Of a stretch of 64,000 nucleotides of DNA, positions 1-64,000 are shown one piece after another. The notes under the pieces are model-generated. The model was not told the origin of the DNA, ran no database searches, and saw nothing but the letters and a program-made list of their open reading frames with translations. Position 1 is the first letter of the stretch. Every line of letters starts with the position of its first letter. A program made the translations under genes and the position numbers. This stretch comes from Curtobacterium herbarum (GTDB lineage: Bacteria; Actinomycetota; Actinomycetes; Actinomycetales; Microbacteriaceae): contig NZ_JAFBBT010000001.1 of assembly GCF_016907335.1 (NCBI RefSeq), positions 1,674,001-1,738,000 of the forward strand, given 5' to 3'.

Positions 1-857
1 CCGGCCTTGAACGAGACCGGCTCCTCCATCGCGGTGAGGGCGAGGAGCTGCAGCAGGTGGTTCTGGATGACGTCGCGGGCCGCGCCGATGCCGTCGTAGT
101 AGGCGGCACGTCCGGCGACGCCGATGTCCTCGGCCATCGTGATCTGCACGTGGTCGACGTAGTTCGAGTTCCAGATGGGTTCGTACATCTGGTTCGCGAA
201 CCGGAGCGTCAGGAGGTTCTGGACGGTCTCCTTGCCGAGGTAGTGGTCGATGCGGAACACGTCGTCGGGCGCGAAGACGCTCTCGACGATGGCGTTCAGT
301 TCGCGCGCGGTGCGGAGGTCCGAGCCGAACGGCTTCTCGACCACGACACGACTCCAGGAGCCGTCGCGCTTCTCGGTGAGCCCGGAGACCTTGAGCTGCT
401 CCGTGACCACCGGGAACATCTTCGGCGGGATGGAGAGGTAGAAGGCGTGGTTGCCGAGCGTGCCTCGCTCGTCGTCCAGCGTGTCGACCGTCTCCTTGAG
501 CAGCCGGAACGCCTCGGGGTCGTCGAACGATCCCTGGACGAAGCGGATGCCCTGTTCGAGCTGACGCCAGACGTCCTCGTCGAACGGGGTCCGCGAGTGC
601 TCCTTGACGGCGTCGTGGACGAGCTGGGAGAAGTCCTGGTCCTCCCAGTCGCGTCGAGCGAACCCGACCAGCGCGAACCCCGGGGGCAGGAGCCCTCGGT
701 TCGCGAGGTCGTAGACCGCGGGCATCAGCTTCTTGCGGGAGAGGTCTCCCGTCACCCCGAAGATGATGAGGGTGCTGGGACCCGCGATCCGGTTCAGTCG
801 ACGGTCCGTGGGCAGCCGGAGCGGGTTGTGCTCCGGGGTGATCGCCACCGGTGACAT
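1..857 (-). CDS. zwf: Glucose-6-phosphate 1-dehydrogenase, C-terminus beyond window
   Basis: Oxidises glucose-6-phosphate to 6-phosphogluconolactone, making NADPH in the cytosol (first step of the oxidative pentose phosphate pathway). The visible 285 residues carry the nucleotide-binding GVTGDLSRKKL at about 34-44, the EKPFG motif and the active-site RIDHYLGKE at about 200-208. The ATG at 857 follows AAGGAG at good spacing, 19 bases after the pgi stop, so it is translated from the tkt-tal-pgi-zwf message. In related actinobacteria opcA and pgl follow zwf; they would lie beyond base 1. The gene runs off the left edge. Confidence 0.97.
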   Translation of the reverse strand, partial: MSPVAITPEHNPLRLPTDRRLNRIAGPSTLIIFGVTGDLSRKKLMPAVYDLANRGLLPPGFALVGFARRDWEDQDFSQLVHDAVKEHSRTPFDEDVWRQLEQGIRFVQGSFDDPEAFRLLKETVDTLDDERGTLGNHAFYLSIPPKMFPVVTEQLKVSGLTEKRDGSWSRVVVEKPFGSDLRTARELNAIVESVFAPDDVFRIDHYLGKETVQNLLTLRFANQMYEPIWNSNYVDHVQITMAEDIGVAGRAAYYDGIGAARDVIQNHLLQLLALTAMEEPVSFKA

Positions 858-876
858 GTCGGTGAACTCCTTTGAA

Positions 877-2481
877 TCAGGTGGTGAGTGCAGCCGCGAT
901 GACCGCCACCGCCGCGGGGACGTCCCGCGTCGACAGGGTCAGCACCGGACGGCCGTGCGCCGCGAGGACACTCGCGTCGCCGGCGGCCTGGGCTCGGATG
1001 AGCCGGCCGAACGTGAACGGGCGGCCGGGGACGGCGAGGTCGTCCTGCTCGTCGGAGACGATCTGCAGGAACACGCCGTTCGCGGGGCCGCCCTTGTGGT
1101 ACTGGCCGGTGGAGTGCAGGAACCGGGGACCGTACCCGGAGGTGACGGGACGGCCGGTGCGTGCTGCCAGCAGGTCGCGGAGCGCCCCGAGGTCGGCACC
1201 GGCGGTGCGGTCCGCGTAGACCTGGAGCGCCACGTAGCCGTCCGGACCGAGACCGGCCAGGAGGCCCGACACGGCCTGGGTGAGTGTCGTCCCGGCGTCG
1301 AGCCCACCCGTCGCGGACACGGCGATGCCGTGCTCCTCGAAGGCGGGCGTGGTGGCGACGTCGTCGGTGGCAGGGCCGTCGAGCAGCGCGCGGGCGGCGA
1401 CCTTGGCGGCCTCCACGTCGGGCTGGTCGAAGGGGTTGATGCCGAGCAGCCGGCCGGCGACCGCGACCGCGTACTCCCAGACCAGGAACTGCCCACCGAG
1501 CGTACCGGTGATCTCGAGCTCGCCGTCGGCGACGTGGCGTTCGTCGTCGCGGGACCCGACGAGTCGGACGACCTGCAGGTCGGGCAGGTCGGCACCGAGT
1601 TCGGGGGCGTCGACCTCGAGCACGACCGGCAGGAGACCGCGACCGTCCTTGCCCGTCGACTCGGCGATGAGCTGTTCGACCCAGTCACCGAAGCCGAGGA
1701 TGTGCGTGCCGTCCGCGACGATGCCGATCTTGTCGCGCAGGGGAGCGGTGCCGCCGAGGACGGCCCCGAGCACCAGGCCGGGGTTCTCGTCGGTGTCGAC
1801 GGCGAGCAGCACGCTGATGGCGTCGGCTTCGTCGAGGAGCTCGGCGATGTCCGCACCCGCGAGTCCGGCCGGGACCAGCCCGAAGGCGGTCAGCGCGGAG
1901 TAGCGGCCGCCGACCGTGGGGTCGGCGGTGAAGACGCGGTAGCCGGCCTGCTGTGCGTCGGACTCGAGCGCCGAGCCCGGGTCCGTGACGACGACGATGC
2001 GACCAGCGGGGTCGATGCCGGCGTCCTCGAACGCCTGCGCGAACACCCGGCGCTGCGAGTCGGTCTCGACGGTGGAGCCGGACTTCGACGACACGACGAG
2101 CACGGTGCGCTCGAGGTCGGTCAGTGCGGCGCGGACCTGCGCAGGGTCGGTCGAGTCGAGGACCACGAGCGGGACCCCGGCGGTGCGGGTGATGACCTCG
2201 GGCGCGAGCGACGAGCCGCCCATGCCGGCGAGGACCACGCGGTCGACGCCCTGTTCGTGCAGCTGGTCGCGGAGTGCCGCGACCTCGGCGACGAGCGGAC
2301 GCGAGACCGAGACGGCCTCGACCCAACCCAGGCGGTTCGACGCCTCGGCTTCGGCCTCGGGGCCCCAGAGGGCGGCGTCCTGGGCCGTGATCCCGGACGC
2401 CACCAGGTCGGTGACGAGGCGCGGGACCACCGTGTCGATGGCCCGCGCCGCGTCACCGCTGGCGGCGATGGAGACGGTCAC
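877..2481 (-). CDS. pgi: Glucose-6-phosphate isomerase
   Basis: Interconverts glucose-6-phosphate and fructose-6-phosphate, linking glycolysis with the pentose phosphate genes around it. The 534-residue product has SIS-type sugar isomerase motifs: VLAGMGGSSLAPEV near residue 90 and VVSSKSGSTVET near 130. It looks like the variant found in actinobacterial pentose phosphate clusters. The GTG start at 2481 lies 2 bases past the tal stop; longer in-frame starts would run into tal. The ribosome site is weak, so translation is probably coupled to tal. The stop is 19 bases before zwf. Confidence 0.93.
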   Translation of the reverse strand: MTVSIAASGDAARAIDTVVPRLVTDLVASGITAQDAALWGPEAEAEASNRLGWVEAVSVSRPLVAEVAALRDQLHEQGVDRVVLAGMGGSSLAPEVITRTAGVPLVVLDSTDPAQVRAALTDLERTVLVVSSKSGSTVETDSQRRVFAQAFEDAGIDPAGRIVVVTDPGSALESDAQQAGYRVFTADPTVGGRYSALTAFGLVPAGLAGADIAELLDEADAISVLLAVDTDENPGLVLGAVLGGTAPLRDKIGIVADGTHILGFGDWVEQLIAESTGKDGRGLLPVVLEVDAPELGADLPDLQVVRLVGSRDDERHVADGELEITGTLGGQFLVWEYAVAVAGRLLGINPFDQPDVEAAKVAARALLDGPATDDVATTPAFEEHGIAVSATGGLDAGTTLTQAVSGLLAGLGPDGYVALQVYADRTAGADLGALRDLLAARTGRPVTSGYGPRFLHSTGQYHKGGPANGVFLQIVSDEQDDLAVPGRPFTFGRLIRAQAAGDASVLAAHGRPVLTLSTRDVPAAVAVIAAALTT

Positions 2482-2483
2482 TC

Positions 2484-3596
2484 TTACTTGGCGTTCTCGA
2501 GTGCCGTCTTGACGGTGTCGACGAGCTCGCCCCACGAGACGTTGAACTTCTCGACGGCCTCCTTCTCGAGGAGGTCGACGACGTCGTCGTAGTCGATGCC
2601 GACGGCGGCGAGCTGGTCCATGACCTGGTTCGCGTCGTCGAACGTGCCGGCGATGGCGTCGCCGTGGACCTCACCGTGGTCGAACGTGGCCTCGAGCGTC
2701 TTGCCCGGCATCGTGTTGACGGTGTTCGGGGCGGCGAGCTCGGTCACGTAGAGCGTGTCGGGCAGCGACGGGTCCTTGACACCGGTCGAGGCCCAGAGCG
2801 GACGCTGCGTGTTCGCACCCGACTCGAGCAGGCCCAGGGCGCGCTCGGTCGAGAACGCCTCGGTCCAGACCTGGTAGGCGAGCTGCGCGTTGGCGATGCC
2901 GGCCTTCGACTTCAGGGCGGTGGCCTCGTCCGAACCGACGGCGTCGAGGCGCTTGTCGATCTCGGAGTCGACGCGCGAGACGAAGAACGACGCGACGGAG
3001 TGGATCTTCGAGAGGTCGTGGCCGGCGGCCTTGGCCTTCTCGAGACCACCGAGGTAGGCGTCGATGACGGCGCGGTAGCGCTCGAGCGAGAAGATCAGGG
3101 TGACGTTGACCGAGATGCCGGCGCCGATGACCTCGGTGATCGCCTCGAGACCGTCGACGGTCGCCGGGATCTTGATGAGGACGTTCTCCTTGCCGACCTT
3201 GTCGAACAGGAACTTGGCCTGCTCGATGGTCTTCGCGGTGTCGTGCGCGAGACCCGGCTCGACCTCGATCGACACGCGGCCGTCGAAGCCCTTGGTCGAT
3301 GCGTAGAGCGGCGTGAAGATGTCGCAGGCGTCGGAGACGTCGCGCGTCGTGATCTCGAAGATCGCGTTGGTCACGTCGGTGCCCGCGGCGGCGAGCTCCT
3401 TGACCTGGTCGTCGTAGCGCTCGCCCTTGGCGAGGGCCGACGCGAAGATCGTCGGGTTGGTGGTGACACCGACGACGTTGCGGTCGGCGATCAGGTTCTC
3501 GAGACGGCCGGTCTCGAGGAGCTCGCGGGACAGGTCGTCGAGCCAGATGCTCACGCCGACGGCGGAGAGGTCTTCGGTGGGTGTGGTGTCAGTCAT
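2484..3596 (-). CDS. tal: Transaldolase
   Basis: Moves a three-carbon dihydroxyacetone unit between sedoheptulose-7-phosphate and glyceraldehyde-3-phosphate in the non-oxidative pentose phosphate pathway. The 370-residue length is typical of the actinobacterial (TalB-like, longer) class. [10 protein letters not shown] is at 46-55 and the Schiff-base lysine lies in IKIPAT (about Lys142). The ATG at 3596 is preceded by AGAAG. No good -10 is visible just upstream, so it may depend on read-through from tkt across the hairpins at 3627-3745. Confidence 0.96.
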
Positions 3597-3626
3597 TCGC
3601 TTCTTCTCTGCTTCGTTTCGTTCGTC

Positions 3627-3745
3627 GGCTCCGGGGAGCCGTGGTCTGTGTCGGGGGTCGAACCCCCGGGACGGGAGGCGCGTGGCGGGGCCGCCACGGG
3701 CCTCCCGTGCCGACGGGCCGGGTCCGACGTTCCGGACCCGGCCCG
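3627..3745. terminator. Four consecutive hairpins between tkt and tal
   Basis: Four inverted repeats sit back to back. GGCTCC/GGAGCC is at 3627-3640. CGGGGGT/ACCCCCG is at 3652-3668. An 18-bp arm pair with one mismatch (ACGGGAGGC.../...GCCTCCCGT) spans 3671-3708 with a 2-base loop. A perfect 13-bp pair CGGGCCGGGTCCG/CGGACCCGGCCCG is at 3714-3745. There is no T tract. They may attenuate tkt transcripts or protect tkt mRNA 3' ends. The third is a member of the dispersed GGGAGGCCCG palindrome family. Confidence 0.6.
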
Positions 3746-3751
3746 TTCGGG

Positions 3752-5851
3752 TCAGGATGCTGCTGCTGCGATCGATTCCTTGGCTGCCGAGATGACGTGC
3801 TCGGTGGTGAACCCGAACTCCTCGAACAGCTTCTGGTAGTCGGCCGAGGCACCGAAGTGCTCGATCGACACGCTGCGGCCGGCGTCGCCGACGATGTCGC
3901 GCCAGCTCATCGCGATCCCGGCCTCGACCGAGACGCGGGCCTTGACGGCCTTCGGCAGGACCGACTCGCGGTACGCCTCGTCCTGCTCGTGGAACCACTC
4001 GAGCGACGGAGCGGACACGACCCGGGCGTTGATGCCCTCGGCCTTGAGCTGCTCACGGGCGTCGACCGCGATCTGGACCTCGGAACCGGTGCCGATCAGG
4101 ATGACGTCCGGAGTGCCGTTCGGCGCCTCGGCCAGGACGTACGCGCCCTTGCTGACGTTCTTCGCCGAGGCGAAGACCTCGCCGGACGCGTCGCCGTCGC
4201 CACGCTCGAACACGGGCAGGTTCTGGCGGCTCAGCGCGATGCCGGCCGGGCGGTCCTGGTGCTTGAGCATCTCGAGCCAGGCGTACGCGACCTCGTTGGC
4301 GTCCGCGGGGCGGACGACGTCGAGACCCGGGATCGCACGGAGGGCGGTGATCTGCTCGATCGGCTGGTGCGTCGGGCCGTCCTCGCCGAGGGCGATGGAG
4401 TCGTGCGTCCAGACGTAGATCGCCGGCGCCTTCATGAGCGCGGCGAGACGGACCGCCGGGCGCATGTAGTCGCTGAAGATCAGGAAGGTGCCACCGAAGG
4501 GGCGGGTGTTCCCGTGCAGGACGATGCCGTTGAGGATCGAGCCCATCGCGTGCTCGCGGATTCCGAAGTGCAGCACGCGGCCGAACGGGTCGGTCGTCCA
4601 GGTCTTCGTGGAGGCCTCGGCCGGACCGAAGGACTTGCCGTCCTCGATCGTGGTGAGGTTCGACTCGGCGAGGTCGGCGGAGCCACCCCAGAACTCGGGC
4701 ATCAGCGGCGCGATGGCGTTGATGACCTTGCCGGAGGCGGCACGGGTCGAGACGGCCTTCTCGGTGCTGAACACCGGGAGTGCGGCTTCGAGGCCCTCGG
4801 GGAGCTGCTTGGCCTGGACGCGGTCGAACAGCGCCTTCTTGTCGGCGTTGGCCGCGGCCCACGCGTCGAAGGTCTTCTGCCACTCGGCGTGCTCGGCCTG
4901 GCCCTTGGCGATCGCGCCGCGGGTGTAGTCGAGGACCTCGGGGTCGACGTCGAAGGTCTTCTCGGCGTCGAAGCCGAGGACCTCCTTCAGGCCCTTGAGC
5001 TCGTCGGCGCCGAGCGCGGAGCCGTGGATCTTGCCGGAGTTCTGCTTGGTCGGCGACGGCCAGCCGATGATCGTCTTGATGACGATGAGCGACGGCTTGT
5101 CGTGGACCTGCTTGGCGGCCTCGACGGCGGCGAAGAGTGCTTCGGCGTCCTCGTGGTACTCGCCGGTCTTCTTCCAGTCGACGACCTGCACGTGCCAGCC
5201 GAGCGCCTCGTAGCGGGCGTGGACGTCCTCGGAGAACGCGATGTCGGTGTCGTCCTCGATCGAGATCTGGTTCGAGTCGTAGAACGCGATGAGGTTGCCG
5301 AGCTGCTGGCGGCCCGCGAGCGAACCGGACTCGTTCGTGACGCCCTCCTGCATGTCACCGTCGCCGGCGATCACGTAGGTGTAGTGGTCGAACGGCGACT
5401 GGCCGGCCGGGGTCTCCGGGTCGAACAGGCCGCGCTCGAAGCGCTGCGCGTAGGCGAAGCCCACGGCGGAGGCGAGGCCCTGGCCCAGCGGGCCGGTGGT
5501 GATCTCGACGCCGTCGGTGTGGCCGTACTCCGGGTGACCCGGGGTCTTGGAGCCCCACTTGCGGAGGTGCTGGAGGTCGTCGAGCTCGAGACCGTAGCCG
5601 TGCAGGTAGAACTGCACGTACTGCAGGATCGATGCGTGACCCGCCGACAGGATGAAGCGGTCGCGACCGATCCACGTGGAGTCGCTCGGGTCGCGACGCA
5701 TCACCTTCTGGAAGAGGAGGTGAGCCAGCGGCGCGAGGCTCATCGCGGTGCCGGGGTGACCGTTGCCGGCCGCCTCGACAGAGTCGGCGGCGAGGACGCG
5801 GGCCGTGTCGACGGCCTTCCGGTCGATGGCGTCCCAGGTGAATTCAGCCAC
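3752..5851 (-). CDS. tkt: Transketolase
   Basis: Thiamine-diphosphate enzyme moving two-carbon units between ketose and aldose phosphates. The 699 residues have the full three-domain layout: [13 protein letters not shown] with the catalytic His at 32, the ThDP motif AGDGDMQEG near 170, and the pyrimidine domain with [10 protein letters not shown] and the [10 protein letters not shown] stretch. The start is GTG at 5851; the ATG 19 bases upstream is out of frame. First gene of the tkt-tal-pgi-zwf operon. A TATGCT hexamer at 6009-6014 on this strand is a possible -10, without a convincing -35. Confidence 0.97.
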
Positions 5852-6250
5852 TTGGATGTTGACCCTTCATTGATGCGACATGTGCGAGGGCTCGTGCCAT
5901 CGCACGGACATGGTGCCCACCCGGGGCTCCGTCGCGGCGCCGTTGCCGGCGGCCGACCGGCTCGATCGCGGCCGACGTCTTCGGGGCACGCTGCGGGAGG
6001 GCCTCTCCAGCATAGTGAACCGGCACTCAGAAGGTGCTCAGGCCACCGGCTGGTCTCGGTGACCGGTCGGTGACCGCTCGTCGTCCGGGCGTGTCCCGGA
6101 GCCGCTGGAGAGCGGCGGGACATCGTCGTGGCGCCGTCCATCGCGTAAACTGGTCGTGACCCGCGATCATTCCGCGGTCACGCACGCCCAGACGCCGACG
6201 GTGACGTCCTCCCGAGCGTGCGAGCTGCAGCGAAACAGACTGAGGTTCCC
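5852..6250. other. Divergent tkt/ctaB intergenic region
   Basis: About 400 bases with no convincing gene. Both leaders must lie here. Visible landmarks are a TATGCT hexamer on the minus strand at 6009-6014, a near-direct repeat of CGGTGACCG around 6055-6078, a TAAACT hexamer on the plus strand at 6146-6151, and an imperfect GTGACC/GGTCAC palindrome at 6157-6182. A 60-codon minus-strand ORF here has no family features and I do not call it. Confidence 0.5.
6146..6151 (+). promoter_or_regulatory. Candidate -10 of ctaB
   Basis: TAAACT fits the actinobacterial TANNNT -10 pattern and would give a leader of about 95 bases before ctaB. No clear -35 is seen. Confidence 0.3.
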
Positions 6251-7195
6251 TTGCCGACTGCCACCGTGACCAGGCCAGACACCGTTCGTCGGTCGATGCT
6301 GTCCCGCAAGGTCCGGGCGTACGTCTCGCTCACCAAGCCGCGCGTGATGGAGCTGCTGCTCGTCACCACGGCGCCGACGATGTTCCTCGCCGAGCGCGGC
6401 GTGCCGGACCTGTGGCTCGTGTTCTGGACGATGCTCGGCGGCGCGATGTCGGCCGGGTCGGCGTCGGCGTTCAACTGCTACATCGACCGCGACATCGACC
6501 GCCTGATGAAGCGCACGAGCACCCGGCCGCTGGTCACCGGCGAGCTGTCGGACCGCGAAGCACTCGTGTTCTCGTGGCTCCTCGGCATCGCGTCGACCGT
6601 CGTGCTCGTCGTGTTCGTGAACTGGCTGGCCGCCGCACTGAGCGTCGCCGCGATACTCATCTACGTGTTCGTGTACACGCTCTGGCTCAAGCGTCGGACG
6701 CCGCAGAACATCGTCTGGGGCGGTTCGGCGGGCTGCATGCCGGTGTTGATCGGGTGGGCGGCCGTGACCGGTTCGCTGACCTGGACCCCCGTCATCCTGT
6801 TCATGGTGATCTTCCTCTGGACGCCGCCGCACTACTGGCCGCTGTCGATGAAGTACCGCGACGACTACGACGCCGCCGACGTCCCGATGCTCGCCGTCGT
6901 GCGCGGACGCACCGTCGTCGGGCTGCAGGTCGTGCTCTACGCCTGGGCCACCCTGGTCTGCTCGCTGCTGCTGATCCCGGTCGCGAACATGGGGCCGCTC
7001 TACACGGTCGTCGCCCTCGCCGCGGGCATCTGGTTCGTCGTCGAGTCGCACCTGCTCTACGACCGGGCGATCCAGCACATGGAGCAGGTGCACCCGATGC
7101 GCGTCTTCCGCAGCTCGATCACCTACCTGACGCTGCTGTTCATCGCGGTCGGCATCGACCCGCTGCTGCCGCAGGTCTTCACCTTCTCGATCTGA
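6251..7195 (+). CDS. ctaB: Protohaem IX farnesyltransferase (haem O synthase)
   Basis: Membrane prenyltransferase that adds farnesyl to haem B to form haem O, the precursor of haem A for cytochrome aa3 oxidase. It is a UbiA-family polytopic protein. The prenyl-diphosphate-binding aspartates are in the [15 protein letters not shown] segment and the second DYDAADVPM motif, with TKPRVMELL near the N-terminus. I choose TTG at 6251 because GAGG lies 5-6 bases upstream; a GTG at 6218 would add 11 residues with no ribosome site. It lies divergent to tkt and next to ctaA, as in mycobacteria. Confidence 0.94.
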
Positions 7196-7207
7196 CAAGC
7201 ACGGGGT

Positions 7208-7247
7208 GACGACGGGCCCGGCCTCCTCGGAGGCCGGGCCCGTCGTC
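7208..7247 (+). terminator. Strong hairpin after ctaB
   Basis: A perfect inverted repeat, GACGACGGGCCCGGCCT and its complement, with a 6-base apex that can pair further. It starts 13 bases after the ctaB stop. Only a short T run (GTT) follows, so it is a GC-rich hairpin terminator of the kind common in this window. It could also serve ctaA from the other side. Confidence 0.75.
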
Positions 7248-7587
7248 GTTCCCTGTCGGCGTTCGGAGTGCTGGACGGGCGGAGCCGGCGAGGAGTGCGC
7301 GGCGCGGGCCGGTGTCGGCAGGGCCGGGTCGGGGTGGGCGGTGCCGGGCCGGCCACGTCGGGGGCGTGACCCGCGGCTCGGGCGTCGGGCGCGCCTCCAG
7401 GCCGGTACCGCAGCGCGGGGCTCCTGCGCTGCAGCGTCGCTCCTGCGCGGAAGCGTCGATCCTGCGCGGAAGCGTCGCTCCTGGGGGCACCTGGAGCCCT
7501 GGCTGTCCGGGAGGCGCGGATCGCCTCGCCCAGGCCGGCCGCGGTACCGACGTGGTCGGCGCCGCGCCCGCGGGCGACCGAGCCGGA
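7248..7587. other. Gene-free region between ctaB terminator and ctaA
   Basis: About 340 bases at the convergent ends of ctaB and ctaA. Both strands are open in several frames but only with arginine- and alanine-rich shadow peptides. The only structure I see is the 19-bp tandem repeat at 7412-7484. Confidence 0.5.
7412..7484. repeat. 19-bp tandem repeat
   Basis: Unit AGCGTCGCTCCTGCGCGGA at 7433-7451, AGCGTCGATCCTGCGCGGA at 7452-7470 (one base different), then a third truncated unit to about 7484. A degenerate 21-base copy at 7412-7432 precedes them. It is noncoding, between convergent ctaB and ctaA. Confidence 0.85.
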
Positions 7588-8553
7588 TCAGGCCCGGACG
7601 GCGTCCCGACCGGCGCTCGACCGGGTGGAGAGCACCACCGCGGTCATCGCCGCGACGAGCAGACCGGCGAGCACCATGTGGGTGCCGACGAGTCCGACGG
7701 GCAGACCCGTGCGCGCCTGGGTGAGCCCGACCGCGATCTGGACGAACTCGACGACGAGGAGCAGCAGCGCGATCCTGCTCGAGAGCCGGAGGCGGACCGC
7801 ACCGATGACGAGCACGAGCGTCAGGGCGAAGGTCGCGTAGGCGGGGACGGCATGCAGGTGCTCCATGAGCTGCGTGTCGAAGCCGGTCCGGTGCACGGCG
7901 CCGCCGTCGACGCGCTCGCTGGCGCCCGCGTGCGGGCCGCTGCCGGTCGTGAGGATGCCGATGAGCACGGTCACGGCGACGGCGGCCACGGTGCCGCGGA
8001 CGACGCCGAAGTACCATCCGGGCACGATGCGGTCTCGGACACGGGGGCCGTTCACCGAGCGGTAGACGAGTGCGGCCGTGATGCTCGTCAGGACGGCGGA
8101 GACGACGAAGTGCAGGCCGACGACGAACGGGTTCAGGCCGGAGATGACCGACACGCCGCCGATGACCGCCTGCACGGGGATGGCTGCGCCCTGGGCGAAC
8201 GCCAGCCAGAACAACTCCGGGCGGGTCTTCCGCATCCGGACGACCGCCAGGAACATCGCGATCGCGACGACGACCAGCACGAAGGTGAGCAGACGGTTGC
8301 CGAACTCGATGATCCCGTGGATGCCCATCTCGGGGGTCGACACGAGCGAGTCCGTGGTGCACTTCGGCCACGTGGGGCAGCCGAGGCCCGAGGCCGTCAG
8401 GCGCACGAGGCCACCGGTCCCGATGAGGACGACCTCGACGACGAACGAGGCCCAGGCGAGGACGACGACACGCGGGTCCACGGTGCGGGGGAGCGACCAC
8501 CAGGTGGTCCGAGTCCGGACGTCCTGCTCGACGGTGGGACCGACGCGAGTCAC
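7588..8553 (-). CDS. ctaA: Haem A synthase
   Basis: Oxidises the C8 methyl of haem O to make haem A in the membrane. The 321-residue product is strongly hydrophobic, with about eight predicted helices in two four-helix halves. Conserved histidines are visible in GIIEFGNRL (family EFxNR region), GLHFVVSAV, MEHLHAVPAY and GTHMVLAG. A cysteine lies in the first external loop (GLGCPTWPKC). The GTG start at 8553 is preceded at a distance by AGGAAGG. A TTGACT-17-TCCTAC promoter fits about 40 bases upstream. It works with ctaB and with SURF1 at 15801. Confidence 0.94.
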   Translation of the reverse strand: MTRVGPTVEQDVRTRTTWWSLPRTVDPRVVVLAWASFVVEVVLIGTGGLVRLTASGLGCPTWPKCTTDSLVSTPEMGIHGIIEFGNRLLTFVLVVVAIAMFLAVVRMRKTRPELFWLAFAQGAAIPVQAVIGGVSVISGLNPFVVGLHFVVSAVLTSITAALVYRSVNGPRVRDRIVPGWYFGVVRGTVAAVAVTVLIGILTTGSGPHAGASERVDGGAVHRTGFDTQLMEHLHAVPAYATFALTLVLVIGAVRLRLSSRIALLLLVVEFVQIAVGLTQARTGLPVGLVGTHMVLAGLLVAAMTAVVLSTRSSAGRDAVRA

Positions 8554-8591
8554 GAGGGTGGTGCCTTCCTGTTGTTCCGGGCCCTGGACCT

Positions 8592-8620
8592 GTAGGATTC
8601 GAGGGTTCAGCAGCAGTCAA
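8592..8620 (-). promoter_or_regulatory. Candidate ctaA promoter
   Basis: Reading leftward, TTGACT (8615-8620) is followed after 17 bases by TCCTAC (8592-8597). Transcription would start about 30 bases before the ctaA GTG. It is one of the few recognisable -35/-10 pairs here. Confidence 0.4.
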
Positions 8621-8742
8621 GTCTAGGCAGGCGCCGGCTCCGAATGAGCCGTGATCGCCGATCGGTCCCGCGACTGCGTGGAAGCATCGACGTTGCGAGG
8701 CAGCAACACCGTGGGACGCCGTGTCGGCGGCCTGCGGTGGAA

Positions 8743-8757
8743 TGGTGTCCGACACCA
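8743..8757. promoter_or_regulatory. Palindromic operator candidate upstream of sufB
   Basis: TGGTGTC-C-GACACCA is a perfect 7-bp-arm palindrome 46 bases before the sufB start. Mycobacterial suf operons are controlled by a SufR repressor encoded next door. No regulator gene is present here, so the site may bind a regulator encoded elsewhere. Confidence 0.35.
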
Positions 8758-8803
8758 CCGGGTTGTCCCGGAGACGCTGTTGCGAGAAGGAAACGAGGAG
8801 ACC

Positions 8804-10222
8804 ATGTCCGACGTGCTCATCGACCGTCCAGAACTCGAAGGGCTCGGCCAGTACGAATTCGGCTGGGCCGACTCCGACGCGGCCGGCGCCTCTGCGCGCC
8901 GTGGCCTGTCGGAAGAGGTCGTCACCGACATCTCCGGCCGCAAGGGTGAACCCGAGTGGATGCGTGCGAACCGGTTGAAGGCGCTGAAGCTCTTCGACCG
9001 CAAGCCGATGCCCTCGTGGGGTGCCGACCTGTCGGACATCGACTTCGACAACATCAAGTACTTCGTGAAGTCGACGGAGAAGCAGGCCGAGTCGTGGGAG
9101 GACCTCCCCGAGGACATCCGCACGACGTACGAACGCCTGGGCATCCCGGAGGCCGAGCGCCAGCGCCTCGTCGCCGGCGTCGCCGCGCAGTACGAGTCCG
9201 AGGTCGTCTACCACCAGATCCGCGAGGACCTGGAGCAGCAGGGCGTCATCTTCATGGACACCGACACGGCGCTCCGCGAGCACCCCGAGCTGTTCGAGGA
9301 GTACTTCGGCACCGTGATCCCCGCCGGCGACAACAAGTTCGCCGCGCTGAACACGGCCGTGTGGTCCGGCGGCTCGTTCGTCTACGTCCCGAAGGGCGTC
9401 CACGTCGAGATCCCGCTGCAGGCCTACTTCCGCATCAACACGGAGAACATGGGCCAGTTCGAGCGGACGCTGATCATCGCGGACGAGGACTCGTACATCC
9501 ACTACATCGAGGGCTGCACCGCCCCGATCTACAAGTCGGACTCCCTGCACTCGGCCGTCGTCGAGATCATCGTCAAGAAGAACGCCCGCGTTCGGTACAC
9601 GACGATCCAGAACTGGTCGAACAACGTCTACAACCTCGTCACCAAGCGTGCGATCGCCCACGAGGGTGCGACCATGGAGTGGATCGACGGCAACATCGGG
9701 TCCAAGGTCACGATGAAGTACCCGTCCATCTACCTCGCCGGTGAGCACGCCAAGGGCGAGACCCTGTCCGTCGCCTTCGCCGGCCCCGGCCAGCACCAGG
9801 ACGCCGGCGCGAAGATGATCCACATGGCGCCGTACACGACGTCGTCGATCGTCTCGAAGTCGATCGCCCGCGGTGGCGGTCGTGCCGGGTACCGCGGCGA
9901 GGTCCGGGTCGACCCGGGCGCACACCACTCGGCCAACACGGTCCGCTGTGACGCGCTGCTCGTCGACACCGTCTCGCGGAGCGACACCTACCCGGCGATC
10001 GACATCCGCGTCGACGACGTGCAGCTCGGCCACGAGGCGACCGTCTCCCGCGTCAGCGAGGAGCAGCTGTTCTACCTCATGTCCCGCGGCATGGCCGAGG
10101 ACGAGGCCATGGCGATGATCGTGCGCGGATTCATCGAACCCATCGCCCGCGAGCTCCCGATGGAGTACGCACTCGAACTCAACAAGCTCATCGAGATGAG
10201 CATGGAAGGATCCGTCGGCTAG
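8804..10222 (+). CDS. sufB: Fe-S cluster assembly scaffold SufB
   Basis: SufB is the scaffold subunit of the SufBCD complex that builds and transfers Fe-S clusters in the cytosol. The 472-residue product has the long SufB core ending in a beta-helix domain, with [12 protein letters not shown] at about 376-387 (Cys382 is the likely conserved cluster cysteine). The ATG at 8804 follows ACGAGGAG; the reading frame is open further upstream without a ribosome site. First gene of the suf operon; sufD starts on the next base after its stop. Confidence 0.97.
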
Positions 10223-11506
10223 ATGTCCAGCACCACCCCTCCTCCCCACATCGACCAGCCGACGGAGCCCGCGAGCACGCTCTCGTCGGGCGGTACGGAC
10301 CAGCACGGCGCCCGGGCGCACTCCGACGGCGGCTGGGACACCAAGGTGCCGGTGCAGACGCGTTCCCAGCGGTTCCGCTCGGGCGACGTCGGCGCCTTCC
10401 CCACCGTCACCGGCCGAGAGGTCAACTGGAAGTTCGCGCCGCTCGCCAAGATCCAGCCGCTGCTCGACAGCACGTTGGACGGCTCGGCGTACCCCTTCCT
10501 CGCGACCCAGTCCGCGGGCGCCGACGTCGAGTGGGGTCGCAGCGACGACCCCCGCGTCGGTGGCGCCGGGTTGCCGGAGGACCGGGCGGCCGCCGCTGCC
10601 TGGAGCGCGCGTGACGCCGTCCTGGCGATCACCGTGCAGGGCACGGACGAGCACGAGTTCATCACCGTGACCCGCTCCGACTTCGGCACGCAGCCGCGGG
10701 CGGCACACACGGTCATCACCGCCGAGCCGCACGCGCAGGGCATCGTCGTGATCGACAACCGCGGGTCGGCGCTCCTCAGCGAGAACGTCGAGGTCGTCGT
10801 CCGCGACGGCGCCCGCCTCACCCTCGTCACGGTCCAGGACTGGGACGACGACGCGGTGCACGTCTCGACGCACTTCGCCGAGGTCGGCCGCGACGCCTTC
10901 CTCAAGCACGTCGTGGTCTCGCTCGGCGGTGACGTCATCCGCGTCAACCCGTCCACGCACCTCGGTGCGCAGGGCGGCGACGTCGAGATGTACGGCGTCT
11001 ACTTCGCGGACGCCGGCCAGTACATCGAGCAGCAGGTCTACGTCGACCACGACGCACCTAACACCCGCAGCCGTGTCAACTACAAGGGCGCGCTGCAGGG
11101 CCAGGGTGCGCACACGGTCTGGATCGGCGACGTCCTCATCGGACGCTCCGCTCCGGGCACCGACTCGTACGAGCAGAACCGCAACCTGGTCCTGACCGAG
11201 GGGACGCGCGCCGACAGCATCCCGAACCTCGAGATCGAGACCGGCGACATCACCGGTGCCGGCCACGCCAGCGCCACCGGTCGCTTCGACGACGAGCAGC
11301 TCTTCTACCTGCAGGCCCGTGGCATCCCGGAGGAAGAGGCCCGGCGTCTCGTCGTCCTGGGCTTCCTGGTCGAGGTCATCCAGAAGATCGGCGCACCCGA
11401 GCTCGAGGAACGGCTCATCGCCGCCGTCGAGCAGGAGCTCATGGAGGGCCGGACGGTCCTCGCCGCGCCCGCCGCCGAGGCTGCTGCTGCCGGGGTCGAC
11501 GCCTGA
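10223..11506 (+). CDS. sufD: Fe-S cluster assembly protein SufD
   Basis: Partner of SufB in the SufBC2D complex. It has 427 residues with a variable, Ser/Thr/His-rich N-terminus (about 1-60) and the shared SufB/D beta-helix core. Typical C-terminal motifs are ADAGQYIEQQ, RSRVNYKGALQGQGA and LFYLQARGIPEEEA. The ATG directly abuts the sufB TAG stop, so translation is coupled. Its stop overlaps the next start (TGATG). Confidence 0.95.
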   Translation: MSSTTPPPHIDQPTEPASTLSSGGTDQHGARAHSDGGWDTKVPVQTRSQRFRSGDVGAFPTVTGREVNWKFAPLAKIQPLLDSTLDGSAYPFLATQSAGADVEWGRSDDPRVGGAGLPEDRAAAAAWSARDAVLAITVQGTDEHEFITVTRSDFGTQPRAAHTVITAEPHAQGIVVIDNRGSALLSENVEVVVRDGARLTLVTVQDWDDDAVHVSTHFAEVGRDAFLKHVVVSLGGDVIRVNPSTHLGAQGGDVEMYGVYFADAGQYIEQQVYVDHDAPNTRSRVNYKGALQGQGAHTVWIGDVLIGRSAPGTDSYEQNRNLVLTEGTRADSIPNLEIETGDITGAGHASATGRFDDEQLFYLQARGIPEEEARRLVVLGFLVEVIQKIGAPELEERLIAAVEQELMEGRTVLAAPAAEAAAAGVDA

Positions 11507-11832
11507 TGGCCGAGAAGGTCTGCGCCGAGAGCGACATCGCGGTGGACAGCCCGATGCGCGCGGTCGTCGACGGCACCGCCATCGCGATCGTGAAGGACTC
11601 GGCCGGCACCGTGCACGCCATCGGCGACACCTGCACGCACGGCGACATCTCGCTGTCGGAAGGCTTCGTCGAGGGCGACTCGCTCGAGTGCTGGGCACAC
11701 GGGTCGCAGTTCTCGCTGACGACCGGCAAGCCGAAGAACTTCCCGGCGTACGAGCCGGTGCCGGTCTTCCGGGTCGAGGTCCGTGACGGCGACGTCTACG
11801 TCGACGTGCACGAGCCCGTCCCGGTCGACTGA
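11506..11832 (+). CDS. Rieske-type [2Fe-2S] ferredoxin
   Basis: Small soluble Rieske domain protein of 108 residues. The cluster ligands are Cys43-x-His45 (TCTHG) and Cys62-x2-His65 (CWAHG), the non-haem dioxygenase ferredoxin/NirD type. It sits inside the suf operon between sufD and sufC, sharing one base with sufD. This placement is common in actinobacterial suf operons and suggests an electron-transfer role in cluster assembly, though that role is inferred. It is not a SufE or SufU sulfur carrier: no matching cysteine motif is seen. Confidence 0.93.
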
Positions 11833-11893
11833 GCGCGACCCCACACTCTTCCCGCGGCTGACGCCGCACCACAGCTGCAACCGAAGGAACGCA

Positions 11894-12667
11894 ATGTCCA
11901 CTCTCGAAATCCGTGACCTGCAGGTCGCCATCGACACCGACCAGGGCGTCAAGGAGATCCTCAAGGGCGTCGACCTGACGATCAACGAGGGCGAGATCCA
12001 CGCGATCATGGGCCCGAACGGGTCCGGCAAGTCGACCCTGGCGTACACGATCGCCGGGCACCCGCGCTACCACGTCACCGGCGGCTCGATCACCCTCGAC
12101 GGCAAGGACGTCCTGGCGATGAGCGTCGACGAGCGTGCGCGCGCCGGCATGTTCCTCGCGATGCAGTACCCGGTCGAGATCCCCGGCGTGACGGTGTCGA
12201 ACTTCCTCCGTACCGCCAAGACCGCGATCGACGGCGAGGCCCCGGCCCTCCGTGGCTGGATCAAGGACCTCCGCACGTCGATGGCGGACCTCAAGATGGA
12301 CCCGGCCTTCGCCGAGCGCAACGTCAACGAGGGCTTCTCCGGTGGCGAGAAGAAGCGCCACGAGATCATGCAGCTCGAGCTCCTGAAGCCGAAGTTCGCC
12401 GTCCTCGACGAGACCGACTCCGGCCTGGACGTCGACGCGCTGAAGATCGTGTCCGAGGGCGTCAACCGCGCCAAGGCCGCGACCGGCCTCGGCGTGCTGC
12501 TCATCACGCACTACACGCGCATCCTCCGCTACATCACGCCGGACTTCGTCCACGTGTTCGTCGCCGGCAAGATCGCCGAGCAGGGCGGCCCGGAGCTGGC
12601 CGAGCGCCTCGAGAACGAGGGCTACGACCGCTACGTGCAGGCCGCTGCCGCCGCGCCGGTGGAGTGA
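11894..12667 (+). CDS. sufC: Fe-S assembly ATPase SufC
   Basis: ABC-type ATPase that drives the SufBD scaffold. The 257 residues contain Walker A GPNGSGKS at 40-47, the Q-loop region [10 protein letters not shown], signature FSGGEKKR, Walker [12 protein letters not shown] and the switch His in [10 protein letters not shown]. These are SufC-specific variants. The ATG at 11894 follows GAAGGAAC, 61 bases after the ferredoxin stop. Confidence 0.97.
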
Positions 12668-12669
12668 CG

Positions 12670-12999
12670 ATGATCACCACACTGGCACCGGACAAGTTCG
12701 ACGAGGTCGTCGAGGGCCTGAAAGAGGTCCAGGACCCGGAGCTCGGCGTCAACATCGTCGACCTCGGGCTCATCTACGACCTGGCCTGGGACGACGAGGC
12801 GACCGCGCTCATCATCAGCATGACGCTGACGAGCGCGGGCTGCCCGCTGACCGATGTCATCGAGAACGACACCGCGAACGCCCTCGACGGCATCGTCGAC
12901 GCGTTCCGCATCAACTGGGTCTGGATGCCGCCGTGGGGTCCGGAGCGGATCACCGACGACGGCCGCGAGATGATGCGCGCGCTCGGCTTCTCGATCTAG
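12670..12999 (+). CDS. sufT: DUF59/MIP18-family Fe-S assembly factor (SufT-like)
   Basis: 109-residue protein with the DUF59 core DPELGVNIVDLGLIYDL and the conserved cysteine in TSAGCPLTD. Family members act in Fe-S maturation or carriage. The ATG at 12670 has GGAG a few bases upstream inside the sufC end; a GTG at 12664 overlapping the sufC stop is the alternative. Last gene of the suf operon. In mycobacteria sufS and sufU lie between sufC and sufT, and both are missing here. Confidence 0.9.
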   Translation: MITTLAPDKFDEVVEGLKEVQDPELGVNIVDLGLIYDLAWDDEATALIISMTLTSAGCPLTDVIENDTANALDGIVDAFRINWVWMPPWGPERITDDGREMMRALGFSI

Positions 13000-13016
13000 C
13001 CACGCGACCATCCGCA

Positions 13017-13056
13017 GACGGGAGGCCCGGTACCAGCTGGTACCGGGCCTCCCGTC
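13017..13056. terminator. 40-bp perfect palindrome after the suf operon
   Basis: GACGGGAGGCCCGGTACCAG is followed at once by its exact complement, with no loop bases. It lies 17 bases after the sufT stop and can act as a bidirectional terminator or mRNA-protecting hairpin. The identical 40 bp occurs at 60298-60337 after ndh, so it is a dispersed element rather than a locally evolved hairpin. Confidence 0.85.
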
Positions 13057-13090
13057 CGTCGTCGTGCCCACCCGCGCCGTCGTCCGGGGC

Positions 13091-13152
13091 GCCGGCCGTC
13101 CGACGCGCCGGCCGTCCGACGCGCCCGCCTTCCGACGCGCCAGCCGTCCCCC
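13091..13152. repeat. 16-bp tandem repeat
   Basis: Units GCCGGCCGTCCGACGC at 13091-13106 and 13107-13122 are identical. A third with two changes is at 13123-13138, and a decayed fourth follows. Noncoding. Confidence 0.85.
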
Positions 13153-13215
13153 GCCGAGCGGTCACGGAACGTCGTTCTCGGCGTCCCGAACCGACGGATC
13201 GTGACCGCTCGGCGG
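13151..13215. repeat. Inverted repeat with 16-bp arms
   Basis: CCGCCGAGCGGTCACG at 13151-13166 is exactly complementary to 13200-13215, with a 33-base spacer that is itself partly self-complementary. Function unknown. Confidence 0.8.
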
Positions 13216-13264
13216 AGGGCAGGCGGGGTGTTGTGACCGGTCGGCGGAGGGCAGCCGGGGTGTC
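13201..13264. repeat. 32-bp tandem duplication
   Basis: Bases 13201-13232 are repeated at 13233-13264 with three differences. The unit begins GTGACCG and contains GCGGAGGGCAG. It overlaps the right arm of the preceding inverted repeat. Confidence 0.85.
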
Positions 13265-13292
13265 GTGTGAGCGCCGGACGCACTGCGGACGA

Positions 13293-13329
13293 CGAGAGGC
13301 CCCGCACCGGATCGGTGCGGGGCCTCTCG
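13293..13329 (-). terminator. Hairpin at the end of bioY
   Basis: Seventeen-base perfect arms (CGAGAGGCCCCGCACCG) around a 3-base GAT loop, 18 bases past the bioY stop. Strong stem without a T tract. Confidence 0.7.
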
Positions 13330-13347
13330 GCAGGGTGCGGAGTGCGC

Positions 13348-13947
13348 TCAGCGGCGGCCGAGCGCCTTCCAAGCCAGGGGCAGCACGCCGGCCGCGATGA
13401 GGGCCTTCGCGATGCCGCCGATGACGAACGGGTAGAGGCCGGCCGCCAGGACCGACTGCAGGTCGTTCGGCGCACCGAGCGCGCCGAGGGCGACCGCCAG
13501 GTACGGCAGACCGGTGACGAAGGGGATCGCACTGGCGAGCAGCATCGCCACCGCGGCGCGGCCGACCTTACGGTCCCAGTTCCGACGCGCGAGCCAGCCG
13601 ATGAGGCCGGCGGCCGGGATGAAGCCGATGACGTACCCGAAGCTCGGCAGGGTGAGCGCGTGCAGGCCGCCCTGCGCGTCGGCGAAGAACGGTGCACCGG
13701 CGAGCCCGACGATCGCGTAGACGAGCATCGAGAGGACACCGCGGCGGGCGCCGAGGGTCGCGCCGACGAGGACGACGGCCAGCGTCTGACCGGTCACGGG
13801 GACCGGCCACATCGGCACCTCGACCTGCGCGAGCGCGGCGGTGAACAGCGCCCCACCGGCGATCAGGGCGGCGTCGGTGGCCAGGCCGTGGGTGCGCAGA
13901 CGGTCGGCGAGGACTGCGCGGGGAGCGAACCCGGTGGCGTTCGTCAT
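13348..13947 (-). CDS. bioY: Biotin transporter substrate-binding subunit BioY
   Basis: Membrane S component of an ECF-type biotin uptake system. The 199-residue product has about six hydrophobic segments and the BioY hallmarks PVPVTGQTLAVVLVGATLGAR and the following GAPFFADAQGG loop. The ATG at 13947 has AGGAG 6 bases upstream; the frame is open to 14046 without a better start. No bioM/bioN partners adjoin it, so it either works alone or uses shared ECF components. A TGGTCC/GGACCA palindrome 23 bases upstream suggests repression. Confidence 0.95.
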   Translation of the reverse strand: MTNATGFAPRAVLADRLRTHGLATDAALIAGGALFTAALAQVEVPMWPVPVTGQTLAVVLVGATLGARRGVLSMLVYAIVGLAGAPFFADAQGGLHALTLPSFGYVIGFIPAAGLIGWLARRNWDRKVGRAAVAMLLASAIPFVTGLPYLAVALGALGAPNDLQSVLAAGLYPFVIGGIAKALIAAGVLPLAWKALGRR

Positions 13948-13969
13948 GGATTCTCCTAGAATGGACTGC

Positions 13970-13987
13970 TGGTCCTGTTCTGGACCA
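13970..13987. promoter_or_regulatory. Candidate operator upstream of bioY
   Basis: TGGTCC-TGTTCT-GGACCA, a perfect 6-bp-arm palindrome in the bioY promoter region. It does not resemble the BioQ or BirA boxes I know, so the cognate regulator is unknown. Confidence 0.35.
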
Positions 13988-14063
13988 TCGGTTCCCGTCA
14001 GCGTAGCGGTGCACCTCCCGCACACACCGTTGTGCAAACCCACCAACTGATTGGACGTCCACT

Positions 14064-15662
14064 GTGCTTGCCGTGCACGAACTCGAGATCCGCGTCGGGG
14101 CTCGCCTCCTGATGGAGAACGTGTCCTTCCGCGTCGAGCGGGGTGACAAGATCGGCCTCGTCGGCCGGAACGGCGCGGGGAAGACCACCATGACCAAGGC
14201 CCTGGCGGGTGAGGCTGCTCCGACCGACGGGACGATCCAGCGGTCCGGTGAGATCGGCTACCTGCCGCAGGACCCTCGCTCCGGGAACCCCGAGGACACC
14301 GCTCGCAAGCGGATCCTCGACGCCCGCGGCCTCGGTGAGCTCGTGGACGGCATCCGGAAGGCCACGCTCGACATGGCCAGCACCGACCCGGCCGTCGCCG
14401 AGAAGGCGATGAAGCGGTACTCCCGTCTGGACGACGAGTTCAACGCGCTGGGTGGTTACGCGGCCGAGGCCGAGGCGGCGTCGATCGCGTCGAACCTCAA
14501 GCTGCCGGACCGGATCCTCGACCAGCAGCTCAAGACCCTCTCCGGTGGGCAGCGTCGCCGCATCGAGCTGGCACGCATCCTGTTCTCCGAGGCGGACACG
14601 ATGATCCTCGACGAGCCGACGAACCACCTCGACGCGGACTCGGTGCTCTGGCTGCGCGAGCACCTCAAGACCTACCCGGGCGGTGTGATCGTCATCTCCC
14701 ACGACGTGGAGCTGGTGGACGAGGTCGTGAACCGCGTGTTCTACCTCGACGCGAACCGCCAGACCATCGACATCTACAACATGGGCTGGAAGCTCTACCA
14801 GCGGCAGCGTGTGGCCGACGAGGAGCGCCGCCGCAAGGAACGGGCCGGCGCCGAGAAGAAGGCCGCGACGCTCAAGGACCAGGCCGCCCGCTTCGGTGCG
14901 AAGGCGTCGAAGGCGGCTGCGGCCCACCAGATGGTCGCGCGTGCCGACAAGCTGCTCGCGGGCCTCGAGGACGAGCGCGTCGCCGACCGGGTCGCGAAGA
15001 TCCGCTTCCCCACGCCCGCTCCGTGCGGCCGGACGCCGCTGATGGCCGAGGGGCTGTCGAAGTCCTACGGGTCGCTCGAGATCTTCGCGGGCGTCGACCT
15101 GGCGATCGACCGAGGTTCCCGTGTCGTCATCCTCGGGTTCAACGGTGCCGGCAAGACGACGCTGCTGCGCATCCTCGCGGGTGCGGACGCGCCGGACACC
15201 GGGGCGATCCTGCCCGGGCACGGCCTGCGCATCGGGTACTACGCGCAGGAGCACGAGAACATCGACGTCAACCGCACGGTGATCGAGAACATGGTCTCCG
15301 CGTCGACCGACCTCAACGAGACCGAGGCCCGTCGCGTCCTCGGCTCGTTCCTGTTCACGGGTGACGACGGCTACAAGAAGGCCGGGGTGCTCTCCGGTGG
15401 TGAGAAGACCCGTCTGTCGCTCGCGATGATCGTCGTCTCGGGCGCGAACGTGCTGCTGCTCGACGAGCCCACGAACAACCTCGACCCGGCGTCGCGCGAA
15501 GAGATCCTCAACGCCTTGGCCGGCTTCGAGGGTGCCGTCGTCCTCGTCTCCCACGACGCGGGTGCGGTCGAGGCGCTGAACCCCGAGCGGGTGCTGCTCC
15601 TGCCGGACGGCACCGAGGACCACTGGAACAAGGACTACGCGGAGCTCATCGAGCTCGCCTGA
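14064..15662 (+). CDS. ABC-F family ATPase (ribosome-associated)
   Basis: Soluble protein of 532 residues with two ABC cassettes and no membrane segments, the ABC-F layout. Walker A sites are GRNGAGKT at 34-41 and GFNGAGKT near 355. Signatures are LSGGQRRR and LSGGEKTR, each followed by LDEPTN. A charged helical linker (about 240-310) corresponds to the P-site tRNA-interaction motif. ABC-F proteins act on stalled ribosomes; whether this one gives antibiotic resistance or is housekeeping (EttA/Uup-like) cannot be told from sequence. The GTG at 14064 has a poor ribosome site. Confidence 0.93.
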   Translation: MLAVHELEIRVGARLLMENVSFRVERGDKIGLVGRNGAGKTTMTKALAGEAAPTDGTIQRSGEIGYLPQDPRSGNPEDTARKRILDARGLGELVDGIRKATLDMASTDPAVAEKAMKRYSRLDDEFNALGGYAAEAEAASIASNLKLPDRILDQQLKTLSGGQRRRIELARILFSEADTMILDEPTNHLDADSVLWLREHLKTYPGGVIVISHDVELVDEVVNRVFYLDANRQTIDIYNMGWKLYQRQRVADEERRRKERAGAEKKAATLKDQAARFGAKASKAAAAHQMVARADKLLAGLEDERVADRVAKIRFPTPAPCGRTPLMAEGLSKSYGSLEIFAGVDLAIDRGSRVVILGFNGAGKTTLLRILAGADAPDTGAILPGHGLRIGYYAQEHENIDVNRTVIENMVSASTDLNETEARRVLGSFLFTGDDGYKKAGVLSGGEKTRLSLAMIVVSGANVLLLDEPTNNLDPASREEILNALAGFEGAVVLVSHDAGAVEALNPERVLLLPDGTEDHWNKDYAELIELA

Positions 15663-15663
15663 C

Positions 15664-15733
15664 GCGAGCGCGGGCCCGCGCGTGCGGTCCCGCGCGTGCG
15701 GGACCGCGGGTGCGCGACCGCGGGTGCGTGGCC
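15664..15733. repeat. 14-bp tandem repeat, five units
   Basis: Five consecutive 14-base units from the base after the ABC-F stop region. The clearest are GCGCGTGCGGTCCC (15678), GCGCGTGCGGGACC (15692), GCGGGTGCGCGACC (15706) and GCGGGTGCGTGGCC (15720). It runs directly into the palindrome at 15738. Confidence 0.85.
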
Positions 15734-15737
15734 GTGC

Positions 15738-15793
15738 CACAGACGGACGGGAGGCCCGTGGCGACACCGCCACGGGCCTCCCGTCCGTCTGTG
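15738..15793. terminator. 26-bp-arm hairpin between ABC-F gene and SURF1 gene
   Basis: Perfect 26-base arms, centred on GGGAGGCCCGTGGCG/CGCCACGGGCCTCCC, with an ACAC loop. It lies between convergent genes and is the longest uninterrupted member of the dispersed palindrome family in this window. Likely a bidirectional terminator. Confidence 0.85.
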
Positions 15794-15800
15794 CGGTCCG

Positions 15801-16790
15801 TCAGCGACCGGTCGTCAGGAGCTCGTCCTCGATCTCCGCGTCGGACTTCGGCTTCGCATCCTTGCGGCGCTGCCGGTCGAGGGCGCGCTCGCGCTCCTCC
15901 GGGTCGTCCTGGTTGAGGTTCCGGTACTCCTGCACCATCACGTAGGCCAGGAAGCCGAAGCCTCCGACGGCGAACAGGAACCACTGGATGAAGTAGCTGA
16001 GGTGCAGGCCGGTGTCGGCGCTCGGCCGGTCCCAGCCGAGTGGTGCGCGCTCGGCCGGGGCCGGCGTCTCGCTGTCGAGCTGGCCGTACGCGCCGGTCCA
16101 GATCGGGTGCCCGGCCTTGTCGGCGACGTCGGGCAGCGTGACGGACTGCACCTGGTCGGTGTTCGCGGGGTCGGTGCGCCCGGGGATGCGCGGCTCGGAC
16201 TGCTGCAGCCGCACGACGACGGTGACGGTGCCGGTCGGAGGGGCCGGCACGCTGTCCGGGGCGTCCTGCTTGTTGCCCGTCGGCACCCAACCGCGGTCGA
16301 CGACGAAGGCACGGCCATCGGTCGTGACCAGGGGAGTGAGGACCTCGAACCCGGGCTGGCCGTTGTGCACGCGGTTGCGGACGAGGAGCTGGTGGTCGGT
16401 GTCGTACCGTCCGGTGACGCTCGCGCGCAGCCAGGTCAGGTCGTTGCTCCACGTGCCGGCACGGGGGAGGACCTGGTCGATCGGGACCGGGGCGTGGTCG
16501 TAGTTCGCGGCGATCTGGTCGTTCTGTCGGACGGCCTCGTTCCGACGGTCCCACTGCCACATGCCGAAGAGCGTGCAGATGATCGCGAACGCGACGGCGA
16601 TGGCGAAGTAGCCGAGCCAGCGGCGGCTGCGGACGAAGTGCCACCCGACGAACGGTTCGGCGGGTCCGTCGTCGCGGACCGGTGCGGTCGCGCCGTCCGC
16701 CGGCGATGTCGTCGCGCCGTCGTTCGCCTGACGGATCCGTGCCGCGTGGCGCCGGCCGTACCGGGAGCCGGGGTCGAAGCCCTCGGTCAT
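15801..16790 (-). CDS. SURF1-family cytochrome oxidase assembly protein
   Basis: Membrane protein of 329 residues with the SURF1 layout: a transmembrane helix at about 59-78, a large extracytoplasmic domain, and a second helix at about 268-290. Conserved features are GMWQWDRR after helix 1, VDRGWVPTG and LSYFIQWFLFA. SURF1 proteins help insert haem a into cytochrome aa3 oxidase, matching ctaA and ctaB nearby. The C-terminal tail is charged and rich in Glu, Arg and Lys. The ATG overlaps the stop of the upstream 91-residue gene by 4 bases. Confidence 0.93.
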   Translation of the reverse strand: MTEGFDPGSRYGRRHAARIRQANDGATTSPADGATAPVRDDGPAEPFVGWHFVRSRRWLGYFAIAVAFAIICTLFGMWQWDRRNEAVRQNDQIAANYDHAPVPIDQVLPRAGTWSNDLTWLRASVTGRYDTDHQLLVRNRVHNGQPGFEVLTPLVTTDGRAFVVDRGWVPTGNKQDAPDSVPAPPTGTVTVVVRLQQSEPRIPGRTDPANTDQVQSVTLPDVADKAGHPIWTGAYGQLDSETPAPAERAPLGWDRPSADTGLHLSYFIQWFLFAVGGFGFLAYVMVQEYRNLNQDDPEERERALDRQRRKDAKPKSDAEIEDELLTTGR

Positions 16791-17062
16791 CGCCCGTCAC
16801 CCGCGACACGCGCGGAGGTGTCGTCGAGGTTCTCCACGTCGTCGTCGATGCCGGTGACCCGCACCGGGAACGACCGGGAGCGCAGGTAGTCGGCGAGGAA
16901 GTCGCGGTGCTCGTCGCAGGCGGCCCAGATCTTCACGCGGTCCTCGGCGTGGATCCGGGGGTTCCGCCAGTTCACCCGCCACGAGGCCGTCGACGAACAA
17001 CCGGCCCGCGAACACACCGGCGTCGCGCCGGGTTCGGTGAACAGGTCGAAGGTCGCTCCCAT
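16787..17062 (-). CDS. Small cysteine-rich protein, possible zinc binder
   Basis: Unrecognised 91-residue protein. It has a Cys-x4-Cys pair (CSRAGC at about 17-22) and a CDEH motif at about 49-52, a spacing that could bind one zinc ion, and a WRVNWRNPRIH segment. Homologues are usually annotated only as hypothetical. It sits between a DUF3099-like gene (1-base overlap TGATG) and the SURF1 gene (4-base overlap), so it is translated with an oxidase assembly factor. That suggests, but does not show, a link to metal or haem handling. Confidence 0.75.
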   Translation of the reverse strand: MGATFDLFTEPGATPVCSRAGCSSTASWRVNWRNPRIHAEDRVKIWAACDEHRDFLADYLRSRSFPVRVTGIDDDVENLDDTSARVAGDGR

Positions 17063-17577
17063 CAGCGGCGGCCGCCGTTCCGCGCGGTCCAGACGCGGGA
17101 CCGGTCACCGTTGCGCTGCCAGTCCTCCTGCGCACGCTGGGCCTGGTCGCGCAGTCGCTCCTGCTCGGCACGGTAGGCCTGGGCCCGCGCGTCTTCCTGC
17201 TCGTCACGGAGGTGTGGGTCGACCGCGTCGTACAGCTCGACCGCGCCGCCGGGTCGGACGACGTCGCCGCCGGTGCGGTTGCCCGCGTTCGCCAGCACCA
17301 CCGCGACCCAGGGGACGACGGCCGCGGCGACGATCGGCAGCACGGCGATCCACGAGTGCCAGGCGCTCCAGATCAGGACGGCCCCGACGAAGCAGACGAC
17401 GCGGAAGGCCATCTGCCACACGTAGCGGGACAGCCGGTGCGCGCGGTCGATCTCGGGGTTGTCGGGGAGCGTCGTGATGTTCTGCGAGGCCATCGGCTCC
17501 GCGATCACGTGTTCCGGCGCTGCACGCTGGAGCTGGATGCGCGGGCCGCTCGGGTTCTGCTGGTTCTTGCGGTTCAT
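17062..17577 (-). CDS. DUF3099-like membrane protein
   Basis: 171-residue protein with two hydrophobic segments at about 53-95 (FRVVCFVGAVLIWSAW and IAVLPIVAAAVVPWVAVVL). A charged C-terminal tail is predicted helical (EQEDARAQAYRAEQERLRDQ). The fold and its place upstream of SURF1 fit the actinobacterial DUF3099 family; function unknown. The ATG at 17577 has GGAG about 11 bases upstream, and I prefer it to a longer start at 17628. First gene of a three-gene set. Confidence 0.8.
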   Translation of the reverse strand: MNRKNQQNPSGPRIQLQRAAPEHVIAEPMASQNITTLPDNPEIDRAHRLSRYVWQMAFRVVCFVGAVLIWSAWHSWIAVLPIVAAAVVPWVAVVLANAGNRTGGDVVRPGGAVELYDAVDPHLRDEQEDARAQAYRAEQERLRDQAQRAQEDWQRNGDRSRVWTARNGGRR

Positions 17578-17671
17578 GCGGTGGGGTCTCCGTCTGCCGA
17601 CCTCCAGTTTACGCCCGGGGGCCGACATCCGACCGGTGGTGCGGAGACCGGCCGTCGGGGGAGTGCACCGC

Positions 17672-17677
17672 TAGGCT
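17672..17677 (+). promoter_or_regulatory. Candidate -10 of fabG
   Basis: TAGGCT, a TANNNT hexamer 64 bases before the fabG ATG, giving a short leader that includes the CGGAG ribosome site. Confidence 0.4.
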
Positions 17678-17741
17678 CGTCCGGGCGTGTCCGGACCCGT
17701 GGGGCCCGACGTGCCAGCGACCACCAGCGAACGGAGCGACC

Positions 17742-18455
17742 ATGACCACCCCCCGTACCGTCCTCATCACCGGCGGCAACCGCGGCATCGGCCACGCACT
17801 GGCCGCCCGCTTCGTCGACGCCGGACACCGGGTCGCCGTGACGTCGCGCACCGGGCAGGGCGGCCCCGAGGGTGCGCTCACCGTGCAGGCCGACATCACC
17901 GACACCGCGTCGGTGGACCGTGCGTTCACCGAGGTCGAGGCCGCGCTCGGCCCGATCGAGGTCCTGGTCGCCAACGCCGGGATCACGAACGACCAGCTGC
18001 TGCTCCGGATGTCCGAGGAGGACTTCACGAGCGTCATCGACACGAACCTGACCGGCACGTTCCGCGTCGTCAAGCGTGCGACCAAGGGGATGATGAAGGC
18101 GAAGTTCGGCCGCATCGTCCTGATGTCGAGCGTCGTCGGGGCGTACGGGCAGATCGGGCAGGTCAACTACGCCTCGTCCAAGGCCGCACTGGTCGGCATG
18201 GCCCGGTCCATCACGCGCGAGCTCGGCTCCCGTGGCATCACCGCCAACGTCGTCGCCCCGGGCTTCATCCAGACCGACATGACGGCGGCACTGTCGGACG
18301 AGCTGCAGGCCGAGTTCAAGAAGGCGATCCCGGCGGCGCGCTACGGCAGCGTCGACGACGTCGCGGACGCCACGCTGTTCCTGGCCGGCGACGGCGCGGG
18401 CTACATCTCGGGCGCGGTCATCCCGGTCGACGGCGGCCTGGGCATGGGCCACTGA
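17742..18455 (+). CDS. fabG: 3-oxoacyl-ACP reductase, MabA-like
   Basis: Short-chain dehydrogenase of 237 residues that reduces 3-ketoacyl-ACP with NADPH in fatty acid synthesis. The cofactor motif TGGNRGIG is at 10-17 and the catalytic set is Ser130, Tyr143, Lys147. The sequence resembles mycobacterial FabG1/MabA, where inhA follows directly; no inhA is present here and the gene stands alone. The ATG has CGGAG upstream. A long imperfect palindrome lies 46 bases after the stop. Confidence 0.92.
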   Translation: MTTPRTVLITGGNRGIGHALAARFVDAGHRVAVTSRTGQGGPEGALTVQADITDTASVDRAFTEVEAALGPIEVLVANAGITNDQLLLRMSEEDFTSVIDTNLTGTFRVVKRATKGMMKAKFGRIVLMSSVVGAYGQIGQVNYASSKAALVGMARSITRELGSRGITANVVAPGFIQTDMTAALSDELQAEFKKAIPAARYGSVDDVADATLFLAGDGAGYISGAVIPVDGGLGMGH

Positions 18456-18500
18456 CCCGCTGACGCCGGCGCCGGCGCTGCCGCGCGGCGCTGCCGCGAG

Positions 18501-18574
18501 GGCCGAGCCTCGGCTGGGCGGACACTTCGCGGCCGTTCGGCGGCGCGAACTGTCCGCGGGGCCGAGGCTCGGCC
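18501..18574. terminator. 74-bp imperfect palindrome between fabG and serB
   Basis: Outer arms GGCCGAGCCTCGGC (18501-18514) and its complement (18561-18574) are perfect. Inner arms GCGGACACTTCGCG and CGCGAACTGTCCGC differ at one pair. The genes are convergent, so this can stop transcription both ways. The CGCGAACTGTCCGC string may itself be a recurrent repeat of the genus (inference). A short CCACG array follows at about 18573-18592. Confidence 0.75.
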
Positions 18575-18634
18575 ACGCCACGCCACGCCACGCCCGCCGC
18601 GCGCGGCGCAGCCGCCGCCCGGCGCAGCGGCGCG

Positions 18635-19273
18635 TCAGCCGCGCAGGCCGAGCGCGGCCAGCACGACCGACAGGTCGCGGTCGACGACCGCGACGTCCGC
18701 CTCCGCACGGACCCGCGGTTTCGCGTCGAAGGCGACGGCGAGCCCCGCGACCGCCATCATCGCGAGGTCGTTCGCCCCGTCCCCGACGGCGACCGTCCGG
18801 GCCAGCGGTACCCCGTCCGCGTCGGCCCAGGTCCGGAGGGCCTCCGCCTTCGCCGACGCGTCGACGACGGCGCCGGCGACACGCCCGGTCAGCACGCCGT
18901 CCCGCGTCTCGAGTCGGTTCGCCCGGCAGTGGTCGAGACCGAGTCCGGTGGCGAAGGGGTCGAGCACCTCGTGGAAGCCGCCGGAGACGACGGCGACGGT
19001 CCCGCCGGCGGCGTGCACGCCGCGGACGAGTTCATCGGCGCCGCGGGTGACGCGGACCGCCTGCTGGGCGCGGACGAACGTGTCGACCGGGAGGCCCGCC
19101 AACGTCGCGACCCGCTCCCGGAGACTCTCGGCGAAGTCGATCTCGCCGCGCATGGCGCGCTCCGTGATCGCCTGCACCTGTGGCCGGGTCCCCGCCGCGT
19201 CGGCGAGGAGCTCGATGACCTCGTCCTCGAGCAGGGTCGAATCGGCATCGAGGACGACGAGGAAACGGGGCAC
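18635..19273 (-). CDS. serB: Phosphoserine phosphatase
   Basis: HAD-family enzyme of 212 residues making L-serine from phosphoserine. Motif I is DADST with the nucleophile Asp9 and acid Asp11, motif II is VSGG and motif III is GDGANDLAMM. It lacks the N-terminal ACT domain seen in some SerB proteins. The GTG at 19273 lies 6 bases after a TACCGT hexamer, so the message is probably leaderless; the frame is open to 19312 but a start there would lie upstream of that promoter. Confidence 0.9.
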   Translation of the reverse strand: MPRFLVVLDADSTLLEDEVIELLADAAGTRPQVQAITERAMRGEIDFAESLRERVATLAGLPVDTFVRAQQAVRVTRGADELVRGVHAAGGTVAVVSGGFHEVLDPFATGLGLDHCRANRLETRDGVLTGRVAGAVVDASAKAEALRTWADADGVPLARTVAVGDGANDLAMMAVAGLAVAFDAKPRVRAEADVAVVDRDLSVVLAALGLRG

Positions 19274-19279
19274 CCGACC

Positions 19280-19285
19280 ACGGTA
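19280..19285 (-). promoter_or_regulatory. -10 of leaderless serB
   Basis: TACCGT followed by 6 bases and the GTG start. Confidence 0.55.
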
Positions 19286-19338
19286 GCGGGGTCGGGTGCC
19301 CCGTGACGTCATGGGGTCACGACGCGGAGCGGACGGGG

Positions 19339-20580
19339 TCAGGCTTCGACGCGGACGCCCTTGCCGACGACGGTGATGCCGGAGTCGGTGACGGTGAAGC
19401 CACGGGCCTCGTCTGCCTCACGGTCCACGCCGACGTGGGCGCCCGCGGCGAGGACGACGTCCTTGTCCAGGATCGCCCGGTTCACGATCGCGCCGGCTCC
19501 GATGGTCGCGCGCTCGAAGACGATCGAGTCGAGCACCTTCGCCTGCGAGTCGATCGTCGCCCACGGGCCGATGACGCTGCGCTCGACGTGGGCCCCGGAG
19601 AGCAGGCAGCCGAGCGACACGATGGAGTCCACCGTCGACCCGGTGTTGCCGTTGGCGTCGCGGACGAACTTCGCGGGCGGCAGGTTCGTCTGCTGGTTGA
19701 AGATCGGCCAGTCCTGGTTGTACAGGTTGAAGACCGGGACCGGGGCGATCAGGTCCATGTGGGCGTCGAAGAACGAGTCGATCGTGCCCACGTCGCGCCA
19801 GTAGTACTTGTCACGGTCGTTCGACCCGGGGACCTCGTTGCGCTGCAGGTCGTACACGCCGGCGTCGCCACGTGCGACGAAGTCCGGGATGATGTCGCCG
19901 CCCATGTCGTGGTCGGACGACTCGATCTGGCCGTCGCGGAGGACCGCGTCCACCAGGGCGTCGGCGTCGAAGACGTAGTTGCCCATCGACGCCAGGACCT
20001 CGTGCGGGGAGTCGGGCAGGCCGGTGGCGTCCTTGGGCTTCTCGAGGAACGCCTCGATCCGGGTGGGGTCCGCGTCGTCGACCTTGATGACGCCGAACTG
20101 GTCCGCGAGCTCGATCGGCTGCCGGATCGCCGCGACGGTGGCGCTGCGGCCCGAGGCGATGTGCGCCTCCACCATCTGGGAGAAGTCCATCCGGTACACG
20201 TGGTCCGCGCCGACCACGACGACGATGTCGGGCCGCTCGTCGCGCATCAGGTTCAGCGACTGCAGGATCGCGTCGGCGGAGCCGGCGAACCAGCGCTTGC
20301 CGAGCCGCTGCTGTGCGGGGACGGAGGCGACGTAGGAGCCGAGCAGCCCCTCCATGCGCCAGGTCTGGGAGACGTGCCGGTCGAGTGAGTGCGACTTGTA
20401 CTGCGTCAGGACGACGATGCGCTTGAGCCCGGAGTTGACCAGGTTCGACAGCGCGAAGTCCACGAGGCGGAAGTTCCCACCGAACGGCACGGCCGGCTTC
20501 GCACGGTCTGCGGTGAGCGGCATGAGCCGTTTGCCCTCGCCGCCGGCCAGGACGATGCCGAATACCTTCTTCGTTGCCAT
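19339..20580 (-). CDS. glgC: Glucose-1-phosphate adenylyltransferase
   Basis: Makes ADP-glucose from ATP and glucose-1-phosphate. The 413 residues have the nucleotidyltransferase N-domain ([20 protein letters not shown] at about 11-30, GNFRLVDF) and a C-terminal left-handed beta-helix. Product feeds the divergent glgA at 20628, the same head-to-head arrangement as Rv1213/Rv1212c in Mycobacterium tuberculosis. The ATG at 20580 has no clear ribosome site and lies 7 bases after TACTGT, suggesting a leaderless or near-leaderless message. Confidence 0.96.
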
Positions 20581-20587
20581 GTCGCTC

Positions 20588-20593
20588 ACAGTA
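20588..20593 (-). promoter_or_regulatory. -10 of glgC
   Basis: TACTGT, 7 bases before the ATG on the minus strand. The opposing glgA -10 lies only 22 bases away. Confidence 0.45.
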
Positions 20594-20615
20594 GGCGTCA
20601 GCACTGGGAAACCGT

Positions 20616-20621
20616 TACCTT
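20616..20621 (+). promoter_or_regulatory. -10 of glgA
   Basis: TACCTT followed by 6 bases and the GTG start of glgA. Confidence 0.45.
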
Positions 20622-20627
20622 GAACGC

Positions 20628-21824
20628 GTGCGAGTCGATCTACTGACCAGGGAGTATCCGCCGGAGGTCTACGGCGGTGCCGGTGTCCATGTTGCCCAGC
20701 TGACCGCGGCGCTGCGGTCCGGGACGGACACCGACGTCCGTGTCCGGGCCTTCGGTGGCTTCCGCGATGAACAGGGTGTGTGGGCCTACCGCACCCCGGC
20801 GGGCCTCGAGCAGGCGAACGGTGCGCTGCAGGCGCTCGGCACCGACGTGCAGATCGCTGCCGACGTCGAGGGCGCCGACCTCGTGCACTCGCACACCTGG
20901 TACGCGAACTCCGCCGGGCGTCTCGCGCAGCTCACCCACGGCATCCCGCACGTCGTCACGGCCCACAGCCTGGAGCCGCTCCGTCCGTGGAAGGCCGAGC
21001 AGCTCGGTGGCGGCTACCGCCTGTCCAGCTGGATGGAGCGCGAGGCGTTCACCAACGCCGACGGCGTCGTCGCGGTGTCGAAGGCGATGCGCGCGGACAT
21101 CCTGCGCTCGTACCCCTCGATCGACCCGTCCCGCGTGAAGGTCGTCTACAACGGCATCGACATCGACGACTGGAAGCCCCAGCGCGACGACGACGCCGTC
21201 CGGGCGCTCGGCATCGACCCGGACCGCCCCAGCGTGGTCTTCGTCGGCCGGATCACCCGCCAGAAGGGGCTGCCCTACCTGCTCCGTGCGGTGGCGTCCC
21301 TGCCCGAGGACGTCCAGGTCGTGCTCTGCGCCGGCGCTCCCGACACACCCGAGATCCTCGCCGAGGTCACCGGACTGGTCGAGGACCTGCGGACCCGCCG
21401 CAACGGCGTCGTCTGGATCGACCGGATGCTGGAGCACCGCGAGATCGTCAACGTCCTCTCGAGCGCGACCGTGTTCGTCTGCCCGTCGATCTACGAGCCG
21501 CTCGGCATCGTGAACCTCGAGGCCATGGCGTGCGGCATCCCCGTCGTCGGCACGAAGACCGGCGGCATCCCCGAGGTCGTCGCCGACGGTCTGACCGGCC
21601 GCATCGTGCCGATCGACCAGGCGACCGACGGCACCGGCACGCCGACCGACCCGGACCGGTACGTCGCCGACCTCGCCGCGACCCTGAACGAGGTGCTGGC
21701 CGACCTCGGGCTCGCGAAGCTCATGGGGCGCGCCGGTCGACTCCGCGTCGAGAGCGAGTTCACCTGGGGCGCGATCGCCACGAAGACACGTGCCGTCTAC
21801 GACGAGGTGCTCGCGGGTCGCTGA
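20628..21824 (+). CDS. glgA: ADP-glucose glycosyltransferase GlgA/GlgM (GT4)
   Basis: Retaining GT4 glycosyltransferase of 398 residues. [17 protein letters not shown] near the N-terminus binds the nucleotide sugar. The C-terminal half has the GT-B acceptor motif [13 protein letters not shown] and the E-x7-E region in [19 protein letters not shown]. This short actinobacterial type matches Rv1212c, which is GlgM, an ADP-glucose:glucose-1-phosphate maltosyltransferase-type enzyme making maltose-1-phosphate for GlgE, rather than classic GT5 glycogen synthase. Divergent from glgC by 47 bases; probably leaderless. Confidence 0.92.
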
Positions 21825-21848
21825 CCGCGTCCCACGCGCCGACGGCCT

Positions 21849-21889
21849 GGAGGCCCGGTGCCGGTCCTCGAGACCGGCACCGGGCCTCC
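21849..21889 (+). terminator. Hairpin after glgA
   Basis: Perfect 18-base arms, GGAGGCCCGGTGCCGGTC and its complement, with a CTCGA loop, 24 bases after the glgA stop. Another member of the dispersed palindrome family. Confidence 0.8.
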
Positions 21890-21950
21890 CGTCTGCCGCC
21901 CGTCGACCGCCGCACGCGCGGCGCTGACGGGGGAGCGCACCGCGCTCGCG

Positions 21951-21956
21951 TAGGCT
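21951..21956 (+). promoter_or_regulatory. -10 of leaderless ABC ATPase gene
   Basis: TAGGCT, 6 bases, then ATG at 21963. Confidence 0.6.
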
Positions 21957-21962
21957 GGCGGC

Positions 21963-22745
21963 ATGCCCTCGGTCGTGCGCTTGTCAGACGTCTCCGTGGT
22001 CCGTGACGGGTCCACCATCCTCGACGGGATCTCGTGGGAGGTGCAGGACGACGAGCGCTGGGTGGTGCTCGGTGCGAACGGTGCCGGCAAGACCACGCTG
22101 CTCCAGATCGCGGGTGCGCAGACGTTCCCGACGTCCGGCGACGTCGAGGTCCTCGGGACCGAACTGGGCGGCGCCGACCTGTTCGAGCTCCGCCCCCGGA
22201 TCGGCTTCGCGTCGACCGCGCTGGCGCGTCGGATCCCGATGACCGAGAAGGTCATCGACGTGGTCCTCACCGCCGCGTACTCGGTCACCGGCCGCTGGAA
22301 CGAGGAGTACGAGGAACTCGACGTCCGCCGTGCCCAGCGCGTGCTCGAGGAGTGGGGCCTCGGCGCCTTCACCGAGCGCAGCTTCGGGGAGCTGAGCGAC
22401 GGCGAGCAGAAGCGCGTGCAGATCGCCCGTGCGGTGATGACCGACCCCGAGGTGCTCTTCCTCGACGAGCCGGCCGCGTCGCTCGACCTCGGTGCCCGCG
22501 AGAGCCTGGTGCGGACGCTCGGCGGCTACGCGCAGAGCTCGGACTCGCCGGCGATCGTCATCGTGACCCACCACGTCGAGGAGATCCCCGCGGGCTTCAC
22601 GCACGCGCTCGTCCTGGCCGACGGGCACGTGCAGTCCGCCGGTCCGATCGCGGAGGTCCTGACCGCCGAGGTCCTCTCCACCGCGTTCGGTGTCGAGCTG
22701 ACGGTGTCCCACGACGCCGGACGCTGGACCGCCCGCGCCGTCTGA
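21963..22745 (+). CDS. Stand-alone ABC transporter ATP-binding protein
   Basis: 260-residue single ABC cassette: Walker [11 protein letters not shown] at about 39-48, signature LSDGEQKR (a D in place of the usual G), Walker [13 protein letters not shown] and switch His in [10 protein letters not shown]. No permease or binding protein adjoins. Stand-alone cassettes of this type are often labelled iron-complex or YlmA-like; the substrate here is unknown. Atypical signature noted. Leaderless start at 21963. Confidence 0.85.
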
Positions 22746-22814
22746 CCGGGCGCGACACAGCCCTGACCCACCACGACACAGCGCCTCGCGCTCCCGATCG
22801 GGGCCGTCGTCTGG

Positions 22815-22820
22815 TAACGT
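22815..22820 (+). promoter_or_regulatory. Candidate -10 of rpmE2
   Basis: TAACGT, about 65 bases before the rpmE2 ATG. No Zur-like palindrome is seen in this leader. Confidence 0.3.
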
Positions 22821-22884
22821 GGTCCGCTGGCGTAGGCCACACGACTTCCCATCTTCCGTCATCGCGATCCACCGAGGAATCCCC

Positions 22885-23133
22885 ATGAAGACCGAAACCC
22901 ACCCCGAGTACCGCGCCATCGTCTTCCGCGACCTGGCTTCCGGTGAGACGTTCCTGACGCGTTCGACCGCGAACAGCGACAAGACCATCGAGCTCGACGG
23001 TGCGACCTACCCGGTCATCGACGTCGAGATCTCGTCCGCCTCGCACCCGTTCTACACGGGCAAGCAGCGCATCCTCGACTCGGCCGGCCGCGTCGAGAAG
23101 TTCAACCAGCGCTTCAAGGGCTTCAGCAAGTAA
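22885..23133 (+). CDS. rpmE2: 50S ribosomal protein L31, type B
   Basis: 82-residue ribosomal protein beginning [10 protein letters not shown], the L31 type B signature. It has no cysteines at the zinc positions (C- form), so it works without zinc. In some bacteria C- paralogues are induced by zinc starvation; whether this genome also has a zinc-binding L31 cannot be seen here. The ATG at 22885 is preceded by GAGGAA. Confidence 0.95.
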
Positions 23134-23158
23134 GCAGCCTCGCTCCCGCTGGGAGTGC

Positions 23159-23194
23159 GAACGGGCGGTCCTCCTCCGGGAGGGCTGCCCGTTC
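23159..23194. terminator. Hairpin between rpmE2 and the Ter operon
   Basis: GAACGGGC (23159) pairs with GCCCGTTC (23187-23194), with inner TCCTCC/GGAGGG pairing. It lies between convergent rpmE2 and the end of the Ter operon, so it may end both transcripts. Confidence 0.7.
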
Positions 23195-23220
23195 CGCGTT
23201 CCGATCGGATCGCCTGCCGA

Positions 23221-24042
23221 TCAGGCGCGGGACGTCGCCTCGGCAGCGGCAGCAGCGGCGAGCTGGACGAGCTCCTCGCCGGCCAGGACACCCTGCGCAT
23301 GCGTCACGATGAGGTTCGGCGCGGTCCACCCGACGGCGTGCAGCTCACCGTGCGCCGGCCGGATCGCCACGTCCGCCCAGGCGAGCATCTCCCGGTCGAG
23401 CAGCGAGTCACCCGCGGCGATCGTGCGGGTCGCGCCGGTGCGTTCGGCGACGGCGGCCAGGGCACGTTCCTTCCGGATCGGCGTCGGGACCGCGTAGAGC
23501 TTCCGGCCCTGCACGGACACCCGCCACCCGAGCTCGGCGAGTTCGGCGGCGAAGGCCTCGACGGCGGTGTCCGGCAACTCGGAGCGCTCGACGATCGCGT
23601 ACACGAACACGTCCTCGGCGCGGCGGGTGCGGAGGACCGACCCCTCGGGCAGCGCAGTGGCCAGCCGGTGCTCGACCTCGGGCAGCGGCGCCGACGTCGC
23701 CGCCACCTCGTCGCGCAGGGTGGCGGTCCAGGACTCGTCCGGCACGCCGTCGTGCAGCACGACGGCGCCGTTCGTCGTCACGGCCCAGCCGGTGGACGGC
23801 AGCGGCAGGCGGATGCGCTGGAACTGGGCGACGGTCCGGGTGGTCACCGGGACCACGACGGACGTCTCGGCCAGGGCCTCCAGGGCACGCTCCGCACGAC
23901 GGGTCATGAACGACAGCGGCAGGCCCTGGTACACCTCGGTGACGACGAGCGCGGGGGCGTCCTCGTCCGGGCCGTCGAGCATGAGTGCGGCGGCGGAGTA
24001 GACGACGGTGCGGTCGAGGTCGAACCCGACGAGGGCGCTCAT
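23221..24042 (-). CDS. HAD-family phosphatase of the Ter biosynthetic module
   Basis: 273-residue HAD hydrolase of the Cof/sucrose-phosphatase-like kind with a large cap. Motif I is GFDLDRT (Asp8, Asp10), the Thr motif is VVPVTTRT and motif IV is AAGDSLLDREML. HAD proteins of this type are a fixed part of the Ter-linked biosynthetic module proposed to make a nucleoside-like metabolite. Last gene of the operon; its ATG overlaps the stop of the fusion gene (ATGA). The substrate is unknown; dephosphorylation of a phosphoribosyl product is the natural guess. Confidence 0.88.
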   Translation of the reverse strand: MSALVGFDLDRTVVYSAAALMLDGPDEDAPALVVTEVYQGLPLSFMTRRAERALEALAETSVVVPVTTRTVAQFQRIRLPLPSTGWAVTTNGAVVLHDGVPDESWTATLRDEVAATSAPLPEVEHRLATALPEGSVLRTRRAEDVFVYAIVERSELPDTAVEAFAAELAELGWRVSVQGRKLYAVPTPIRKERALAAVAERTGATRTIAAGDSLLDREMLAWADVAIRPAHGELHAVGWTAPNLIVTHAQGVLAGEELVQLAAAAAAEATSRA

Positions 24043-26822
24043 GCGGCGGGCCCCGTGCCGGTGGGGTCGATGGCGTCCGCGGCGGTGTCCGTACCCGTGT
24101 CCGACACCCGGCTGCCGAGCGGGTGGATGAGTCCGACGCAGCTGTAGGACAGGTCGGGCCGGGTCACGACCGGCACGCCGCGCTCCCGGGCCAGGGCGAC
24201 GACGTGCGCGATGTCGACGTCGTCCGGGTCGCGGACGAGCACCTGCCACGGGACACGACGGAGCAGCACCCGGGTGGTCTCGCCGACACCCGGCTTCACC
24301 AGGTGCAGGTCGGTGATGCCGTACTCGGCACCGATCGCCTCGACGGTCCGCATGCCGCGCCAGTCGACCGCGCGCGACGCCGGGCCACCGTCGGCAGCCA
24401 CGGCCGCGTCGACCCGGGGACAGACGGCGGCGAACCGCTCGGCGACGGTCGCGACGAACGAGCGGGAGTGGTCGCGGGCACCGAGCTCGCGGTACTGCTT
24501 CGCGCCGTGCAGCGTGCCCTCCGGGGTCCAGGCGCGGTTGAACACCGTGCGGGACACCAGCCCCGACACGGTCGAGTTGAGGCACGCCGACGGCACGAGG
24601 TAGTCGTCACGGGTGCCGTGCAGCGGCGTGCAGCCGGCCGGGTCGGCGAGGACCGCGAGCTCGTCGCCGAAGCGCACGCCGTCGGTCGCCGCGAACCGGT
24701 CGAGCGCGTCGGTCAGCTCGCGGGTGATGGCGCCCTTGCCGGTCCAGCCGTCGACGAAGACGACCTGGGACGCGTCGTGGTGCGCCGCGAGCCAGCGGAG
24801 CGCCGTCTCGTCGATGCCGACCCCGCGGACGATGCTCGCCGTGTAGTGCTGCAGGCGGACGCCGCGCTGCTGCTCGGCCCACCGGCGCATCAGGATCCCG
24901 ACGGGCGTGCCGGCACGGGCGAGGGAGACGAGCACGGCGTTCGGGCGGTCGCGGAGGACCAGGTCGGTGACGATGCCGACCGCCTCGGCGATGCGGTCCG
25001 CCGATCGGCCGAGGGCGTCACGGTAGAGCTCCTCGTACGACTCCGACGGCACGTACTCGACGGGCAGCGACTCGGCGTAGTTCGCTCCCTCGAGCTGGAT
25101 GGCCCGTTCGCGGTCGGCGGTGTCGGCCTCGAGCGCCGCGTCGGCCAGGTCCTGCAGCAGCCAGGTCACCTCGTCCGGCTCGTACGACCCGAAGGACGGC
25201 CCCGTCAGCGGCCGAGGAGACGACGGCGCAGCACCGGCCGGTTCGAGTGCGCTGTCCACGACCACCACACGGGGTGTCACGGCGGCCAGGACGTCGAGCA
25301 GGCCGTCGGGACCCTCGAGTGATCCGCGGTCGGTGCCCGGCTCGGGCACGACGACGACCGCGTCGAACCCGTGCACGTTGTACGCGTACCGCTCGCCCGG
25401 GCCGTCGACCGTCACGTCGTGGGAGCGGTGCCGGATACCGGATCGGATCGGCCAGGCCGGGTCGTCGAACACCGCGACGGGGGAGCGGGTGCTCGTCGAC
25501 GAGCGGACGTCCGCGGTCGTCCGACGGCGGAGTGCGTCCGCGATCGCGAGCGGTGTGGCCATGTGCTCCTCGGTGCCGAGGACCAGGACCCGGTCCGGCA
25601 CCCGGCCCGATGCGTCGGTGAGCACCCGGGCCAGGTCCGCGGCGATGCCCTCGACGTCGGTCCGCGGAGTGCGGACGCGCGCGGCGGGGGTGCCGGTGCG
25701 GTCGACCGCGGTGGGCGGTGCGGTGACCGTCTCGGGACTGGAGGCGCGTGCCGGGCCCGGCGTGGGCCTCCCGTCCGACGTCGGGACACCATTGGACGAT
25801 GCTGCGTTGTCGAGCGGGCCCGTGGTGAGCGGTGCGGCGGCCGCGGCGACGAGGTCCGCAGCGGTGTCGGTGAGTCCGTCCGGCAGGGACACCCGGCCCC
25901 GCCCGAGGGCGACGACCGCGACGGGCGCGCCGAGCTCGGTCGCGAGGGCGTCGGTCGCCGCGACGTCCGCGTCGGAGCGCAGGTCGACGAGCGCCGCGAC
26001 GACCCACTGCCGCTGCGGTGCGACGGCGTGCAGGGCGCGGATCGTGGCGCGGGCCGTCGCGCCGGTGCTCAGCTCGTCGTCGACCAGGACCACGGTGCCG
26101 TCGGTCGGCAGCCAGTCGTCCTCGGTCGGGAGCAGGCGGTGCGCGGTGGCGTGCGAGTGCGCCTCGTCGAAGCCGGCGGCGGGTGTCGCCCCGGGCGGGT
26201 CGTGGCGGGTCGAGTGCAGGTACCCGGCGCCGAGGGCCTCGGCGACGGTCGCGCCGAGGGCGGTCGCGGTCTCGGCGAACCCGAGGACGAGGACGTCCGG
26301 CAGGGTCGGCCGGACCGCGGCGAGGTCGGTGCGGAGCGTCGTGGCGGCACGGTGCAGGGCGTCGGACCCGTGGCCCGAGTCCGGCGCCGCACCCGTCGCT
26401 GGGTCGGTCTCCCGCTGCTGGCCCGGAACGACCGGCTGGCCCGTGTCGAACTGCTGGCCCGTGTCGAACCGCTGATCGAGGACGGCCTGCAGGTCCAGGA
26501 CCTCCCGGAGGCGCGTGGCGGCCCCGGCGTCGAGGCGTGCGCCGCCGTCCAGGACGTCGGCGACGCGGGCTCCGAGGGCCTCACCGGCGAGCAGCGCGAC
26601 CGCGGGCACGGTCGGCACGTGCTTCGCGAGCACCGTCGACACCAGCAGGTGCGCGCGGCGCGGGTTCCGCCGGAGTGCGAGCCGGACGAGCGACGCCAGT
26701 GGGACGCCGGGGGAGGTGGACGCGGTACCGGCGGTGGGCTCGTCCGTCAGGACCACGCCGAGCTCGTCGGGCGTCGGCAGGACGGACCCCGTCGGGGCTG
26801 CGGTGGGGGTGGGCGTGGTCAC
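24039..26822 (-). CDS. PRTase_2-TRSP-StiP fusion protein of the Ter module
   Basis: One 927-residue reading frame joins three modules. Residues about 40-330 are a PRTase_2 phosphoribosyltransferase with the PRPP loop VVLVDDELSTGAT at about 244-256, and a small RFDTGQ/QFDTGQ duplication near 118-129. About 389-525 is a TRSP domain (LGTEEHMATPLAIA, RYAYNVHGFDAVVV). About 543-905 is a StiP-type cysteine-protease-like domain (FGSYEPDEVTWLL, VFVDGWTGKGAITREL, VPSACLNSTVSGL, KPGVGETTRVLLRR, SYSCVGLIHP). As I recall these families, StiP is usually a separate gene. No internal ribosome site is obvious; an internal GTG near 25256 cannot be excluded. The GTG start overlaps the lyase stop. Confidence 0.9.
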   Translation of the reverse strand: MTTPTPTAAPTGSVLPTPDELGVVLTDEPTAGTASTSPGVPLASLVRLALRRNPRRAHLLVSTVLAKHVPTVPAVALLAGEALGARVADVLDGGARLDAGAATRLREVLDLQAVLDQRFDTGQQFDTGQPVVPGQQRETDPATGAAPDSGHGSDALHRAATTLRTDLAAVRPTLPDVLVLGFAETATALGATVAEALGAGYLHSTRHDPPGATPAAGFDEAHSHATAHRLLPTEDDWLPTDGTVVLVDDELSTGATARATIRALHAVAPQRQWVVAALVDLRSDADVAATDALATELGAPVAVVALGRGRVSLPDGLTDTAADLVAAAAAPLTTGPLDNAASSNGVPTSDGRPTPGPARASSPETVTAPPTAVDRTGTPAARVRTPRTDVEGIAADLARVLTDASGRVPDRVLVLGTEEHMATPLAIADALRRRTTADVRSSTSTRSPVAVFDDPAWPIRSGIRHRSHDVTVDGPGERYAYNVHGFDAVVVVPEPGTDRGSLEGPDGLLDVLAAVTPRVVVVDSALEPAGAAPSSPRPLTGPSFGSYEPDEVTWLLQDLADAALEADTADRERAIQLEGANYAESLPVEYVPSESYEELYRDALGRSADRIAEAVGIVTDLVLRDRPNAVLVSLARAGTPVGILMRRWAEQQRGVRLQHYTASIVRGVGIDETALRWLAAHHDASQVVFVDGWTGKGAITRELTDALDRFAATDGVRFGDELAVLADPAGCTPLHGTRDDYLVPSACLNSTVSGLVSRTVFNRAWTPEGTLHGAKQYRELGARDHSRSFVATVAERFAAVCPRVDAAVAADGGPASRAVDWRGMRTVEAIGAEYGITDLHLVKPGVGETTRVLLRRVPWQVLVRDPDDVDIAHVVALARERGVPVVTRPDLSYSCVGLIHPLGSRVSDTGTDTAADAIDPTGTGPAA
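25740..25777. repeat. Dispersed palindrome inside the fusion gene
   Basis: GGAGGCGCGTGCCGGGCCC followed by the near-complementary GGCGTGGGCCTCCCGTCC matches the intergenic palindrome family (GGAGGC...GGGCCTCCCGTCC). It lies in frame in the linker between the PRTase_2 and TRSP domains (about residues 346-362) and encodes a Pro/Ala/Ser-rich stretch. Confidence 0.65.
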
Positions 26823-27985
26823 GGCTGGCTCCGCTCGAGCAGGTCGACGTAGGTCACGTCCGGGGTGGCCACACCGAACGCCCGGGCCCGGAGCATGGTG
26901 CGCTCCGCCCACGCGTGGTGCGGTTTCATCTCGTTCATCTTGTTGCCGTACCGGGAGGCGGCGACCCCGCCCGTCGCGTTCGCGAGCACGTCGGAGGCGT
27001 CCGAGAACTCCTCGTCGCTGACGACCGACATCGCGTGCACGAGCGGCACGTGGCGCGGGTGGATGACCGTCTTGCCGGTGAGGCCGTTCGCGCGGTCGAG
27101 GGTGACCTCGCGGAGCAGTCCGTCGAAGCCCTCCAGGAGGAGCTGCCGGCGGAGCTTCAGGTCCCCGGCCTCCTGGAACGGCGTGGTGCGCAGCTGCGTG
27201 CGGAACACCCGGTCGGAGTCCGGGTAGTGCTCCCACACCGGCCCCGCGACGACGAAGCCGTCGCGGGCACGACCGAGGACGTTCACCACGTCGCCGATCA
27301 CCGAGGCCAGCACCTGCACGTCGTAGACGGTCAGGTGCGATGGTCGACGGAGGCCGTAGACGCTCGACAGGTCGGTCGCGCCGATCCGGACCGCCAGGAC
27401 GTCGTCCCGCCGTTCCAGCAGCAGGTCGTGGACGTCGGCGAGGGCCTCGGTGCGGGACTCGCGGTGCATGATCCCGGGGGACTCGAGGATCGGCATCACG
27501 AGCAGTCGGGACCCGGGTGCGCGGCCCGCGTTCGCGGCGTCGAGCACCTCGAACCACCGGGCACCGGCACCGTCCGGGTTCTCGAACTTCGGCAGGACGA
27601 TGCCGGCCAGGACGTCGAGTGCCCGGCTGCCGAAGCGGTCGAGCAGGCGTGCGAAGTGCTCGGGAGTCCGGACGCGGAGGAACAGCTGCGGCAGCGTCGC
27701 CAGGTCCAGTTCCTCGGTGAGGGTGCGGAGCGCGGTCTCGACGTTCGCCTCGGCCGTGGGCAGGTCGTCGTCGGCGACGGAGTCCTCCAGGCAGAGCACG
27801 ATCGAACCGGCACCGAGCTCGGTCTGGCGACGGACGTCACGGACCAGGTCGGGCCGGATCCCGGGCGTGTACAGCGTGGCACCGAGGGCCACGGCGCGGA
27901 GGTCCTGCGGACTGTCCCGCGTCACGTCCTCGGGTGGTCGGAGGAACAGTGGTTCCTGGTCGGCGATGTTGGCGAAGTGGCGCAC
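26819..27985 (-). CDS. C-C bond lyase of the HpcH/HpaI-citrate lyase class
   Basis: 388-residue TIM-barrel protein related to citrate lyase beta subunit and HpcH/HpaI aldolases (the Ter-linked C-C_Bond_Lyase family). Visible features are LYTPGIRPDLV, IVLCLEDSV with an acidic pair for metal, VLPKFENPDG, VMPILESPG, AVRIGATDLSSVYG and KTVIHPRHVP. It should cleave or form a C-C bond in the biosynthetic branch of the Ter system; the substrate is unknown. GTG start at 27985, 3 bases after the upstream stop; the end overlaps the fusion gene start by 4 bases. Confidence 0.88.
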   Translation of the reverse strand: MRHFANIADQEPLFLRPPEDVTRDSPQDLRAVALGATLYTPGIRPDLVRDVRRQTELGAGSIVLCLEDSVADDDLPTAEANVETALRTLTEELDLATLPQLFLRVRTPEHFARLLDRFGSRALDVLAGIVLPKFENPDGAGARWFEVLDAANAGRAPGSRLLVMPILESPGIMHRESRTEALADVHDLLLERRDDVLAVRIGATDLSSVYGLRRPSHLTVYDVQVLASVIGDVVNVLGRARDGFVVAGPVWEHYPDSDRVFRTQLRTTPFQEAGDLKLRRQLLLEGFDGLLREVTLDRANGLTGKTVIHPRHVPLVHAMSVVSDEEFSDASDVLANATGGVAASRYGNKMNEMKPHHAWAERTMLRARAFGVATPDVTYVDLLERSQP

Positions 27986-27988
27986 GGA

Positions 27989-28909
27989 TCAGACTCCGAC
28001 GGTCGGGGCGGACAGGAGGAACCCGAACGCGGCGAACACGTCGCCGTCGTGGGTCGCCCTGGGGAACGGCTCGGCGCGGAGCTCGAGTTCGCCGTCGATG
28101 ACGGAGAGCGCCAGGATCGTGGTGGTGTCGGCGTCACCGGGGTCCACCGCCAGGGTGGTGCCGTCGTGCAGCCCGATGACGAGCCGGTCCGACCCGCGGC
28201 CCATCACGAGTGCCCGGCGGAGTTCGCGGACGTGGCGGAGGGCGACCAGCACGTCGGCGCCGTCGTAGCCGACCAGCGGACGGTTGCCCCGCGTGGTGAC
28301 GGTGCGCCCGGCGCTCGCGCCGTCGGCGGTCGCCGCGCCCACGACGTGGTCGACCGACTCCCACGCGGCACTCGTCGAACCGGTCACGCGGAGTGCGCCG
28401 ACGGCTGCACGGCGGCGGTCGATGCGGACCACCGGGTCCTCGGGACCGAGGACGCGGACGTCACGCGGGTCCGGTGCCGGGAAGGGACGGATCCGGGAGG
28501 CCCGTTCCGCCAGCCGACGCGCGATGCGGTCGGGACGGGGCTGGGCGGGCGCGGTCGCGCCGGGTGCGGGCACGCGGGCTGCGCCCGACGTCGGCGCGGC
28601 GGAGGTACGGGGTGCCGGGGTCCGGTCCGCGGAGGGCGCGGGCTGGCGGCCGAAGGACAGGCTCAGCCCACCACTGGAGCTCGCCGGCGCGGAGCTCGTC
28701 GGTGCGGCGGGTGCCGGCGCTGCCGGCGCTGCCGGGCGGGAGATCGGCCCGCCGTGGGCGGCGGTGGTGCTCGACGAGGCGCCGGGGCTCGACGAGGCGC
28801 CGGGGCTCGACGAGGCGGCGGTGCCGTGCGAGGCGGCGGTCGGGCGGGCCTCCTGGCCGGGCGGGGTCGGACGGACGCGACGGCGGAGGAACGGGTGCCC
28901 CGACGTCAT
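27989..28909 (-). CDS. Uncharacterised Ter-operon protein with disordered N-terminus
   Basis: 306 residues, not recognised. Residues 1-125 are low-complexity Ala/Pro/Ser/Thr with an ASSSPG repeat at about 32-48. A short GLSLSFG at 81-87 recalls the first residues of TerD proteins. About 125-306 look like a compact basic-then-beta-rich domain (IRPFPAPDPRDVRVLG, RLVIGLHDGTTLAVDPGD, DVFAAFGFLLS). The ATG overlaps the TerD stop by 4 bases and the stop is 3 bases before the lyase, so it bridges the TerD and biosynthetic halves of the operon. No membrane segment. Confidence 0.75.
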   Translation of the reverse strand: MTSGHPFLRRRVRPTPPGQEARPTAASHGTAASSSPGASSSPGASSSTTAAHGGPISRPAAPAAPAPAAPTSSAPASSSGGLSLSFGRQPAPSADRTPAPRTSAAPTSGAARVPAPGATAPAQPRPDRIARRLAERASRIRPFPAPDPRDVRVLGPEDPVVRIDRRRAAVGALRVTGSTSAAWESVDHVVGAATADGASAGRTVTTRGNRPLVGYDGADVLVALRHVRELRRALVMGRGSDRLVIGLHDGTTLAVDPGDADTTTILALSVIDGELELRAEPFPRATHDGDVFAAFGFLLSAPTVGV

Positions 28910-29466
28910 CGCGCGCGGCCGATGCCGTGGTCGGCGCGCAGGCCGGTCAGACCCGTCGTGTAGCCCTGGCCCACGGCGCGGAACTTCCACTCCGAGCGGT
29001 GGCGGTAGAGCTCACCGAGGATCACCGCGTCGATCAGGTGGTTCCGCTCCGACGGCAGCGGGAACGCGACGAGCTCGCGGCCGTCCGGGGCGCAGACGCG
29101 GACCGACATCGACCGGACCGATCCGAGGTCCTTCGGGGAGCGCGGATCCGGGTCGAGGTAGACCGCGAAGACGATCTTGTCGACGGTCTCCGGGATCGAC
29201 GCGAAGTCGACGTCGATCTCCTCCTGGTCGGACTCGTCCAGGTACCGGACGGACGCGTCGGCACTCTCGATCTGGTTGAAGAAGACGAGGTCCTCGTCCG
29301 AGAGCACGTGGCCGTCCGGACCACAGACGATCGCCATCGGGACGAGTTCGGCGGACGGGCCCCGGCTGGCGATCTGGTCCCAGTGGATGCCGACGACCAC
29401 CGACGTGAGGCCGGGGTTCTCTGCGGTCAGCGCAGCGTTCGCGCCCGGGACGAGCTGCCCGGTCAC
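28906..29466 (-). CDS. TerD-family protein, divergent paralogue
   Basis: 186-residue TerD-like protein of the calcium-binding beta-sandwich family linked to tellurite and stress resistance. It keeps the family C-terminus [15 protein letters not shown] and GELYRHRSEW, and VVGIHWDQ in place of LGLGWD. The usual acidic GDNRTGxGxGDDE ligand loop is replaced by LDESDQEEIDVDF, so metal binding may differ from the other three copies. The start overlaps the upstream gene by 4 bases and the stop overlaps the next start. It lies downstream of TelA, separate from the tandem TerD triplet. Confidence 0.9.
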   Translation of the reverse strand: MTGQLVPGANAALTAENPGLTSVVVGIHWDQIASRGPSAELVPMAIVCGPDGHVLSDEDLVFFNQIESADASVRYLDESDQEEIDVDFASIPETVDKIVFAVYLDPDPRSPKDLGSVRSMSVRVCAPDGRELVAFPLPSERNHLIDAVILGELYRHRSEWKFRAVGQGYTTGLTGLRADHGIGRAR

Positions 29467-30035
29467 GAGTCGGCTCCGCGGAGACGCAGGCCCTCGTCGC
29501 CGTCACCCAGGCGGTCCCGCAGGAACCGGCCGTGCGAGGAGAGTTCGGCGATTGCACCGCTCCTGATCTGTTCGTGCATGTCCTCCACCGTCTCCGCGAC
29601 GACGTCGAGTTGGCCGGCGAGGGTCGCCGTGGCGGCGCTCTCCGGGGTCCGGTCCGCTGCGGGCAGGGACCGGTAGGTCCGAACGGGCGTGGGCAGGTAG
29701 TCGTTGACGATCGCCTGGAACAGGTACCGCTGCTCGGTCGAGGCGCCCCGGGCGATCACCGTGCCGGCGGCCTCGCGCAGGAGGTCCTCGACGTGTCGGA
29801 CGCGCGAGGACACGACCGTCGGCAGGTCGGCCCCGGCTGCGCGCACGATCGTCCGGAGGTCGTCGAGGCCGGCTGCGGCCGCGGCGTCGTCGGCCGCGCC
29901 GCCCGAGCCGCGGACGTCGATGCGGGCCGCCGCAGCGGCCGCTGCGGACGCCGGGGTCTCGGCGTCCGGGTCGGCGACCCGGCGGTCCTGGTCGTCGTCG
30001 TCGCGGCCGAACAGTGCGCGCAGACGATCACGCAC
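29463..30035 (-). CDS. Uncharacterised helical protein after TelA, possibly XpaC-like
   Basis: 190 residues. The first 60 are acidic and Ala-rich and probably flexible; the rest looks helical (DDLRTIVRAAG, RVRHVEDLLREAAG, FQAIVNDYLPTPVRTYRSLP, LAGQLDVVAETVEDMHEQI). The YLP...Y..LP then QL pattern recalls XpaC, whose gene adjoins a telA homologue in Bacillus; this is a weak similarity judged by eye. GTG start at 30035, 18 bases after telA; 4-base overlap with the next TerD gene. Probably a TelA partner. Confidence 0.7.
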   Translation of the reverse strand: MRDRLRALFGRDDDDQDRRVADPDAETPASAAAAAAARIDVRGSGGAADDAAAAAGLDDLRTIVRAAGADLPTVVSSRVRHVEDLLREAAGTVIARGASTEQRYLFQAIVNDYLPTPVRTYRSLPAADRTPESAATATLAGQLDVVAETVEDMHEQIRSGAIAELSSHGRFLRDRLGDGDEGLRLRGADS

Positions 30036-30053
30036 GGCAGTCGACCGCAGGCG

Positions 30054-31274
30054 TCATCGCGTGACCGATCGGGGGTCGTCGTCGGTCTGACGTGCGCGCT
30101 CGAGGTACGGCTTCGCGCGCTGGATGCCGGACTCGAGCGCCGCGACCGTCGAGGACATGTTCTGCGCGGCCTGGGAGCGGAACGAGTCGATCGCGTCCAT
30201 CGTCTGGAACACGTTGTCGAAGGCCTTCTGCAGGGTCTCGACGCTGACGCCGGAGTTCGTGGCCTGCTCGTGGATCCGCGTGGTCTGGTCGCGGAGCATC
30301 TCGCTGGTCTGCAGGATCATCGCGTTCGTGGTGTTGTTCACGGCGTCGATCTGGTCGAGGACCATCTTCTGGTTGGCCAGGGCCTGCGCCACGACGACGG
30401 CCGTGCGGAGGGCCGCGATGGTCGTCGTGCGGGCACGCTCGACACCCTTGATGAGCTCGGTGTTGTTCTTCCGGACCAGGTCCATCGCCAGGTAGCCCTG
30501 CACCGACACCGCGAGCTGGGTCAGGATGTCCTGGTGGCGCTGGCGCACCGGGAACAGCACGTCGGCCTCGAGCTTCTGCGCCTCCTCGACCCGGCCGCCG
30601 TTCCGCAGGCTCTCGATCTTCGCGACCGTCGCCGCGTCGAGCGCCTTCGCGAACACCGCGTACTCGCTCAGCTGCTGCATGGTCTCCCACAGCTGGACCT
30701 TCTCGTCCGCGAGCGTCGCGTTGTCCTTGCGGAGCTCGTCCTGCCCGGCCATCAGCGACTTGATGATCTTGTCGAGCTGGGTCTGTGCCGACTCGTAGCG
30801 CTGGAAGTACTTCGCCAGCTTGTTGCCGCCGGGGATCATGCCGAGGATCTTGCGACCGGTGCTGAGGTCGGCCTGGTTCGGCGTGAGGTCCTCGACCGTG
30901 GAGCGGAGGTCGCCGAGGGTCGTGGCGACCTTCACCTGTGCGTCGTCACCTGAGCGCTTGGCGCCGGCGACCGACGACTGCGACCGCTCGAGCATCCGCG
31001 ACGAGAACCCACCGGAGCGGGCGATCTCCGAGCCGGCGATGGCGTTGATGCCGTCGACCTTCTCGGTGAACGCGGGGGAGCGCGGGTCGAGGCTCGCGAC
31101 CTCGTCGACGAACTCCCGCGCCTGGGCCGCGATCTGCGCCTGTCGGTCAGCATCCACCGGCACCATGCCCGGAGCGTCGTCCGGGGTGACGACGTCGGCG
31201 GCGTCGGCAGCGCGCAGGACGAGGGCGTCCTGCGACGGGTCGGTGGGCTCCGGCGGAGCGAGCGGTCCGGGCAT
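30054..31274 (-). CDS. TelA-family toxic anion resistance protein
   Basis: 406-residue TelA/KlaA-type protein. After a Pro/Asp-rich N-terminus (1-45) it is nearly all alpha-helical with long heptad stretches, including LGMIPGGNKLAKYFQRYESAQ, VFAKALDAATV, LFPVRQRHQDILTQLAVSVQGYLAMDLV and ERARTTTIAALRTAVVVAQALA. TelA proteins are cytosolic and accompany TerD in tellurite and stress operons; the molecular role is unknown. The ATG at 31274 has AGGAG upstream. The 110-base gap before it contains the CTG-rich repeats at 31323-31378. Confidence 0.92.
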   Translation of the reverse strand: MPGPLAPPEPTDPSQDALVLRAADAADVVTPDDAPGMVPVDADRQAQIAAQAREFVDEVASLDPRSPAFTEKVDGINAIAGSEIARSGGFSSRMLERSQSSVAGAKRSGDDAQVKVATTLGDLRSTVEDLTPNQADLSTGRKILGMIPGGNKLAKYFQRYESAQTQLDKIIKSLMAGQDELRKDNATLADEKVQLWETMQQLSEYAVFAKALDAATVAKIESLRNGGRVEEAQKLEADVLFPVRQRHQDILTQLAVSVQGYLAMDLVRKNNTELIKGVERARTTTIAALRTAVVVAQALANQKMVLDQIDAVNNTTNAMILQTSEMLRDQTTRIHEQATNSGVSVETLQKAFDNVFQTMDAIDSFRSQAAQNMSSTVAALESGIQRAKPYLERARQTDDDPRSVTR

Positions 31275-31322
31275 CGGTGGTCTCCTGTGACGAGGTGGAA
31301 CTGCTGGATGCTGCTGGGTGGT

Positions 31323-31378
31323 GCTGGGTGGTGCTGCTGCTGCTGGTCGTTCTGGTCGTTCTGGTCGTTCTGGTCGGG
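31323..31378. repeat. CTG-rich and 9-bp tandem repeat upstream of telA
   Basis: A CTG/GGTG stretch (31323-31345) runs into CTGGTCGTT units at 31343, 31352 and 31361, with a partial fourth ending at 31378. It lies in the longest gap inside the Ter operon, between a TerD stop and the telA start. Slippage here could vary the spacing. Confidence 0.8.
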
Positions 31379-31384
31379 CTGGGG

Positions 31385-31963
31385 TCAGCCGAGGTTGACG
31401 CCGAAGTCGGTGGCCACGCCAGCGAGACCGGACTGGTAGCCCTGCCCGACCGCGCGGAACTTCCACTCGGCACCGCTGCGGTAGATCTCCGAGAAGATCA
31501 TCGCGGTCTCGGGGGCGGCGTCCTCAGAGAGGTCGAAGCGGACGATCTCGGCGCCGTCCTGGTCGAGCACGCGCGAGTACGCGCTGCGGACCTGGCCGAA
31601 GTTCTGCCGGCGCGCCTCGCCCTGGTCGATCGACACCACCACGACGACGCGGTCCACGTCGGCCGGCAGGGCCTGCAGGTCGATGGCGATCTGCTCGTCG
31701 TCGCCCTCGCCCTGGCCGGTGCGGTTGTCGCCCTTGTGCTCGACGGAGCCGTCGGCGCTCTTGGGCTGGTTGTAGAAGATGAAGTCGGCGTCCGAGCGGA
31801 CCTTGCCGTCCGGGCCGACGAGCAGCGCCGAGGCGTCGAGGTCGAAGGCCTCGCCGGCCGTCGTACGCGGGTCCCAGCCGAGGCCGACGGTGGCGACGGT
31901 GAGCCCGGGGCTCGTCTTCGTGAGGGAGAGGTTGCCGCCCTTGCTGAGGGAGAGTCCGGCCAT
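31385..31963 (-). CDS. TerD-family protein (third of tandem triplet)
   Basis: 192-residue TerD. Canonical features are [16 protein letters not shown] at the start, [17 protein letters not shown], the acidic ligand loop [14 protein letters not shown] at about 99-112, and the C-terminal [15 protein letters not shown]. TerD domains bind calcium through these acidic loops. AAAGGA precedes the ATG. Very similar to the neighbour at 32042, consistent with recent tandem duplication; the two share more with each other than with the copies at 32652 or 28906. Confidence 0.94.
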
Positions 31964-32041
31964 GATCGGGTCCTTTCGTGGTGGGGGAGCGTCGTCGGTG
32001 ACGCGGGGTGCGTCGCGTGCCTCGGGTGTGTCGGGTGACCG

Positions 32042-32623
32042 TCAGTCGAGGACGACGCCGTAGTCGGTGGCGACGCCGCGGAGGCCGGTCGCGTAGCCCT
32101 GGCCGACGGCGCGGAACTTCCACTCGTTGTCGTACCGGTAGATCTCCGCGAAGATCATGCCGGTCTCGGACGCCGCGTCCTCGGTGAGGTCGAAGCGGAC
32201 GACCTCGTTGCCGGTCTCGTCGTTGACCACACGGCAGAAGGCACCGCGGACCTGACCGAAGTTCTGGTGGCGGGCGTCGGCCTGGTCGATCGTGACGACG
32301 ATGACGACCCGCGAGACGTCGGGCGAGACGAGGCCCAGGTCGATGAGGATCTGCTCGTCGTCGCCGTCACCCTCGCCGGTGCGGTTGTCGCCCTGGTGCA
32401 CGACCGAACCGTCGACCGACTGCAGCTGGTTGTAGAAGATGAAGTCGTCGTTCGAGCGGACCTTGCCGTTCGCCCCGACCAGCAGCGCCGAGGCGTCGAG
32501 GTCGAACTGCTCGCCCGCCGTCGTGCGCGGGTCCCAGCCCAGACCGATCATGGCCCGCTGCAGGCCCGGGTCGGTCTTCGTCAGGGAGAGGTTGTTGCCC
32601 TTCGAGAGCGAGAGGGTCGCCAT
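32042..32623 (-). CDS. TerD-family protein (second of tandem triplet)
   Basis: 193-residue canonical Ter[71 protein letters not shown]. Start ATG at 32623 with GGAAGGA upstream; a longer open frame to 32788 is inside the upstream gene and is not used. 28 bases after the first TerD gene and 78 before the third. Same calcium-binding fold; likely acts with its paralogues and the DUF475 protein at the membrane. Confidence 0.94.
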   Translation of the reverse strand: MATLSLSKGNNLSLTKTDPGLQRAMIGLGWDPRTTAGEQFDLDASALLVGANGKVRSNDDFIFYNQLQSVDGSVVHQGDNRTGEGDGDDEQILIDLGLVSPDVSRVVIVVTIDQADARHQNFGQVRGAFCRVVNDETGNEVVRFDLTEDAASETGMIFAEIYRYDNEWKFRAVGQGYATGLRGVATDYGVVLD

Positions 32624-32651
32624 CGATCGTCCTTCCGTCTGGGATGTGCCG

Positions 32652-33239
32652 TCAGAGCGCGGCGGCTGCGGGGCCGACCAGGTCCTGCACGGTGCGGCCG
32701 TCGGCACGCTCGCCGATCGCCGTGAAGGTCCATCCTGCTCCGGTGCGGGACACCTTCGCCATGACCATCGCGGTGTGCTGGCCGGCATCGGTCAGCTGGT
32801 AGCGGGCGACCTCGGGGGCACCGGCGGTGGAGTCGTCGACGACCCGACAGAAGGCGTTCTGCACGTTGTCGAACGTCTGGCGGCTGTAGCTGCTGATCAC
32901 GAAGACGATCTGCTGCACGGCGCCGTGCACCGCGCTGAGGTCGATGCGGATGACCTCGTCGTCGCCGTCGCCGTCCCCGGTGAGGTTGTCACCGGTGTGC
33001 TGCGCGGAGCCGTCCTTGCTGCGGAGCTGGTTGAACCAGACGTAGTCGACGGGCTGGCCGTCGGCACCGAAGAAGATCGCGGAGGCGTCGAGGTCGACGT
33101 CCGCGGACTTCTTGCCGCCGAACAGTCCGCGCTTCGTCGCCACGGCGTCCCACCCGAGACCGAGACGGACGCGCGACAGTGCGCTGCCGTCGGTCTTCGT
33201 GAGCGAGAGCGCCTGGCCCTTCTGGAGGCTGAGACCCAT
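32652..33239 (-). CDS. TerD-family protein with insertion (first of tandem triplet)
   Basis: 195-residue TerD that keeps MGLSLQKGQALSLTK, LGLGWD, VDLDASAIFFG and the GDNLTGDGDGDDE loop. It has an extra KRGLFGGKKSAD loop after LGLGWD and ends in GERADGRTVQDLVG instead of the usual FRAVGQGY tail. This is the TerD subtype often found beside DUF475/TerC genes. The ATG at 33239 lies 42 bases after the DUF475 stop. Confidence 0.92.
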   Translation of the reverse strand: MGLSLQKGQALSLTKTDGSALSRVRLGLGWDAVATKRGLFGGKKSADVDLDASAIFFGADGQPVDYVWFNQLRSKDGSAQHTGDNLTGDGDGDDEVIRIDLSAVHGAVQQIVFVISSYSRQTFDNVQNAFCRVVDDSTAGAPEVARYQLTDAGQHTAMVMAKVSRTGAGWTFTAIGERADGRTVQDLVGPAAAAL

Positions 33240-33281
33240 TGCGGTGAACCCTTCGTCGTGGTGCAGTCCTGGTCGCGACCG

Positions 33282-34412
33282 TCAGGAGGCGACGGCTGCG
33301 TGGTCGTCGGCCGACTCGTGGTCGTCGGCCTTGTTCTTGTTGCGCACCACCGACGAGATGAACGCGGCGAGGATGAAGACGACGCCGATGAGGCCGGTGA
33401 CGACCTCGTTCACCTCGGTGGTGATCGTGACGAGCAGGATGGCCGCGAGTGCACCGATTGCCCAGTGCGCACCGTGGTCGAGGTACTCGAACTCGTCCAG
33501 CGTGCCCTGTCGGACCAGGAAGACGGTGAGAGACCGGACGAAGAGGGCACCGATGAGGCCCAGTCCGAGGGCGATGATGATCGGGTCGGCGGTGATCGCG
33601 AAGGCCCCGATGACCCCGTCGAACGAGAACGACGCGTCGATGACCTCGAGGTACAGGAACAGCAGGAACGCGGCCTTGCCGGCGACGTTGCCGACGCGGC
33701 GCTTGTTGCTGATGCGGTTCGCCTCGGCCACCATCTCGCCGGTGCTCTCGAACGAGTTGCCGTCGTCCTCCGGGTCGTCGACGTCGAACAGCCCGCCGAG
33801 CCCGGTGACCAGGAAGTACGTCACCAGTCCGGCGATGCCGGCGATCAGGACCGTCGACTGGTGGTCGCCGGCGGTGGTGCCCGCGACGGCCAGCAGGACG
33901 AGGGCGACGATGACGTTGACCATCGGGAGCTTGCCGATGAAGAGCAGCGGGCGTTCGAGCCAGCGCAGCCAGAGGATGTCGCGCTCCTCGAACATGAAGT
34001 CGAGGAAGATCATCAGCAGGAACATGCCACCGAAGGCAGCGATCTGCGGGTGCGCTTCGTGGAGCAGGTACGCGTAGGTGCCGGGCTCGTCGATCGGGCC
34101 CTTCTCGAGCGCGAGCTGCACGGCCTCGACCGGGTTCAGCGACGCCGTGACGCCGACGATCAGCAGCGGGAAGAGCACGCGCATGCCGAAGACCGCGATG
34201 ACGATGCCCACGGTGAGGAACATCTTCTGCCAGAACGGGTTCATCCGCTCGAGGATGCGGGCGTTGACGACCGCGTTGTCGAAGCTGAGGCTGATCTCGA
34301 GCACGCCGAGGATCGCGGTGATGATGACCGCGCTCCATCCGCCGTAGACCAGCGCGATGGCCAGTGCGAGCACGGTGATGGCCAGGGACCACCCGAAGGT
34401 CTTCAGGAACAC
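33282..34412 (-). CDS. DUF475/TerC-family membrane protein
   Basis: 376-residue polytopic protein with about nine hydrophobic segments. The two TerC-fold repeats show as LEISLSFDNAVVNA near residue 40 and LYLEVIDASFSFDGVIGA near 255; the paired intramembrane acidic residues are thought to handle metal ions such as manganese. A charged cytoplasmic segment (FDVDDPEDDGNSFEST) and a His/Asp-rich tail follow. The GTG at 34412 has GGGGAG about 10 bases upstream. First gene of the leftward Ter operon; its promoter must lie at or upstream of 34413-34507. A TAGCAT hexamer overlaps the exonuclease stop. Confidence 0.9.
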   Translation of the reverse strand: MFLKTFGWSLAITVLALAIALVYGGWSAVIITAILGVLEISLSFDNAVVNARILERMNPFWQKMFLTVGIVIAVFGMRVLFPLLIVGVTASLNPVEAVQLALEKGPIDEPGTYAYLLHEAHPQIAAFGGMFLLMIFLDFMFEERDILWLRWLERPLLFIGKLPMVNVIVALVLLAVAGTTAGDHQSTVLIAGIAGLVTYFLVTGLGGLFDVDDPEDDGNSFESTGEMVAEANRISNKRRVGNVAGKAAFLLFLYLEVIDASFSFDGVIGAFAITADPIIIALGLGLIGALFVRSLTVFLVRQGTLDEFEYLDHGAHWAIGALAAILLVTITTEVNEVVTGLIGVVFILAAFISSVVRNKNKADDHESADDHAAVAS

Positions 34413-34504
34413 GTGCGCGGATCTCCCCTTGAGCGTGCGGTGCAGACGGTGCCTGCAGTGCGGTCGTCGAGGGGACGGCGCTGTCCGGCCCTCCCCCTCT
34501 CGGA

Positions 34505-34510
34505 ATGCTA
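34505..34510 (-). promoter_or_regulatory. Possible -10 of the Ter operon
   Basis: TAGCAT on the minus strand, overlapping the stop codon of the upstream exonuclease gene, would give a leader of about 85 bases. No -35 seen; read-through from the exonuclease gene is the alternative. Confidence 0.25.
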
Positions 34511-35266
34511 CATGCTCGGGGCCGAGTGCCGACGGGGCCAACGGCCGTCGGCGGTGAACGTCGGGTCGCGCTTGCTCCGCATGTACTCCTGGAACGAGGC
34601 GGCCTGCTCGGCGCACCACGCGACCTGCTTGCGGTGCAGCTCCTCGGCGCTGACGTCGAGCTCGTCGGCGTACTTCACGGCGATGGCCTGGGCGACCCGG
34701 CCGGCGGCGATCGCGTCGGCGCCGGCGTCGTGCGCGTCGTCGAGCTGCACGCCGTAGAGCTGCGAGGCGACCTCGAGCGTCCGCTTGCCCTTCCGGTAGG
34801 TGTCGAGCGCCTTGTCCATCACCAGCGGGTCGACCACGTTGCCGATCACGGGGGACGCGATGCCGTGGCGCTTGGCCTCCCGGTCGAGCAGCGTCAGGTC
34901 GTACGGGGCGTTGTAGATCACCAGCGGGATCCCGCGGGCGAACACGGCCTCCACCGCGGCGACGATCTCGGCCACGACCTCACCGGCGGGTCGTCCCTCG
35001 GCCCGGGCGCGTTCGGTCGTGATGCCGTGCACGGCCGCGGCCTGCTCGGGGATCTCGATGCCCGGGTCGGCGAGCCAGGTGCCCTCGACGATCGAGCGCC
35101 CGGTCATGTCGATCAGGCCGACGTGCGCACTGACGATGCGTGCCGTCTCGACGTCGATGCCGGTCGTCTCGAGGTCGAACACCCCGAGTGCGTGCCACCA
35201 GGGTCGGGTGGTCAGGTCCTGCGGGGGCCGGGTCGCCGTGTCGAGCTCGGCAGCGGGGGAGGTCAC
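34508..35266 (-). CDS. DnaQ-like 3'-5' exonuclease
   Basis: 252-residue DEDDh exonuclease resembling the epsilon subunit of DNA polymerase III but encoded alone. ExoI motif FDLETTG (Asp31, Glu33), ExoII IYNAPYDLTLLD, ExoIII with His and Asp in LDDAHDAGADA. The last 40 residues form a helical tail ending in a TFTADGRW stretch. Could proofread, or trim DNA or RNA in repair. GTG start at 35266, 6 bases after a TAGCCT hexamer that overlaps the treS stop codon, so it is probably leaderless. Confidence 0.9.
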   Translation of the reverse strand: MTSPAAELDTATRPPQDLTTRPWWHALGVFDLETTGIDVETARIVSAHVGLIDMTGRSIVEGTWLADPGIEIPEQAAAVHGITTERARAEGRPAGEVVAEIVAAVEAVFARGIPLVIYNAPYDLTLLDREAKRHGIASPVIGNVVDPLVMDKALDTYRKGKRTLEVASQLYGVQLDDAHDAGADAIAAGRVAQAIAVKYADELDVSAEELHRKQVAWCAEQAASFQEYMRSKRDPTFTADGRWPRRHSAPSM

Positions 35267-35272
35267 GCGGTC

Positions 35273-35278
35273 AGGCTA
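35273..35278 (-). promoter_or_regulatory. -10 of leaderless exonuclease gene
   Basis: TAGCCT, 6 bases, GTG. The TAG is also the stop codon of treS. Confidence 0.5.
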
Positions 35279-37030
35279 GCCAACGGCACCGACAGCCCCG
35301 CGAGGCGCGCTCGCGTTCTCTGCACCCTGTCCGACGTGCAGCCAGTAGAACGCCTGCGTGCCGAGGGTCAGGGTGACGGTGCCGTCCGCGTCGAAGGACG
35401 GGAAGGCACCGCCGCCGAACAGGTCGACGAGCGGCCGGCCCGCGTACTCGGGAGCGGTGATCGTCACCGAGGTCGGGTTGTGGGCGAACGAGAACACGCA
35501 CAGCACGTCCTCGGCGCTCGGGCCGAACTGCTGGTCCGAGCCGGAGCCCGCCCAGGACCGGACGAACGCCAGCACGCTGTCGTTCGACGTCTGCTGCACC
35601 GCGAGCGACCCCATCCCGAACACCGGGTGGGCCTTCCGCACGTGGATGACGTTGCGGATCCAGTGCAGCAGGGACCGCGACTGTGCCAGCTGGGCCTCGA
35701 CGTTCACCTGGGCGTAGTTGAACACCAGGGACTGGACGACCGGCAGGAACAGCTTGCCCGGGTCGGCGGACGAGAACCCGGCGTTCCGGTCCGGGGTCCA
35801 CTGCATCGGGGTGCGGGACGAGTCACGGTCCGGCAGCCAGATGTTGTCGCCCATCCCGATCTCGTCGCCGTAGTACAGGAACGGGGAACCGGGCAGCGAG
35901 AACAGCAGGGCGTGCACGAGTTCGAGTTCGGCACGGGAGTTGTCGAGCAGCGGTGCCAGGCGACGACGGATGCCGATGTTCGAGCGCATCCGGGGGTCGT
36001 ACCCGTACCAGCCGTACATCGCCTGCCGGTACTCCTCGCTGACCATCTCGAGCGTGAGCTCGTCGTGGTTGCGGAGGAAGACGCCCCAGGCGGCGGTCTC
36101 GGGCACGTCGAGCGTCTCGGAGAGGATCGCCTGCAACTCCTTGGCGTGCTGGGCCCGGAGCGAGTAGAAGATGCGCGGCATCACCGGGAAGTCGAACGCC
36201 ATGTGGCACTCGGGCTCCTCGTCGGTGCCCAGGAACGCCGCGGTCTCGCGGGGCCACTGGTTCGCCTCGGCGATGAGCACGCGGCCCGGGTACTCGTCGT
36301 CGATCATCGTGCGGAGCTTCTTGATGAACTCGTGGGTCTCCGGCTCACCCTCGCCGTTGCCCTCCTCCGACTGGAACAGGTAGGGGATGGCGTCGAGCCG
36401 CAGCCCGTCCACACCGAGGTCGAGCCAGTGTCGGACGACGTCGTAGACGGCCTCGACCACGGCCGGGTTCTCGTAGTTGAGGTCCGGCTGGTGCGAGAAG
36501 AACCGGTGGAAGAAGAACTGCCGACGGACCGGGTCGAAGGTCCAGTTCGACTCCTCGGTGTCGACGAAGATGACGCGGATGTTGGAGTACTCCTCGTCGG
36601 TGTCCCGCCAGACGTAGAAGTCGCCGTAGGGGCCGTCCGGGTCCTCGCGCGACTGCTGGAACCACTCGTGCTGGTCGCTCGTGTGGTTGATCACCATGTC
36701 GATGACGATGCGCATGTTCCGCTCGTGCGCCTTCGTGACGAGTTCGCGGAACTCGTCGAGGGTGCCGAACTCGGGCAGGATCGCCCGGTAGTCGGAGATG
36801 TCGTAGCCGCCGTCGCGCAGCGGGGAGCGGAAGAACGGCGGCAGCCAGAGCGCGTCGACGCCGAGCCACTGCAGGTAGTCGAGGCGGCTGATCAGGCCCT
36901 GCAGGTCGCCGGTGCCGTCGCCGTTCGAGTCGACGAACGAGCGGATCATGCACTCGTAGAACACCGAGCGCTTGTACCAGAGCGGGTCGAGGGTCAGTCC
37001 GGGCTGCTGGATCGGGGCTGTGAAGGACAC
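35276..37030 (-). CDS. treS: Trehalose synthase (maltose alpha-D-glucosyltransferase)
   Basis: GH13 enzyme of 584 residues that interconverts maltose and trehalose. N-terminal YKRSVFYECMIRSFVDSNGDGTGD is characteristic of TreS. The catalytic nucleophile lies in GLRLDAIPYL, the acid in LIAEANQWP, and the transition-state Asp in RNHDELTLE. It lacks the fused maltokinase domain found in some actinobacteria. With glgC and glgA/glgM it belongs to the trehalose-glycogen network. GTG at 37030 with GAGGAG upstream; TAGCGT at 37085-37090 is the likely -10. Confidence 0.95.
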   Translation of the reverse strand: MSFTAPIQQPGLTLDPLWYKRSVFYECMIRSFVDSNGDGTGDLQGLISRLDYLQWLGVDALWLPPFFRSPLRDGGYDISDYRAILPEFGTLDEFRELVTKAHERNMRIVIDMVINHTSDQHEWFQQSREDPDGPYGDFYVWRDTDEEYSNIRVIFVDTEESNWTFDPVRRQFFFHRFFSHQPDLNYENPAVVEAVYDVVRHWLDLGVDGLRLDAIPYLFQSEEGNGEGEPETHEFIKKLRTMIDDEYPGRVLIAEANQWPRETAAFLGTDEEPECHMAFDFPVMPRIFYSLRAQHAKELQAILSETLDVPETAAWGVFLRNHDELTLEMVSEEYRQAMYGWYGYDPRMRSNIGIRRRLAPLLDNSRAELELVHALLFSLPGSPFLYYGDEIGMGDNIWLPDRDSSRTPMQWTPDRNAGFSSADPGKLFLPVVQSLVFNYAQVNVEAQLAQSRSLLHWIRNVIHVRKAHPVFGMGSLAVQQTSNDSVLAFVRSWAGSGSDQQFGPSAEDVLCVFSFAHNPTSVTITAPEYAGRPLVDLFGGGAFPSFDADGTVTLTLGTQAFYWLHVGQGAENASAPRGAVGAVG

Positions 37031-37084
37031 CGTGCTCCTCGAAGGTCGTCGACGGCCCGCCAGAGCAGGAAGGCCGCCCCGGAC

Positions 37085-37090
37085 ACGCTA
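37085..37090 (-). promoter_or_regulatory. Candidate -10 of treS
   Basis: TAGCGT about 55 bases before the treS start on the minus strand. Confidence 0.4.
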
Positions 37091-37136
37091 GCGGCGGCAC
37101 CCCCGACGTGCACACCTCGGCGGCGGAGAGGTTCCC

Positions 37137-37142
37137 TAGACT
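37137..37142 (+). promoter_or_regulatory. -10 of leaderless hydrolase gene
   Basis: TAGACT, 7 bases, then ATG at 37150. Confidence 0.55.
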
Positions 37143-37149
37143 GACGCGG

Positions 37150-38085
37150 ATGCAACCGCCCGTGCTGTCCCCGTACCAGTCGCTGATGGCGGCCACCCCC
37201 GTCGTGCACCGCACGGTCCAGGTCCAGGACCGGACCACGCACTTCTGGGAGTACGGCCCCGCCACGGCAGCAGCCGGCAGCCGAGCCGCACCAGGCTCCC
37301 CGGCGACCGTGTTGGCGGTGCACGGGTTCCGCGGCGACCACCACGGGCTCGAGTCGATCGCCGCACACCTGGTCGCCGGACACCCGACCGGCGTCCGCGT
37401 GATCGTGCCCGACCTGCCCGGCTTCGGCGTGTCCGACCCGCTCCCGACGTCCGACCTCGACGGCTACGTGCACTGGCTCGAGGGCTTCCGCGACGCACTC
37501 GGGCTCGATCGTGACACCGTCGTCCTGGGCCACTCGTTCGGGTCGATCGTCGTGTCGGCCGCGGTCGCCGCCGGACTCGACACCCGACTGCTGGTCCTGG
37601 TGAACCCGATCGCCGCACCCGCGCTGCAGGGGCCGCGAGCGGTCGGCACCGGCATCGCCATCGCGTACTACCGTCTCGGCGCCTGGTTGCCCCGGCCACT
37701 CGGACTCGGTCTGCTGCGCAACCGGGCGATCGTCCGGGCGATGAGCATCGCGATGCTGAAGTCGCGTCGGCCGTCGCTCCGGCGGTGGGTGCACGACCAG
37801 CACGACCGGTACTTCTCGGCCTTCGCGGACCGCACCAGCGTGCTGGAGGCGTTCCGGACCTCCGTCACGCACGACGTCGCCCAGTTCGCCGACCGGATCA
37901 GCGTGCCGACCCTGCTGGTGGCGGCCGAGCACGACGACATCACCGCCGTCCCGGAGCAGCGCGCCCTGGCCGAGCGTCTCGCCGACGCGGAACTCGTCGT
38001 CGTCCCCGGCGTCGGCCACCTGGTGCACTACGAGACCCCGGCCGCCGCCGCGAGCGCGGTCCTCCGACGGATGCAGACCTCGTGA
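37150..38085 (+). CDS. Alpha/beta-fold hydrolase
   Basis: 311-residue serine hydrolase. Oxyanion motif AVHGFRGDHHG, nucleophile elbow GHSFGS, acid in AAEHDDIT and catalytic His in GVGHLVHYE. Cytosolic (no signal peptide). Substrate unknown; it resembles esterase and epoxide-hydrolase-like proteins. It is translationally coupled (GTGA overlap) to a GT4 glycosyltransferase, so it may act on a lipid or glycan made or modified by that partner. Confidence 0.88.
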   Translation: MQPPVLSPYQSLMAATPVVHRTVQVQDRTTHFWEYGPATAAAGSRAAPGSPATVLAVHGFRGDHHGLESIAAHLVAGHPTGVRVIVPDLPGFGVSDPLPTSDLDGYVHWLEGFRDALGLDRDTVVLGHSFGSIVVSAAVAAGLDTRLLVLVNPIAAPALQGPRAVGTGIAIAYYRLGAWLPRPLGLGLLRNRAIVRAMSIAMLKSRRPSLRRWVHDQHDRYFSAFADRTSVLEAFRTSVTHDVAQFADRISVPTLLVAAEHDDITAVPEQRALAERLADAELVVVPGVGHLVHYETPAAAASAVLRRMQTS

Positions 38086-39170
38086 CCCGGCTCCGGATCG
38101 GCATCGACTGCCGCTACGTCCGCATCGGCCGGCACGACGGGATCAGCCGTTTCACGGCGGGCGTCGCCGCCCACCTGCCCGACCGACACGACGCCGTGCT
38201 GCTCGTCTCCGACGAACGCCAGCTCGACTCCCTGCCCGCCGGGATGCCGTGGGAGCTCGTGCCGGCGCCGACCGACGCGGGGGAGCCCCTGGTCGCCCGG
38301 CACGTCAACCGCCTGGGCCTGGACGCCGTGTTCTCGCCGATGCAGACGATGGGCTCCCGTGGGCGCCGGTACGCCCTCGTGCTCACGCTGCACGACCTCA
38401 TCTACTACCGGAACCGCACACCTCCGCGCGAGTTCTCGTGGCCGCTCCGGCTGGGGTGGCGGGCGTTCCACCTGGCCTGGTGGCCGCAGCGGTTCCTGCT
38501 CAACGGTGCCGACGGTGTGGTCACGGTCTCCGAGACGACCGCCGGGCTGATCGCCGAGCACCGTCTGACGGACCGTCCCGTCACGGTGGCGTACAACGCC
38601 GCCGACCCGGCCGAGCCCCGCGACGCCGACGCCCCCCGGCAGAAGTCGCTCGTCTACATGGGCTCGTTCATGCCGTACAAGAACGTCGAGACGCTGGCGG
38701 CCGCCCTGCCTCTGCTCGGCCCGGACTGGACGCTGCACTGCATGTCGCGCGTGTCCGACGCCGACCGGGCGCGTCTCAGCGGGCTCGCCCCGGCCGGTGC
38801 GGTCGTCTTCCACGACGGCGCGAGCGACGAGGAGTACCGCGCGGTGCTCCGGTCGGCGACCGCCCTGGCGACGGCCTCGTACGACGAGGGCTTCGGCATC
38901 CCGCTGGTCGAGTCGATGGGCGTCGGCACGCCGGTCGTCGTCAGCGACATCCCGATCTTCCGCGAGATCGGCGGCGACGTCGCCGAGTACTTCGACCCGT
39001 CGTCACCGTCCGCCGTCGCAGCCGCGGTCCGCCGACTGGAGGCCCGGTGGGACGCCGCCTCGCAGGCGTCGGTCGCGCAGGCGGCCCGGTTCCGATGGCA
39101 GGACTCCGCCGAACAGGTCGTCCGTGCCGTCGAGCGCGCGGTCGCGGACCGGGAGGCGCGTCACCGCTGA
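38082..39170 (+). CDS. GT4-family glycosyltransferase
   Basis: 362-residue GT-B enzyme. N-terminal IGIDCRYVRIGRHDGISRF and the C-terminal nucleotide-sugar half with VYMGSFMPYKNVETLA and the E-x7-E motif in SYDEGFGIPLVESMGVGTPVV place it among mannosyl/glucosyl GT4 enzymes. The RHDGISRF variant is typical of family members working on short oligosaccharides or glycolipids. The GTG start at 38082 overlaps the hydrolase stop; the frame is open much further upstream only as a shadow of the hydrolase. Confidence 0.88.
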   Translation: MTRLRIGIDCRYVRIGRHDGISRFTAGVAAHLPDRHDAVLLVSDERQLDSLPAGMPWELVPAPTDAGEPLVARHVNRLGLDAVFSPMQTMGSRGRRYALVLTLHDLIYYRNRTPPREFSWPLRLGWRAFHLAWWPQRFLLNGADGVVTVSETTAGLIAEHRLTDRPVTVAYNAADPAEPRDADAPRQKSLVYMGSFMPYKNVETLAAALPLLGPDWTLHCMSRVSDADRARLSGLAPAGAVVFHDGASDEEYRAVLRSATALATASYDEGFGIPLVESMGVGTPVVVSDIPIFREIGGDVAEYFDPSSPSAVAAAVRRLEARWDAASQASVAQAARFRWQDSAEQVVRAVERAVADREARHR

Positions 39171-39210
39171 GCGCGGTGTCCGCGCCCTGGTCGGTCGGTC
39201 TCGGGGACGC

Positions 39211-39216
39211 TACGGT
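39211..39216 (+). promoter_or_regulatory. Candidate -10 of the small membrane protein gene
   Basis: TACGGT about 45 bases before the ATG at 39259. Half of the dispersed palindrome (CACGGGCCTCCCGTC) lies in the resulting leader at 39231-39245. Confidence 0.35.
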
Positions 39217-39258
39217 GGAGGGGACGGGGGCACGGGCCTCCCGTCGGACGGGGGAACC

Positions 39259-39474
39259 ATGTTCATCACGCTCATCACCGTGGGTGTCGTCATCGTGGCC
39301 GTCGCCGGCGGCATGGCGGTCGCCGACCGCCGCCGAGCACGTCTGCTGCGCGACCTGCCGGACGCGGGCGTCCCGCACGGCAGCGGCGCGACCGACCACG
39401 ACCTGCGCGTCGCCGAGGCGCAGGCCGCCCGCACCGCGGGTGGGACCGGCTACACGGGCGGCTCCGGCGTCTGA
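39259..39474 (+). CDS. Small single-span membrane protein
   Basis: Unrecognised 71-residue protein: one N-terminal transmembrane helix (about 2-22, FITLITVGVVIVAVAGGMAV), a basic stop-transfer segment DRRRARLLRD, then a soluble Gly/Ala/Thr-rich tail. GGGGGAACC precedes the ATG. It ends 6 bases before the convergent phosphatase gene. Coding is supported by the hydrophobic helix and ribosome site only. Confidence 0.6.
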   Translation: MFITLITVGVVIVAVAGGMAVADRRRARLLRDLPDAGVPHGSGATDHDLRVAEAQAARTAGGTGYTGGSGV

Positions 39475-39480
39475 CGCGGC

Positions 39481-40119
39481 TCAGCTGCGGCGTTCGAGCG
39501 GGTTCTGGTACTCGAACGCGTAGCGGCCGGGCGCGTCCGAGACGTCCTCGATCGGGTCGTCGGAGCGGACGAGCTCGGCGCGGAAGCGCTCCGGGTCCCA
39601 GCGGAACGAGTGCACCGAACCGTTCCGGATCGGCACGGTCGAGCGCTCGATGGTGCCCGGCGCCGCGGCGTCGACCACGGTCCGGATGACCGCGCCGTGG
39701 GTCGCGACGACGACCGCACCGGCATCGAACCGGACCGCGATCTCGGCCAGGGTCTCGGTGACCCGGTCGAGCAGCGCCGCCCGTGACTCGCGCCCCGGCA
39801 CCGCGTCGTGCGGCCACCGGGACTCGATCTCCGGGTGCGTGAGCCCCTCGGCGTCGCCGTAGGAGCGTTCGCGGAGTCCGTCGTACGTCGACGGCTCGGG
39901 CAGGTCGAGCCGCGTCGCGATGATCGTGCCGGTCTCGAGCGCCCGGGACAGCGGCGACGACACGACGGCGTCGAACCGGCGGCGCGTCAGCAGCTCGGCG
40001 GTCTCGGCGGCCTGCCGGCGACCGGTGTCGTTCAGCGGCACGTCCGTCGACCCCTGGATGCGTCGTTGCCGGTTCCAGTCGGTCTCGCCGTGGCGGACCA
40101 GGTAGAGGAGCGTCGTCAC
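39481..40119 (-). CDS. Histidine phosphatase family protein
   Basis: 212-residue phosphoglycerate-mutase-like phosphatase. LVRHGETDWN at about 7-16 carries the catalytic His; the second His is in VVATHGAVIRTV. Substrate unknown (small sugar phosphates, or cobalamin or mycothiol-related intermediates are possible). GTG start overlaps the Sir2 stop by 4 bases (GTGA), so both are made from one message. Confidence 0.88.
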   Translation of the reverse strand: MTTLLYLVRHGETDWNRQRRIQGSTDVPLNDTGRRQAAETAELLTRRRFDAVVSSPLSRALETGTIIATRLDLPEPSTYDGLRERSYGDAEGLTHPEIESRWPHDAVPGRESRAALLDRVTETLAEIAVRFDAGAVVVATHGAVIRTVVDAAAPGTIERSTVPIRNGSVHSFRWDPERFRAELVRSDDPIEDVSDAPGRYAFEYQNPLERRS

Positions 40120-41009
40120 CCGTCGATCATCGCAGACGCGGTCAGACGCGCCGCGAGCTCCACCAGGGTCTCGGTCGTGCCCGCGTCGATCTTCACCGCG
40201 GCCCGGCGGTCACTCCGGGTCGCGCCGCGGTTGACGATGACGACCGGGTGCTTCCGACGGGTGGCGTGGTCGAGCAGCCGGACGCCGGAGTTCACGGTGA
40301 GCGACGAACCGACGACGAGCAGGGCGTCGGCCTCGGCGACGATCGAGACGGCCTCGCGGAACTTCTCGGCGGGCACGAACTCGCCGAAGAACACCACGTC
40401 GGGCTTCAGCACCCCGCCGCACACCGTGCAGTCGGGCACCCGGAACCGTTCGACGTCGGTGATCTCGACGTCCCCGTCCGGCTGCAGCTGGACCGAACCG
40501 GGCTCGTCGATCCACGGGTTCTCGCGGTCCAGCACGGCGGCCAGGTCGGCGCGCGAGAAGACCTGCCCGCAGGTCAGGCAGAGGGCACGGTCCATCGAGC
40601 CGTGGACCTCGACCACCCGACGGGAACCGGCGCGCAGGTGCAGGCCGTCGACGTTCTGGGTGACGATGCCGCCGACGACCCCGGCGGACTCGAGTGCGGC
40701 CAGCGCCCGGTGGCCGTCGTTCGGCCGCGCCGCTGCGAAGGTCCGCCACCCCAGGTGCGAGCCGGCCCAGTAGCGCTGGCGCTTCGCGGGGTCGGCCAGG
40801 AACTCCTGGAACGTCATCGGCTTCCGGACCACACGGCCCTCGCCGCGGTAGTCGGGGATGCCGGAGTCGGTGCTGACGCCGGCGCCGGTCAGGACGGCGA
40901 TGCGCTTGCCGCGGAGGACCGCGACCGCCCGGTCGACGTCGGAGGCGGTCGCGTCCGTCACGGTCCCGTCGGTCCCCACGGTCGTCCCTGTGCCGTCGCT
41001 CGTCGCCAT
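40116..41009 (-). CDS. Sir2-family NAD-dependent protein deacylase
   Basis: 297-residue sirtuin. NAD motif LTGAGVSTDSGIPDYRG at about 40-56, TQNVDGLHLRAG, the catalytic His in VVEVHGS, and two zinc CxxC pairs (CLTCG and CTVCGG). The first 30 residues are a Thr/Gly/Ser-rich extension. It likely removes acyl groups from lysines; three GNAT acetyltransferases lie within 7 kb. ATG at 41009, 7 bases after TACCGT, so probably leaderless. Confidence 0.93.
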   Translation of the reverse strand: MATSDGTGTTVGTDGTVTDATASDVDRAVAVLRGKRIAVLTGAGVSTDSGIPDYRGEGRVVRKPMTFQEFLADPAKRQRYWAGSHLGWRTFAAARPNDGHRALAALESAGVVGGIVTQNVDGLHLRAGSRRVVEVHGSMDRALCLTCGQVFSRADLAAVLDRENPWIDEPGSVQLQPDGDVEITDVERFRVPDCTVCGGVLKPDVVFFGEFVPAEKFREAVSIVAEADALLVVGSSLTVNSGVRLLDHATRRKHPVVIVNRGATRSDRRAAVKIDAGTTETLVELAARLTASAMIDG

Positions 41010-41016
41010 CGTGTCC

Positions 41017-41026
41017 ACGGTACCCT
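41017..41026. promoter_or_regulatory. Overlapping divergent -10 elements of sir2 and rRNA methylase genes
   Basis: TACCGT on the minus strand (41017-41022) and TACCCT on the plus strand (41021-41026) share the GTAC core. The minus-strand copy gives a leaderless sir2; the plus-strand copy gives a leader of about 73 bases. Confidence 0.45.
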
Positions 41027-41105
41027 CAACCGCCGAGCGTCCCCGGTCCTTCCCCGGGCCGACGTCGGCGACCCGACCACGATCCTCCCGACCGGAACGA
41101 GCACC

Positions 41106-41921
41106 GTGCACCCCGTCCGCATCGACTCCCTCGACGACCCGCGCCTGGACGACTTCGCCCGGCTCACCGACGTGGCGCTCCGCCGCGTGACGGAGCCCGA
41201 GGGCGGGCTCTACATCGCCGAGTCGAACACCGTCATCGAGCGCGCCGTCCGTGCCGGGCACGCGCCGCGGAGCGTGCTGGTGCAGGAGAAGTGGCTGGAC
41301 AGCGTGCTGCCCCTGGTCGCCGAGCACGACGGCCCGGTCTTCGTCGGCTCCGACGCGCTGCTCGAGCAGCTCACCGGGTTCCGGATGCACCGCGGGGCCA
41401 TCGCGGCGATGCACCGGCCGGAGCTGCCCTCGGTCGCCGACGTCGTGCGCGACGCCCGGCTCGTCGTCGTCCTCGAGGACATCGTCGACCACACGAACGT
41501 CGGAGCCGTCTTCCGCAGCGTTGCCGGTCTCGGGGCGGACGCCGTCCTGGTCAGCCCGCGCTGCGCCGACCCGCTCTACCGACGGAGCGTCCGCGTGAGC
41601 ATGGGCACCGTGCTGCAGGTCCCGTGGACGCGGATCGGGGAGTGGCCGGCCGCGGGGGAGGACCTCCGCGCGCAGGGCTTCCACGTCGCCGCGATGGCGC
41701 TCACCGACCGCTCCGTCGACCTGGAGGCGTTCGTCGCCGACGTGCCGGAACGCGTCGCCCTGGTCATGGGCACGGAAGGACAGGGCCTGACCCCGGCCGC
41801 GGTCGCCGCTGCCGACACCACGGTGCGGATCCCGATGCACCACGGCGTCGACTCGCTCAACGTGGCCGCGGCGAGCGCCGTCGGCCTGTGGGCGGTCGCG
41901 CACGCGCAGCGGGCACGCTGA
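41106..41921 (+). CDS. SpoU/TrmH-family RNA 2'-O-methyltransferase
   Basis: 271-residue SPOUT methyltransferase. An N-terminal substrate-binding part (1-105) precedes the knotted domain. Motif 1 is DHTNVGAVFRSVAGLGADAV, motif 2 VMGTEGQGL and motif 3 IPMHHGVDSLNVAAASAV. Modifies rRNA or tRNA; the exact nucleotide cannot be told. GTG start at 41106 with GGAACGAG upstream. Confidence 0.92.
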   Translation: MHPVRIDSLDDPRLDDFARLTDVALRRVTEPEGGLYIAESNTVIERAVRAGHAPRSVLVQEKWLDSVLPLVAEHDGPVFVGSDALLEQLTGFRMHRGAIAAMHRPELPSVADVVRDARLVVVLEDIVDHTNVGAVFRSVAGLGADAVLVSPRCADPLYRRSVRVSMGTVLQVPWTRIGEWPAAGEDLRAQGFHVAAMALTDRSVDLEAFVADVPERVALVMGTEGQGLTPAAVAAADTTVRIPMHHGVDSLNVAAASAVGLWAVAHAQRAR

Positions 41922-41949
41922 CCTGCTGCCCGGTCCGCGCGGCCGGGAT

Positions 41950-41955
41950 TAGGCT
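41950..41955 (+). promoter_or_regulatory. -10 of leaderless gene at 41962
   Basis: TAGGCT, 6 bases, ATG. Confidence 0.6.
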
Positions 41956-41961
41956 GGTCGG

Positions 41962-42324
41962 ATGCTCTCCCGCCGCGACGCCGCCGTCCGTCTCGACATC
42001 ACGCTCGAGATGGCGACCCACCACGGGATCCCCACGCGCCTCAGCGAGGCCGAGCTGACGGCGATCGAGCAGGACCCGCCCGCGTGGCTGGTGCAGTCCC
42101 GCGCGAACCGCACCGGGGCGAAGAAGGTCTGGGTGCGCCTGGACTGCGTGGTCTGCGGGTACTCGGAAGAGGCGCGGCCGAAGAAGTGGTGGCCGGACTG
42201 GGACCACCTGATGTGCGACTACCACGCGCCGTACCAGGCACCCGAGCCGACCGCGGGCTTCGTCCGGCACGAGGTCGAGGGCGTCGGCAGCCGGTTCGTG
42301 GCGCTCGTGGACGAGAAGGCGTAG
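41962..42324 (+). CDS. Conserved-looking small protein with C2-CxxH motif
   Basis: Unrecognised 120-residue protein. A basic, Trp-rich centre (KKVWVRLDCVVCGYSEEARPK, then KWWPDWDHLMCDYH) contains Cys-x2-Cys and Cys-x2-His, a likely zinc site. The N-terminus (RRDAAVRLDITLEMATHHGIPTRLSEAEL) looks like a helix-turn-helix-sized helical region. It could bind nucleic acid, but no function should be assigned. Leaderless start; a strong convergent hairpin follows. Confidence 0.78.
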   Translation: MLSRRDAAVRLDITLEMATHHGIPTRLSEAELTAIEQDPPAWLVQSRANRTGAKKVWVRLDCVVCGYSEEARPKKWWPDWDHLMCDYHAPYQAPEPTAGFVRHEVEGVGSRFVALVDEKA

Positions 42325-42347
42325 CGCGCGGGCGGAACGTTCGGCAC

Positions 42348-42393
42348 CGGCACCCGGCCCCGAGCCCTGACGGGCGGGCGGCCGGGTGCGCCG
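42348..42393. terminator. Convergent hairpin
   Basis: GCACCCGGCC (42350-42359) pairs with GGCCGGGTGC (42380-42389), with further pairing outside, between the small protein gene and the GNAT gene. Confidence 0.7.
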
Positions 42394-42401
42394 ATGGCGC
42401 G

Positions 42402-42902
42402 TCAGGTCAGGTCGGCGGCCATCTGCACGCGCCGTCCGTACCGGTCGAGGCCGAGACGGTGCTCGGTCTCGACGAGCGAGCGGTGGAACGCCGTGACGGG
42501 CTGCTCCTCGACGAAGCCGGCCGATCGGTAGAAGGGGGCGTTCCAGGGGACGTCCGCGTACGTCCGCAGGGTGATGCGCTCGTGCCCGAGCCGCCGGGCA
42601 CGGTCCGCCGCGGCCGTGACGAGCCTCCGTCCCAGCCCCCGGCGGGAGTGCTCCGGGCGCACCGAGAGCTGCTCGAGGTGGCACAGGCCGTCCACCTCGA
42701 CCACGTGGGCGAACCCGACGACGTCACCGTCGTCGAGGGCGACGACGAGCAGGAAGCCGGGCTGGGCCAGACGGTCGGCACCGGATGCGGCGGGCGGCCA
42801 GGACCCGGGGCGGAGCCGTTCGACGAGCAGCTGGTCGGCGTCGTCCTCGATGGCCTCGATCGTGGCGGTGTCCGTGGGGCGGGCGGAGCGGATCGACGGC
42901 AC
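42402..42902 (-). CDS. GNAT-family N-acetyltransferase
   Basis: 166-residue acetyltransferase. CoA-binding motif A is LSVRPEHSRRGLGRRLVTAA, preceded by the VVGFAHVVEVDGLCHLEQL strands and followed by VPWNAPFYRSAGFVEE. Substrate unknown. GTG at 42902 lies 6 bases after TACGAT on this strand, so leaderless; the longer open frame to 43010 is ignored. Divergent from the DUF1349 gene with only 59 bases between starts. Confidence 0.88.
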   Translation of the reverse strand: MPSIRSARPTDTATIEAIEDDADQLLVERLRPGSWPPAASGADRLAQPGFLLVVALDDGDVVGFAHVVEVDGLCHLEQLSVRPEHSRRGLGRRLVTAAADRARRLGHERITLRTYADVPWNAPFYRSAGFVEEQPVTAFHRSLVETEHRLGLDRYGRRVQMAADLT

Positions 42903-42908
42903 ACGTCG

Positions 42909-42914
42909 ATCGTA
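42909..42914 (-). promoter_or_regulatory. -10 of leaderless GNAT gene
   Basis: TACGAT, 6 bases, GTG at 42902. Confidence 0.55.
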
Positions 42915-42948
42915 CGGAGCCGGAACCCGGTCGTCCTCGCCGACGCCG

Positions 42949-42954
42949 TACATT
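42949..42954 (+). promoter_or_regulatory. -10 of leaderless DUF1349 gene
   Basis: TACATT, 7 bases, ATG at 42962. Confidence 0.55.
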
Positions 42955-42961
42955 CGGTGGC

Positions 42962-43549
42962 ATGAACGACATCGACTGGAACGCGGGCAGCTGGACGACC
43001 GCCCCCGCACACGTGCAGGTGTCCGGCGACGGGATGCGCGTCACCGCGGTCGAGGAGAGCGACGCCTGGCGGATCACCTCGTACGGCTTCGTGCACGACA
43101 CCGAGCACGCCCTCCTCGCCCCGTTCGCCCAGGACACCGCGATGGAGGTGTCGTTCCACCTGGACTTCTCCGCCCAGTTCGACCAGGCCGGCATCTTCGT
43201 CAAGGTCGACGACAGCACCTGGACCAAGGCCGGCGTCGAACGCAGTGACGACCAGGACAGCCTCGGCGCCGTCGTCACCCGCGGCGTCTCCGACTGGTCG
43301 CTCGCGCCCGTCCCCGAGTGGCACGGCCGCCTCGTCACGATCCGCGCCAGCCGCTCCGGCGATGCCCTGACCGTCCGAGCCCGGGTCGACGACGAACCGT
43401 GGCGTCTGGTCCGCGTGGCACCCCTGGACCCGGACGCCGAGGTCGGCGCCGGGCCGATGTGCTGCGCGCCGTCGCGGGACGACCTCACCGTGCACTTCAC
43501 CGCCTGGCGGACCGGGGCCGCCGACACGAGCCTGCACCCGGGGGAGTGA
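42962..43549 (+). CDS. DUF1349 (concanavalin-like) domain protein
   Basis: 195-residue protein matching the DUF1349 regulation-of-enolase-like family: WNAGSWTTAPA, the DAWRITSYGFVHDTEHAL strands, FDQAGIFVKVDDSTWTKAGVE and GPMCCAPSRDDLTVHF near the end. The fold is a concanavalin-like beta sandwich; function unproven, possibly sugar binding. No signal peptide. Confidence 0.88.
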   Translation: MNDIDWNAGSWTTAPAHVQVSGDGMRVTAVEESDAWRITSYGFVHDTEHALLAPFAQDTAMEVSFHLDFSAQFDQAGIFVKVDDSTWTKAGVERSDDQDSLGAVVTRGVSDWSLAPVPEWHGRLVTIRASRSGDALTVRARVDDEPWRLVRVAPLDPDAEVGAGPMCCAPSRDDLTVHFTAWRTGAADTSLHPGE

Positions 43550-43615
43550 CCTGGTGCCGCTGCGCTGACGGTCGAACCGGTCGCGCGAGCGGTCCGGCCT
43601 GTCTCCGGTACTCGG

Positions 43616-43621
43616 TACCGT
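43616..43621 (+). promoter_or_regulatory. -10 of leaderless MFS gene
   Basis: TACCGT, 6 bases, GTG at 43628. Confidence 0.55.
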
Positions 43622-43627
43622 GACCGC

Positions 43628-44857
43628 GTGGGTCTGAGCTGGGGTCGGGCGGTGCCGTCACGGTGGCGAGCGCTGCCGCCTGCGGTCTGGCTGCTCGTCG
43701 CCGCCCGGACCGTGAACCGCCTCGGAGCCTTCACGCTGCCCTTCCTCGCCGTCGTGTTGGTCGACGACTTCTCCGTCCCGGTGCAGACCGCCGGGGCGAT
43801 CGTCGCCCTCTTCGGGGTGGCGACGATCCCCTCGCGACTGATCGGCGGCCTCCTCAGCGACCGGATCGGCCACCGCGCCACCATCGTCTGGGGCCTCACC
43901 CTCACCGCGGTGTTCCAACTCCTGCTCGCGGCGGCGCCCGGCGTCGTGACCGCGGCGGCGGCAGCGGTGCTCATCGGCCTGTCGTTCGAGATCTACGAAC
44001 CGCCGTCCCAGGCACTCGTCGCCGACGTCGTCGAGGGCGACCGCGAGCGGGTCGCCGCGTACGGGCTGTACTCGGCTGCACTCGCCGTCGCCGGGGTGCT
44101 CGCCGGCGTCCTCGCGGCGACCGTCGGTGGCGTCGACCTCCGACTGCTGTTCGTGGCCGACGCGGTGACGTGCCTGGGGTGCGCGACCCTCGTCCTCGTC
44201 GGGTTGCGGCCGCGTCGCGGGGGACACGAGCCGGAGGATCGTGCGTCGGCTCCGCCCGCAGTGGTGCGGAGTCCGTGGCTGGACCCGATACTCATCGGCC
44301 TGCTGGTCACCGGCACGGGCTTCGCCGTGCTGTACCTGCAGCTCGAGGTCGCGCTTCCCCTGACACTGCGCGCGGACGGGATCCAGCCGTCCCTGGTCGG
44401 TGTGCTCTTCGCCGTCTCGGCCCTGGTCATCGTCCTCGGGCAGCCGCTGGTCGTGCGGGGCCCGCTCACCCGCTTGAGCCACTTCGCCGCGCTGGCGATC
44501 GGTTTCCTGGTGCTCGGCGTCGGCTTCGTCCTCAACGGCGTCGCCGCCGACCTGCCCGGGCTGATCGCCGCGACGGCCGTGTGGAGCCTCGGCGACCTCG
44601 TGCTCCTCGGACACGCCTCCGCACTCGTCGCGGCGATCGCTCCGGCAGCGTCGCGCGTTCGGTACATGTCCGTCTTCGGCATCAGCTGGGGCATCGCCGC
44701 CACGATCGGACCACTCGTCGGGACGCAGCTGATCGCACACCTGCACGTCGCCTGCACCTGGTGGGTCCTCGGCCTGCTCTGCGTCCCGCTCGCCACTGCG
44801 CAACCCGTCCTCGCGGCGGTTGCGCGACGATCCGGTCGGGTCATCGCACGCTCCTGA
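43628..44857 (+). CDS. Major facilitator superfamily transporter
   Basis: 409-residue membrane protein with about 12 hydrophobic segments in two six-helix bundles and a charged central loop (RPRRGGHEPEDRA). The MFS signature after helix 2 is GGLLSDRIGHRATIVWG; RTVNRLGAF lies in helix 1. It resembles drug-efflux type exporters (DHA1 class). Substrate unknown. Leaderless GTG start. Confidence 0.88.
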   Translation: MGLSWGRAVPSRWRALPPAVWLLVAARTVNRLGAFTLPFLAVVLVDDFSVPVQTAGAIVALFGVATIPSRLIGGLLSDRIGHRATIVWGLTLTAVFQLLLAAAPGVVTAAAAAVLIGLSFEIYEPPSQALVADVVEGDRERVAAYGLYSAALAVAGVLAGVLAATVGGVDLRLLFVADAVTCLGCATLVLVGLRPRRGGHEPEDRASAPPAVVRSPWLDPILIGLLVTGTGFAVLYLQLEVALPLTLRADGIQPSLVGVLFAVSALVIVLGQPLVVRGPLTRLSHFAALAIGFLVLGVGFVLNGVAADLPGLIAATAVWSLGDLVLLGHASALVAAIAPAASRVRYMSVFGISWGIAATIGPLVGTQLIAHLHVACTWWVLGLLCVPLATAQPVLAAVARRSGRVIARS

Positions 44858-44944
44858 CGGTCCGCTTCGGAACCGCGACCGTCGGCCTTCCCGGTCTCCT
44901 CGCCCCACCGCTGGACACCCCACTCCGGCTGTCGTCCGATCCGC

Positions 44945-44950
44945 TAGCGT
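44945..44950 (+). promoter_or_regulatory. -10 of leaderless phosphorylase-like gene
   Basis: TAGCGT, 7 bases, GTG at 44958. Confidence 0.5.
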
Positions 44951-44957
44951 GCAACTC

Positions 44958-45701
44958 GTGCGCCTGCCGCTGGAGGAACTCGACGACGACGAGCCGGTCC
45001 TGCGGCCGTCTCCGGTCCACGTGGACGGGCGGTTCCCGTCCGCCGCGGTCCTCTGCTTCTTCCCCGAAGCGATCGACACCATGGAGCGTGACGGGGAGCT
45101 CGAACGGATCGGGGCCTTCAGTACTCAGCTCGGTGGGATGGCGATCCGTGCAACGCCGGACCGGGACGTCGCGGTGTTCCATCCAGGTGTCGGTGGTCCG
45201 TTGAGCGCCCACTGCTTCGAACAGGCCATCGCGTCGGGCGTGCGTGCGGCGATCGCCGTCGGCGGTGCGGGCGCGATCGCTCCGTCGTTCGGGAAGGACG
45301 ACGTGCTGGTGGTCTCGGCTGCCCTCCGGGACGAGGGGACGTCCTTCCACTACGTCCCGGCCAGCCGGATGCTGCAGTTCGACGAGGACGAGGTCCGACG
45401 CCTCGTCGATGGGCACGTCGACGCTGGTCTACCAGCGGCGGCCGGTGTGACCTGGACCACCGACGCGGACTTCCGTGAGACCCGAGGACGAACCGCGCGC
45501 CGGCGGGCGGAAGGGTGTGTCGCTGTCGAGATGGAAGCCGCCTCCCTCGCTGCCGTCGCGCGGTTCCGGGGTGTCCGGTACGGCCACGTTCTGTACAGCG
45601 GGGACGACCTGACCGGCGAGGTGTGGGCGGAGCGTGCGTGGACGAGATCCGGCCGTCGAGCCTCACTGCTGCGGACAGCGATCGACCTGAGCGTCCGGTA
45701 G
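44958..45701 (+). CDS. Nucleoside phosphorylase-like protein
   Basis: 247-residue protein of the PNP/UDP phosphorylase superfamily. AIAVGGAGAIAPSFGKDDVLVV is the typical core, followed by a conserved VAVEMEAASLAAVARFRGVRYGHVLYSGDDL, where the Met-Glu pair binds the ribose. Likely cleaves a purine or pyrimidine nucleoside; its partner may be the phosphoribosyltransferase at 47367. The GTG at 44958 fits the -10; the frame is open to 44820 inside the MFS gene without a start signal. Confidence 0.85.
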   Translation: MRLPLEELDDDEPVLRPSPVHVDGRFPSAAVLCFFPEAIDTMERDGELERIGAFSTQLGGMAIRATPDRDVAVFHPGVGGPLSAHCFEQAIASGVRAAIAVGGAGAIAPSFGKDDVLVVSAALRDEGTSFHYVPASRMLQFDEDEVRRLVDGHVDAGLPAAAGVTWTTDADFRETRGRTARRRAEGCVAVEMEAASLAAVARFRGVRYGHVLYSGDDLTGEVWAERAWTRSGRRASLLRTAIDLSVR

Positions 45702-45778
45702 TCGACCAGCCAGCCATCGACACTGCGCCGGGTTCCGCGTCCGTCAGTGCAGACCCACGCGCTCGTCGAACCCTTTGC

Positions 45779-45784
45779 TAGCGT
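45779..45784 (+). promoter_or_regulatory. -10 of leaderless GNAT gene
   Basis: TAGCGT, 6 bases, ATG at 45791. Confidence 0.55.
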
Positions 45785-45790
45785 CGCCAC

Positions 45791-46279
45791 ATGGGACCGA
45801 CGGATTCGATGGTGATCCGACCCGCGCGTCTCGAGGACGCCGTGAGCATCGCCCACGTGCATGCGACCTCCTGGCGCGAGACGTACGGCAGGCTGATCGA
45901 CGATCCGGACACGAACCCCTGGTTCGACGTCGACCCGCGGATCGGCATGTGGCGGACGTACCTGGAAGACGGGGTCTTCTCCACAGCCGTGGCCGAGGAT
46001 CCGACCGGCGTGGTCGGGTTCGCGGCCGCCCGACGCACCGTCGAGCCCGAGGCGGTCCGCCCCGAGGAACTCGCCATGCTCTACCTGCTCGAACGCGCAC
46101 AGGGAACGGGAGCCGGTCGAGCGCTCCTGGACCGGGTGCTCGGCGGACGTCCTGCGTCGCTCTGGGTGGCAGCGGACAATCCTCGAGCCCATTCCTTCTA
46201 CCGCCGGAACGGGTTCACCGCCGACGGCGCGACCTCGAGCTTCGGGCCGCTCGGAACGACGGTGCGACTCGTCCGGTGA
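45791..46279 (+). CDS. GNAT-family N-acetyltransferase
   Basis: 162-residue acetyltransferase. IRPARLEDAVSIAHVHATSWRETYGRLID is the start typical of a broad actinobacterial subfamily; AQGTGAGRALLDRVLG is a shortened CoA loop and NPRAHSFYRRNGFTADG the conserved C-terminal motif. Substrate unknown. Stands alone with its own leaderless promoter. Confidence 0.88.
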   Translation: MGPTDSMVIRPARLEDAVSIAHVHATSWRETYGRLIDDPDTNPWFDVDPRIGMWRTYLEDGVFSTAVAEDPTGVVGFAAARRTVEPEAVRPEELAMLYLLERAQGTGAGRALLDRVLGGRPASLWVAADNPRAHSFYRRNGFTADGATSSFGPLGTTVRLVR

Positions 46280-46339
46280 GCCGACGGTCCGGGAGATCAG
46301 GGCCGCAGGCGCGCACCGGCTGTGCCACTCTGCTGACTG

Positions 46340-46933
46340 ATGACCATCACGAACGCACCGTGGCACCATCCGCAACCCGGACAGTCCGCCGTCCACCTCG
46401 ACGTCGTGCCGGAGGCCGTGCTGCACGTGCTCGCCGCGGGTTGGACCGACGCCACCACTCGTCGGACCATTCGTCGGGCCGTGTCGCCGTGGCTCGCCGG
46501 CCCCGAGTGCGCCTCGCTGTGGCGCATGAGGAGCGAGCAGATCCGCGAGAGCCCGGGCGACGCGCCCTGGGTCACGCGGTTCATCGTCGATCCGGCGGTC
46601 ACCGTGCCCGTGGGTGCCGCCGGTTTCCACGGGCCTCCGGACGCGGACGGCATGGTCGAGGTCGGGTACCGCGTGGACCCTGCCCATCGACGCGAGGGGT
46701 ACGCCAGGCGGGCGCTCGAGATCCTCCTGGCGGTCGCCCGAGACCATCCCGACGTGCAGACGGTGCGCGCCACCGTCAGCCCGGACAACGCCGCCTCACT
46801 CGCCCTGATCGCCGCGTACGGCTTCGTCGAGAACGGCGAGCAGTGGGACGAGGAAGACGGCCGAGAGATCGTCTTCGAGGTCGCAGCCGACGGTCAGCGC
46901 CGCCCGAGCGAGGACTGGAACCGCACCAGGTAA
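46340..46933 (+). CDS. RimJ/RimL-type GNAT acetyltransferase
   Basis: 197-residue GNAT. VEVGYRVDPAHRREGYARRALEILLAVA is the acetyl-CoA motif and ATVSPDNAASLALIAAYGFVENGEQWDEEDG the C-terminal one, as in RimJ/RimL-like enzymes. Substrate unknown. No TANNNT hexamer at the usual distance; CACTCT lies 8 bases before the ATG. Its last 40 bases overlap the 3' end of the convergent glyoxalase-like gene. Confidence 0.87.
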   Translation: MTITNAPWHHPQPGQSAVHLDVVPEAVLHVLAAGWTDATTRRTIRRAVSPWLAGPECASLWRMRSEQIRESPGDAPWVTRFIVDPAVTVPVGAAGFHGPPDADGMVEVGYRVDPAHRREGYARRALEILLAVARDHPDVQTVRATVSPDNAASLALIAAYGFVENGEQWDEEDGREIVFEVAADGQRRPSEDWNRTR

Positions 46934-47313
46934 CCGTCGGGGTCCTGCACGAGGAACTGCTCGACTCCGGCTTCTCCGTCGCCGACCGGGTACCACTTCG
47001 TCTCCGGCTCCATGAAGAGCGGCCAGTCGGCGTCGCGCAGCACCGCGGCGAGCGCCCCGCTGTCGGACACGCTGATCTGGAGGTTCACGCCACGGCCGAG
47101 CGGAGGGTCGAGGGGCCCCGTCACCCAGTTGCGGCCGACCCCGGCCTGCTCGAGCATCAGGTGCGCCGAGCCGAGCACGATGTACGCGAAGCGCTCGTGG
47201 GGCCTGGCGTAGCTGACGGTGAAGCCACAGAGGCCGCACCAGAACGCCAGGCTGTGGTCCAGATCGGCGACGAGGAGCTCCGGGACGAGTGCGGGTTCGA
47301 GGACGTCGGTCAC
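46894..47313 (-). CDS. Glyoxalase/bleomycin-resistance family (VOC) protein
   Basis: 139-residue VOC-superfamily protein resembling bleomycin-binding resistance proteins: VPELLVADLDHSLAFWCGLCGFTVSYARP, RFAYIVLGSAHLMLEQ, GVNLQISVSD and FLVQDPDGYLVRFQ. A family member may bind a drug or catalyse a metal-dependent reaction; here the last motif keeps Asp-Pro-Asp-Gly-Tyr. GTG start at 47313, 6 bases after a weak CACGAT hexamer. Overlaps the GNAT gene end by 40 bases. Confidence 0.87.
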   Translation of the reverse strand: MTDVLEPALVPELLVADLDHSLAFWCGLCGFTVSYARPHERFAYIVLGSAHLMLEQAGVGRNWVTGPLDPPLGRGVNLQISVSDSGALAAVLRDADWPLFMEPETKWYPVGDGEAGVEQFLVQDPDGYLVRFQSSLGRR

Positions 47314-47354
47314 GGCACCATCGTGGCATCCGGCGAGGCAGCACAGCGTTGCCC

Positions 47355-47360
47355 TAGCGT
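47355..47360 (+). promoter_or_regulatory. -10 of leaderless phosphoribosyltransferase gene
   Basis: TAGCGT, 6 bases, GTG at 47367. The opposing glyoxalase-like gene starts only 53 bases to the left. Confidence 0.55.
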
Positions 47361-47366
47361 CGGGGT

Positions 47367-47927
47367 GTGACCAACCACGACGCCGTCGACCGCGGCCGAG
47401 CACTCGTCCTCGAGCACTTCCGCTGGATCGACGGTGCGGCCGACACCTGGTCGATGTTCCGGTCGTCCGAGGCGCTGGCCGGGATCGTCGCGGGGCTCGC
47501 CGCACTGGTCGAGGATGATCGGCCGGACCTCGTCATCGGCATCGAGTCCCGCGGTTTCGTCCTCGCTCCGGCCGTCGCGCTGACGCTCGGAGTGGGCTTC
47601 GCCCCGGTCCGGAAGGACGGCGCGCTGTTCCCCGGACCGCTGGTCGAGCGGACGACGGACCGTGACTACCGCGGGAACCGGCGGACCCTGTCGGCGCGCC
47701 GCGACCTGTTCGCTCTCGGGCAGCGGGTCGTCCTGGTCGACGACTGGATCGAGACCGGCAGCCAGGCCCTCGCGGTCGCGGACCTGGTCGCCGATGCCGG
47801 AGCGGACCTGGTCGGCGTCGCGGTGGTCGTCGACGAGGCGAGCCGGGCGGCGCGCGCACGACTCCCGATGCTGCGAGGGCTCGTCACGATGGACGAGTTG
47901 TCGCCCTTGGACGGGCGCGACGACTGA
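47367..47927 (+). CDS. Adenine phosphoribosyltransferase-like protein
   Basis: 186-residue type I phosphoribosyltransferase. LVIGIESRGFVLAPAVALTLGVGFAPVRK is as in Apt, and the PRPP loop is VVLVDDWIETGSQA. The substitutions in the loop (Trp-Ile-Glu in place of the usual Leu-Ala-Thr) make it an Apt relative rather than a certain Apt. Likely nucleobase salvage. Leaderless GTG start. Confidence 0.85.
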   Translation: MTNHDAVDRGRALVLEHFRWIDGAADTWSMFRSSEALAGIVAGLAALVEDDRPDLVIGIESRGFVLAPAVALTLGVGFAPVRKDGALFPGPLVERTTDRDYRGNRRTLSARRDLFALGQRVVLVDDWIETGSQALAVADLVADAGADLVGVAVVVDEASRAARARLPMLRGLVTMDELSPLDGRDD

Positions 47928-48020
47928 CCTCGCGCATCGGCCGGGAGGACGAATCCCCTTTCGGTCTCGGGACCCATCGCCTTCGGTCCTGAGCCGATCC
48001 GGGGCGGTACAGGTGCGCCA

Positions 48021-48026
48021 TAGCGT
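48021..48026 (+). promoter_or_regulatory. -10 of leaderless GT87-like gene
   Basis: TAGCGT, 6 bases, ATG at 48033. Confidence 0.6.
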
Positions 48027-48032
48027 CGAAAC

Positions 48033-49277
48033 ATGACCACCGACACCTTCCCTGTCAGCACGATCGTGCCTCCCGATAGGCGGTGGTGGACTCGACGCGC
48101 AACCGTCGCGTTCGTCGCTGTGGCCGCCGTGGTGACGGTGGTGTTCTCGGTGCTCTCGGCCCTGCCACACATGTTGCCGGTCGACTTCCTGGTGTACAGA
48201 TCGAGCGTGCCGGTCCTCCTCCACGGGGGCGATCTGTACGCGGGCAACGTGCTGGACCCGAAGCTGGGCCCCGGCGGGATGCCGTTCACGTACACACCCT
48301 TCGCCGCCATCGCACTCCTCCCCACGGCGTTGCTGAACTGGCAGGGGGCGTACCTCGGGTGGACCGTGCTGAGCGTGGCCCTGATCGCGATGGTCGTCCT
48401 GTTCTTCGACGGGTCTTCCGAGCGGGGAACCGTCCGGCCTCGCCAGGTCGTCATGCTCGTCCTCGCCTGCGGCACGACGATCGTGATCCAGCACCTCGTC
48501 TACGGCCAGGTCAACCTGATGCTGATGGCACTCGTCCTGGTCGATGTCCTCGGACCTCGACGGATCGCCGGACGGAACCGACCGGTCGGAGTCCTGATCG
48601 GTCTCGCTGCCGCGATCAAGCTGACCCCGGCGTTGTTCATCGTCTTCTTCGCCGTCACCGGGCAGTGGCGACGGTGCGCCTGGTCCGCCGGCGGTTTCAC
48701 CGCGGCGACGGCGCTCGGCTTCCTCGTCCTGCCGCACATGAGCATGCACTTCTGGACCGACACCGTCTTCCACCTGTCCGACCGCGTCGACCTCACGGGG
48801 CATGCCATCGCATCGTCCGGCAACAACTCCGTCACCGGCGCGATCGCCGGGCTCGCTCCGGGTCTCGTCCCCTGGACATCGGTCGTCATCGCGATCGTCG
48901 CGGTGATCGGCCTGATGGCGGCGAGGGTCCTGCACCGACGGGGCCGTGGCACCGAGGCCGTCATCGCCATCGGACTCGTCGCGCCCATGCTGTCGCCGAT
49001 CAGCTGGATCCACCACTGGGTGTGGATCCTCCCCGGCGCCGTCCTCGTCTTCGGACAGCTGCAGCGTCGGGCACACCGCGCGTGGTTCGCCGTCGTGGTC
49101 CTCGGCCTGACCATCCCGGGGCCGAGCTTCGCGGACTTCATCAGCAGTGATGCTCCGGCCCTGCTCGCCGTCGCTCCGCTGTGGCGCGAATCCCTGCTGA
49201 TCTCCGCGGCGGTCATCATCGTCACCATGCTGGCGCTCTCACGGGACGGCGCCCGACGACTGCCGCTGCCGGCATGA
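48033..49277 (+). CDS. GT87-like polyprenol-phosphate mannosyltransferase
   Basis: 414-residue polytopic membrane protein with about ten helices. The N-terminal external loop DFLVYRSSVPVLLHGGDLYAG and FTYTPFAAIALLP, then HLVYGQVNLMLMALV and AAIKLTPALFIVFFAV, are diagnostic of the DUF2029/GT87 family, which moves mannose or arabinose from polyprenyl phosphate to cell-envelope glycans in actinobacteria. A conserved WIHHWVWILPG lies near the C-terminus. Its stop overlaps the next start (ATGA). First gene of a possible four-gene unit with the two-component pair. Confidence 0.9.
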   Translation: MTTDTFPVSTIVPPDRRWWTRRATVAFVAVAAVVTVVFSVLSALPHMLPVDFLVYRSSVPVLLHGGDLYAGNVLDPKLGPGGMPFTYTPFAAIALLPTALLNWQGAYLGWTVLSVALIAMVVLFFDGSSERGTVRPRQVVMLVLACGTTIVIQHLVYGQVNLMLMALVLVDVLGPRRIAGRNRPVGVLIGLAAAIKLTPALFIVFFAVTGQWRRCAWSAGGFTAATALGFLVLPHMSMHFWTDTVFHLSDRVDLTGHAIASSGNNSVTGAIAGLAPGLVPWTSVVIAIVAVIGLMAARVLHRRGRGTEAVIAIGLVAPMLSPISWIHHWVWILPGAVLVFGQLQRRAHRAWFAVVVLGLTIPGPSFADFISSDAPALLAVAPLWRESLLISAAVIIVTMLALSRDGARRLPLPA

Positions 49278-50026
49278 CCCGTCCACACGCGCAGCCCGGC
49301 GCGGTGCTGCTGGCGGGCACCGCGCTCAGCCTCACCCTGTCGATCGCCGTCGCGATCGCGGTCTGGCTCGCCGGAGTCGCACTGCTGCCGCCCCAGACGA
49401 TGCGGCAGGGCGCGGCGACGGCGCCACGGTCCGGACCGGTCGTCGTCACGTCGCCGACGCAGCGGGACCTCGACGGGTGGACCGCGACCCCGACCCCGAC
49501 CGCGACCCCGACCTCCGGCGCGCCGAGCGACCAGGCACGACGTCGGTGCGCGGCGGGTGACGACGACGGCACCGGAGACCTGACGTCGGCGTCGACCGAG
49601 CTGGCAGAGACCCGTGGAGACATCACGTCCGTCGTCATGGCCACGCGGTCCGGGCCGCGCCTGTGCCTGCTCGTGCGGGACCGTCTGCTGCTCTTCCGCG
49701 GGTTGTCCCAGCCGGACGGAACCGCTCGGGGCGCAGCACGGAGCGCTGTCGGCGGCGGGCTCGTCGACGACGTGCACCACGTCGCGCTGACCTTCATCGC
49801 GGGACGGGTCCTGCCCGGGACGACGACGCTGACCGCCGACGTCCCGCACCTGCCGACAGTGGTGGCGACGGTCGCCGCGGGCTGGTTCGTCGCGTGGTGG
49901 CCGGGCGACGTCGCCGCCGACCGTGTCGTCCTCCACCCGGAACCACGGGCCGCACCCGTGCCGGCCCCCATCGAACACGCTGCCCGGAGCGGGCGGCAGC
50001 CGCGTACGCTACGGCCGTGCTGTTGA
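49274..50026 (+). CDS. Membrane-anchored or secreted protein of unknown function
   Basis: 250 residues, not recognised. One N-terminal hydrophobic segment (AVLLAGTALSLTLSIAVAIAVWLAGVAL split by residue 30) is either a signal peptide or an anchor. A Thr/Pro repeat TATPTPTATPTSG follows, then a compact domain with two cysteines (RRCAAG and RLCLLV) and a TRSGPRLCLLVRDRLLLFRG core. The C-terminus extends over the start of the kinase gene by 10 bases. Coupled to the GT87-like gene by 4 bases. Confidence 0.72.
   Translation: MTRPHAQPGAVLLAGTALSLTLSIAVAIAVWLAGVALLPPQTMRQGAATAPRSGPVVVTSPTQRDLDGWTATPTPTATPTSGAPSDQARRRCAAGDDDGTGDLTSASTELAETRGDITSVVMATRSGPRLCLLVRDRLLLFRGLSQPDGTARGAARSAVGGGLVDDVHHVALTFIAGRVLPGTTTLTADVPHLPTVVATVAAGWFVAWWPGDVAADRVVLHPEPRAAPVPAPIEHAARSGRQPRTLRPCC
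50005..50010 (+). promoter_or_regulatory. -10 of leaderless histidine kinase gene
   Basis: TACGCT, 6 bases, GTG at 50017, inside the end of the upstream gene. Confidence 0.5.
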
Positions 50027-51258
50027 CCACCGCGACGCGACGACGGCTGGCGTCGACCCAGATGCCGTTCCGGCGGTCCGAGTCGCGTCGGCACCTGCTG
50101 CAGGACGCCCTGCTCGCCGCGGTCGTCGTCGCCGCCGCGCTGGCGCAACTCGTGGTCCCGGTGCACGTCTTCGTCACGCCGGGCACCGGGGCACTCGTCG
50201 TCGCGTTCGTCGCGATCACGCTCCGGCGCACCTGGGTTGCCGGTTCCCTCGGGCTGCTCGTCGTCCTCGGGGGCCTCGAGTCGTACGTGTACGCAGACCG
50301 CCTGAGCCCACTCGCTCTGGCGTACATGATCGTCCTCGCCACAGCGGCGGCGCGCGGGTCCCGCCCGGTGGTCGTCCTCGCCGGGCTCGGTGCCGCGTTC
50401 GGTGGCTTCTACGCCGCCTGGGACCTGTCGTTCGGCGGAGGGCGCTACGCGCAACTGCTCAACGAACCCACCGAGCTCCAGGCGGTGGCACTCTTCGCAC
50501 CCGCGCTGGTCCTCGTGTCGGCGTGGCTCGTCGGTCTGCTCGTCCGGCTCCGTCGGACGACCCGGATCGAGACGGCGCTGCGCGAGGGAGCGCAGGTCAG
50601 CGCGGAACGATCCGGCGAAGCCGCGAGATCCGAGCGGCTCCGCGCGGAGATGGCGCGAGACGTGCACGACGTCGTCGGGCACGCGCTGACGGTGGTCATC
50701 GCCCAGGCGGACGCGGCGGCGTTCGTCGACGACGTCGATCGGTTGCACGCGATGGCGGCCACCATCGGAGCGGCGGCACGGTCGTCGATGGCGGAGATCC
50801 GCGACGTCCTCGACGACACCGACGACACCGTGCGATCGACCAACGACCACGGGGCGGTCGAAGCGCTCGTGGACGAAGCCCGGGCTGCCGGCATCGACGT
50901 CCGTCGGACGGCCGAGGGCTCCCCGGTCCCGGTGCCGGCCCGCAGCGCACTCGTGATCCGCCGCGTCGTGCAGGAGATGCTGACGAACGCCGTCCGCCAC
51001 GGGGCTCCGGAGACCCCGGTCCTGCTCCGCGAGCACTGGAGTGCCACGACCCTGTCCATCGAGACCGAGAACCAGATCGCGGCCGCACCGAGCGATGGGG
51101 GTGGTGGTCGCGGGATCGTCGGGATGCAGAACCGGCTCGCCGCGATCAGCGGCGACCTGGCGGTCGACCGAGGCGACGACGTCTTCCGCGTCCGGGCGCA
51201 GATCCCCCTCGTCCAGGCGCAGAACCCCCTCGCGACGACCCCGGGCGGACCGGAGTGA
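50017..51258 (+). CDS. NarL-type sensor histidine kinase
   Basis: 413-residue membrane kinase. About four or five helices span residues 30-175; a coiled segment (LRRTTRIETALREG) leads to the HisKA_3 box AEMARDVHDVVGHALTVVI, where His is the phosphorylation site. The ATPase domain has VVQEMLTNAVRHG (N box) and GGGRGIVGMQNRLAAISG (G box). The stimulus is unknown; the membrane bundle itself may sense it. GTG start at 50017 by the leaderless rule. Overlaps the regulator gene by 4 bases (GTGA). Confidence 0.93.
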   Translation: MLLTTATRRRLASTQMPFRRSESRRHLLQDALLAAVVVAAALAQLVVPVHVFVTPGTGALVVAFVAITLRRTWVAGSLGLLVVLGGLESYVYADRLSPLALAYMIVLATAAARGSRPVVVLAGLGAAFGGFYAAWDLSFGGGRYAQLLNEPTELQAVALFAPALVLVSAWLVGLLVRLRRTTRIETALREGAQVSAERSGEAARSERLRAEMARDVHDVVGHALTVVIAQADAAAFVDDVDRLHAMAATIGAAARSSMAEIRDVLDDTDDTVRSTNDHGAVEALVDEARAAGIDVRRTAEGSPVPVPARSALVIRRVVQEMLTNAVRHGAPETPVLLREHWSATTLSIETENQIAAAPSDGGGGRGIVGMQNRLAAISGDLAVDRGDDVFRVRAQIPLVQAQNPLATTPGGPE

Positions 51259-51947
51259 TCCGGGTCGCCCTGGTCGACGACCAGGAGCTCTTCCGGTCCG
51301 GACTCCGGGTGGTCCTCGACGCGCAGGAGGACATGGTCGTCGTCGGGGAAGCCGCGAACGGCGCCGACGGTCTCGTGCTCATCCACGCGGAGGACCCGGA
51401 CGTCGTCCTGCTCGACATGCGGATGCCGGTGATGGACGGACTCGCGACCATGCGCGCACTGGCCGCCGACCGCCGGGCCGACGACGTCCGCCCGCGGGTG
51501 ATCGTGCTGACCACCTTCGCCCTCGACCGTGCAGCCATGGACGCGATCCGGAGCGGAGCGCAGGGGTTCCTGCTCAAGGACACGACGCCGGCGTTCCTCA
51601 CCGCCGCGATCCGCACCGTGCACGACGGGAACGCGGTCCTCGCACCGGGCGAACTCTCGCGGCTCCTCGACCGGCACGAACCGGGAGGCACGCCCACCGT
51701 CGAGCCACCGGCGGAGTTCGGCCGTCTCTCCCCTCGCGAAGTCGTCGTCTTCGCCCGCGTCGCGCGTGGTGAGACGAACGCCGAGATCGCCGCGGCCGAG
51801 TACGTCAGCGAGTCGACCGTCAAGACGCAGGTGAGCAGCATCCTCCAGAAACTCGACCTGCGCGACCGCGTCCACCTGGTCGTGTGGGCGCACGACCACG
51901 GCCTGCCGGGGGACACGGTGCCGTCGGCGCCGAACGGCGGCCGGTGA
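51255..51947 (+). CDS. NarL/FixJ-family response regulator
   Basis: 230-residue regulator. Receiver domain with phosphoacceptor Asp in DVVLLDMRMPVMDG, switch Thr in VIVLTTF and Lys in FLLKD. An LuxR-type helix-turn-helix follows (LSPREVVVFARVARGETNAEIAAAEYVSESTVKTQVSSILQKLDLRDR). Partner of the kinase just upstream. Targets unknown; the flanking GT87-like gene and carboxypeptidase suggest a cell-envelope role, but only by position. Confidence 0.94.
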   Translation: MIRVALVDDQELFRSGLRVVLDAQEDMVVVGEAANGADGLVLIHAEDPDVVLLDMRMPVMDGLATMRALAADRRADDVRPRVIVLTTFALDRAAMDAIRSGAQGFLLKDTTPAFLTAAIRTVHDGNAVLAPGELSRLLDRHEPGGTPTVEPPAEFGRLSPREVVVFARVARGETNAEIAAAEYVSESTVKTQVSSILQKLDLRDRVHLVVWAHDHGLPGDTVPSAPNGGR

Positions 51948-52010
51948 CACGCCCGCGCCCGGCACGCGGACCGCGACGCCGGGTCCGCGACGAGGCCGCG
52001 GCACCGCCCG

Positions 52011-52071
52011 GGAGGCCCGCCCCGGCCCCGCGACGAGCCGCGCCGGTCCCAGGGACCCAGCCCGGGCCTCC
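52011..52071. repeat. Imperfect copy of the dispersed palindrome
   Basis: GGAGGCCCG (52011-52019) and CGGGCCTCC (52063-52071), 43 bases apart, between the regulator gene and the carboxypeptidase gene. Confidence 0.6.
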
Positions 52072-52073
52072 AG

Positions 52074-52079
52074 TACGAT
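52074..52079 (+). promoter_or_regulatory. -10 of carboxypeptidase gene
   Basis: TACGAT, 8 bases, GTG at 52088. Confidence 0.5.
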
Positions 52080-52087
52080 CCGGTCTC

Positions 52088-53344
52088 GTGCCGAACGTCG
52101 TCCGCCGCCCCCGCTCCGCGATCCGGAGACCCGTGACGGTCGCCGTCATCGCGGTGCTCCTGCTCGTCGTCGCTTTCCTGGTGGCCGCCGCGGTCGTGCC
52201 GTTCGCCCCGGCGACGGCCAGCACGGCGACGTACCGTCCGCCGACCGCGAGCGCCGCGGACGTCCGGTTCCCCGACTACGGCGCCACGGCGGTGGAGGCC
52301 GACGGCTTCCCGGAGAGCCTGACGACGAGCGGCGACCGGAAGCCCCGTTCGATCGCGAGCATCTCGAAGGTCGTCACGGCCCTGGTCGTGCTCGAGCGGA
52401 AGCCGCTGCGGCCGGGCGAACAGGGGCCGGACATCCGGTTCACCCCTGAGATGGCGGCACTGTACGGCCAGTACGCGGCGCAGAACGGCGAGGTCGCGCC
52501 GCTGCCCACGGACCTGCGGCTGTCGGAGTACCGGGCGTTCCAGGTGATGCTGATGAAGTCGGCGAACAACTACGCCGGCTCGCTGGCGCTCTGGGCGTTC
52601 GGCTCGATGGACGGCTACCGCAAGGCCGCGGCGACGTGGCTCGACGCGCACGGGCTCGACGACACCACGATCATGGAGCCGACGGGCCTGGACCCGCGGA
52701 ACACGAGCACCGCGACGGACCTGGTGGACCTCGGCAAGCTGGCGCTGGCGGACCCGCTGGTGAAGCAGGTCGTGGGGACGGCAAAGGCGACGGTGCCGGG
52801 TGTCGGCGACATCGAGAACTCGAACAAGCTGCTCGGCATGGACGGTGTCGAGGGCATCAAGACCGGCACCCTCGACGAGGCCGGCGCCTGCCTGCTCTTC
52901 GCGGCGACCTACCAGCGCGGTGGCCGCACGGTGACGGTGATCGGGGCGATGCTCGGCGGGGTCGACCACGACTCGCTCGACGGTGACGTGCGGAAGCTGC
53001 TGCACTCGGTCGCGGACGACTTCCACACCATCACGCTGACGAACGCCGGGCAGACCTTCGGCACCTACCAGGCGCCGTGGCAGGACGAGGTCGACGCGAC
53101 CGCCAGCCGCGCGGCCTCGCTGCTGGTCTGGGGTCCCACGGACGTGACCGCGAAGACATCGCTCGAGCCGCTGACGTTCGGCTCAGCGGGGGAGCGCGTC
53201 GGGTCGGTGCGGTTCACGGTGTCGCACCACGACCCGGTGACGGTGCCGCTGGAGCTCGACCGGTCCATCGAGGACCCGGGCGTCTGGTGGCGGTGGTCGA
53301 ACCCGTTCCGTGGCGTGGAGCTCGACCGGGCGCTCGTCGGCTGA
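52088..53344 (+). CDS. D-alanyl-D-alanine carboxypeptidase (serine type)
   Basis: 418-residue low-molecular-weight penicillin-binding protein that trims pentapeptide stems of peptidoglycan outside the membrane. N-terminal membrane segment or signal at about 15-40 (VTVAVIAVLLLVVAFLVAAAV). Catalytic motifs are SISK (nucleophile Ser), SANN and KTGT. The last third is a beta-rich domain probably positioning it on the wall. GTG start at 52088. The stop lies 8 bases before the long convergent hairpin. Confidence 0.92.
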   Translation: MPNVVRRPRSAIRRPVTVAVIAVLLLVVAFLVAAAVVPFAPATASTATYRPPTASAADVRFPDYGATAVEADGFPESLTTSGDRKPRSIASISKVVTALVVLERKPLRPGEQGPDIRFTPEMAALYGQYAAQNGEVAPLPTDLRLSEYRAFQVMLMKSANNYAGSLALWAFGSMDGYRKAAATWLDAHGLDDTTIMEPTGLDPRNTSTATDLVDLGKLALADPLVKQVVGTAKATVPGVGDIENSNKLLGMDGVEGIKTGTLDEAGACLLFAATYQRGGRTVTVIGAMLGGVDHDSLDGDVRKLLHSVADDFHTITLTNAGQTFGTYQAPWQDEVDATASRAASLLVWGPTDVTAKTSLEPLTFGSAGERVGSVRFTVSHHDPVTVPLELDRSIEDPGVWWRWSNPFRGVELDRALVG

Positions 53345-53351
53345 CCCGCCG

Positions 53352-53405
53352 GGAGCTGAGCGACCCGCCCGGACGCTCGTGCGACCGGGCGGGGCGCTCA
53401 GCTCC
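53352..53405. terminator. Convergent hairpin between carboxypeptidase and SGNH genes
   Basis: GGAGCTGAGCG-A-CCCGCCCGG pairs with CCGGGCGGG-G-CGCTCAGCTCC (one mismatch) around a 12-base loop. The right arm overlaps the SGNH stop codon at 53398-53400. Confidence 0.8.
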
Positions 53406-54183
53406 GCGGTGCGATCGGCTGCAGCGACGTCCGCTTCGCCGTGATGCCGTCCCCGGACGACGTCCCCCGGACACGCCGGACGACCCACGGCACGAGGTAC
53501 TCCCGCGCCCAGCCGAGGTCCTCGACCCGGGCCTCCCGCCAGGGCCGCGCCGCGAGGGGCTCGGGCACCGCCGCGCCGAGCTCGTGGTCGACCCCGAGGG
53601 TGTCGAGCACGGCCGCCCCGACCGTGGCGTGACCGAGCGGGGAGTGGTGCAGCCGGTCGGCAGCCCACATCCGCGGGTCCCGGAGCACCCGGAGCGCCCA
53701 GAGGTTCGTGACGAGCGCCCCGTGCTTCAGCGCGATCGCCTGCAGGTGCTCGTTGTAGATCGCCGTCTTGCCACGCACCATGCCGAGGACCGGGGTCATG
53801 CCGACGTCGGGGCCGGTGAACAGCACGACGGTCGCGCCGTCACGGCGGAGCGTCTCGATCATCCGGTCGTAGCGTTCGGCCAGGGCATCCGGATCGGAGC
53901 CCGGTCGGATGATGTCGTTGCCGCCGGCCGACACCGTGATCAGGTCCGGTCCGAGGGCGACGGCGGCCTCGGCCTGCTCGTCGATGATCTGCCCGAGCAG
54001 ACGCCCGCGGACGGCGAGGTTGGCGTAGCCGAAGTCCTCGTCGGTCCGGCCGGCCAGCGTCTCGGCCACACGGTCGGCCCACCCGCGGTGGCCGCCGACC
54101 GACTGCGGGTCCGGGTCACCGATCCCCTCGGTGAACGAGTCACCGATCGCGACGTACCGGGTCCAGGGATGCTCGTCTGACAC
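53398..54183 (-). CDS. SGNH/GDSL-family hydrolase
   Basis: 261-residue esterase-like hydrolase. Block I YVAIGDSFTEGIGD (Ser13-14 region nucleophile), block III SAGGNDIIRPGSD, block V with DRLHHSPLGHATVG (catalytic Asp and His). No signal peptide, so cytosolic. Substrate unknown (acyl esters, lipids). The C-terminal 60 residues are a basic extension. GTG at 54183; TACGGT lies 8 bases upstream on this strand. Confidence 0.9.
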   Translation of the reverse strand: MSDEHPWTRYVAIGDSFTEGIGDPDPQSVGGHRGWADRVAETLAGRTDEDFGYANLAVRGRLLGQIIDEQAEAAVALGPDLITVSAGGNDIIRPGSDPDALAERYDRMIETLRRDGATVVLFTGPDVGMTPVLGMVRGKTAIYNEHLQAIALKHGALVTNLWALRVLRDPRMWAADRLHHSPLGHATVGAAVLDTLGVDHELGAAVPEPLAARPWREARVEDLGWAREYLVPWVVRRVRGTSSGDGITAKRTSLQPIAPRS

Positions 54184-54191
54184 GACACGCG

Positions 54192-54201
54192 ACCGTACTC
54201 T
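54192..54201. promoter_or_regulatory. Overlapping divergent -10 elements of SGNH and acyl-CoA dehydrogenase genes
   Basis: TACGGT on the minus strand (54192-54197) and TACTCT on the plus strand (54196-54201) share a GTAC. The two start codons are only 24 bases apart, so both messages would be leaderless and transcription initiation must be mutually exclusive. Confidence 0.55.
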
Positions 54202-54207
54202 CGTCCC

Positions 54208-55374
54208 ATGACCGAGTCCACTCCCGGCACGCGACGTCCCTGGACCGTCCCGGACGACCTCCTGGCGCGCATCGCCGCGCGCGCTCCCGGCTACGACGCC
54301 GACAACGCCTTCCTCGCCGAGGACCTCGACGAACTCCGGCAGGCCGGGTACCTCCGCATCGGGGTGCCGGTCCGGGACGGAGGCTCGGGGCTGGGTCTCC
54401 GCGCGACCGCTGCGGTCCAGCGGACCCTCGCCACCGCGGCGCCGGCGACGGCGCTCGGGCTCGGCATGCACCAGGTGTGGGTGCAGGCGGCCCGCAGCGT
54501 CGCCGCGCGGGGTGGGACGTTCCTCCAGACCGTCACCGACGCCGCCGCGGCGGACCGGCTGCTGGCCTTCGGGGTGAGCGAGCCGGGCAACGACGCCGTG
54601 CTGTTCGACTCGCTGACGACGGCCGAGCCGGACGGTGCGGGCGGGTACCGGTTCACCGGCACGAAGGTGTCGACCTCGCTCGCTCCCGCGTGGGACCTGC
54701 TCAGCGTCTTCGGCAAGGACACCTCGGGGCCGGAGCCACGGCTCGTGCACGGGTTCGCGGTGCGTGCCGACGGCGGGGTGCGGCACCTGGACGACTGGGA
54801 CACGCTCGGCATGCGGGCGAGCCAGAGCCGGACGACGATCCTCGAGGGGCTGCACGTGCCGGCGGAGCGGATCGTCCGGGTGCTGCCGGTCGGCCCCGTG
54901 GCGGACCCGTTCGTGTTCGGCATCTTCGCGGCGTTCGAGCTGCTCGTGGCGTCGGTGTACGTGGGGATCGCCTCGCGGGCCGTGACCCTGGCCGTCGAGC
55001 GGGTCTCCGGCCGCGTCGCGATGGACGGCACGCCGCGCTCGGCCGACCCGGACGTCCGGCGGGCGGTCGCCGCGATGCGGAGCGCGACCGACGCGATCGC
55101 GCTGCAGGTCGACGCGCTGGCCCGGGACGTCGACGAACTCGTCGACCACGACCGGTGGTTCCCACTGCTCGTCGGCACGAAGACGCGGGCGGTGGACACG
55201 GCGCAGCACGTCGTGGACGAGGCGCTGCGGGTCGTGGGCGGATCGGCCTTCCGGGCGTCCGATGAGCTCGCCCGCCTGGCCCGGGACGTCCGCGCCGGCC
55301 AGTACCACCCGTCGACACGGGACTCGGCGATGCGGACCATCGCGGCGGCGGAGTTCGGACCCCTGCCGCGCTGA
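54208..55374 (+). CDS. Acyl-CoA dehydrogenase-like flavoprotein
   Basis: 388-residue protein of the acyl-CoA dehydrogenase superfamily: N-terminal helical domain, FGVSEPGNDAV and KVSTSLAPAWDLLSVFGKD in the middle beta domain, and a C-terminal four-helix bundle with DEALRVVGGSAFRASDELARLARDVRAGQY. I do not see the usual catalytic Glu motif, so it may be an oxidoreductase or flavin monooxygenase (DszC-like) rather than a true dehydrogenase. ATG at 54208, leaderless. Confidence 0.82.
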   Translation: MTESTPGTRRPWTVPDDLLARIAARAPGYDADNAFLAEDLDELRQAGYLRIGVPVRDGGSGLGLRATAAVQRTLATAAPATALGLGMHQVWVQAARSVAARGGTFLQTVTDAAAADRLLAFGVSEPGNDAVLFDSLTTAEPDGAGGYRFTGTKVSTSLAPAWDLLSVFGKDTSGPEPRLVHGFAVRADGGVRHLDDWDTLGMRASQSRTTILEGLHVPAERIVRVLPVGPVADPFVFGIFAAFELLVASVYVGIASRAVTLAVERVSGRVAMDGTPRSADPDVRRAVAAMRSATDAIALQVDALARDVDELVDHDRWFPLLVGTKTRAVDTAQHVVDEALRVVGGSAFRASDELARLARDVRAGQYHPSTRDSAMRTIAAAEFGPLPR

Positions 55375-55380
55375 CCGCGG

Positions 55381-55455
55381 TGGGGTCCGGTGTCGCCCGG
55401 CTCTGCGTCGCCCGGCCCGGTGCCGCTGGGCTCGGTGTCGTCGGGCCCGGTGTCG
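55381..55455. repeat. 15-bp tandem repeat, five units, upstream of dinB
   Basis: Five consecutive 15-base units covering exactly 75 bases. The best-matched are TCGGGCCCGGTGTCG (55441), CTGGGCTCGGTGTCG (55426) and CCCGGCCCGGTGCCG (55411). It fills most of the dinB promoter region. Confidence 0.85.
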
Positions 55456-55478
55456 CTGGTCCGTGCGAGCATGACCCG

Positions 55479-56723
55479 GTGAGCAAGCAGGACGGACGGA
55501 ACCGACTCGTCACCGACGCGCCGGTCGACGACGCCACGGCGACGGTCCTGCACGTCGACATGGACGCCTTCTTCGCCTCCGTCGAACTGCTCGACCGCCC
55601 GGACCTGGTCGGACTGCCGGTCATCGTGGGCCACGACTCGGACCGATCGGTCGTCACCGCCGCCACGTACGAGGCGCGCAAGTACGGCATCAACTCCGCG
55701 ATGCCGATGGCCGTCGCGAAACGCCGCTGCCCCGCGGCCGTGATCGTCGAGCCGCACTTCGAGAAGTACAGCGCCCGCTCGGCCCAGGTCATGCGGATCT
55801 TCGACCGGTTCACCCCGCGCGTCGAACGACTCGGCATCGACGAGGCGTTCCTCGACGTCGCCGGCGCCCTCCGGCTGTACGGCACGCCGTGGCAGATCGG
55901 CACCGAGATCCGCCGGACCGTGTTCGCCGAGACCGGCCTGCACTGCTCGGTCGGTGCCGCGTCGACGAAGTTCGTGGCGAAGCTCGCGTCCAGCCGTGCC
56001 AAGCCCGACGGCCTGCTCGTCGTCCCGCACGCGTACACCATCGAGTTCCTGCACCCGCAGCCCGTCTCCGCGCTCTGGGGCGTCGGCGGCAAGACGCAGG
56101 AGACGCTCGAACACCGGGGGATCCACACCGTCCGCGACCTGGCCACCACGCCACTGCCGTCCCTCGTCGCGCTGCTCGGCCCCGCCGGTGGCCAGCGACT
56201 GCACGACCTCGCCTGGGGCCGCGACCCGCGCAGCGTCGAGGCCGGCGTCGGCGAGAAGTCGATCGGGCACGAGGTCACGTTCGGCCGCGACCTCACCGAA
56301 CGCGACGACGTCGCCCGCGAGCTCCTGCGCCTGGCCGAGAAGGTCGCCGTCCGTCTCCGCCGCGCCGAGGTGCAGGCCCGCACGGTCGCGCTCAAGGTCC
56401 GGTACACCGACTTCACCACCCTGACCCGGTCCCGCACCCTCGCCGAACCCAGCGACGTCGCCAAGCGGATCCACCGCGAAGCCGTCGAGCTCTACGACGT
56501 CCTGCACCGGCCGGGCAACCGCATCCGGTTGATCGGCGTCCGCGGCGAGAACCTCGTGCCCGCGGCCGCCAGCAACGCGCTGTGGGACGACGACGCGCCG
56601 TGGCGGGAGACCGAGACCACCGTCGACGCCGTCACCGCACGCTTCGGCGCCGGCGTGCTGCGACCCGCATCGCTCGTCCGTGCGACGCCCGAGCAGCGTG
56701 CCCCGCACGCCCGGCAGGACTGA
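55479..56723 (+). CDS. dinB: DNA polymerase IV (Y family)
   Basis: 414-residue translesion polymerase. Catalytic motifs are VLHVDMDAFFASVELLD (Asp pair) and LGIDEAFLDV. A helix-hairpin-helix thumb (ALWGVGGKTQETLEHRGI) and the little finger follow. The C-terminus ends without a clear beta-clamp motif. GTG at 55479 fits the N-terminal family length; the frame is open to 55380 through the repeat array but has no ribosome site. Confidence 0.93.
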   Translation: MSKQDGRNRLVTDAPVDDATATVLHVDMDAFFASVELLDRPDLVGLPVIVGHDSDRSVVTAATYEARKYGINSAMPMAVAKRRCPAAVIVEPHFEKYSARSAQVMRIFDRFTPRVERLGIDEAFLDVAGALRLYGTPWQIGTEIRRTVFAETGLHCSVGAASTKFVAKLASSRAKPDGLLVVPHAYTIEFLHPQPVSALWGVGGKTQETLEHRGIHTVRDLATTPLPSLVALLGPAGGQRLHDLAWGRDPRSVEAGVGEKSIGHEVTFGRDLTERDDVARELLRLAEKVAVRLRRAEVQARTVALKVRYTDFTTLTRSRTLAEPSDVAKRIHREAVELYDVLHRPGNRIRLIGVRGENLVPAAASNALWDDDAPWRETETTVDAVTARFGAGVLRPASLVRATPEQRAPHARQD

Positions 56724-56732
56724 GCGTGCCGG

Positions 56733-56738
56733 TACACT
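56733..56738 (+). promoter_or_regulatory. -10 of helicase gene
   Basis: TACACT, 8 bases, GTG at 56747. Confidence 0.45.
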
Positions 56739-56746
56739 CGGGTGGA

Positions 56747-58627
56747 GTGAGCGCAGCGGAGAACATCGAGCACCAGGAACCCGCCGAACTCCCGATCGAC
56801 GGGCTGTCCGACGCACCGATCGAACCGGCGGCGATCGCCGAGGTCGCGGGCAACGCCGCAGCCGAACACCTGTCCCCGGCCTTCCCGGAACGCGCCGCGT
56901 GGGGTACCGCGTCGAAGCTCCGCGCCTGGCAGGTCGAAGCGCTGACGAAGTACTTCGAGAAGGAGCCGCGCGACTTCCTCGCAGCGGCCACCCCGGGCGC
57001 CGGCAAGACCACGTTCGCGCTGCGCCTGGCGACCGAGCTGCTCGCCCGTGGCACGGTCGACCGGCTGGTCGTCGTCGCCCCGACCGAGCACCTCAAGCGG
57101 CAGTGGGCCGACGCCGCCGACCGCGTGAACATCCGGCTCGACCCGATGTTCAAGAACGGTGACGGCATGTTCGGCCGGCACTACCAGGGCGTCGCGATCA
57201 CGTACGCCCAGGTCGGCATGAACCCCGAGGTGCACGAGCGCATCACCGCCGGCGGCAAGACCCTGGTCGTCCTCGACGAGGTGCACCACGGCGGTGACGC
57301 CCTGACCTGGGGCGAGGGCATCCGCCTGGCCTTCTCGAAGGCCACCCGGCGGCTCTCGCTCTCCGGCACCCCGTTCCGCTCCGACACCGCACCGATCCCG
57401 TTCGTGCAGTACGCCCCGGACGAGCAGGGCATCCGCACCTCGATCTCCGACTACAACTACGGCTACGGCCGCGCGCTGAAGGACGGCGTCGTCCGGCCCG
57501 TGCTGTTCATGGCGTACGCCGGGCAGATGCGCTGGAAGACCCGGATGGGTGACGAGATGTCGGCGTCCCTCGGCGACCCGGTCACGAAGGACATCACCGC
57601 GCAGGCCTGGCGTACCGCGCTGTCGCCCGAGGGTGAGTGGATGCCCGCCGTGCTGTCGGCGGCCGACAAGCGCCTCACCGAGGTCCGCCGTGGTGTGCCC
57701 GACGCCGGCGGCCTGGTGATCGCGACCGACACCACGACCGCCCGGGCGTACGCGCGCATCCTGCAGCGGATCACGGGGGAGCGGCCGACCGTCGTGCTCT
57801 CCGACGAGGCCGCCGGCTCCAGCCGCATCCAGTCCTTCGCCGAGGACACCTCGCGCTGGATGGTCGCCGTCCGGATGGTGTCCGAAGGCGTCGACGTGCC
57901 CCGGCTCTGTGTCGGGGTGTACGCGACGAGCGCCAGCACGCCGCTGTTCTTCGCCCAGGTGATCGGCCGCTTCGTCCGGGCCCGCCGCCGTGGGGAGACC
58001 GCGTCGGTGTTCCTGCCGAGCGTCCCCGGCCTGATGGCCCTCGCCGCCACCCTCGAGCTGGAGCGCGACCACGCCCTCGACCGTCCGAAGGACGCCGAGG
58101 ACGGCATGTACAACCCCGAAGACGCCATGGTCGCCGAGGCCAACAAGGAGGACCGGGCGTCCGAGAGCCTGCTCGACGTGCAGCCGTTCGAGGCGCTCGA
58201 CTCGCAGGCGTCCTTCGACCGGGTGCTCTACGACGGCGGCGAGTTCGGTACCGGGGGAGAGGTCGGATCCCTCGAGGAGCTCGACTTCATCGGCATCCCG
58301 GGCCTGCTCGACCCCGACCAGGTGCGGGACCTGCTCCGTGCCCGGCAGGCGACCCAGGCGAAGCGGTCGAAGGGCCGCGTGCTCAAGGACGGCATGCCGA
58401 AAGCCCCGGAGCCCGAGAACCGCCCGATGTACCAGACCATCAAGGAGCAGCGGTCCGAACTGCAGCGCCTGGTGTCGATCTGGTCCCGGCACGCCAACGA
58501 ACCGCACGGCTCGATCCACGCCGAACTCCGACGGATGAGCGGTGGCCCGGCCGTGGCGCAGGCGAGCATCGAGCAGATCCAGAAGCGCATCGACATCCTG
58601 CGCGGCCGGATCGGCAACCGCCGGTGA
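56747..58627 (+). CDS. DEAD/DEAH-box superfamily 2 helicase
   Basis: 626-residue helicase with two RecA domains. Motif I is ATPGAGKTTFALR, motif II LDEVHHGGD (DEVH form), motif III LSGTPFR and motif VI QVIGRFVRARRRGE. The N-terminal 70 residues are acidic (HQEPAELPIDGL) and the last 150 form a charged helical tail. It resembles restriction-type or UvrB-like SF2 enzymes of actinobacteria; the substrate is unknown. Start chosen at 56747 by the -10; the frame reaches upstream through dinB without a start signal. Confidence 0.88.
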   Translation: MSAAENIEHQEPAELPIDGLSDAPIEPAAIAEVAGNAAAEHLSPAFPERAAWGTASKLRAWQVEALTKYFEKEPRDFLAAATPGAGKTTFALRLATELLARGTVDRLVVVAPTEHLKRQWADAADRVNIRLDPMFKNGDGMFGRHYQGVAITYAQVGMNPEVHERITAGGKTLVVLDEVHHGGDALTWGEGIRLAFSKATRRLSLSGTPFRSDTAPIPFVQYAPDEQGIRTSISDYNYGYGRALKDGVVRPVLFMAYAGQMRWKTRMGDEMSASLGDPVTKDITAQAWRTALSPEGEWMPAVLSAADKRLTEVRRGVPDAGGLVIATDTTTARAYARILQRITGERPTVVLSDEAAGSSRIQSFAEDTSRWMVAVRMVSEGVDVPRLCVGVYATSASTPLFFAQVIGRFVRARRRGETASVFLPSVPGLMALAATLELERDHALDRPKDAEDGMYNPEDAMVAEANKEDRASESLLDVQPFEALDSQASFDRVLYDGGEFGTGGEVGSLEELDFIGIPGLLDPDQVRDLLRARQATQAKRSKGRVLKDGMPKAPEPENRPMYQTIKEQRSELQRLVSIWSRHANEPHGSIHAELRRMSGGPAVAQASIEQIQKRIDILRGRIGNRR

Positions 58628-58640
58628 GCACGGCCCGCGC

Positions 58641-58844
58641 GTGATCGAGCCCGTGGACGAGGACCGAACCTGGTACGTCAAACGCGACGCGGACTCCTCG
58701 CCCGAGGCGATCATCGACCGGTTCGGCGGCGGGTACCGGCTGCGGCGGTTCTCGCTGCACGAGTCCCGGCGGACCCAGTACGGCGTCTACACCGGACGCG
58801 AGATCGCCGAGACCGCGTGGTGGCGCCTCCGCGACGGCAGGTGA
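58641..58844 (+). CDS. Small hypothetical protein after the helicase
   Basis: 67-residue protein: VIEPVDEDRTWYVKRDADSS, GGGYRLRRFSLHESRR and VYTGREIAETAWWRLRDGR. No known family. It begins 13 bases after the helicase stop with GTG. Its Trp- and Arg-rich, hydrophilic sequence looks coding rather than random, but the support is only codon pattern and position. Confidence 0.55.
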   Translation: MIEPVDEDRTWYVKRDADSSPEAIIDRFGGGYRLRRFSLHESRRTQYGVYTGREIAETAWWRLRDGR

Positions 58845-58940
58845 CGGTCGACGGCGGGAAGTGACCAGGTTCCGCGACGGATCGCCCGGACAGGTGCGGC
58901 GCTGATGACGGGGACGGGCAGGATCGGGTAGACCGGAGGA

Positions 58941-60269
58941 ATGGCAGACTCCATCCCTCACGTCCTCGTCCTCGGCGGCGGCTCGGCCGGCTACACCGCC
59001 GTCAAGCAGCTGCAGAAGCACGCCGCAACGGTGCCGATGCGCATCACCCTCGTGGACCAGAACACGTACTACACGTACCTGCCGTTCCTGCCCGAGGTCG
59101 CCGGCGGTCACATCGCCCCCAAGGACGTCACCGTCGAACTCCGACGCGCGCTCCGCAAGACCCGGGTCATCCAGGGCAAGGTGACCGGGATCTCCTCGGC
59201 CGACAAGACCGTCGAGATCGCCACGGCCGGCGGTGACGACCGCACCCTCGCGTACGACCACGTCATCGTCGCCCTCGGTTCGGTCACCCGCACGTTCCCG
59301 ACCCCCGGCCTCGACGAGGTCGGCATCGGCTTCAAGACGGTGGAGGAAGCGGCGTACGTCCGCGCGAAGCTCCTCGACAACATCGCGAAGGCCGCTGCCA
59401 CCCGTGACGAGGACGAGCGTCGTCGTCTCCTGACCAGCATCTTCATCGGCGGTGGCTACACCGGCGTCGAGGCGATCGGTGAGCTGTTCGACGTCTCCCA
59501 GGCCGCGATCGCCACCTACCCGTCGCTCGCCGGCGAGCAGCCCCGCTGGGTGCTCATCGACGCGCTGGACCGGGTCGCGCCCGAGGTCGGCCCCGAGCTG
59601 TCGAAGTGGACCCTCGAGTCCCTCCGCGCCCGCGGCATCGACGTCCGCCTGAAGACGACCATGCCGAGCTGCGAGGGCGGCGTCGTCAAGCTCTCCGACG
59701 GCGACGAGTTCGCGACCGGTCTGCTCGTCTGGACCGCCGGCGTCAAGCCGAACCCGCTGCTCGACGCCACCGACCTGCCGCGCGGGCCGAAGGGGCACCT
59801 CGCCGCGAACGCCAAGCTCCAGGTCGAGGCCGAGGACACCCACGAGGTCGTCGCCGGCGTCTGGGGCCTCGGTGACGTCGCGCAGGTCCCCGACCTGACC
59901 GCCGAGAAGCAGCCGGCGTACTACCCGCCGAACGCCCAGAACGCCGTCCGCCAGGCCGTCGTCGTCGCCGACAACATCGTGGCGACGATCACCGGCAAGC
60001 CGCTCACGGAGTACCGCCACCCGTCCATCGGCACGGTCGCCTCGTACGGTGTCGCCAAGGGCGCGGCGAACATCAAGGGCATCAAGATGACGAACCTGCT
60101 GGCCTGGCTCGCACACCGTGCGTACCACGTCTACGCGATGCCGACGCTGAACCGCAAGGCGCGGATCGTCATCGGCTGGGTCACCGGTGCGGTGTCCGGC
60201 CGCGACGCCACCTCCCTCATCAAGGAGACCGACCCGCGTCGCACCTTCGTCGACGCGGCGAAGAGCTAG
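58941..60269 (+). CDS. ndh: Type II NADH dehydrogenase (NDH-2)
   Basis: 442-residue FAD-containing oxidoreductase that passes electrons from NADH to quinone without pumping protons. Dinucleotide sites are VLGGGSAGYTA (FAD) and FIGGGYTGVEAIGEL (NADH), and GLGDVAQVP is the third FAD motif. The C-terminus has a short amphipathic helix region (NLLAWLAHRAYHVYAM) for membrane attachment. ATG at 58941 with GGAGGA just upstream. The 40-bp perfect palindrome lies 29 bases after its stop. Confidence 0.93.
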   Translation: MADSIPHVLVLGGGSAGYTAVKQLQKHAATVPMRITLVDQNTYYTYLPFLPEVAGGHIAPKDVTVELRRALRKTRVIQGKVTGISSADKTVEIATAGGDDRTLAYDHVIVALGSVTRTFPTPGLDEVGIGFKTVEEAAYVRAKLLDNIAKAAATRDEDERRRLLTSIFIGGGYTGVEAIGELFDVSQAAIATYPSLAGEQPRWVLIDALDRVAPEVGPELSKWTLESLRARGIDVRLKTTMPSCEGGVVKLSDGDEFATGLLVWTAGVKPNPLLDATDLPRGPKGHLAANAKLQVEAEDTHEVVAGVWGLGDVAQVPDLTAEKQPAYYPPNAQNAVRQAVVVADNIVATITGKPLTEYRHPSIGTVASYGVAKGAANIKGIKMTNLLAWLAHRAYHVYAMPTLNRKARIVIGWVTGAVSGRDATSLIKETDPRRTFVDAAKS

Positions 60270-60493
60270 CGCGCGCGTCCCGACGCGACTGCCTGCAGAC
60301 GGGAGGCCCGGTACCAGCTGGTACCGGGCCTCCCGTCCGTCGTGGCGCCGGTCCGGTTGGTCCGGCGCGCGGCCGCGGAGCGTTTCGCGGCTGGCGACAC
60401 CGTTCGGCTTGCGGACTGCGAGCCGTGTCGCTGGGCGCGACCCGACGGGAGGCACGTGGCGGCCGAGTGCGGCAGTCGCGTGAGCGGGCGCGC
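60270..60493. other. Noncoding region between ndh and tRNA-Leu terminator
   Basis: About 220 bases with no gene. It holds the 40-bp palindrome at 60298-60337 and a single half-copy of the same family at 60444-60461 (GACGGGAGGCACGTGGCG), with no matching right half. Both ndh and the tRNA end here. Confidence 0.6.
60298..60337. terminator. 40-bp perfect palindrome after ndh
   Basis: Identical over the whole 40 bases, and over about 49 bases with flanks, to the element at 13017-13056 after the suf operon: GACGGGAGGCCCGGTACCAG followed by its exact complement. Confidence 0.85.
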
Positions 60494-60528
60494 AAAAACG
60501 AACGGCCCTCCCGAAGGAGGGCCGTTCG
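60494..60528 (-). terminator. Intrinsic terminator of tRNA-Leu
   Basis: Reading leftward: a perfect 13-base stem (CGAACGGCCCTCC and complement), a TTCG tetraloop, and TTTTT directly after. It is the only classical T-tract terminator I see in the window, 55 bases past the tRNA 3' end. Confidence 0.95.
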
Positions 60529-60582
60529 CCGCTTGTCTCAACACAAGTCTTCGAGCACGTGCTCCGAAGAGCAGGTACTGCG

Positions 60583-60668
60583 TGTCCGAGAGGGGACTTG
60601 AACCCCTACGCCCTAATACGGGCACTAGCACCTCAAGCTAGCGCGTCTACCAATTCCGCCACCCGGAC
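60583..60668 (-). tRNA. tRNA-Leu(GAG)
   Basis: 86-base class II tRNA. Acceptor GTCCGGG pairs with CTCGGAC (one G-T), discriminator A73 at 60583. The D arm is TGGCGGAATTGGTAGACGC and the anticodon loop TTGAGGT, closed by CTAGC/GCTAG, gives GAG. The long variable arm is GTGCCCGTATTAGGGCGT and the T arm AGGGG-TTCAAGT-CCCCT. CCA is not encoded. Reads CUC (and CUU) leucine codons. A strong intrinsic terminator follows. Confidence 0.97.
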
Positions 60669-60821
60669 TGGGTGTGATGCCGTGCACCTGGTGCTGACAT
60701 CGGGCCGTTCGACCGGGTTTCCCCTGCGTTGCTGCCGAGAGAAGACACTAGCACGGCCGTGAACGCCCGCTGAACACCGATGCGCATCCCGGGCGCGGCG
60801 CAGGCGCGGGACCATCGCCGG

Positions 60822-60827
60822 TAGCGT
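60822..60827 (+). promoter_or_regulatory. -10 of leaderless M20 gene
   Basis: TAGCGT, 6 bases, ATG at 60834. Confidence 0.6.
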
Positions 60828-60833
60828 TGGCGC

Positions 60834-62132
60834 ATGACGTCCGAGCTCGAACGCACCGCGGCGATCGCGCGGGACCTCATCCGGATCGACACCACGAACT
60901 GGGGTGAGGGCAAGTCCCGCGGCGAGACCGAGGCGGCGCACTACGTCGAGTCGGCACTGCAGGACCTCGGGCTCACGCCGCAGCTGTTCGAGTCCGAACC
61001 GGACCGGGTCAGCGTCGTCGCCCGGGTGCCCGGTCGGGACCGCAGCAAGCCGGCCCTCGTCGTGCACGGGCACCTGGACGTCGTGCCGGCGGACCCGGAG
61101 AACTGGTCCGTCGACCCGTTCGGCGGTGAGGTGCGCGACGGGTCCCTCTGGGGTCGCGGCGCCGTCGACATGAAGAACATGGACGCGATGATGCTCACCG
61201 CGCTCTCCGACGTCGTGGACCAGCAGGGCGCCCCGGAGCGGGACCTGGTGATCGCGTACTTCGCCGACGAAGAAGCGGGTGGCGTCCTCGGTGCCCACCA
61301 CGTCGTCGACACCCACCCCGAGGTCTTCGACGGCGCCACCGCGGCGATCAGCGAGGTCGGCGGCTACTCGATCACCCTCGGGGACCGGCGCGCGTACCTG
61401 CTGCAGACCGGCGAGAAGGCCCTGATGTGGGTGAAGCTCACGGCGCGGGGGACGGCGGCGCACGGCTCGCACGTCATGAAGGACAACGCGGTCACGAAGA
61501 TCGCCGCCGCCGTCGCGCGGATCGGCAGCGAGGACTGGCCCGTCCGGCTCTCCGACACGACGACCGCGATGGTCGCCGAGGTCGCCCGGTTCCTCGGCGT
61601 CGACCCGGTCGTCACCGGTCCGGACGAGGTCGCCCTCGCCACCGGGTCTGCCGCCCGGTTCATCCACGCGGCCCTGCACACGACGACGAACCCGACCGTG
61701 CTGACCGCCGGGTACAAGCACAACGTGATCCCGGACCAGGCGACGGCCCTCGTCGACATCCGCTGCCTGCCCGGCGACGAGGCCGAGGTCCTGGCCCGGG
61801 TGCGTGCACTCGCCGGCGACGACGTCGAGTTGACGATGACCCACCAGGACGTCGGGCTCGAGCAGGACTTCGGCGGCCCGCTCGTCGACGCCGTGCGGGA
61901 CGTCCTCGAGCGCCACGACCCGGGTGCTCCGGTGCTGCCCTACCTGCTGTCCGGCGGCACCGACAACAAGGCGCTCTCGCGGCTCGGCATCGCCGGGTAC
62001 GGCTTCGTGCCGCTGCAGCTGCCGGCCGGCGTGGACTTCCCGGCCATGTTCCACGGCGTCGACGAGCGCGTCCCGCTCGAGTCGTTGGCGTTCGGCCGCC
62101 GCGTCCTCGGGGACCTGTTCGCGACCTACTGA
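60834..62132 (+). CDS. M20-family metallopeptidase
   Basis: 432-residue zinc peptidase of the M20/M28 clan (dipeptidase or carboxypeptidase-like). VVHGHLDVVPAD carries the first zinc His and Asp, GAVDMKNMDAM the bridging Asp, and YFADEEAGG the catalytic Glu; the dimerisation lid domain is in the middle. Cytosolic. Members often cleave short peptides or N-acyl amino acids; the substrate is open. Leaderless start. Confidence 0.9.
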   Translation: MTSELERTAAIARDLIRIDTTNWGEGKSRGETEAAHYVESALQDLGLTPQLFESEPDRVSVVARVPGRDRSKPALVVHGHLDVVPADPENWSVDPFGGEVRDGSLWGRGAVDMKNMDAMMLTALSDVVDQQGAPERDLVIAYFADEEAGGVLGAHHVVDTHPEVFDGATAAISEVGGYSITLGDRRAYLLQTGEKALMWVKLTARGTAAHGSHVMKDNAVTKIAAAVARIGSEDWPVRLSDTTTAMVAEVARFLGVDPVVTGPDEVALATGSAARFIHAALHTTTNPTVLTAGYKHNVIPDQATALVDIRCLPGDEAEVLARVRALAGDDVELTMTHQDVGLEQDFGGPLVDAVRDVLERHDPGAPVLPYLLSGGTDNKALSRLGIAGYGFVPLQLPAGVDFPAMFHGVDERVPLESLAFGRRVLGDLFATY

Positions 62133-62145
62133 TACCGTGCATAGT
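62133..62145 (+). promoter_or_regulatory. Candidate -10 of uppP
   Basis: TACCGT (62133-62138) and CATAGT (62140-62145), either of which gives a leader of 45-55 bases before uppP. The first overlaps the end of the M20 gene. Confidence 0.35.
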
Positions 62146-62196
62146 CGTCGTCGGTGACGGCACAACCGAGTCCAGCACCGGCGAAAGGCCGCACAC

Positions 62197-63024
62197 GTGC
62201 ACATCTTCGAGGCGATCTTCCTCGGCTTCGTCCAGGGGCTGACGGAGTTCCTGCCGGTCTCCTCCAGCGCCCACCTGCGCATCGTCGGACTGTTCCTGCC
62301 CGACGCGCAGGACCCCGGCGCGGCCTTCACGGCGGTGACGCAGCTCGGCACCGAGACCGCCGTGCTCATCTACTTCTGGAAGGACATCGTCCGGATCGTC
62401 CGGAAGTGGTTCGGCGCGCTGGCCGGCAAGGTCCCGCGCAACGACCCGGACGTCCGGGTCGGCTGGCTGGTGATCATCGGCACGATCCCGATCGGGGTCG
62501 TCGGACTGCTGCTGCAGGACACCATCGAGACCACGTTCCGGTCGCTGTGGATCGTCGCGATCGTCCTCATCGTCTTCGGTGTCGTCCTCGGCGTGCTGGA
62601 CCGGGTCGGCCGTAAGGTCCGTCCGATCGAGCAGATGACGTTCGGCGGGGGCATCCTCATCGGCCTGGCGCAGGTCCTGGCGCTCGTGCCGGGTGTCTCC
62701 CGCTCCGGGGCCACCGTGTCGATGGGCCTCGCCCTCGGGTACACCCGCCCCGCCGCGGCGCGGTTCGCGTTCCTCCTGGCCATCCCCGCCGTGTTCCTGT
62801 CGGGCCTGTACGAGGCCGCGACGAGCCTCGGGGACACCGGCGCACCGTTCGGCCTCGCCGACACCCTCATCGCGACCGTGGTGGCGTTCGTCGTCGGCTT
62901 CGTCGTCATCGCCGCGTTCATGAACTACATCAGCAAGCGGAGCTTCATGCCGTTCGTCGTCTACCGGATCCTGCTCGGGATCGTCCTCATCGTGCTGCTC
63001 TCGCTCGGGGTGGTGCAGGCATGA
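62197..63024 (+). CDS. uppP: Undecaprenyl-diphosphate phosphatase
   Basis: 275-residue membrane phosphatase (BacA type) that recycles the lipid carrier for peptidoglycan and other wall glycans; overproduction gives bacitracin tolerance in many bacteria. About eight helices; the paired catalytic motifs are [16 protein letters not shown] near residue 15 and [15 protein letters not shown] near 165. GTG start with GAAAGG upstream. Overlaps mshC by 4 bases (ATGA). Confidence 0.95.
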
Positions 63025-64000
63025 GGGCCTGGTCGACACCGTCCGTCCCGGAGGTCCCCGGCACCGGCCCCCGCCCGGTCGTCCACGACACCGCCACCGG
63101 CAAGCCCGTCGACCCGACCCAGGGCGCCGACCGCGCGGCGCTGTACGTCTGCGGCATCACCCCGTACGACGCCACGCACCTGGGCCACGCCGCCACCTAC
63201 CTGGCGTTCGACACGCTCGGCCGGGTCTGGCGCGACGCCGGCCTGCAGGTGCAGTACGCCCAGAACACCACCGACGTCGACGACCCGCTGCTCGAGCGCG
63301 CCACCCGCGACGGCGTCGACTGGCAGGAGCTCGCCGCCTCGCAGATCGACCTGTTCCGCCGCGACATGGAGGCCCTGCGCGTCCTGCCGCCGGACGACTA
63401 CGTGGCCGTCACGGACGAGGTCGACCGCGTCGCCGAGGCCGTCGCGTACCTGGAGGAGACCGGCTACGCCTACACCGTGCCGACGCCGGACTCCGACGGC
63501 GAGGACCTGTACTTCGACGTGCTGCGGGCGAACGACGTCTGGACGCTCGGCGACGAGAGCCGCCTGGACCGCGACACGATGCTCGCCCTCTCCGCCGAGC
63601 GCGGCGGCGACCCCGACCGACCCGGTAAGCGCGACCCCCTCGACCCGCTGCTGTGGCGCGCCGAGCGGCAGGGCGAGCCGAGCTGGGACACCGAGATCGG
63701 ACCGGGTCGTCCCGGCTGGCACATCGAGTGCAGCGTCATCGCCGGCGACCGCCTGGGGCTGCCGATCAGCGTGCAGGGTGGCGGCAGCGACCTGGTGTTC
63801 CCGCACCACGAGATGAGCGCCGGGCACGCTGCGGCCCTGGCCCAGCAGCCGCTCGCGAACGCCTACGTGCACACCGGCATGGTCGCGTACCAGGGCACGA
63901 AGATCTCGAAGTCGCTCGGCAACCTGGTCACCGTCCGCGGCCTCCTCGACGACGGCGCCGACCCGCGCGCCATCCGCCTGGCGCTGCTGTCGCACCGGTA
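63021..64000 (+). CDS. mshC: Mycothiol biosynthesis cysteine ligase MshC, C-terminus beyond window
   Basis: Joins L-cysteine to glucosaminyl-inositol with ATP, the third enzyme of mycothiol synthesis. Only the first 326 residues are seen. It is a class I cysteinyl-tRNA synthetase relative: [16 protein letters not shown] replaces the CysRS entry motif, the zinc site includes Cys of YVCG and WHIECS, and KISKS is the second signature. [10 protein letters not shown] distinguishes it from true CysRS. ATG at 63021 overlaps uppP. Its presence supports an actinobacterial, mycothiol-making host. Confidence 0.95.

Follow-up and report, generated by a model that had tools for sequence, protein, structure and literature searches.

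An eleven-gene Ter/TelA operon of Curtobacterium herbarum that is inherited as one unit and may couple a membrane-linked sensing half to a PRPP-using biosynthetic arm

Genomic modules that unite TerC, TerD and TelA with a lyase, PRTase_2-TRSP, StiP-PELOTA and HAD proteins were reportedly described in 2012 by Anantharaman, Iyer and Aravind. The proposal that such Ter modules include a biosynthetic arm making a nucleoside-like molecule, to which the first-pass annotation of the present DNA alluded, is indeed a published one (Anantharaman 2012, as cited in excerpts of PMC4633105 and PMC8115787). No product of the Ter arm was found among the open-licence papers searched at abstract level, in line with the remark of the same annotation, which knew of no identification of the product. 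Many bacteria have Ter systems, which are also found on Klebsiella plasmids, and the Klebsiella ter locus combines ter resistance genes with putative biosynthetic genes and a gene for a HAD protein (excerpts of PMC8115787). In CriT-CrpP of the Bcs3 capsule synthase (8a0c), a PRPP-using PRTase-type domain is combined with a HAD phosphatase that removes the 5-phosphate (excerpts of PMC10299916).

The window analysed here is a stretch of 64,000 nucleotides from the actinobacterium Curtobacterium herbarum, in which positions 34412 to 23221 hold eleven minus-strand genes in a head-to-tail row. The block had been delineated by the first-pass annotation; every gene was found where it had been placed, and Pfam backs the families that had been named. 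The features, in order of reading, are as follows.

34508..35266, minus strand: flanking exonuclease gene, which we take to be DNA-polymerase-III-epsilon-like; matched in 64 of 66 genus genomes and marking the site.
33282..34412, minus strand: first gene, a DUF475/TerC-family membrane protein of 376 aa with a GTG start (Pfam DUF475 3.7e-126, TerC 2.9e-16).
32652..33239, minus strand: TerD1, 195 aa, with the Asn/Asp-rich GDNxTG loop in the alignment (Pfam TerD 1.5e-48).
32042..32623, minus strand: TerD2, 193 aa, with a GDNRTG loop in the alignment; it exceeds the TerD cut-off of Pfam when the whole genome is searched.
31385..31963, minus strand: TerD3, 192 aa, with a GDNRTG loop in the alignment; phmmer match to the solved TerD 3ibz at 2.8e-80, and, like TerD2, above the TerD cut-off of Pfam in the search of the genome.
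30054..31274, minus strand: TelA, 406 aa (Pfam TelA 2.4e-85).
29463..30035, minus strand: candidate TelA partner ("XpaC-like"), 190 aa, probably helical, without a Pfam or NCBIfam family; defined by homologue searches and alignment.
28906..29466, minus strand: TerD4, 186 aa, a divergent TerD without the GDNxTG loop (Pfam TerD 2e-44).
27989..28909, minus strand: the protein of 306 aa listed as "unknown", with a predicted C-terminal TerD-fold domain at about residues 150-300.
26819..27985, minus strand: C-C bond lyase of the CitE/HpcH type, 388 aa, with LEDS, ILES and RIGATD motifs (Pfam C-C_Bond_Lyase 8.9e-111; 370.5 bits against PF15617, cut-off 28.4).
24039..26822, minus strand: fusion protein of 927 aa with the Pfam domains PRTase_2 (45-309), TRSP (380-511), StiP (545-793) and PELOTA_1 (821-900).
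23221..24042, minus strand: last gene, a HAD-IIB-like phosphatase of 273 aa with motifs DLDRT, TTRT, IRKE and GDSLLD; borderline for Hydrolase_3.
22885..23133, plus strand: convergent rpmE2-like gene on the other side of the site, presumably encoding ribosomal protein L31 type B.

From the TerC gene to TelA the gaps are 42, 28, 78 and 110 bases in order; TelA and the XpaC-like gene are 18 bases apart, and the genes of the 306-aa protein and the lyase 3 bases. Four-base overlaps, which had been noted for most of the second half, are seen at four of the last six junctions: XpaC-like/TerD4 (GTGA), TerD4/306-aa protein (ATGA), lyase/fusion (GTGA) and fusion/HAD (ATGA). A simple promoter scan of the operon returned 0 sigma-70-like sites, and terminator-like sites numbered 4 (1.5 expected), all within genes on the opposite strand and none on the operon strand; a single transcript is neither established nor refuted by these scans. 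Upstream of TerC, an alignment of 20 spacers showed no shared motif beyond a GGGAGA that resembles a ribosome-binding site and lies close to the start in most of them. For the nine operon proteins compared with the PADLOC anti-phage models (all but TerD1 and TerD2), 0 families were matched.

Comparison within the genus indicates how the block is inherited. The lyase is carried by 19 of 66 genus genomes, that of the window included, and all 18 other carriers have an identical gene order at the same site, between the exonuclease gene and the rpmE2-like gene. The empty site was checked in 21 of the 47 genus genomes that have no lyase: in 20 of them the exonuclease gene lies directly beside rpmE2, and the contig of the 21st ends there. 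The XpaC-like protein gives strong matches in the same 19 carriers and a weak match in one more of the 66 genomes. Since carriers share order and site and the non-carriers checked have the flanks adjacent, the eleven genes appear and disappear as a set; they are one co-inherited cassette, present or absent as a block. The close junctions are likewise kept: the start codon of HAD is placed 4 bases into the stop that precedes it in 18 of 18 genus relatives, and that of TerD4 in 17, the remaining locus (L091) having a broken XpaC-like gene. In the exonuclease tree, carriage needs 6 changes (bootstrap 5-7); resolution is weak, with 9 of its 37 inner branches starred, so that the tree does not tell one old gain with subsequent losses from transfer at the same site.

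The same order is also seen elsewhere in the family Microbacteriaceae and beyond it. Among 150 family genomes, the 306-aa protein is present in 8, and strong matches to the fusion come from the same 8. A comparison of gene order with other Microbacteriaceae had been suggested by the first-pass annotation, and besides the 18 genus relatives, 7 family loci of other genera have the same order, with TerC adjacent in 2 and with two or three loop-type TerDs. Two weak fusion matches in family genomes (G001 and G038, E about 1e-3, near threshold) were set aside; the G001 stretch (L061) is without Ter genes. A scan of one genome per species yielded 39 loci of the 306-aa protein, 11 of which overlap genomes already counted, in Curtobacterium, unclassified Microbacteriaceae, Herbiconiux, Cryobacterium, Subtercola, Frondihabitans, Arthrobacter, Pseudarthrobacter and Sinomonas. 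The series TerD1, TelA, XpaC-like, TerD4, 306-aa protein, lyase, PRTase, StiP and HAD is collinear in all 39, one being without StiP and HAD where its contig ends, and TerC is adjacent in 23. This conservation of order is far beyond chance, and together with the co-inheritance and the conserved overlaps it bears out the earlier description of the genes as one block. In two Frondihabitans loci (L165, L166) the operon lies between matches to the exonuclease and rpmE2 genes of Curtobacterium, so that the site is common to more than one genus. One of the 39 loci (L159) comes from a record titled Sporosarcina beigongshangi REN13 and holds a complete actinobacterial-type operon of 66% GC under a Bacillota label; mislabelling or contamination of the assembly seems a likelier cause than transfer.

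The two halves of the block are also met separately. The genes for lyase, PRTase, StiP and HAD are carried by eight loci from other parts of the class (L053-L060; five of them in one family with genomes of 7-10 Mb, three in another). Like the window, these loci have PRTase and StiP in one frame (7 of 8) and TerC/TerD genes nearby; unlike in the window, TerD, and in three loci TerC, are partly on the other strand. Genes for TelA, the XpaC-like protein and the 306-aa protein were absent from the 16-19 kb read at each of the eight, as judged by single-sequence and profile searches. The other half is found on three large Curtobacterium plasmids (D40, pS16 and pCPAA3), which like the window carry TerC, TerD, TerD and TelA, then XpaC-like, TerD4 and 306-aa homologues in order, and unlike it have a DNA methyltransferase gene after TelA (annotated in D40 and pS16; pCPAA3 is unannotated). 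The lyase is absent from the whole records of all three plasmids. StiP is present only in pCPAA3, with PRTase and HAD beside it, so that neither lyase nor StiP occurs anywhere in the D40 and pS16 records. As the plasmids keep the 306-aa protein without the lyase, and the class arms are without it, this protein belongs to the TelA/TerD half and not to the arm.

Two candidates were set aside. A gene annotated as a phosphoribosyltransferase near the ter locus of pS16 does not encode an arm enzyme: it fell below the Pribosyltran cut-off and matched weakly to the N-terminal domain of ribose-phosphate pyrophosphokinase. A TelA match on an Arthrobacter plasmid has no annotated Ter neighbours. Near the ter loci of D40 (L134) and pS16 (L176) are genes for dTMP kinase, NADAR, nicotinate phosphoribosyltransferase and NUDIX proteins, with further Thg1-like and lytic transglycosylase genes in pS16, and in both the methyltransferase gene stands between TelA and the XpaC-like gene. 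By this content, D40 and pS16 seem closer to large phages or phage-plasmids than to the usual kind of plasmid.

The separability of the halves raises the alternative that two independent systems travel together, the TerC/TerD/TelA half serving stress resistance and the arm something else. Such independence would account for D40 and pS16, for the fusion and HAD genes without a lyase on the third plasmid and for the eight class arms, and Klebsiella terZ-F supplied in trans is enough for tellurite resistance (excerpts of PMC8115787). It accords less well with the block-wise presence and absence in the genus and with the short gap between the 306-aa protein and lyase genes (1-3 bases in all but one of the 18 genus relatives), and we regard it as possible but on the unlikely side. 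The earlier proposal of one module making a nucleoside-like small molecule thus holds in part: the unit with two halves stands and the enzymes fit the making of a ribose-linked small molecule, but a single compact pathway is too strong a description of halves that can be separated.

In the sensing half, the Asn/Asp-rich GDNxTG loop distinguishes the TerD proteins from one another. This loop is linked to calcium binding. TerD4 matches Pfam TerD although the loop is absent from all 55 aligned rows. The 306-aa protein begins with a short basic motif, HPFLRRRVRP, followed to about residue 120 by a linker of low confidence and disordered appearance in the predicted structure, and its C-terminal domain (about residues 150-300) is probably that of a fifth TerD-fold protein, according to structure prediction. 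The likeness to TerD is invisible to sequence models and is seen only in the predicted structure: the protein had no Pfam match up to E 0.1, PF02342 included, hhalign against the four TerDs of the window gave 0.1% and 0.4%, and a search of PDB sequences with its profile returned only a chance-level match (E 0.069). The alignment of this protein left out one locus (L093) in which no start was found. It had been put forward as a source of undescribed biochemistry, an expectation weakened both by the probable TerD fold and by its company on the three plasmids, where it accompanies TelA, the XpaC-like protein and TerD4, in two of them free of lyase and StiP. Outside the window, a sub-threshold fifth TerD match (G000:C1:2783501-2783815, 23.2 bits against a cut-off of 25.3) lies in a 507-aa frame.

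The XpaC-like protein presumably resembles XpaC, and its conserved blocks are STEQR..LL..DY.PTP.R.Y..L and QIR.GAI.ELS.HGRFL (alignment A7, which left out L091, where the frame is broken). The XpaC-like label of the first-pass annotation finds no support from models: no family exceeds its cut-off in Pfam or NCBIfam, and PF10112 (XpaC) has no match in the protein or in the whole genome. None of the homologues listed, those from the wider-alignment search included, is Pfam-annotated, and where named they are Micrococcales. The gene adjoins TelA in the window and in 18 of 18 genus relatives and is downstream of TelA in 39 of 39 loci. Compared with L085 it differs at 5 non-synonymous and 42 synonymous codons and is thus under purifying selection. 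On the basis of the STEQR and HGRFL blocks, the TelA adjacency and the presumed resemblance, "XpaC-like" is a fair lead and not a statement of membership. In L091 (G442, 8127-8695) the gene is split over two frames and the other operon genes are in order; in Sinomonas atrocyanea (L173, L174) more than 2 kb of extra sequence separates TelA from the XpaC-like gene, with opposite-strand open frames in L173, one of them MarR-like by eye.

The centre of the arm is the fusion protein. Its three recorded domains, PRTase_2 (E 9.2e-58), TRSP (9.1e-21) and StiP (4.2e-94, 314.8 bits), were confirmed, and a fourth that had been missed, PELOTA_1 (7.9e-34, 115.7 bits), was added. The PRPP motif of PRTase_2 with TRSP is intact. 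The fusion had been taken as unusual; PRTase and StiP are in one frame in 25 of 34 loci. Among the 18 genus relatives only L100 (G469, 1826-5055) is unfused, the best matches to PRTase_2-TRSP and StiP-PELOTA being in different frames.

Within PELOTA_1, the 22 proteins of alignment A5 (the window and 21 of 26 proteins) share an almost unchanging stretch, KPG.GETTRVLLRR. An RNA-binding-type domain so conserved within the enzyme would suit a different function of the arm, in which PELOTA delivers the PRTase domains to tRNA or rRNA for ribosyl addition or base exchange, with removal of the phosphate left to the HAD protein. PELOTA/L7Ae-type domains can, however, also bind protein partners, and a CitE-type lyase, which is a small-molecule enzyme, lies upstream of the fusion in 39 of 39 loci; an RNA acceptor is in our judgement quite unlikely.

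By structure prediction StiP has a PRTase-like core with a fold match to CriT, to which no sequence similarity was detected. The Pfam name of PF11202 suggests instead a cysteine protease, in which case the fusion would be a regulated protease and not carry a second ribosyltransferase, and C731, C747 and H772 are invariant in the 22 aligned proteins. The StiP alignment, A6, covers the window and 19 of 35 loci. The two distant StiP members that were examined (L062 and L063), both over the cut-off, keep the PRPP-type loops but have no residues matching these Cys/His positions. These members and the CriT fold match indicate that StiP fits a PRPP-using ribosyltransferase better, and they make the protease very improbable. 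In 38 of 39 loci the HAD gene follows StiP; the 39th is cut by a contig end. The HAD protein scored 20.8 bits against Pfam Hydrolase_3 (cut-off 20.9), a borderline value, and fell below the NCBIfam HAD-IIB cut-off; four HAD-type motifs are present, by the motif patterns as we remember them.

With gene content, order, co-inheritance, separable halves and catalytic motifs all observed directly, we consider it somewhat probable that the locus is one co-inherited Ter/TelA stress operon with a membrane-linked sensing half and a PRPP-using arm. TerC/DUF475, TerD1-3, TelA, the XpaC-like protein, TerD4 and the 306-aa protein would form a membrane-linked sensing and scaffolding set, in which TerD1-3 keep the loop, and TerD4 and the 306-aa protein, without it, are probably adaptors; the latter might use the basic motif at its N-terminus and its long linker to tether a partner. 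In the arm, by a presumed order of reactions, the CitE-type lyase would make or cleave an acid precursor, the APRT-like PRTase_2 and CriT-like StiP domains would transfer ribose-5-phosphate from PRPP, and the PELOTA domain would dock the enzyme, perhaps on RNA. The HAD protein would then strip the 5-phosphate to leave a ribose-linked product, possibly nucleoside-like or an O-riboside. A bolder version, which we put forward tentatively and think unlikely as a whole, is a two-PRTase riboside synthase: the APRT-like N-ribosyl-type and CriT-like O-ribosyl-type domains would act in turn on the lyase-supplied acid, HAD would unmask the product as CrpP does, loop-less TerD-fold adaptors would handle it, and StiP would be a ribosyltransferase across all Ter systems.

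The broad system was already proposed in 2012, and the reassignment of two of its parts is new here. If StiP is a PRPP-using ribosyltransferase working with a HAD phosphatase, a two-step assay follows, with PRPP in and pyrophosphate, then phosphate, out. Membership in the sensor half and the hidden TerD fold define clean deletion sets. The genus offers the whole system as a single cassette of 11 kb, and its naturally empty sites can serve as controls.

Compared with known systems, the arm matches the Pfam families reported for the 2012 Ter modules, and the window may differ from them in placing TelA, a protein for which no family model exists and a TerD fold invisible to sequence in one unidirectional operon with the arm. 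The Klebsiella ter locus resembles the window in having ter resistance genes, putative biosynthetic genes and a HAD gene, but these are arranged in two operons on opposite strands, whereas the window has one strand and one order (excerpts of PMC8115787). CriT-CrpP shares with the arm a PRPP-using PRTase-type domain, matched in fold by StiP, and a HAD phosphatase; CriT differs in having a capsule polymer as its substrate, and no PELOTA or TRSP domain, such as the fusion has, is listed for the Bcs3 regions (excerpts of PMC10299916).
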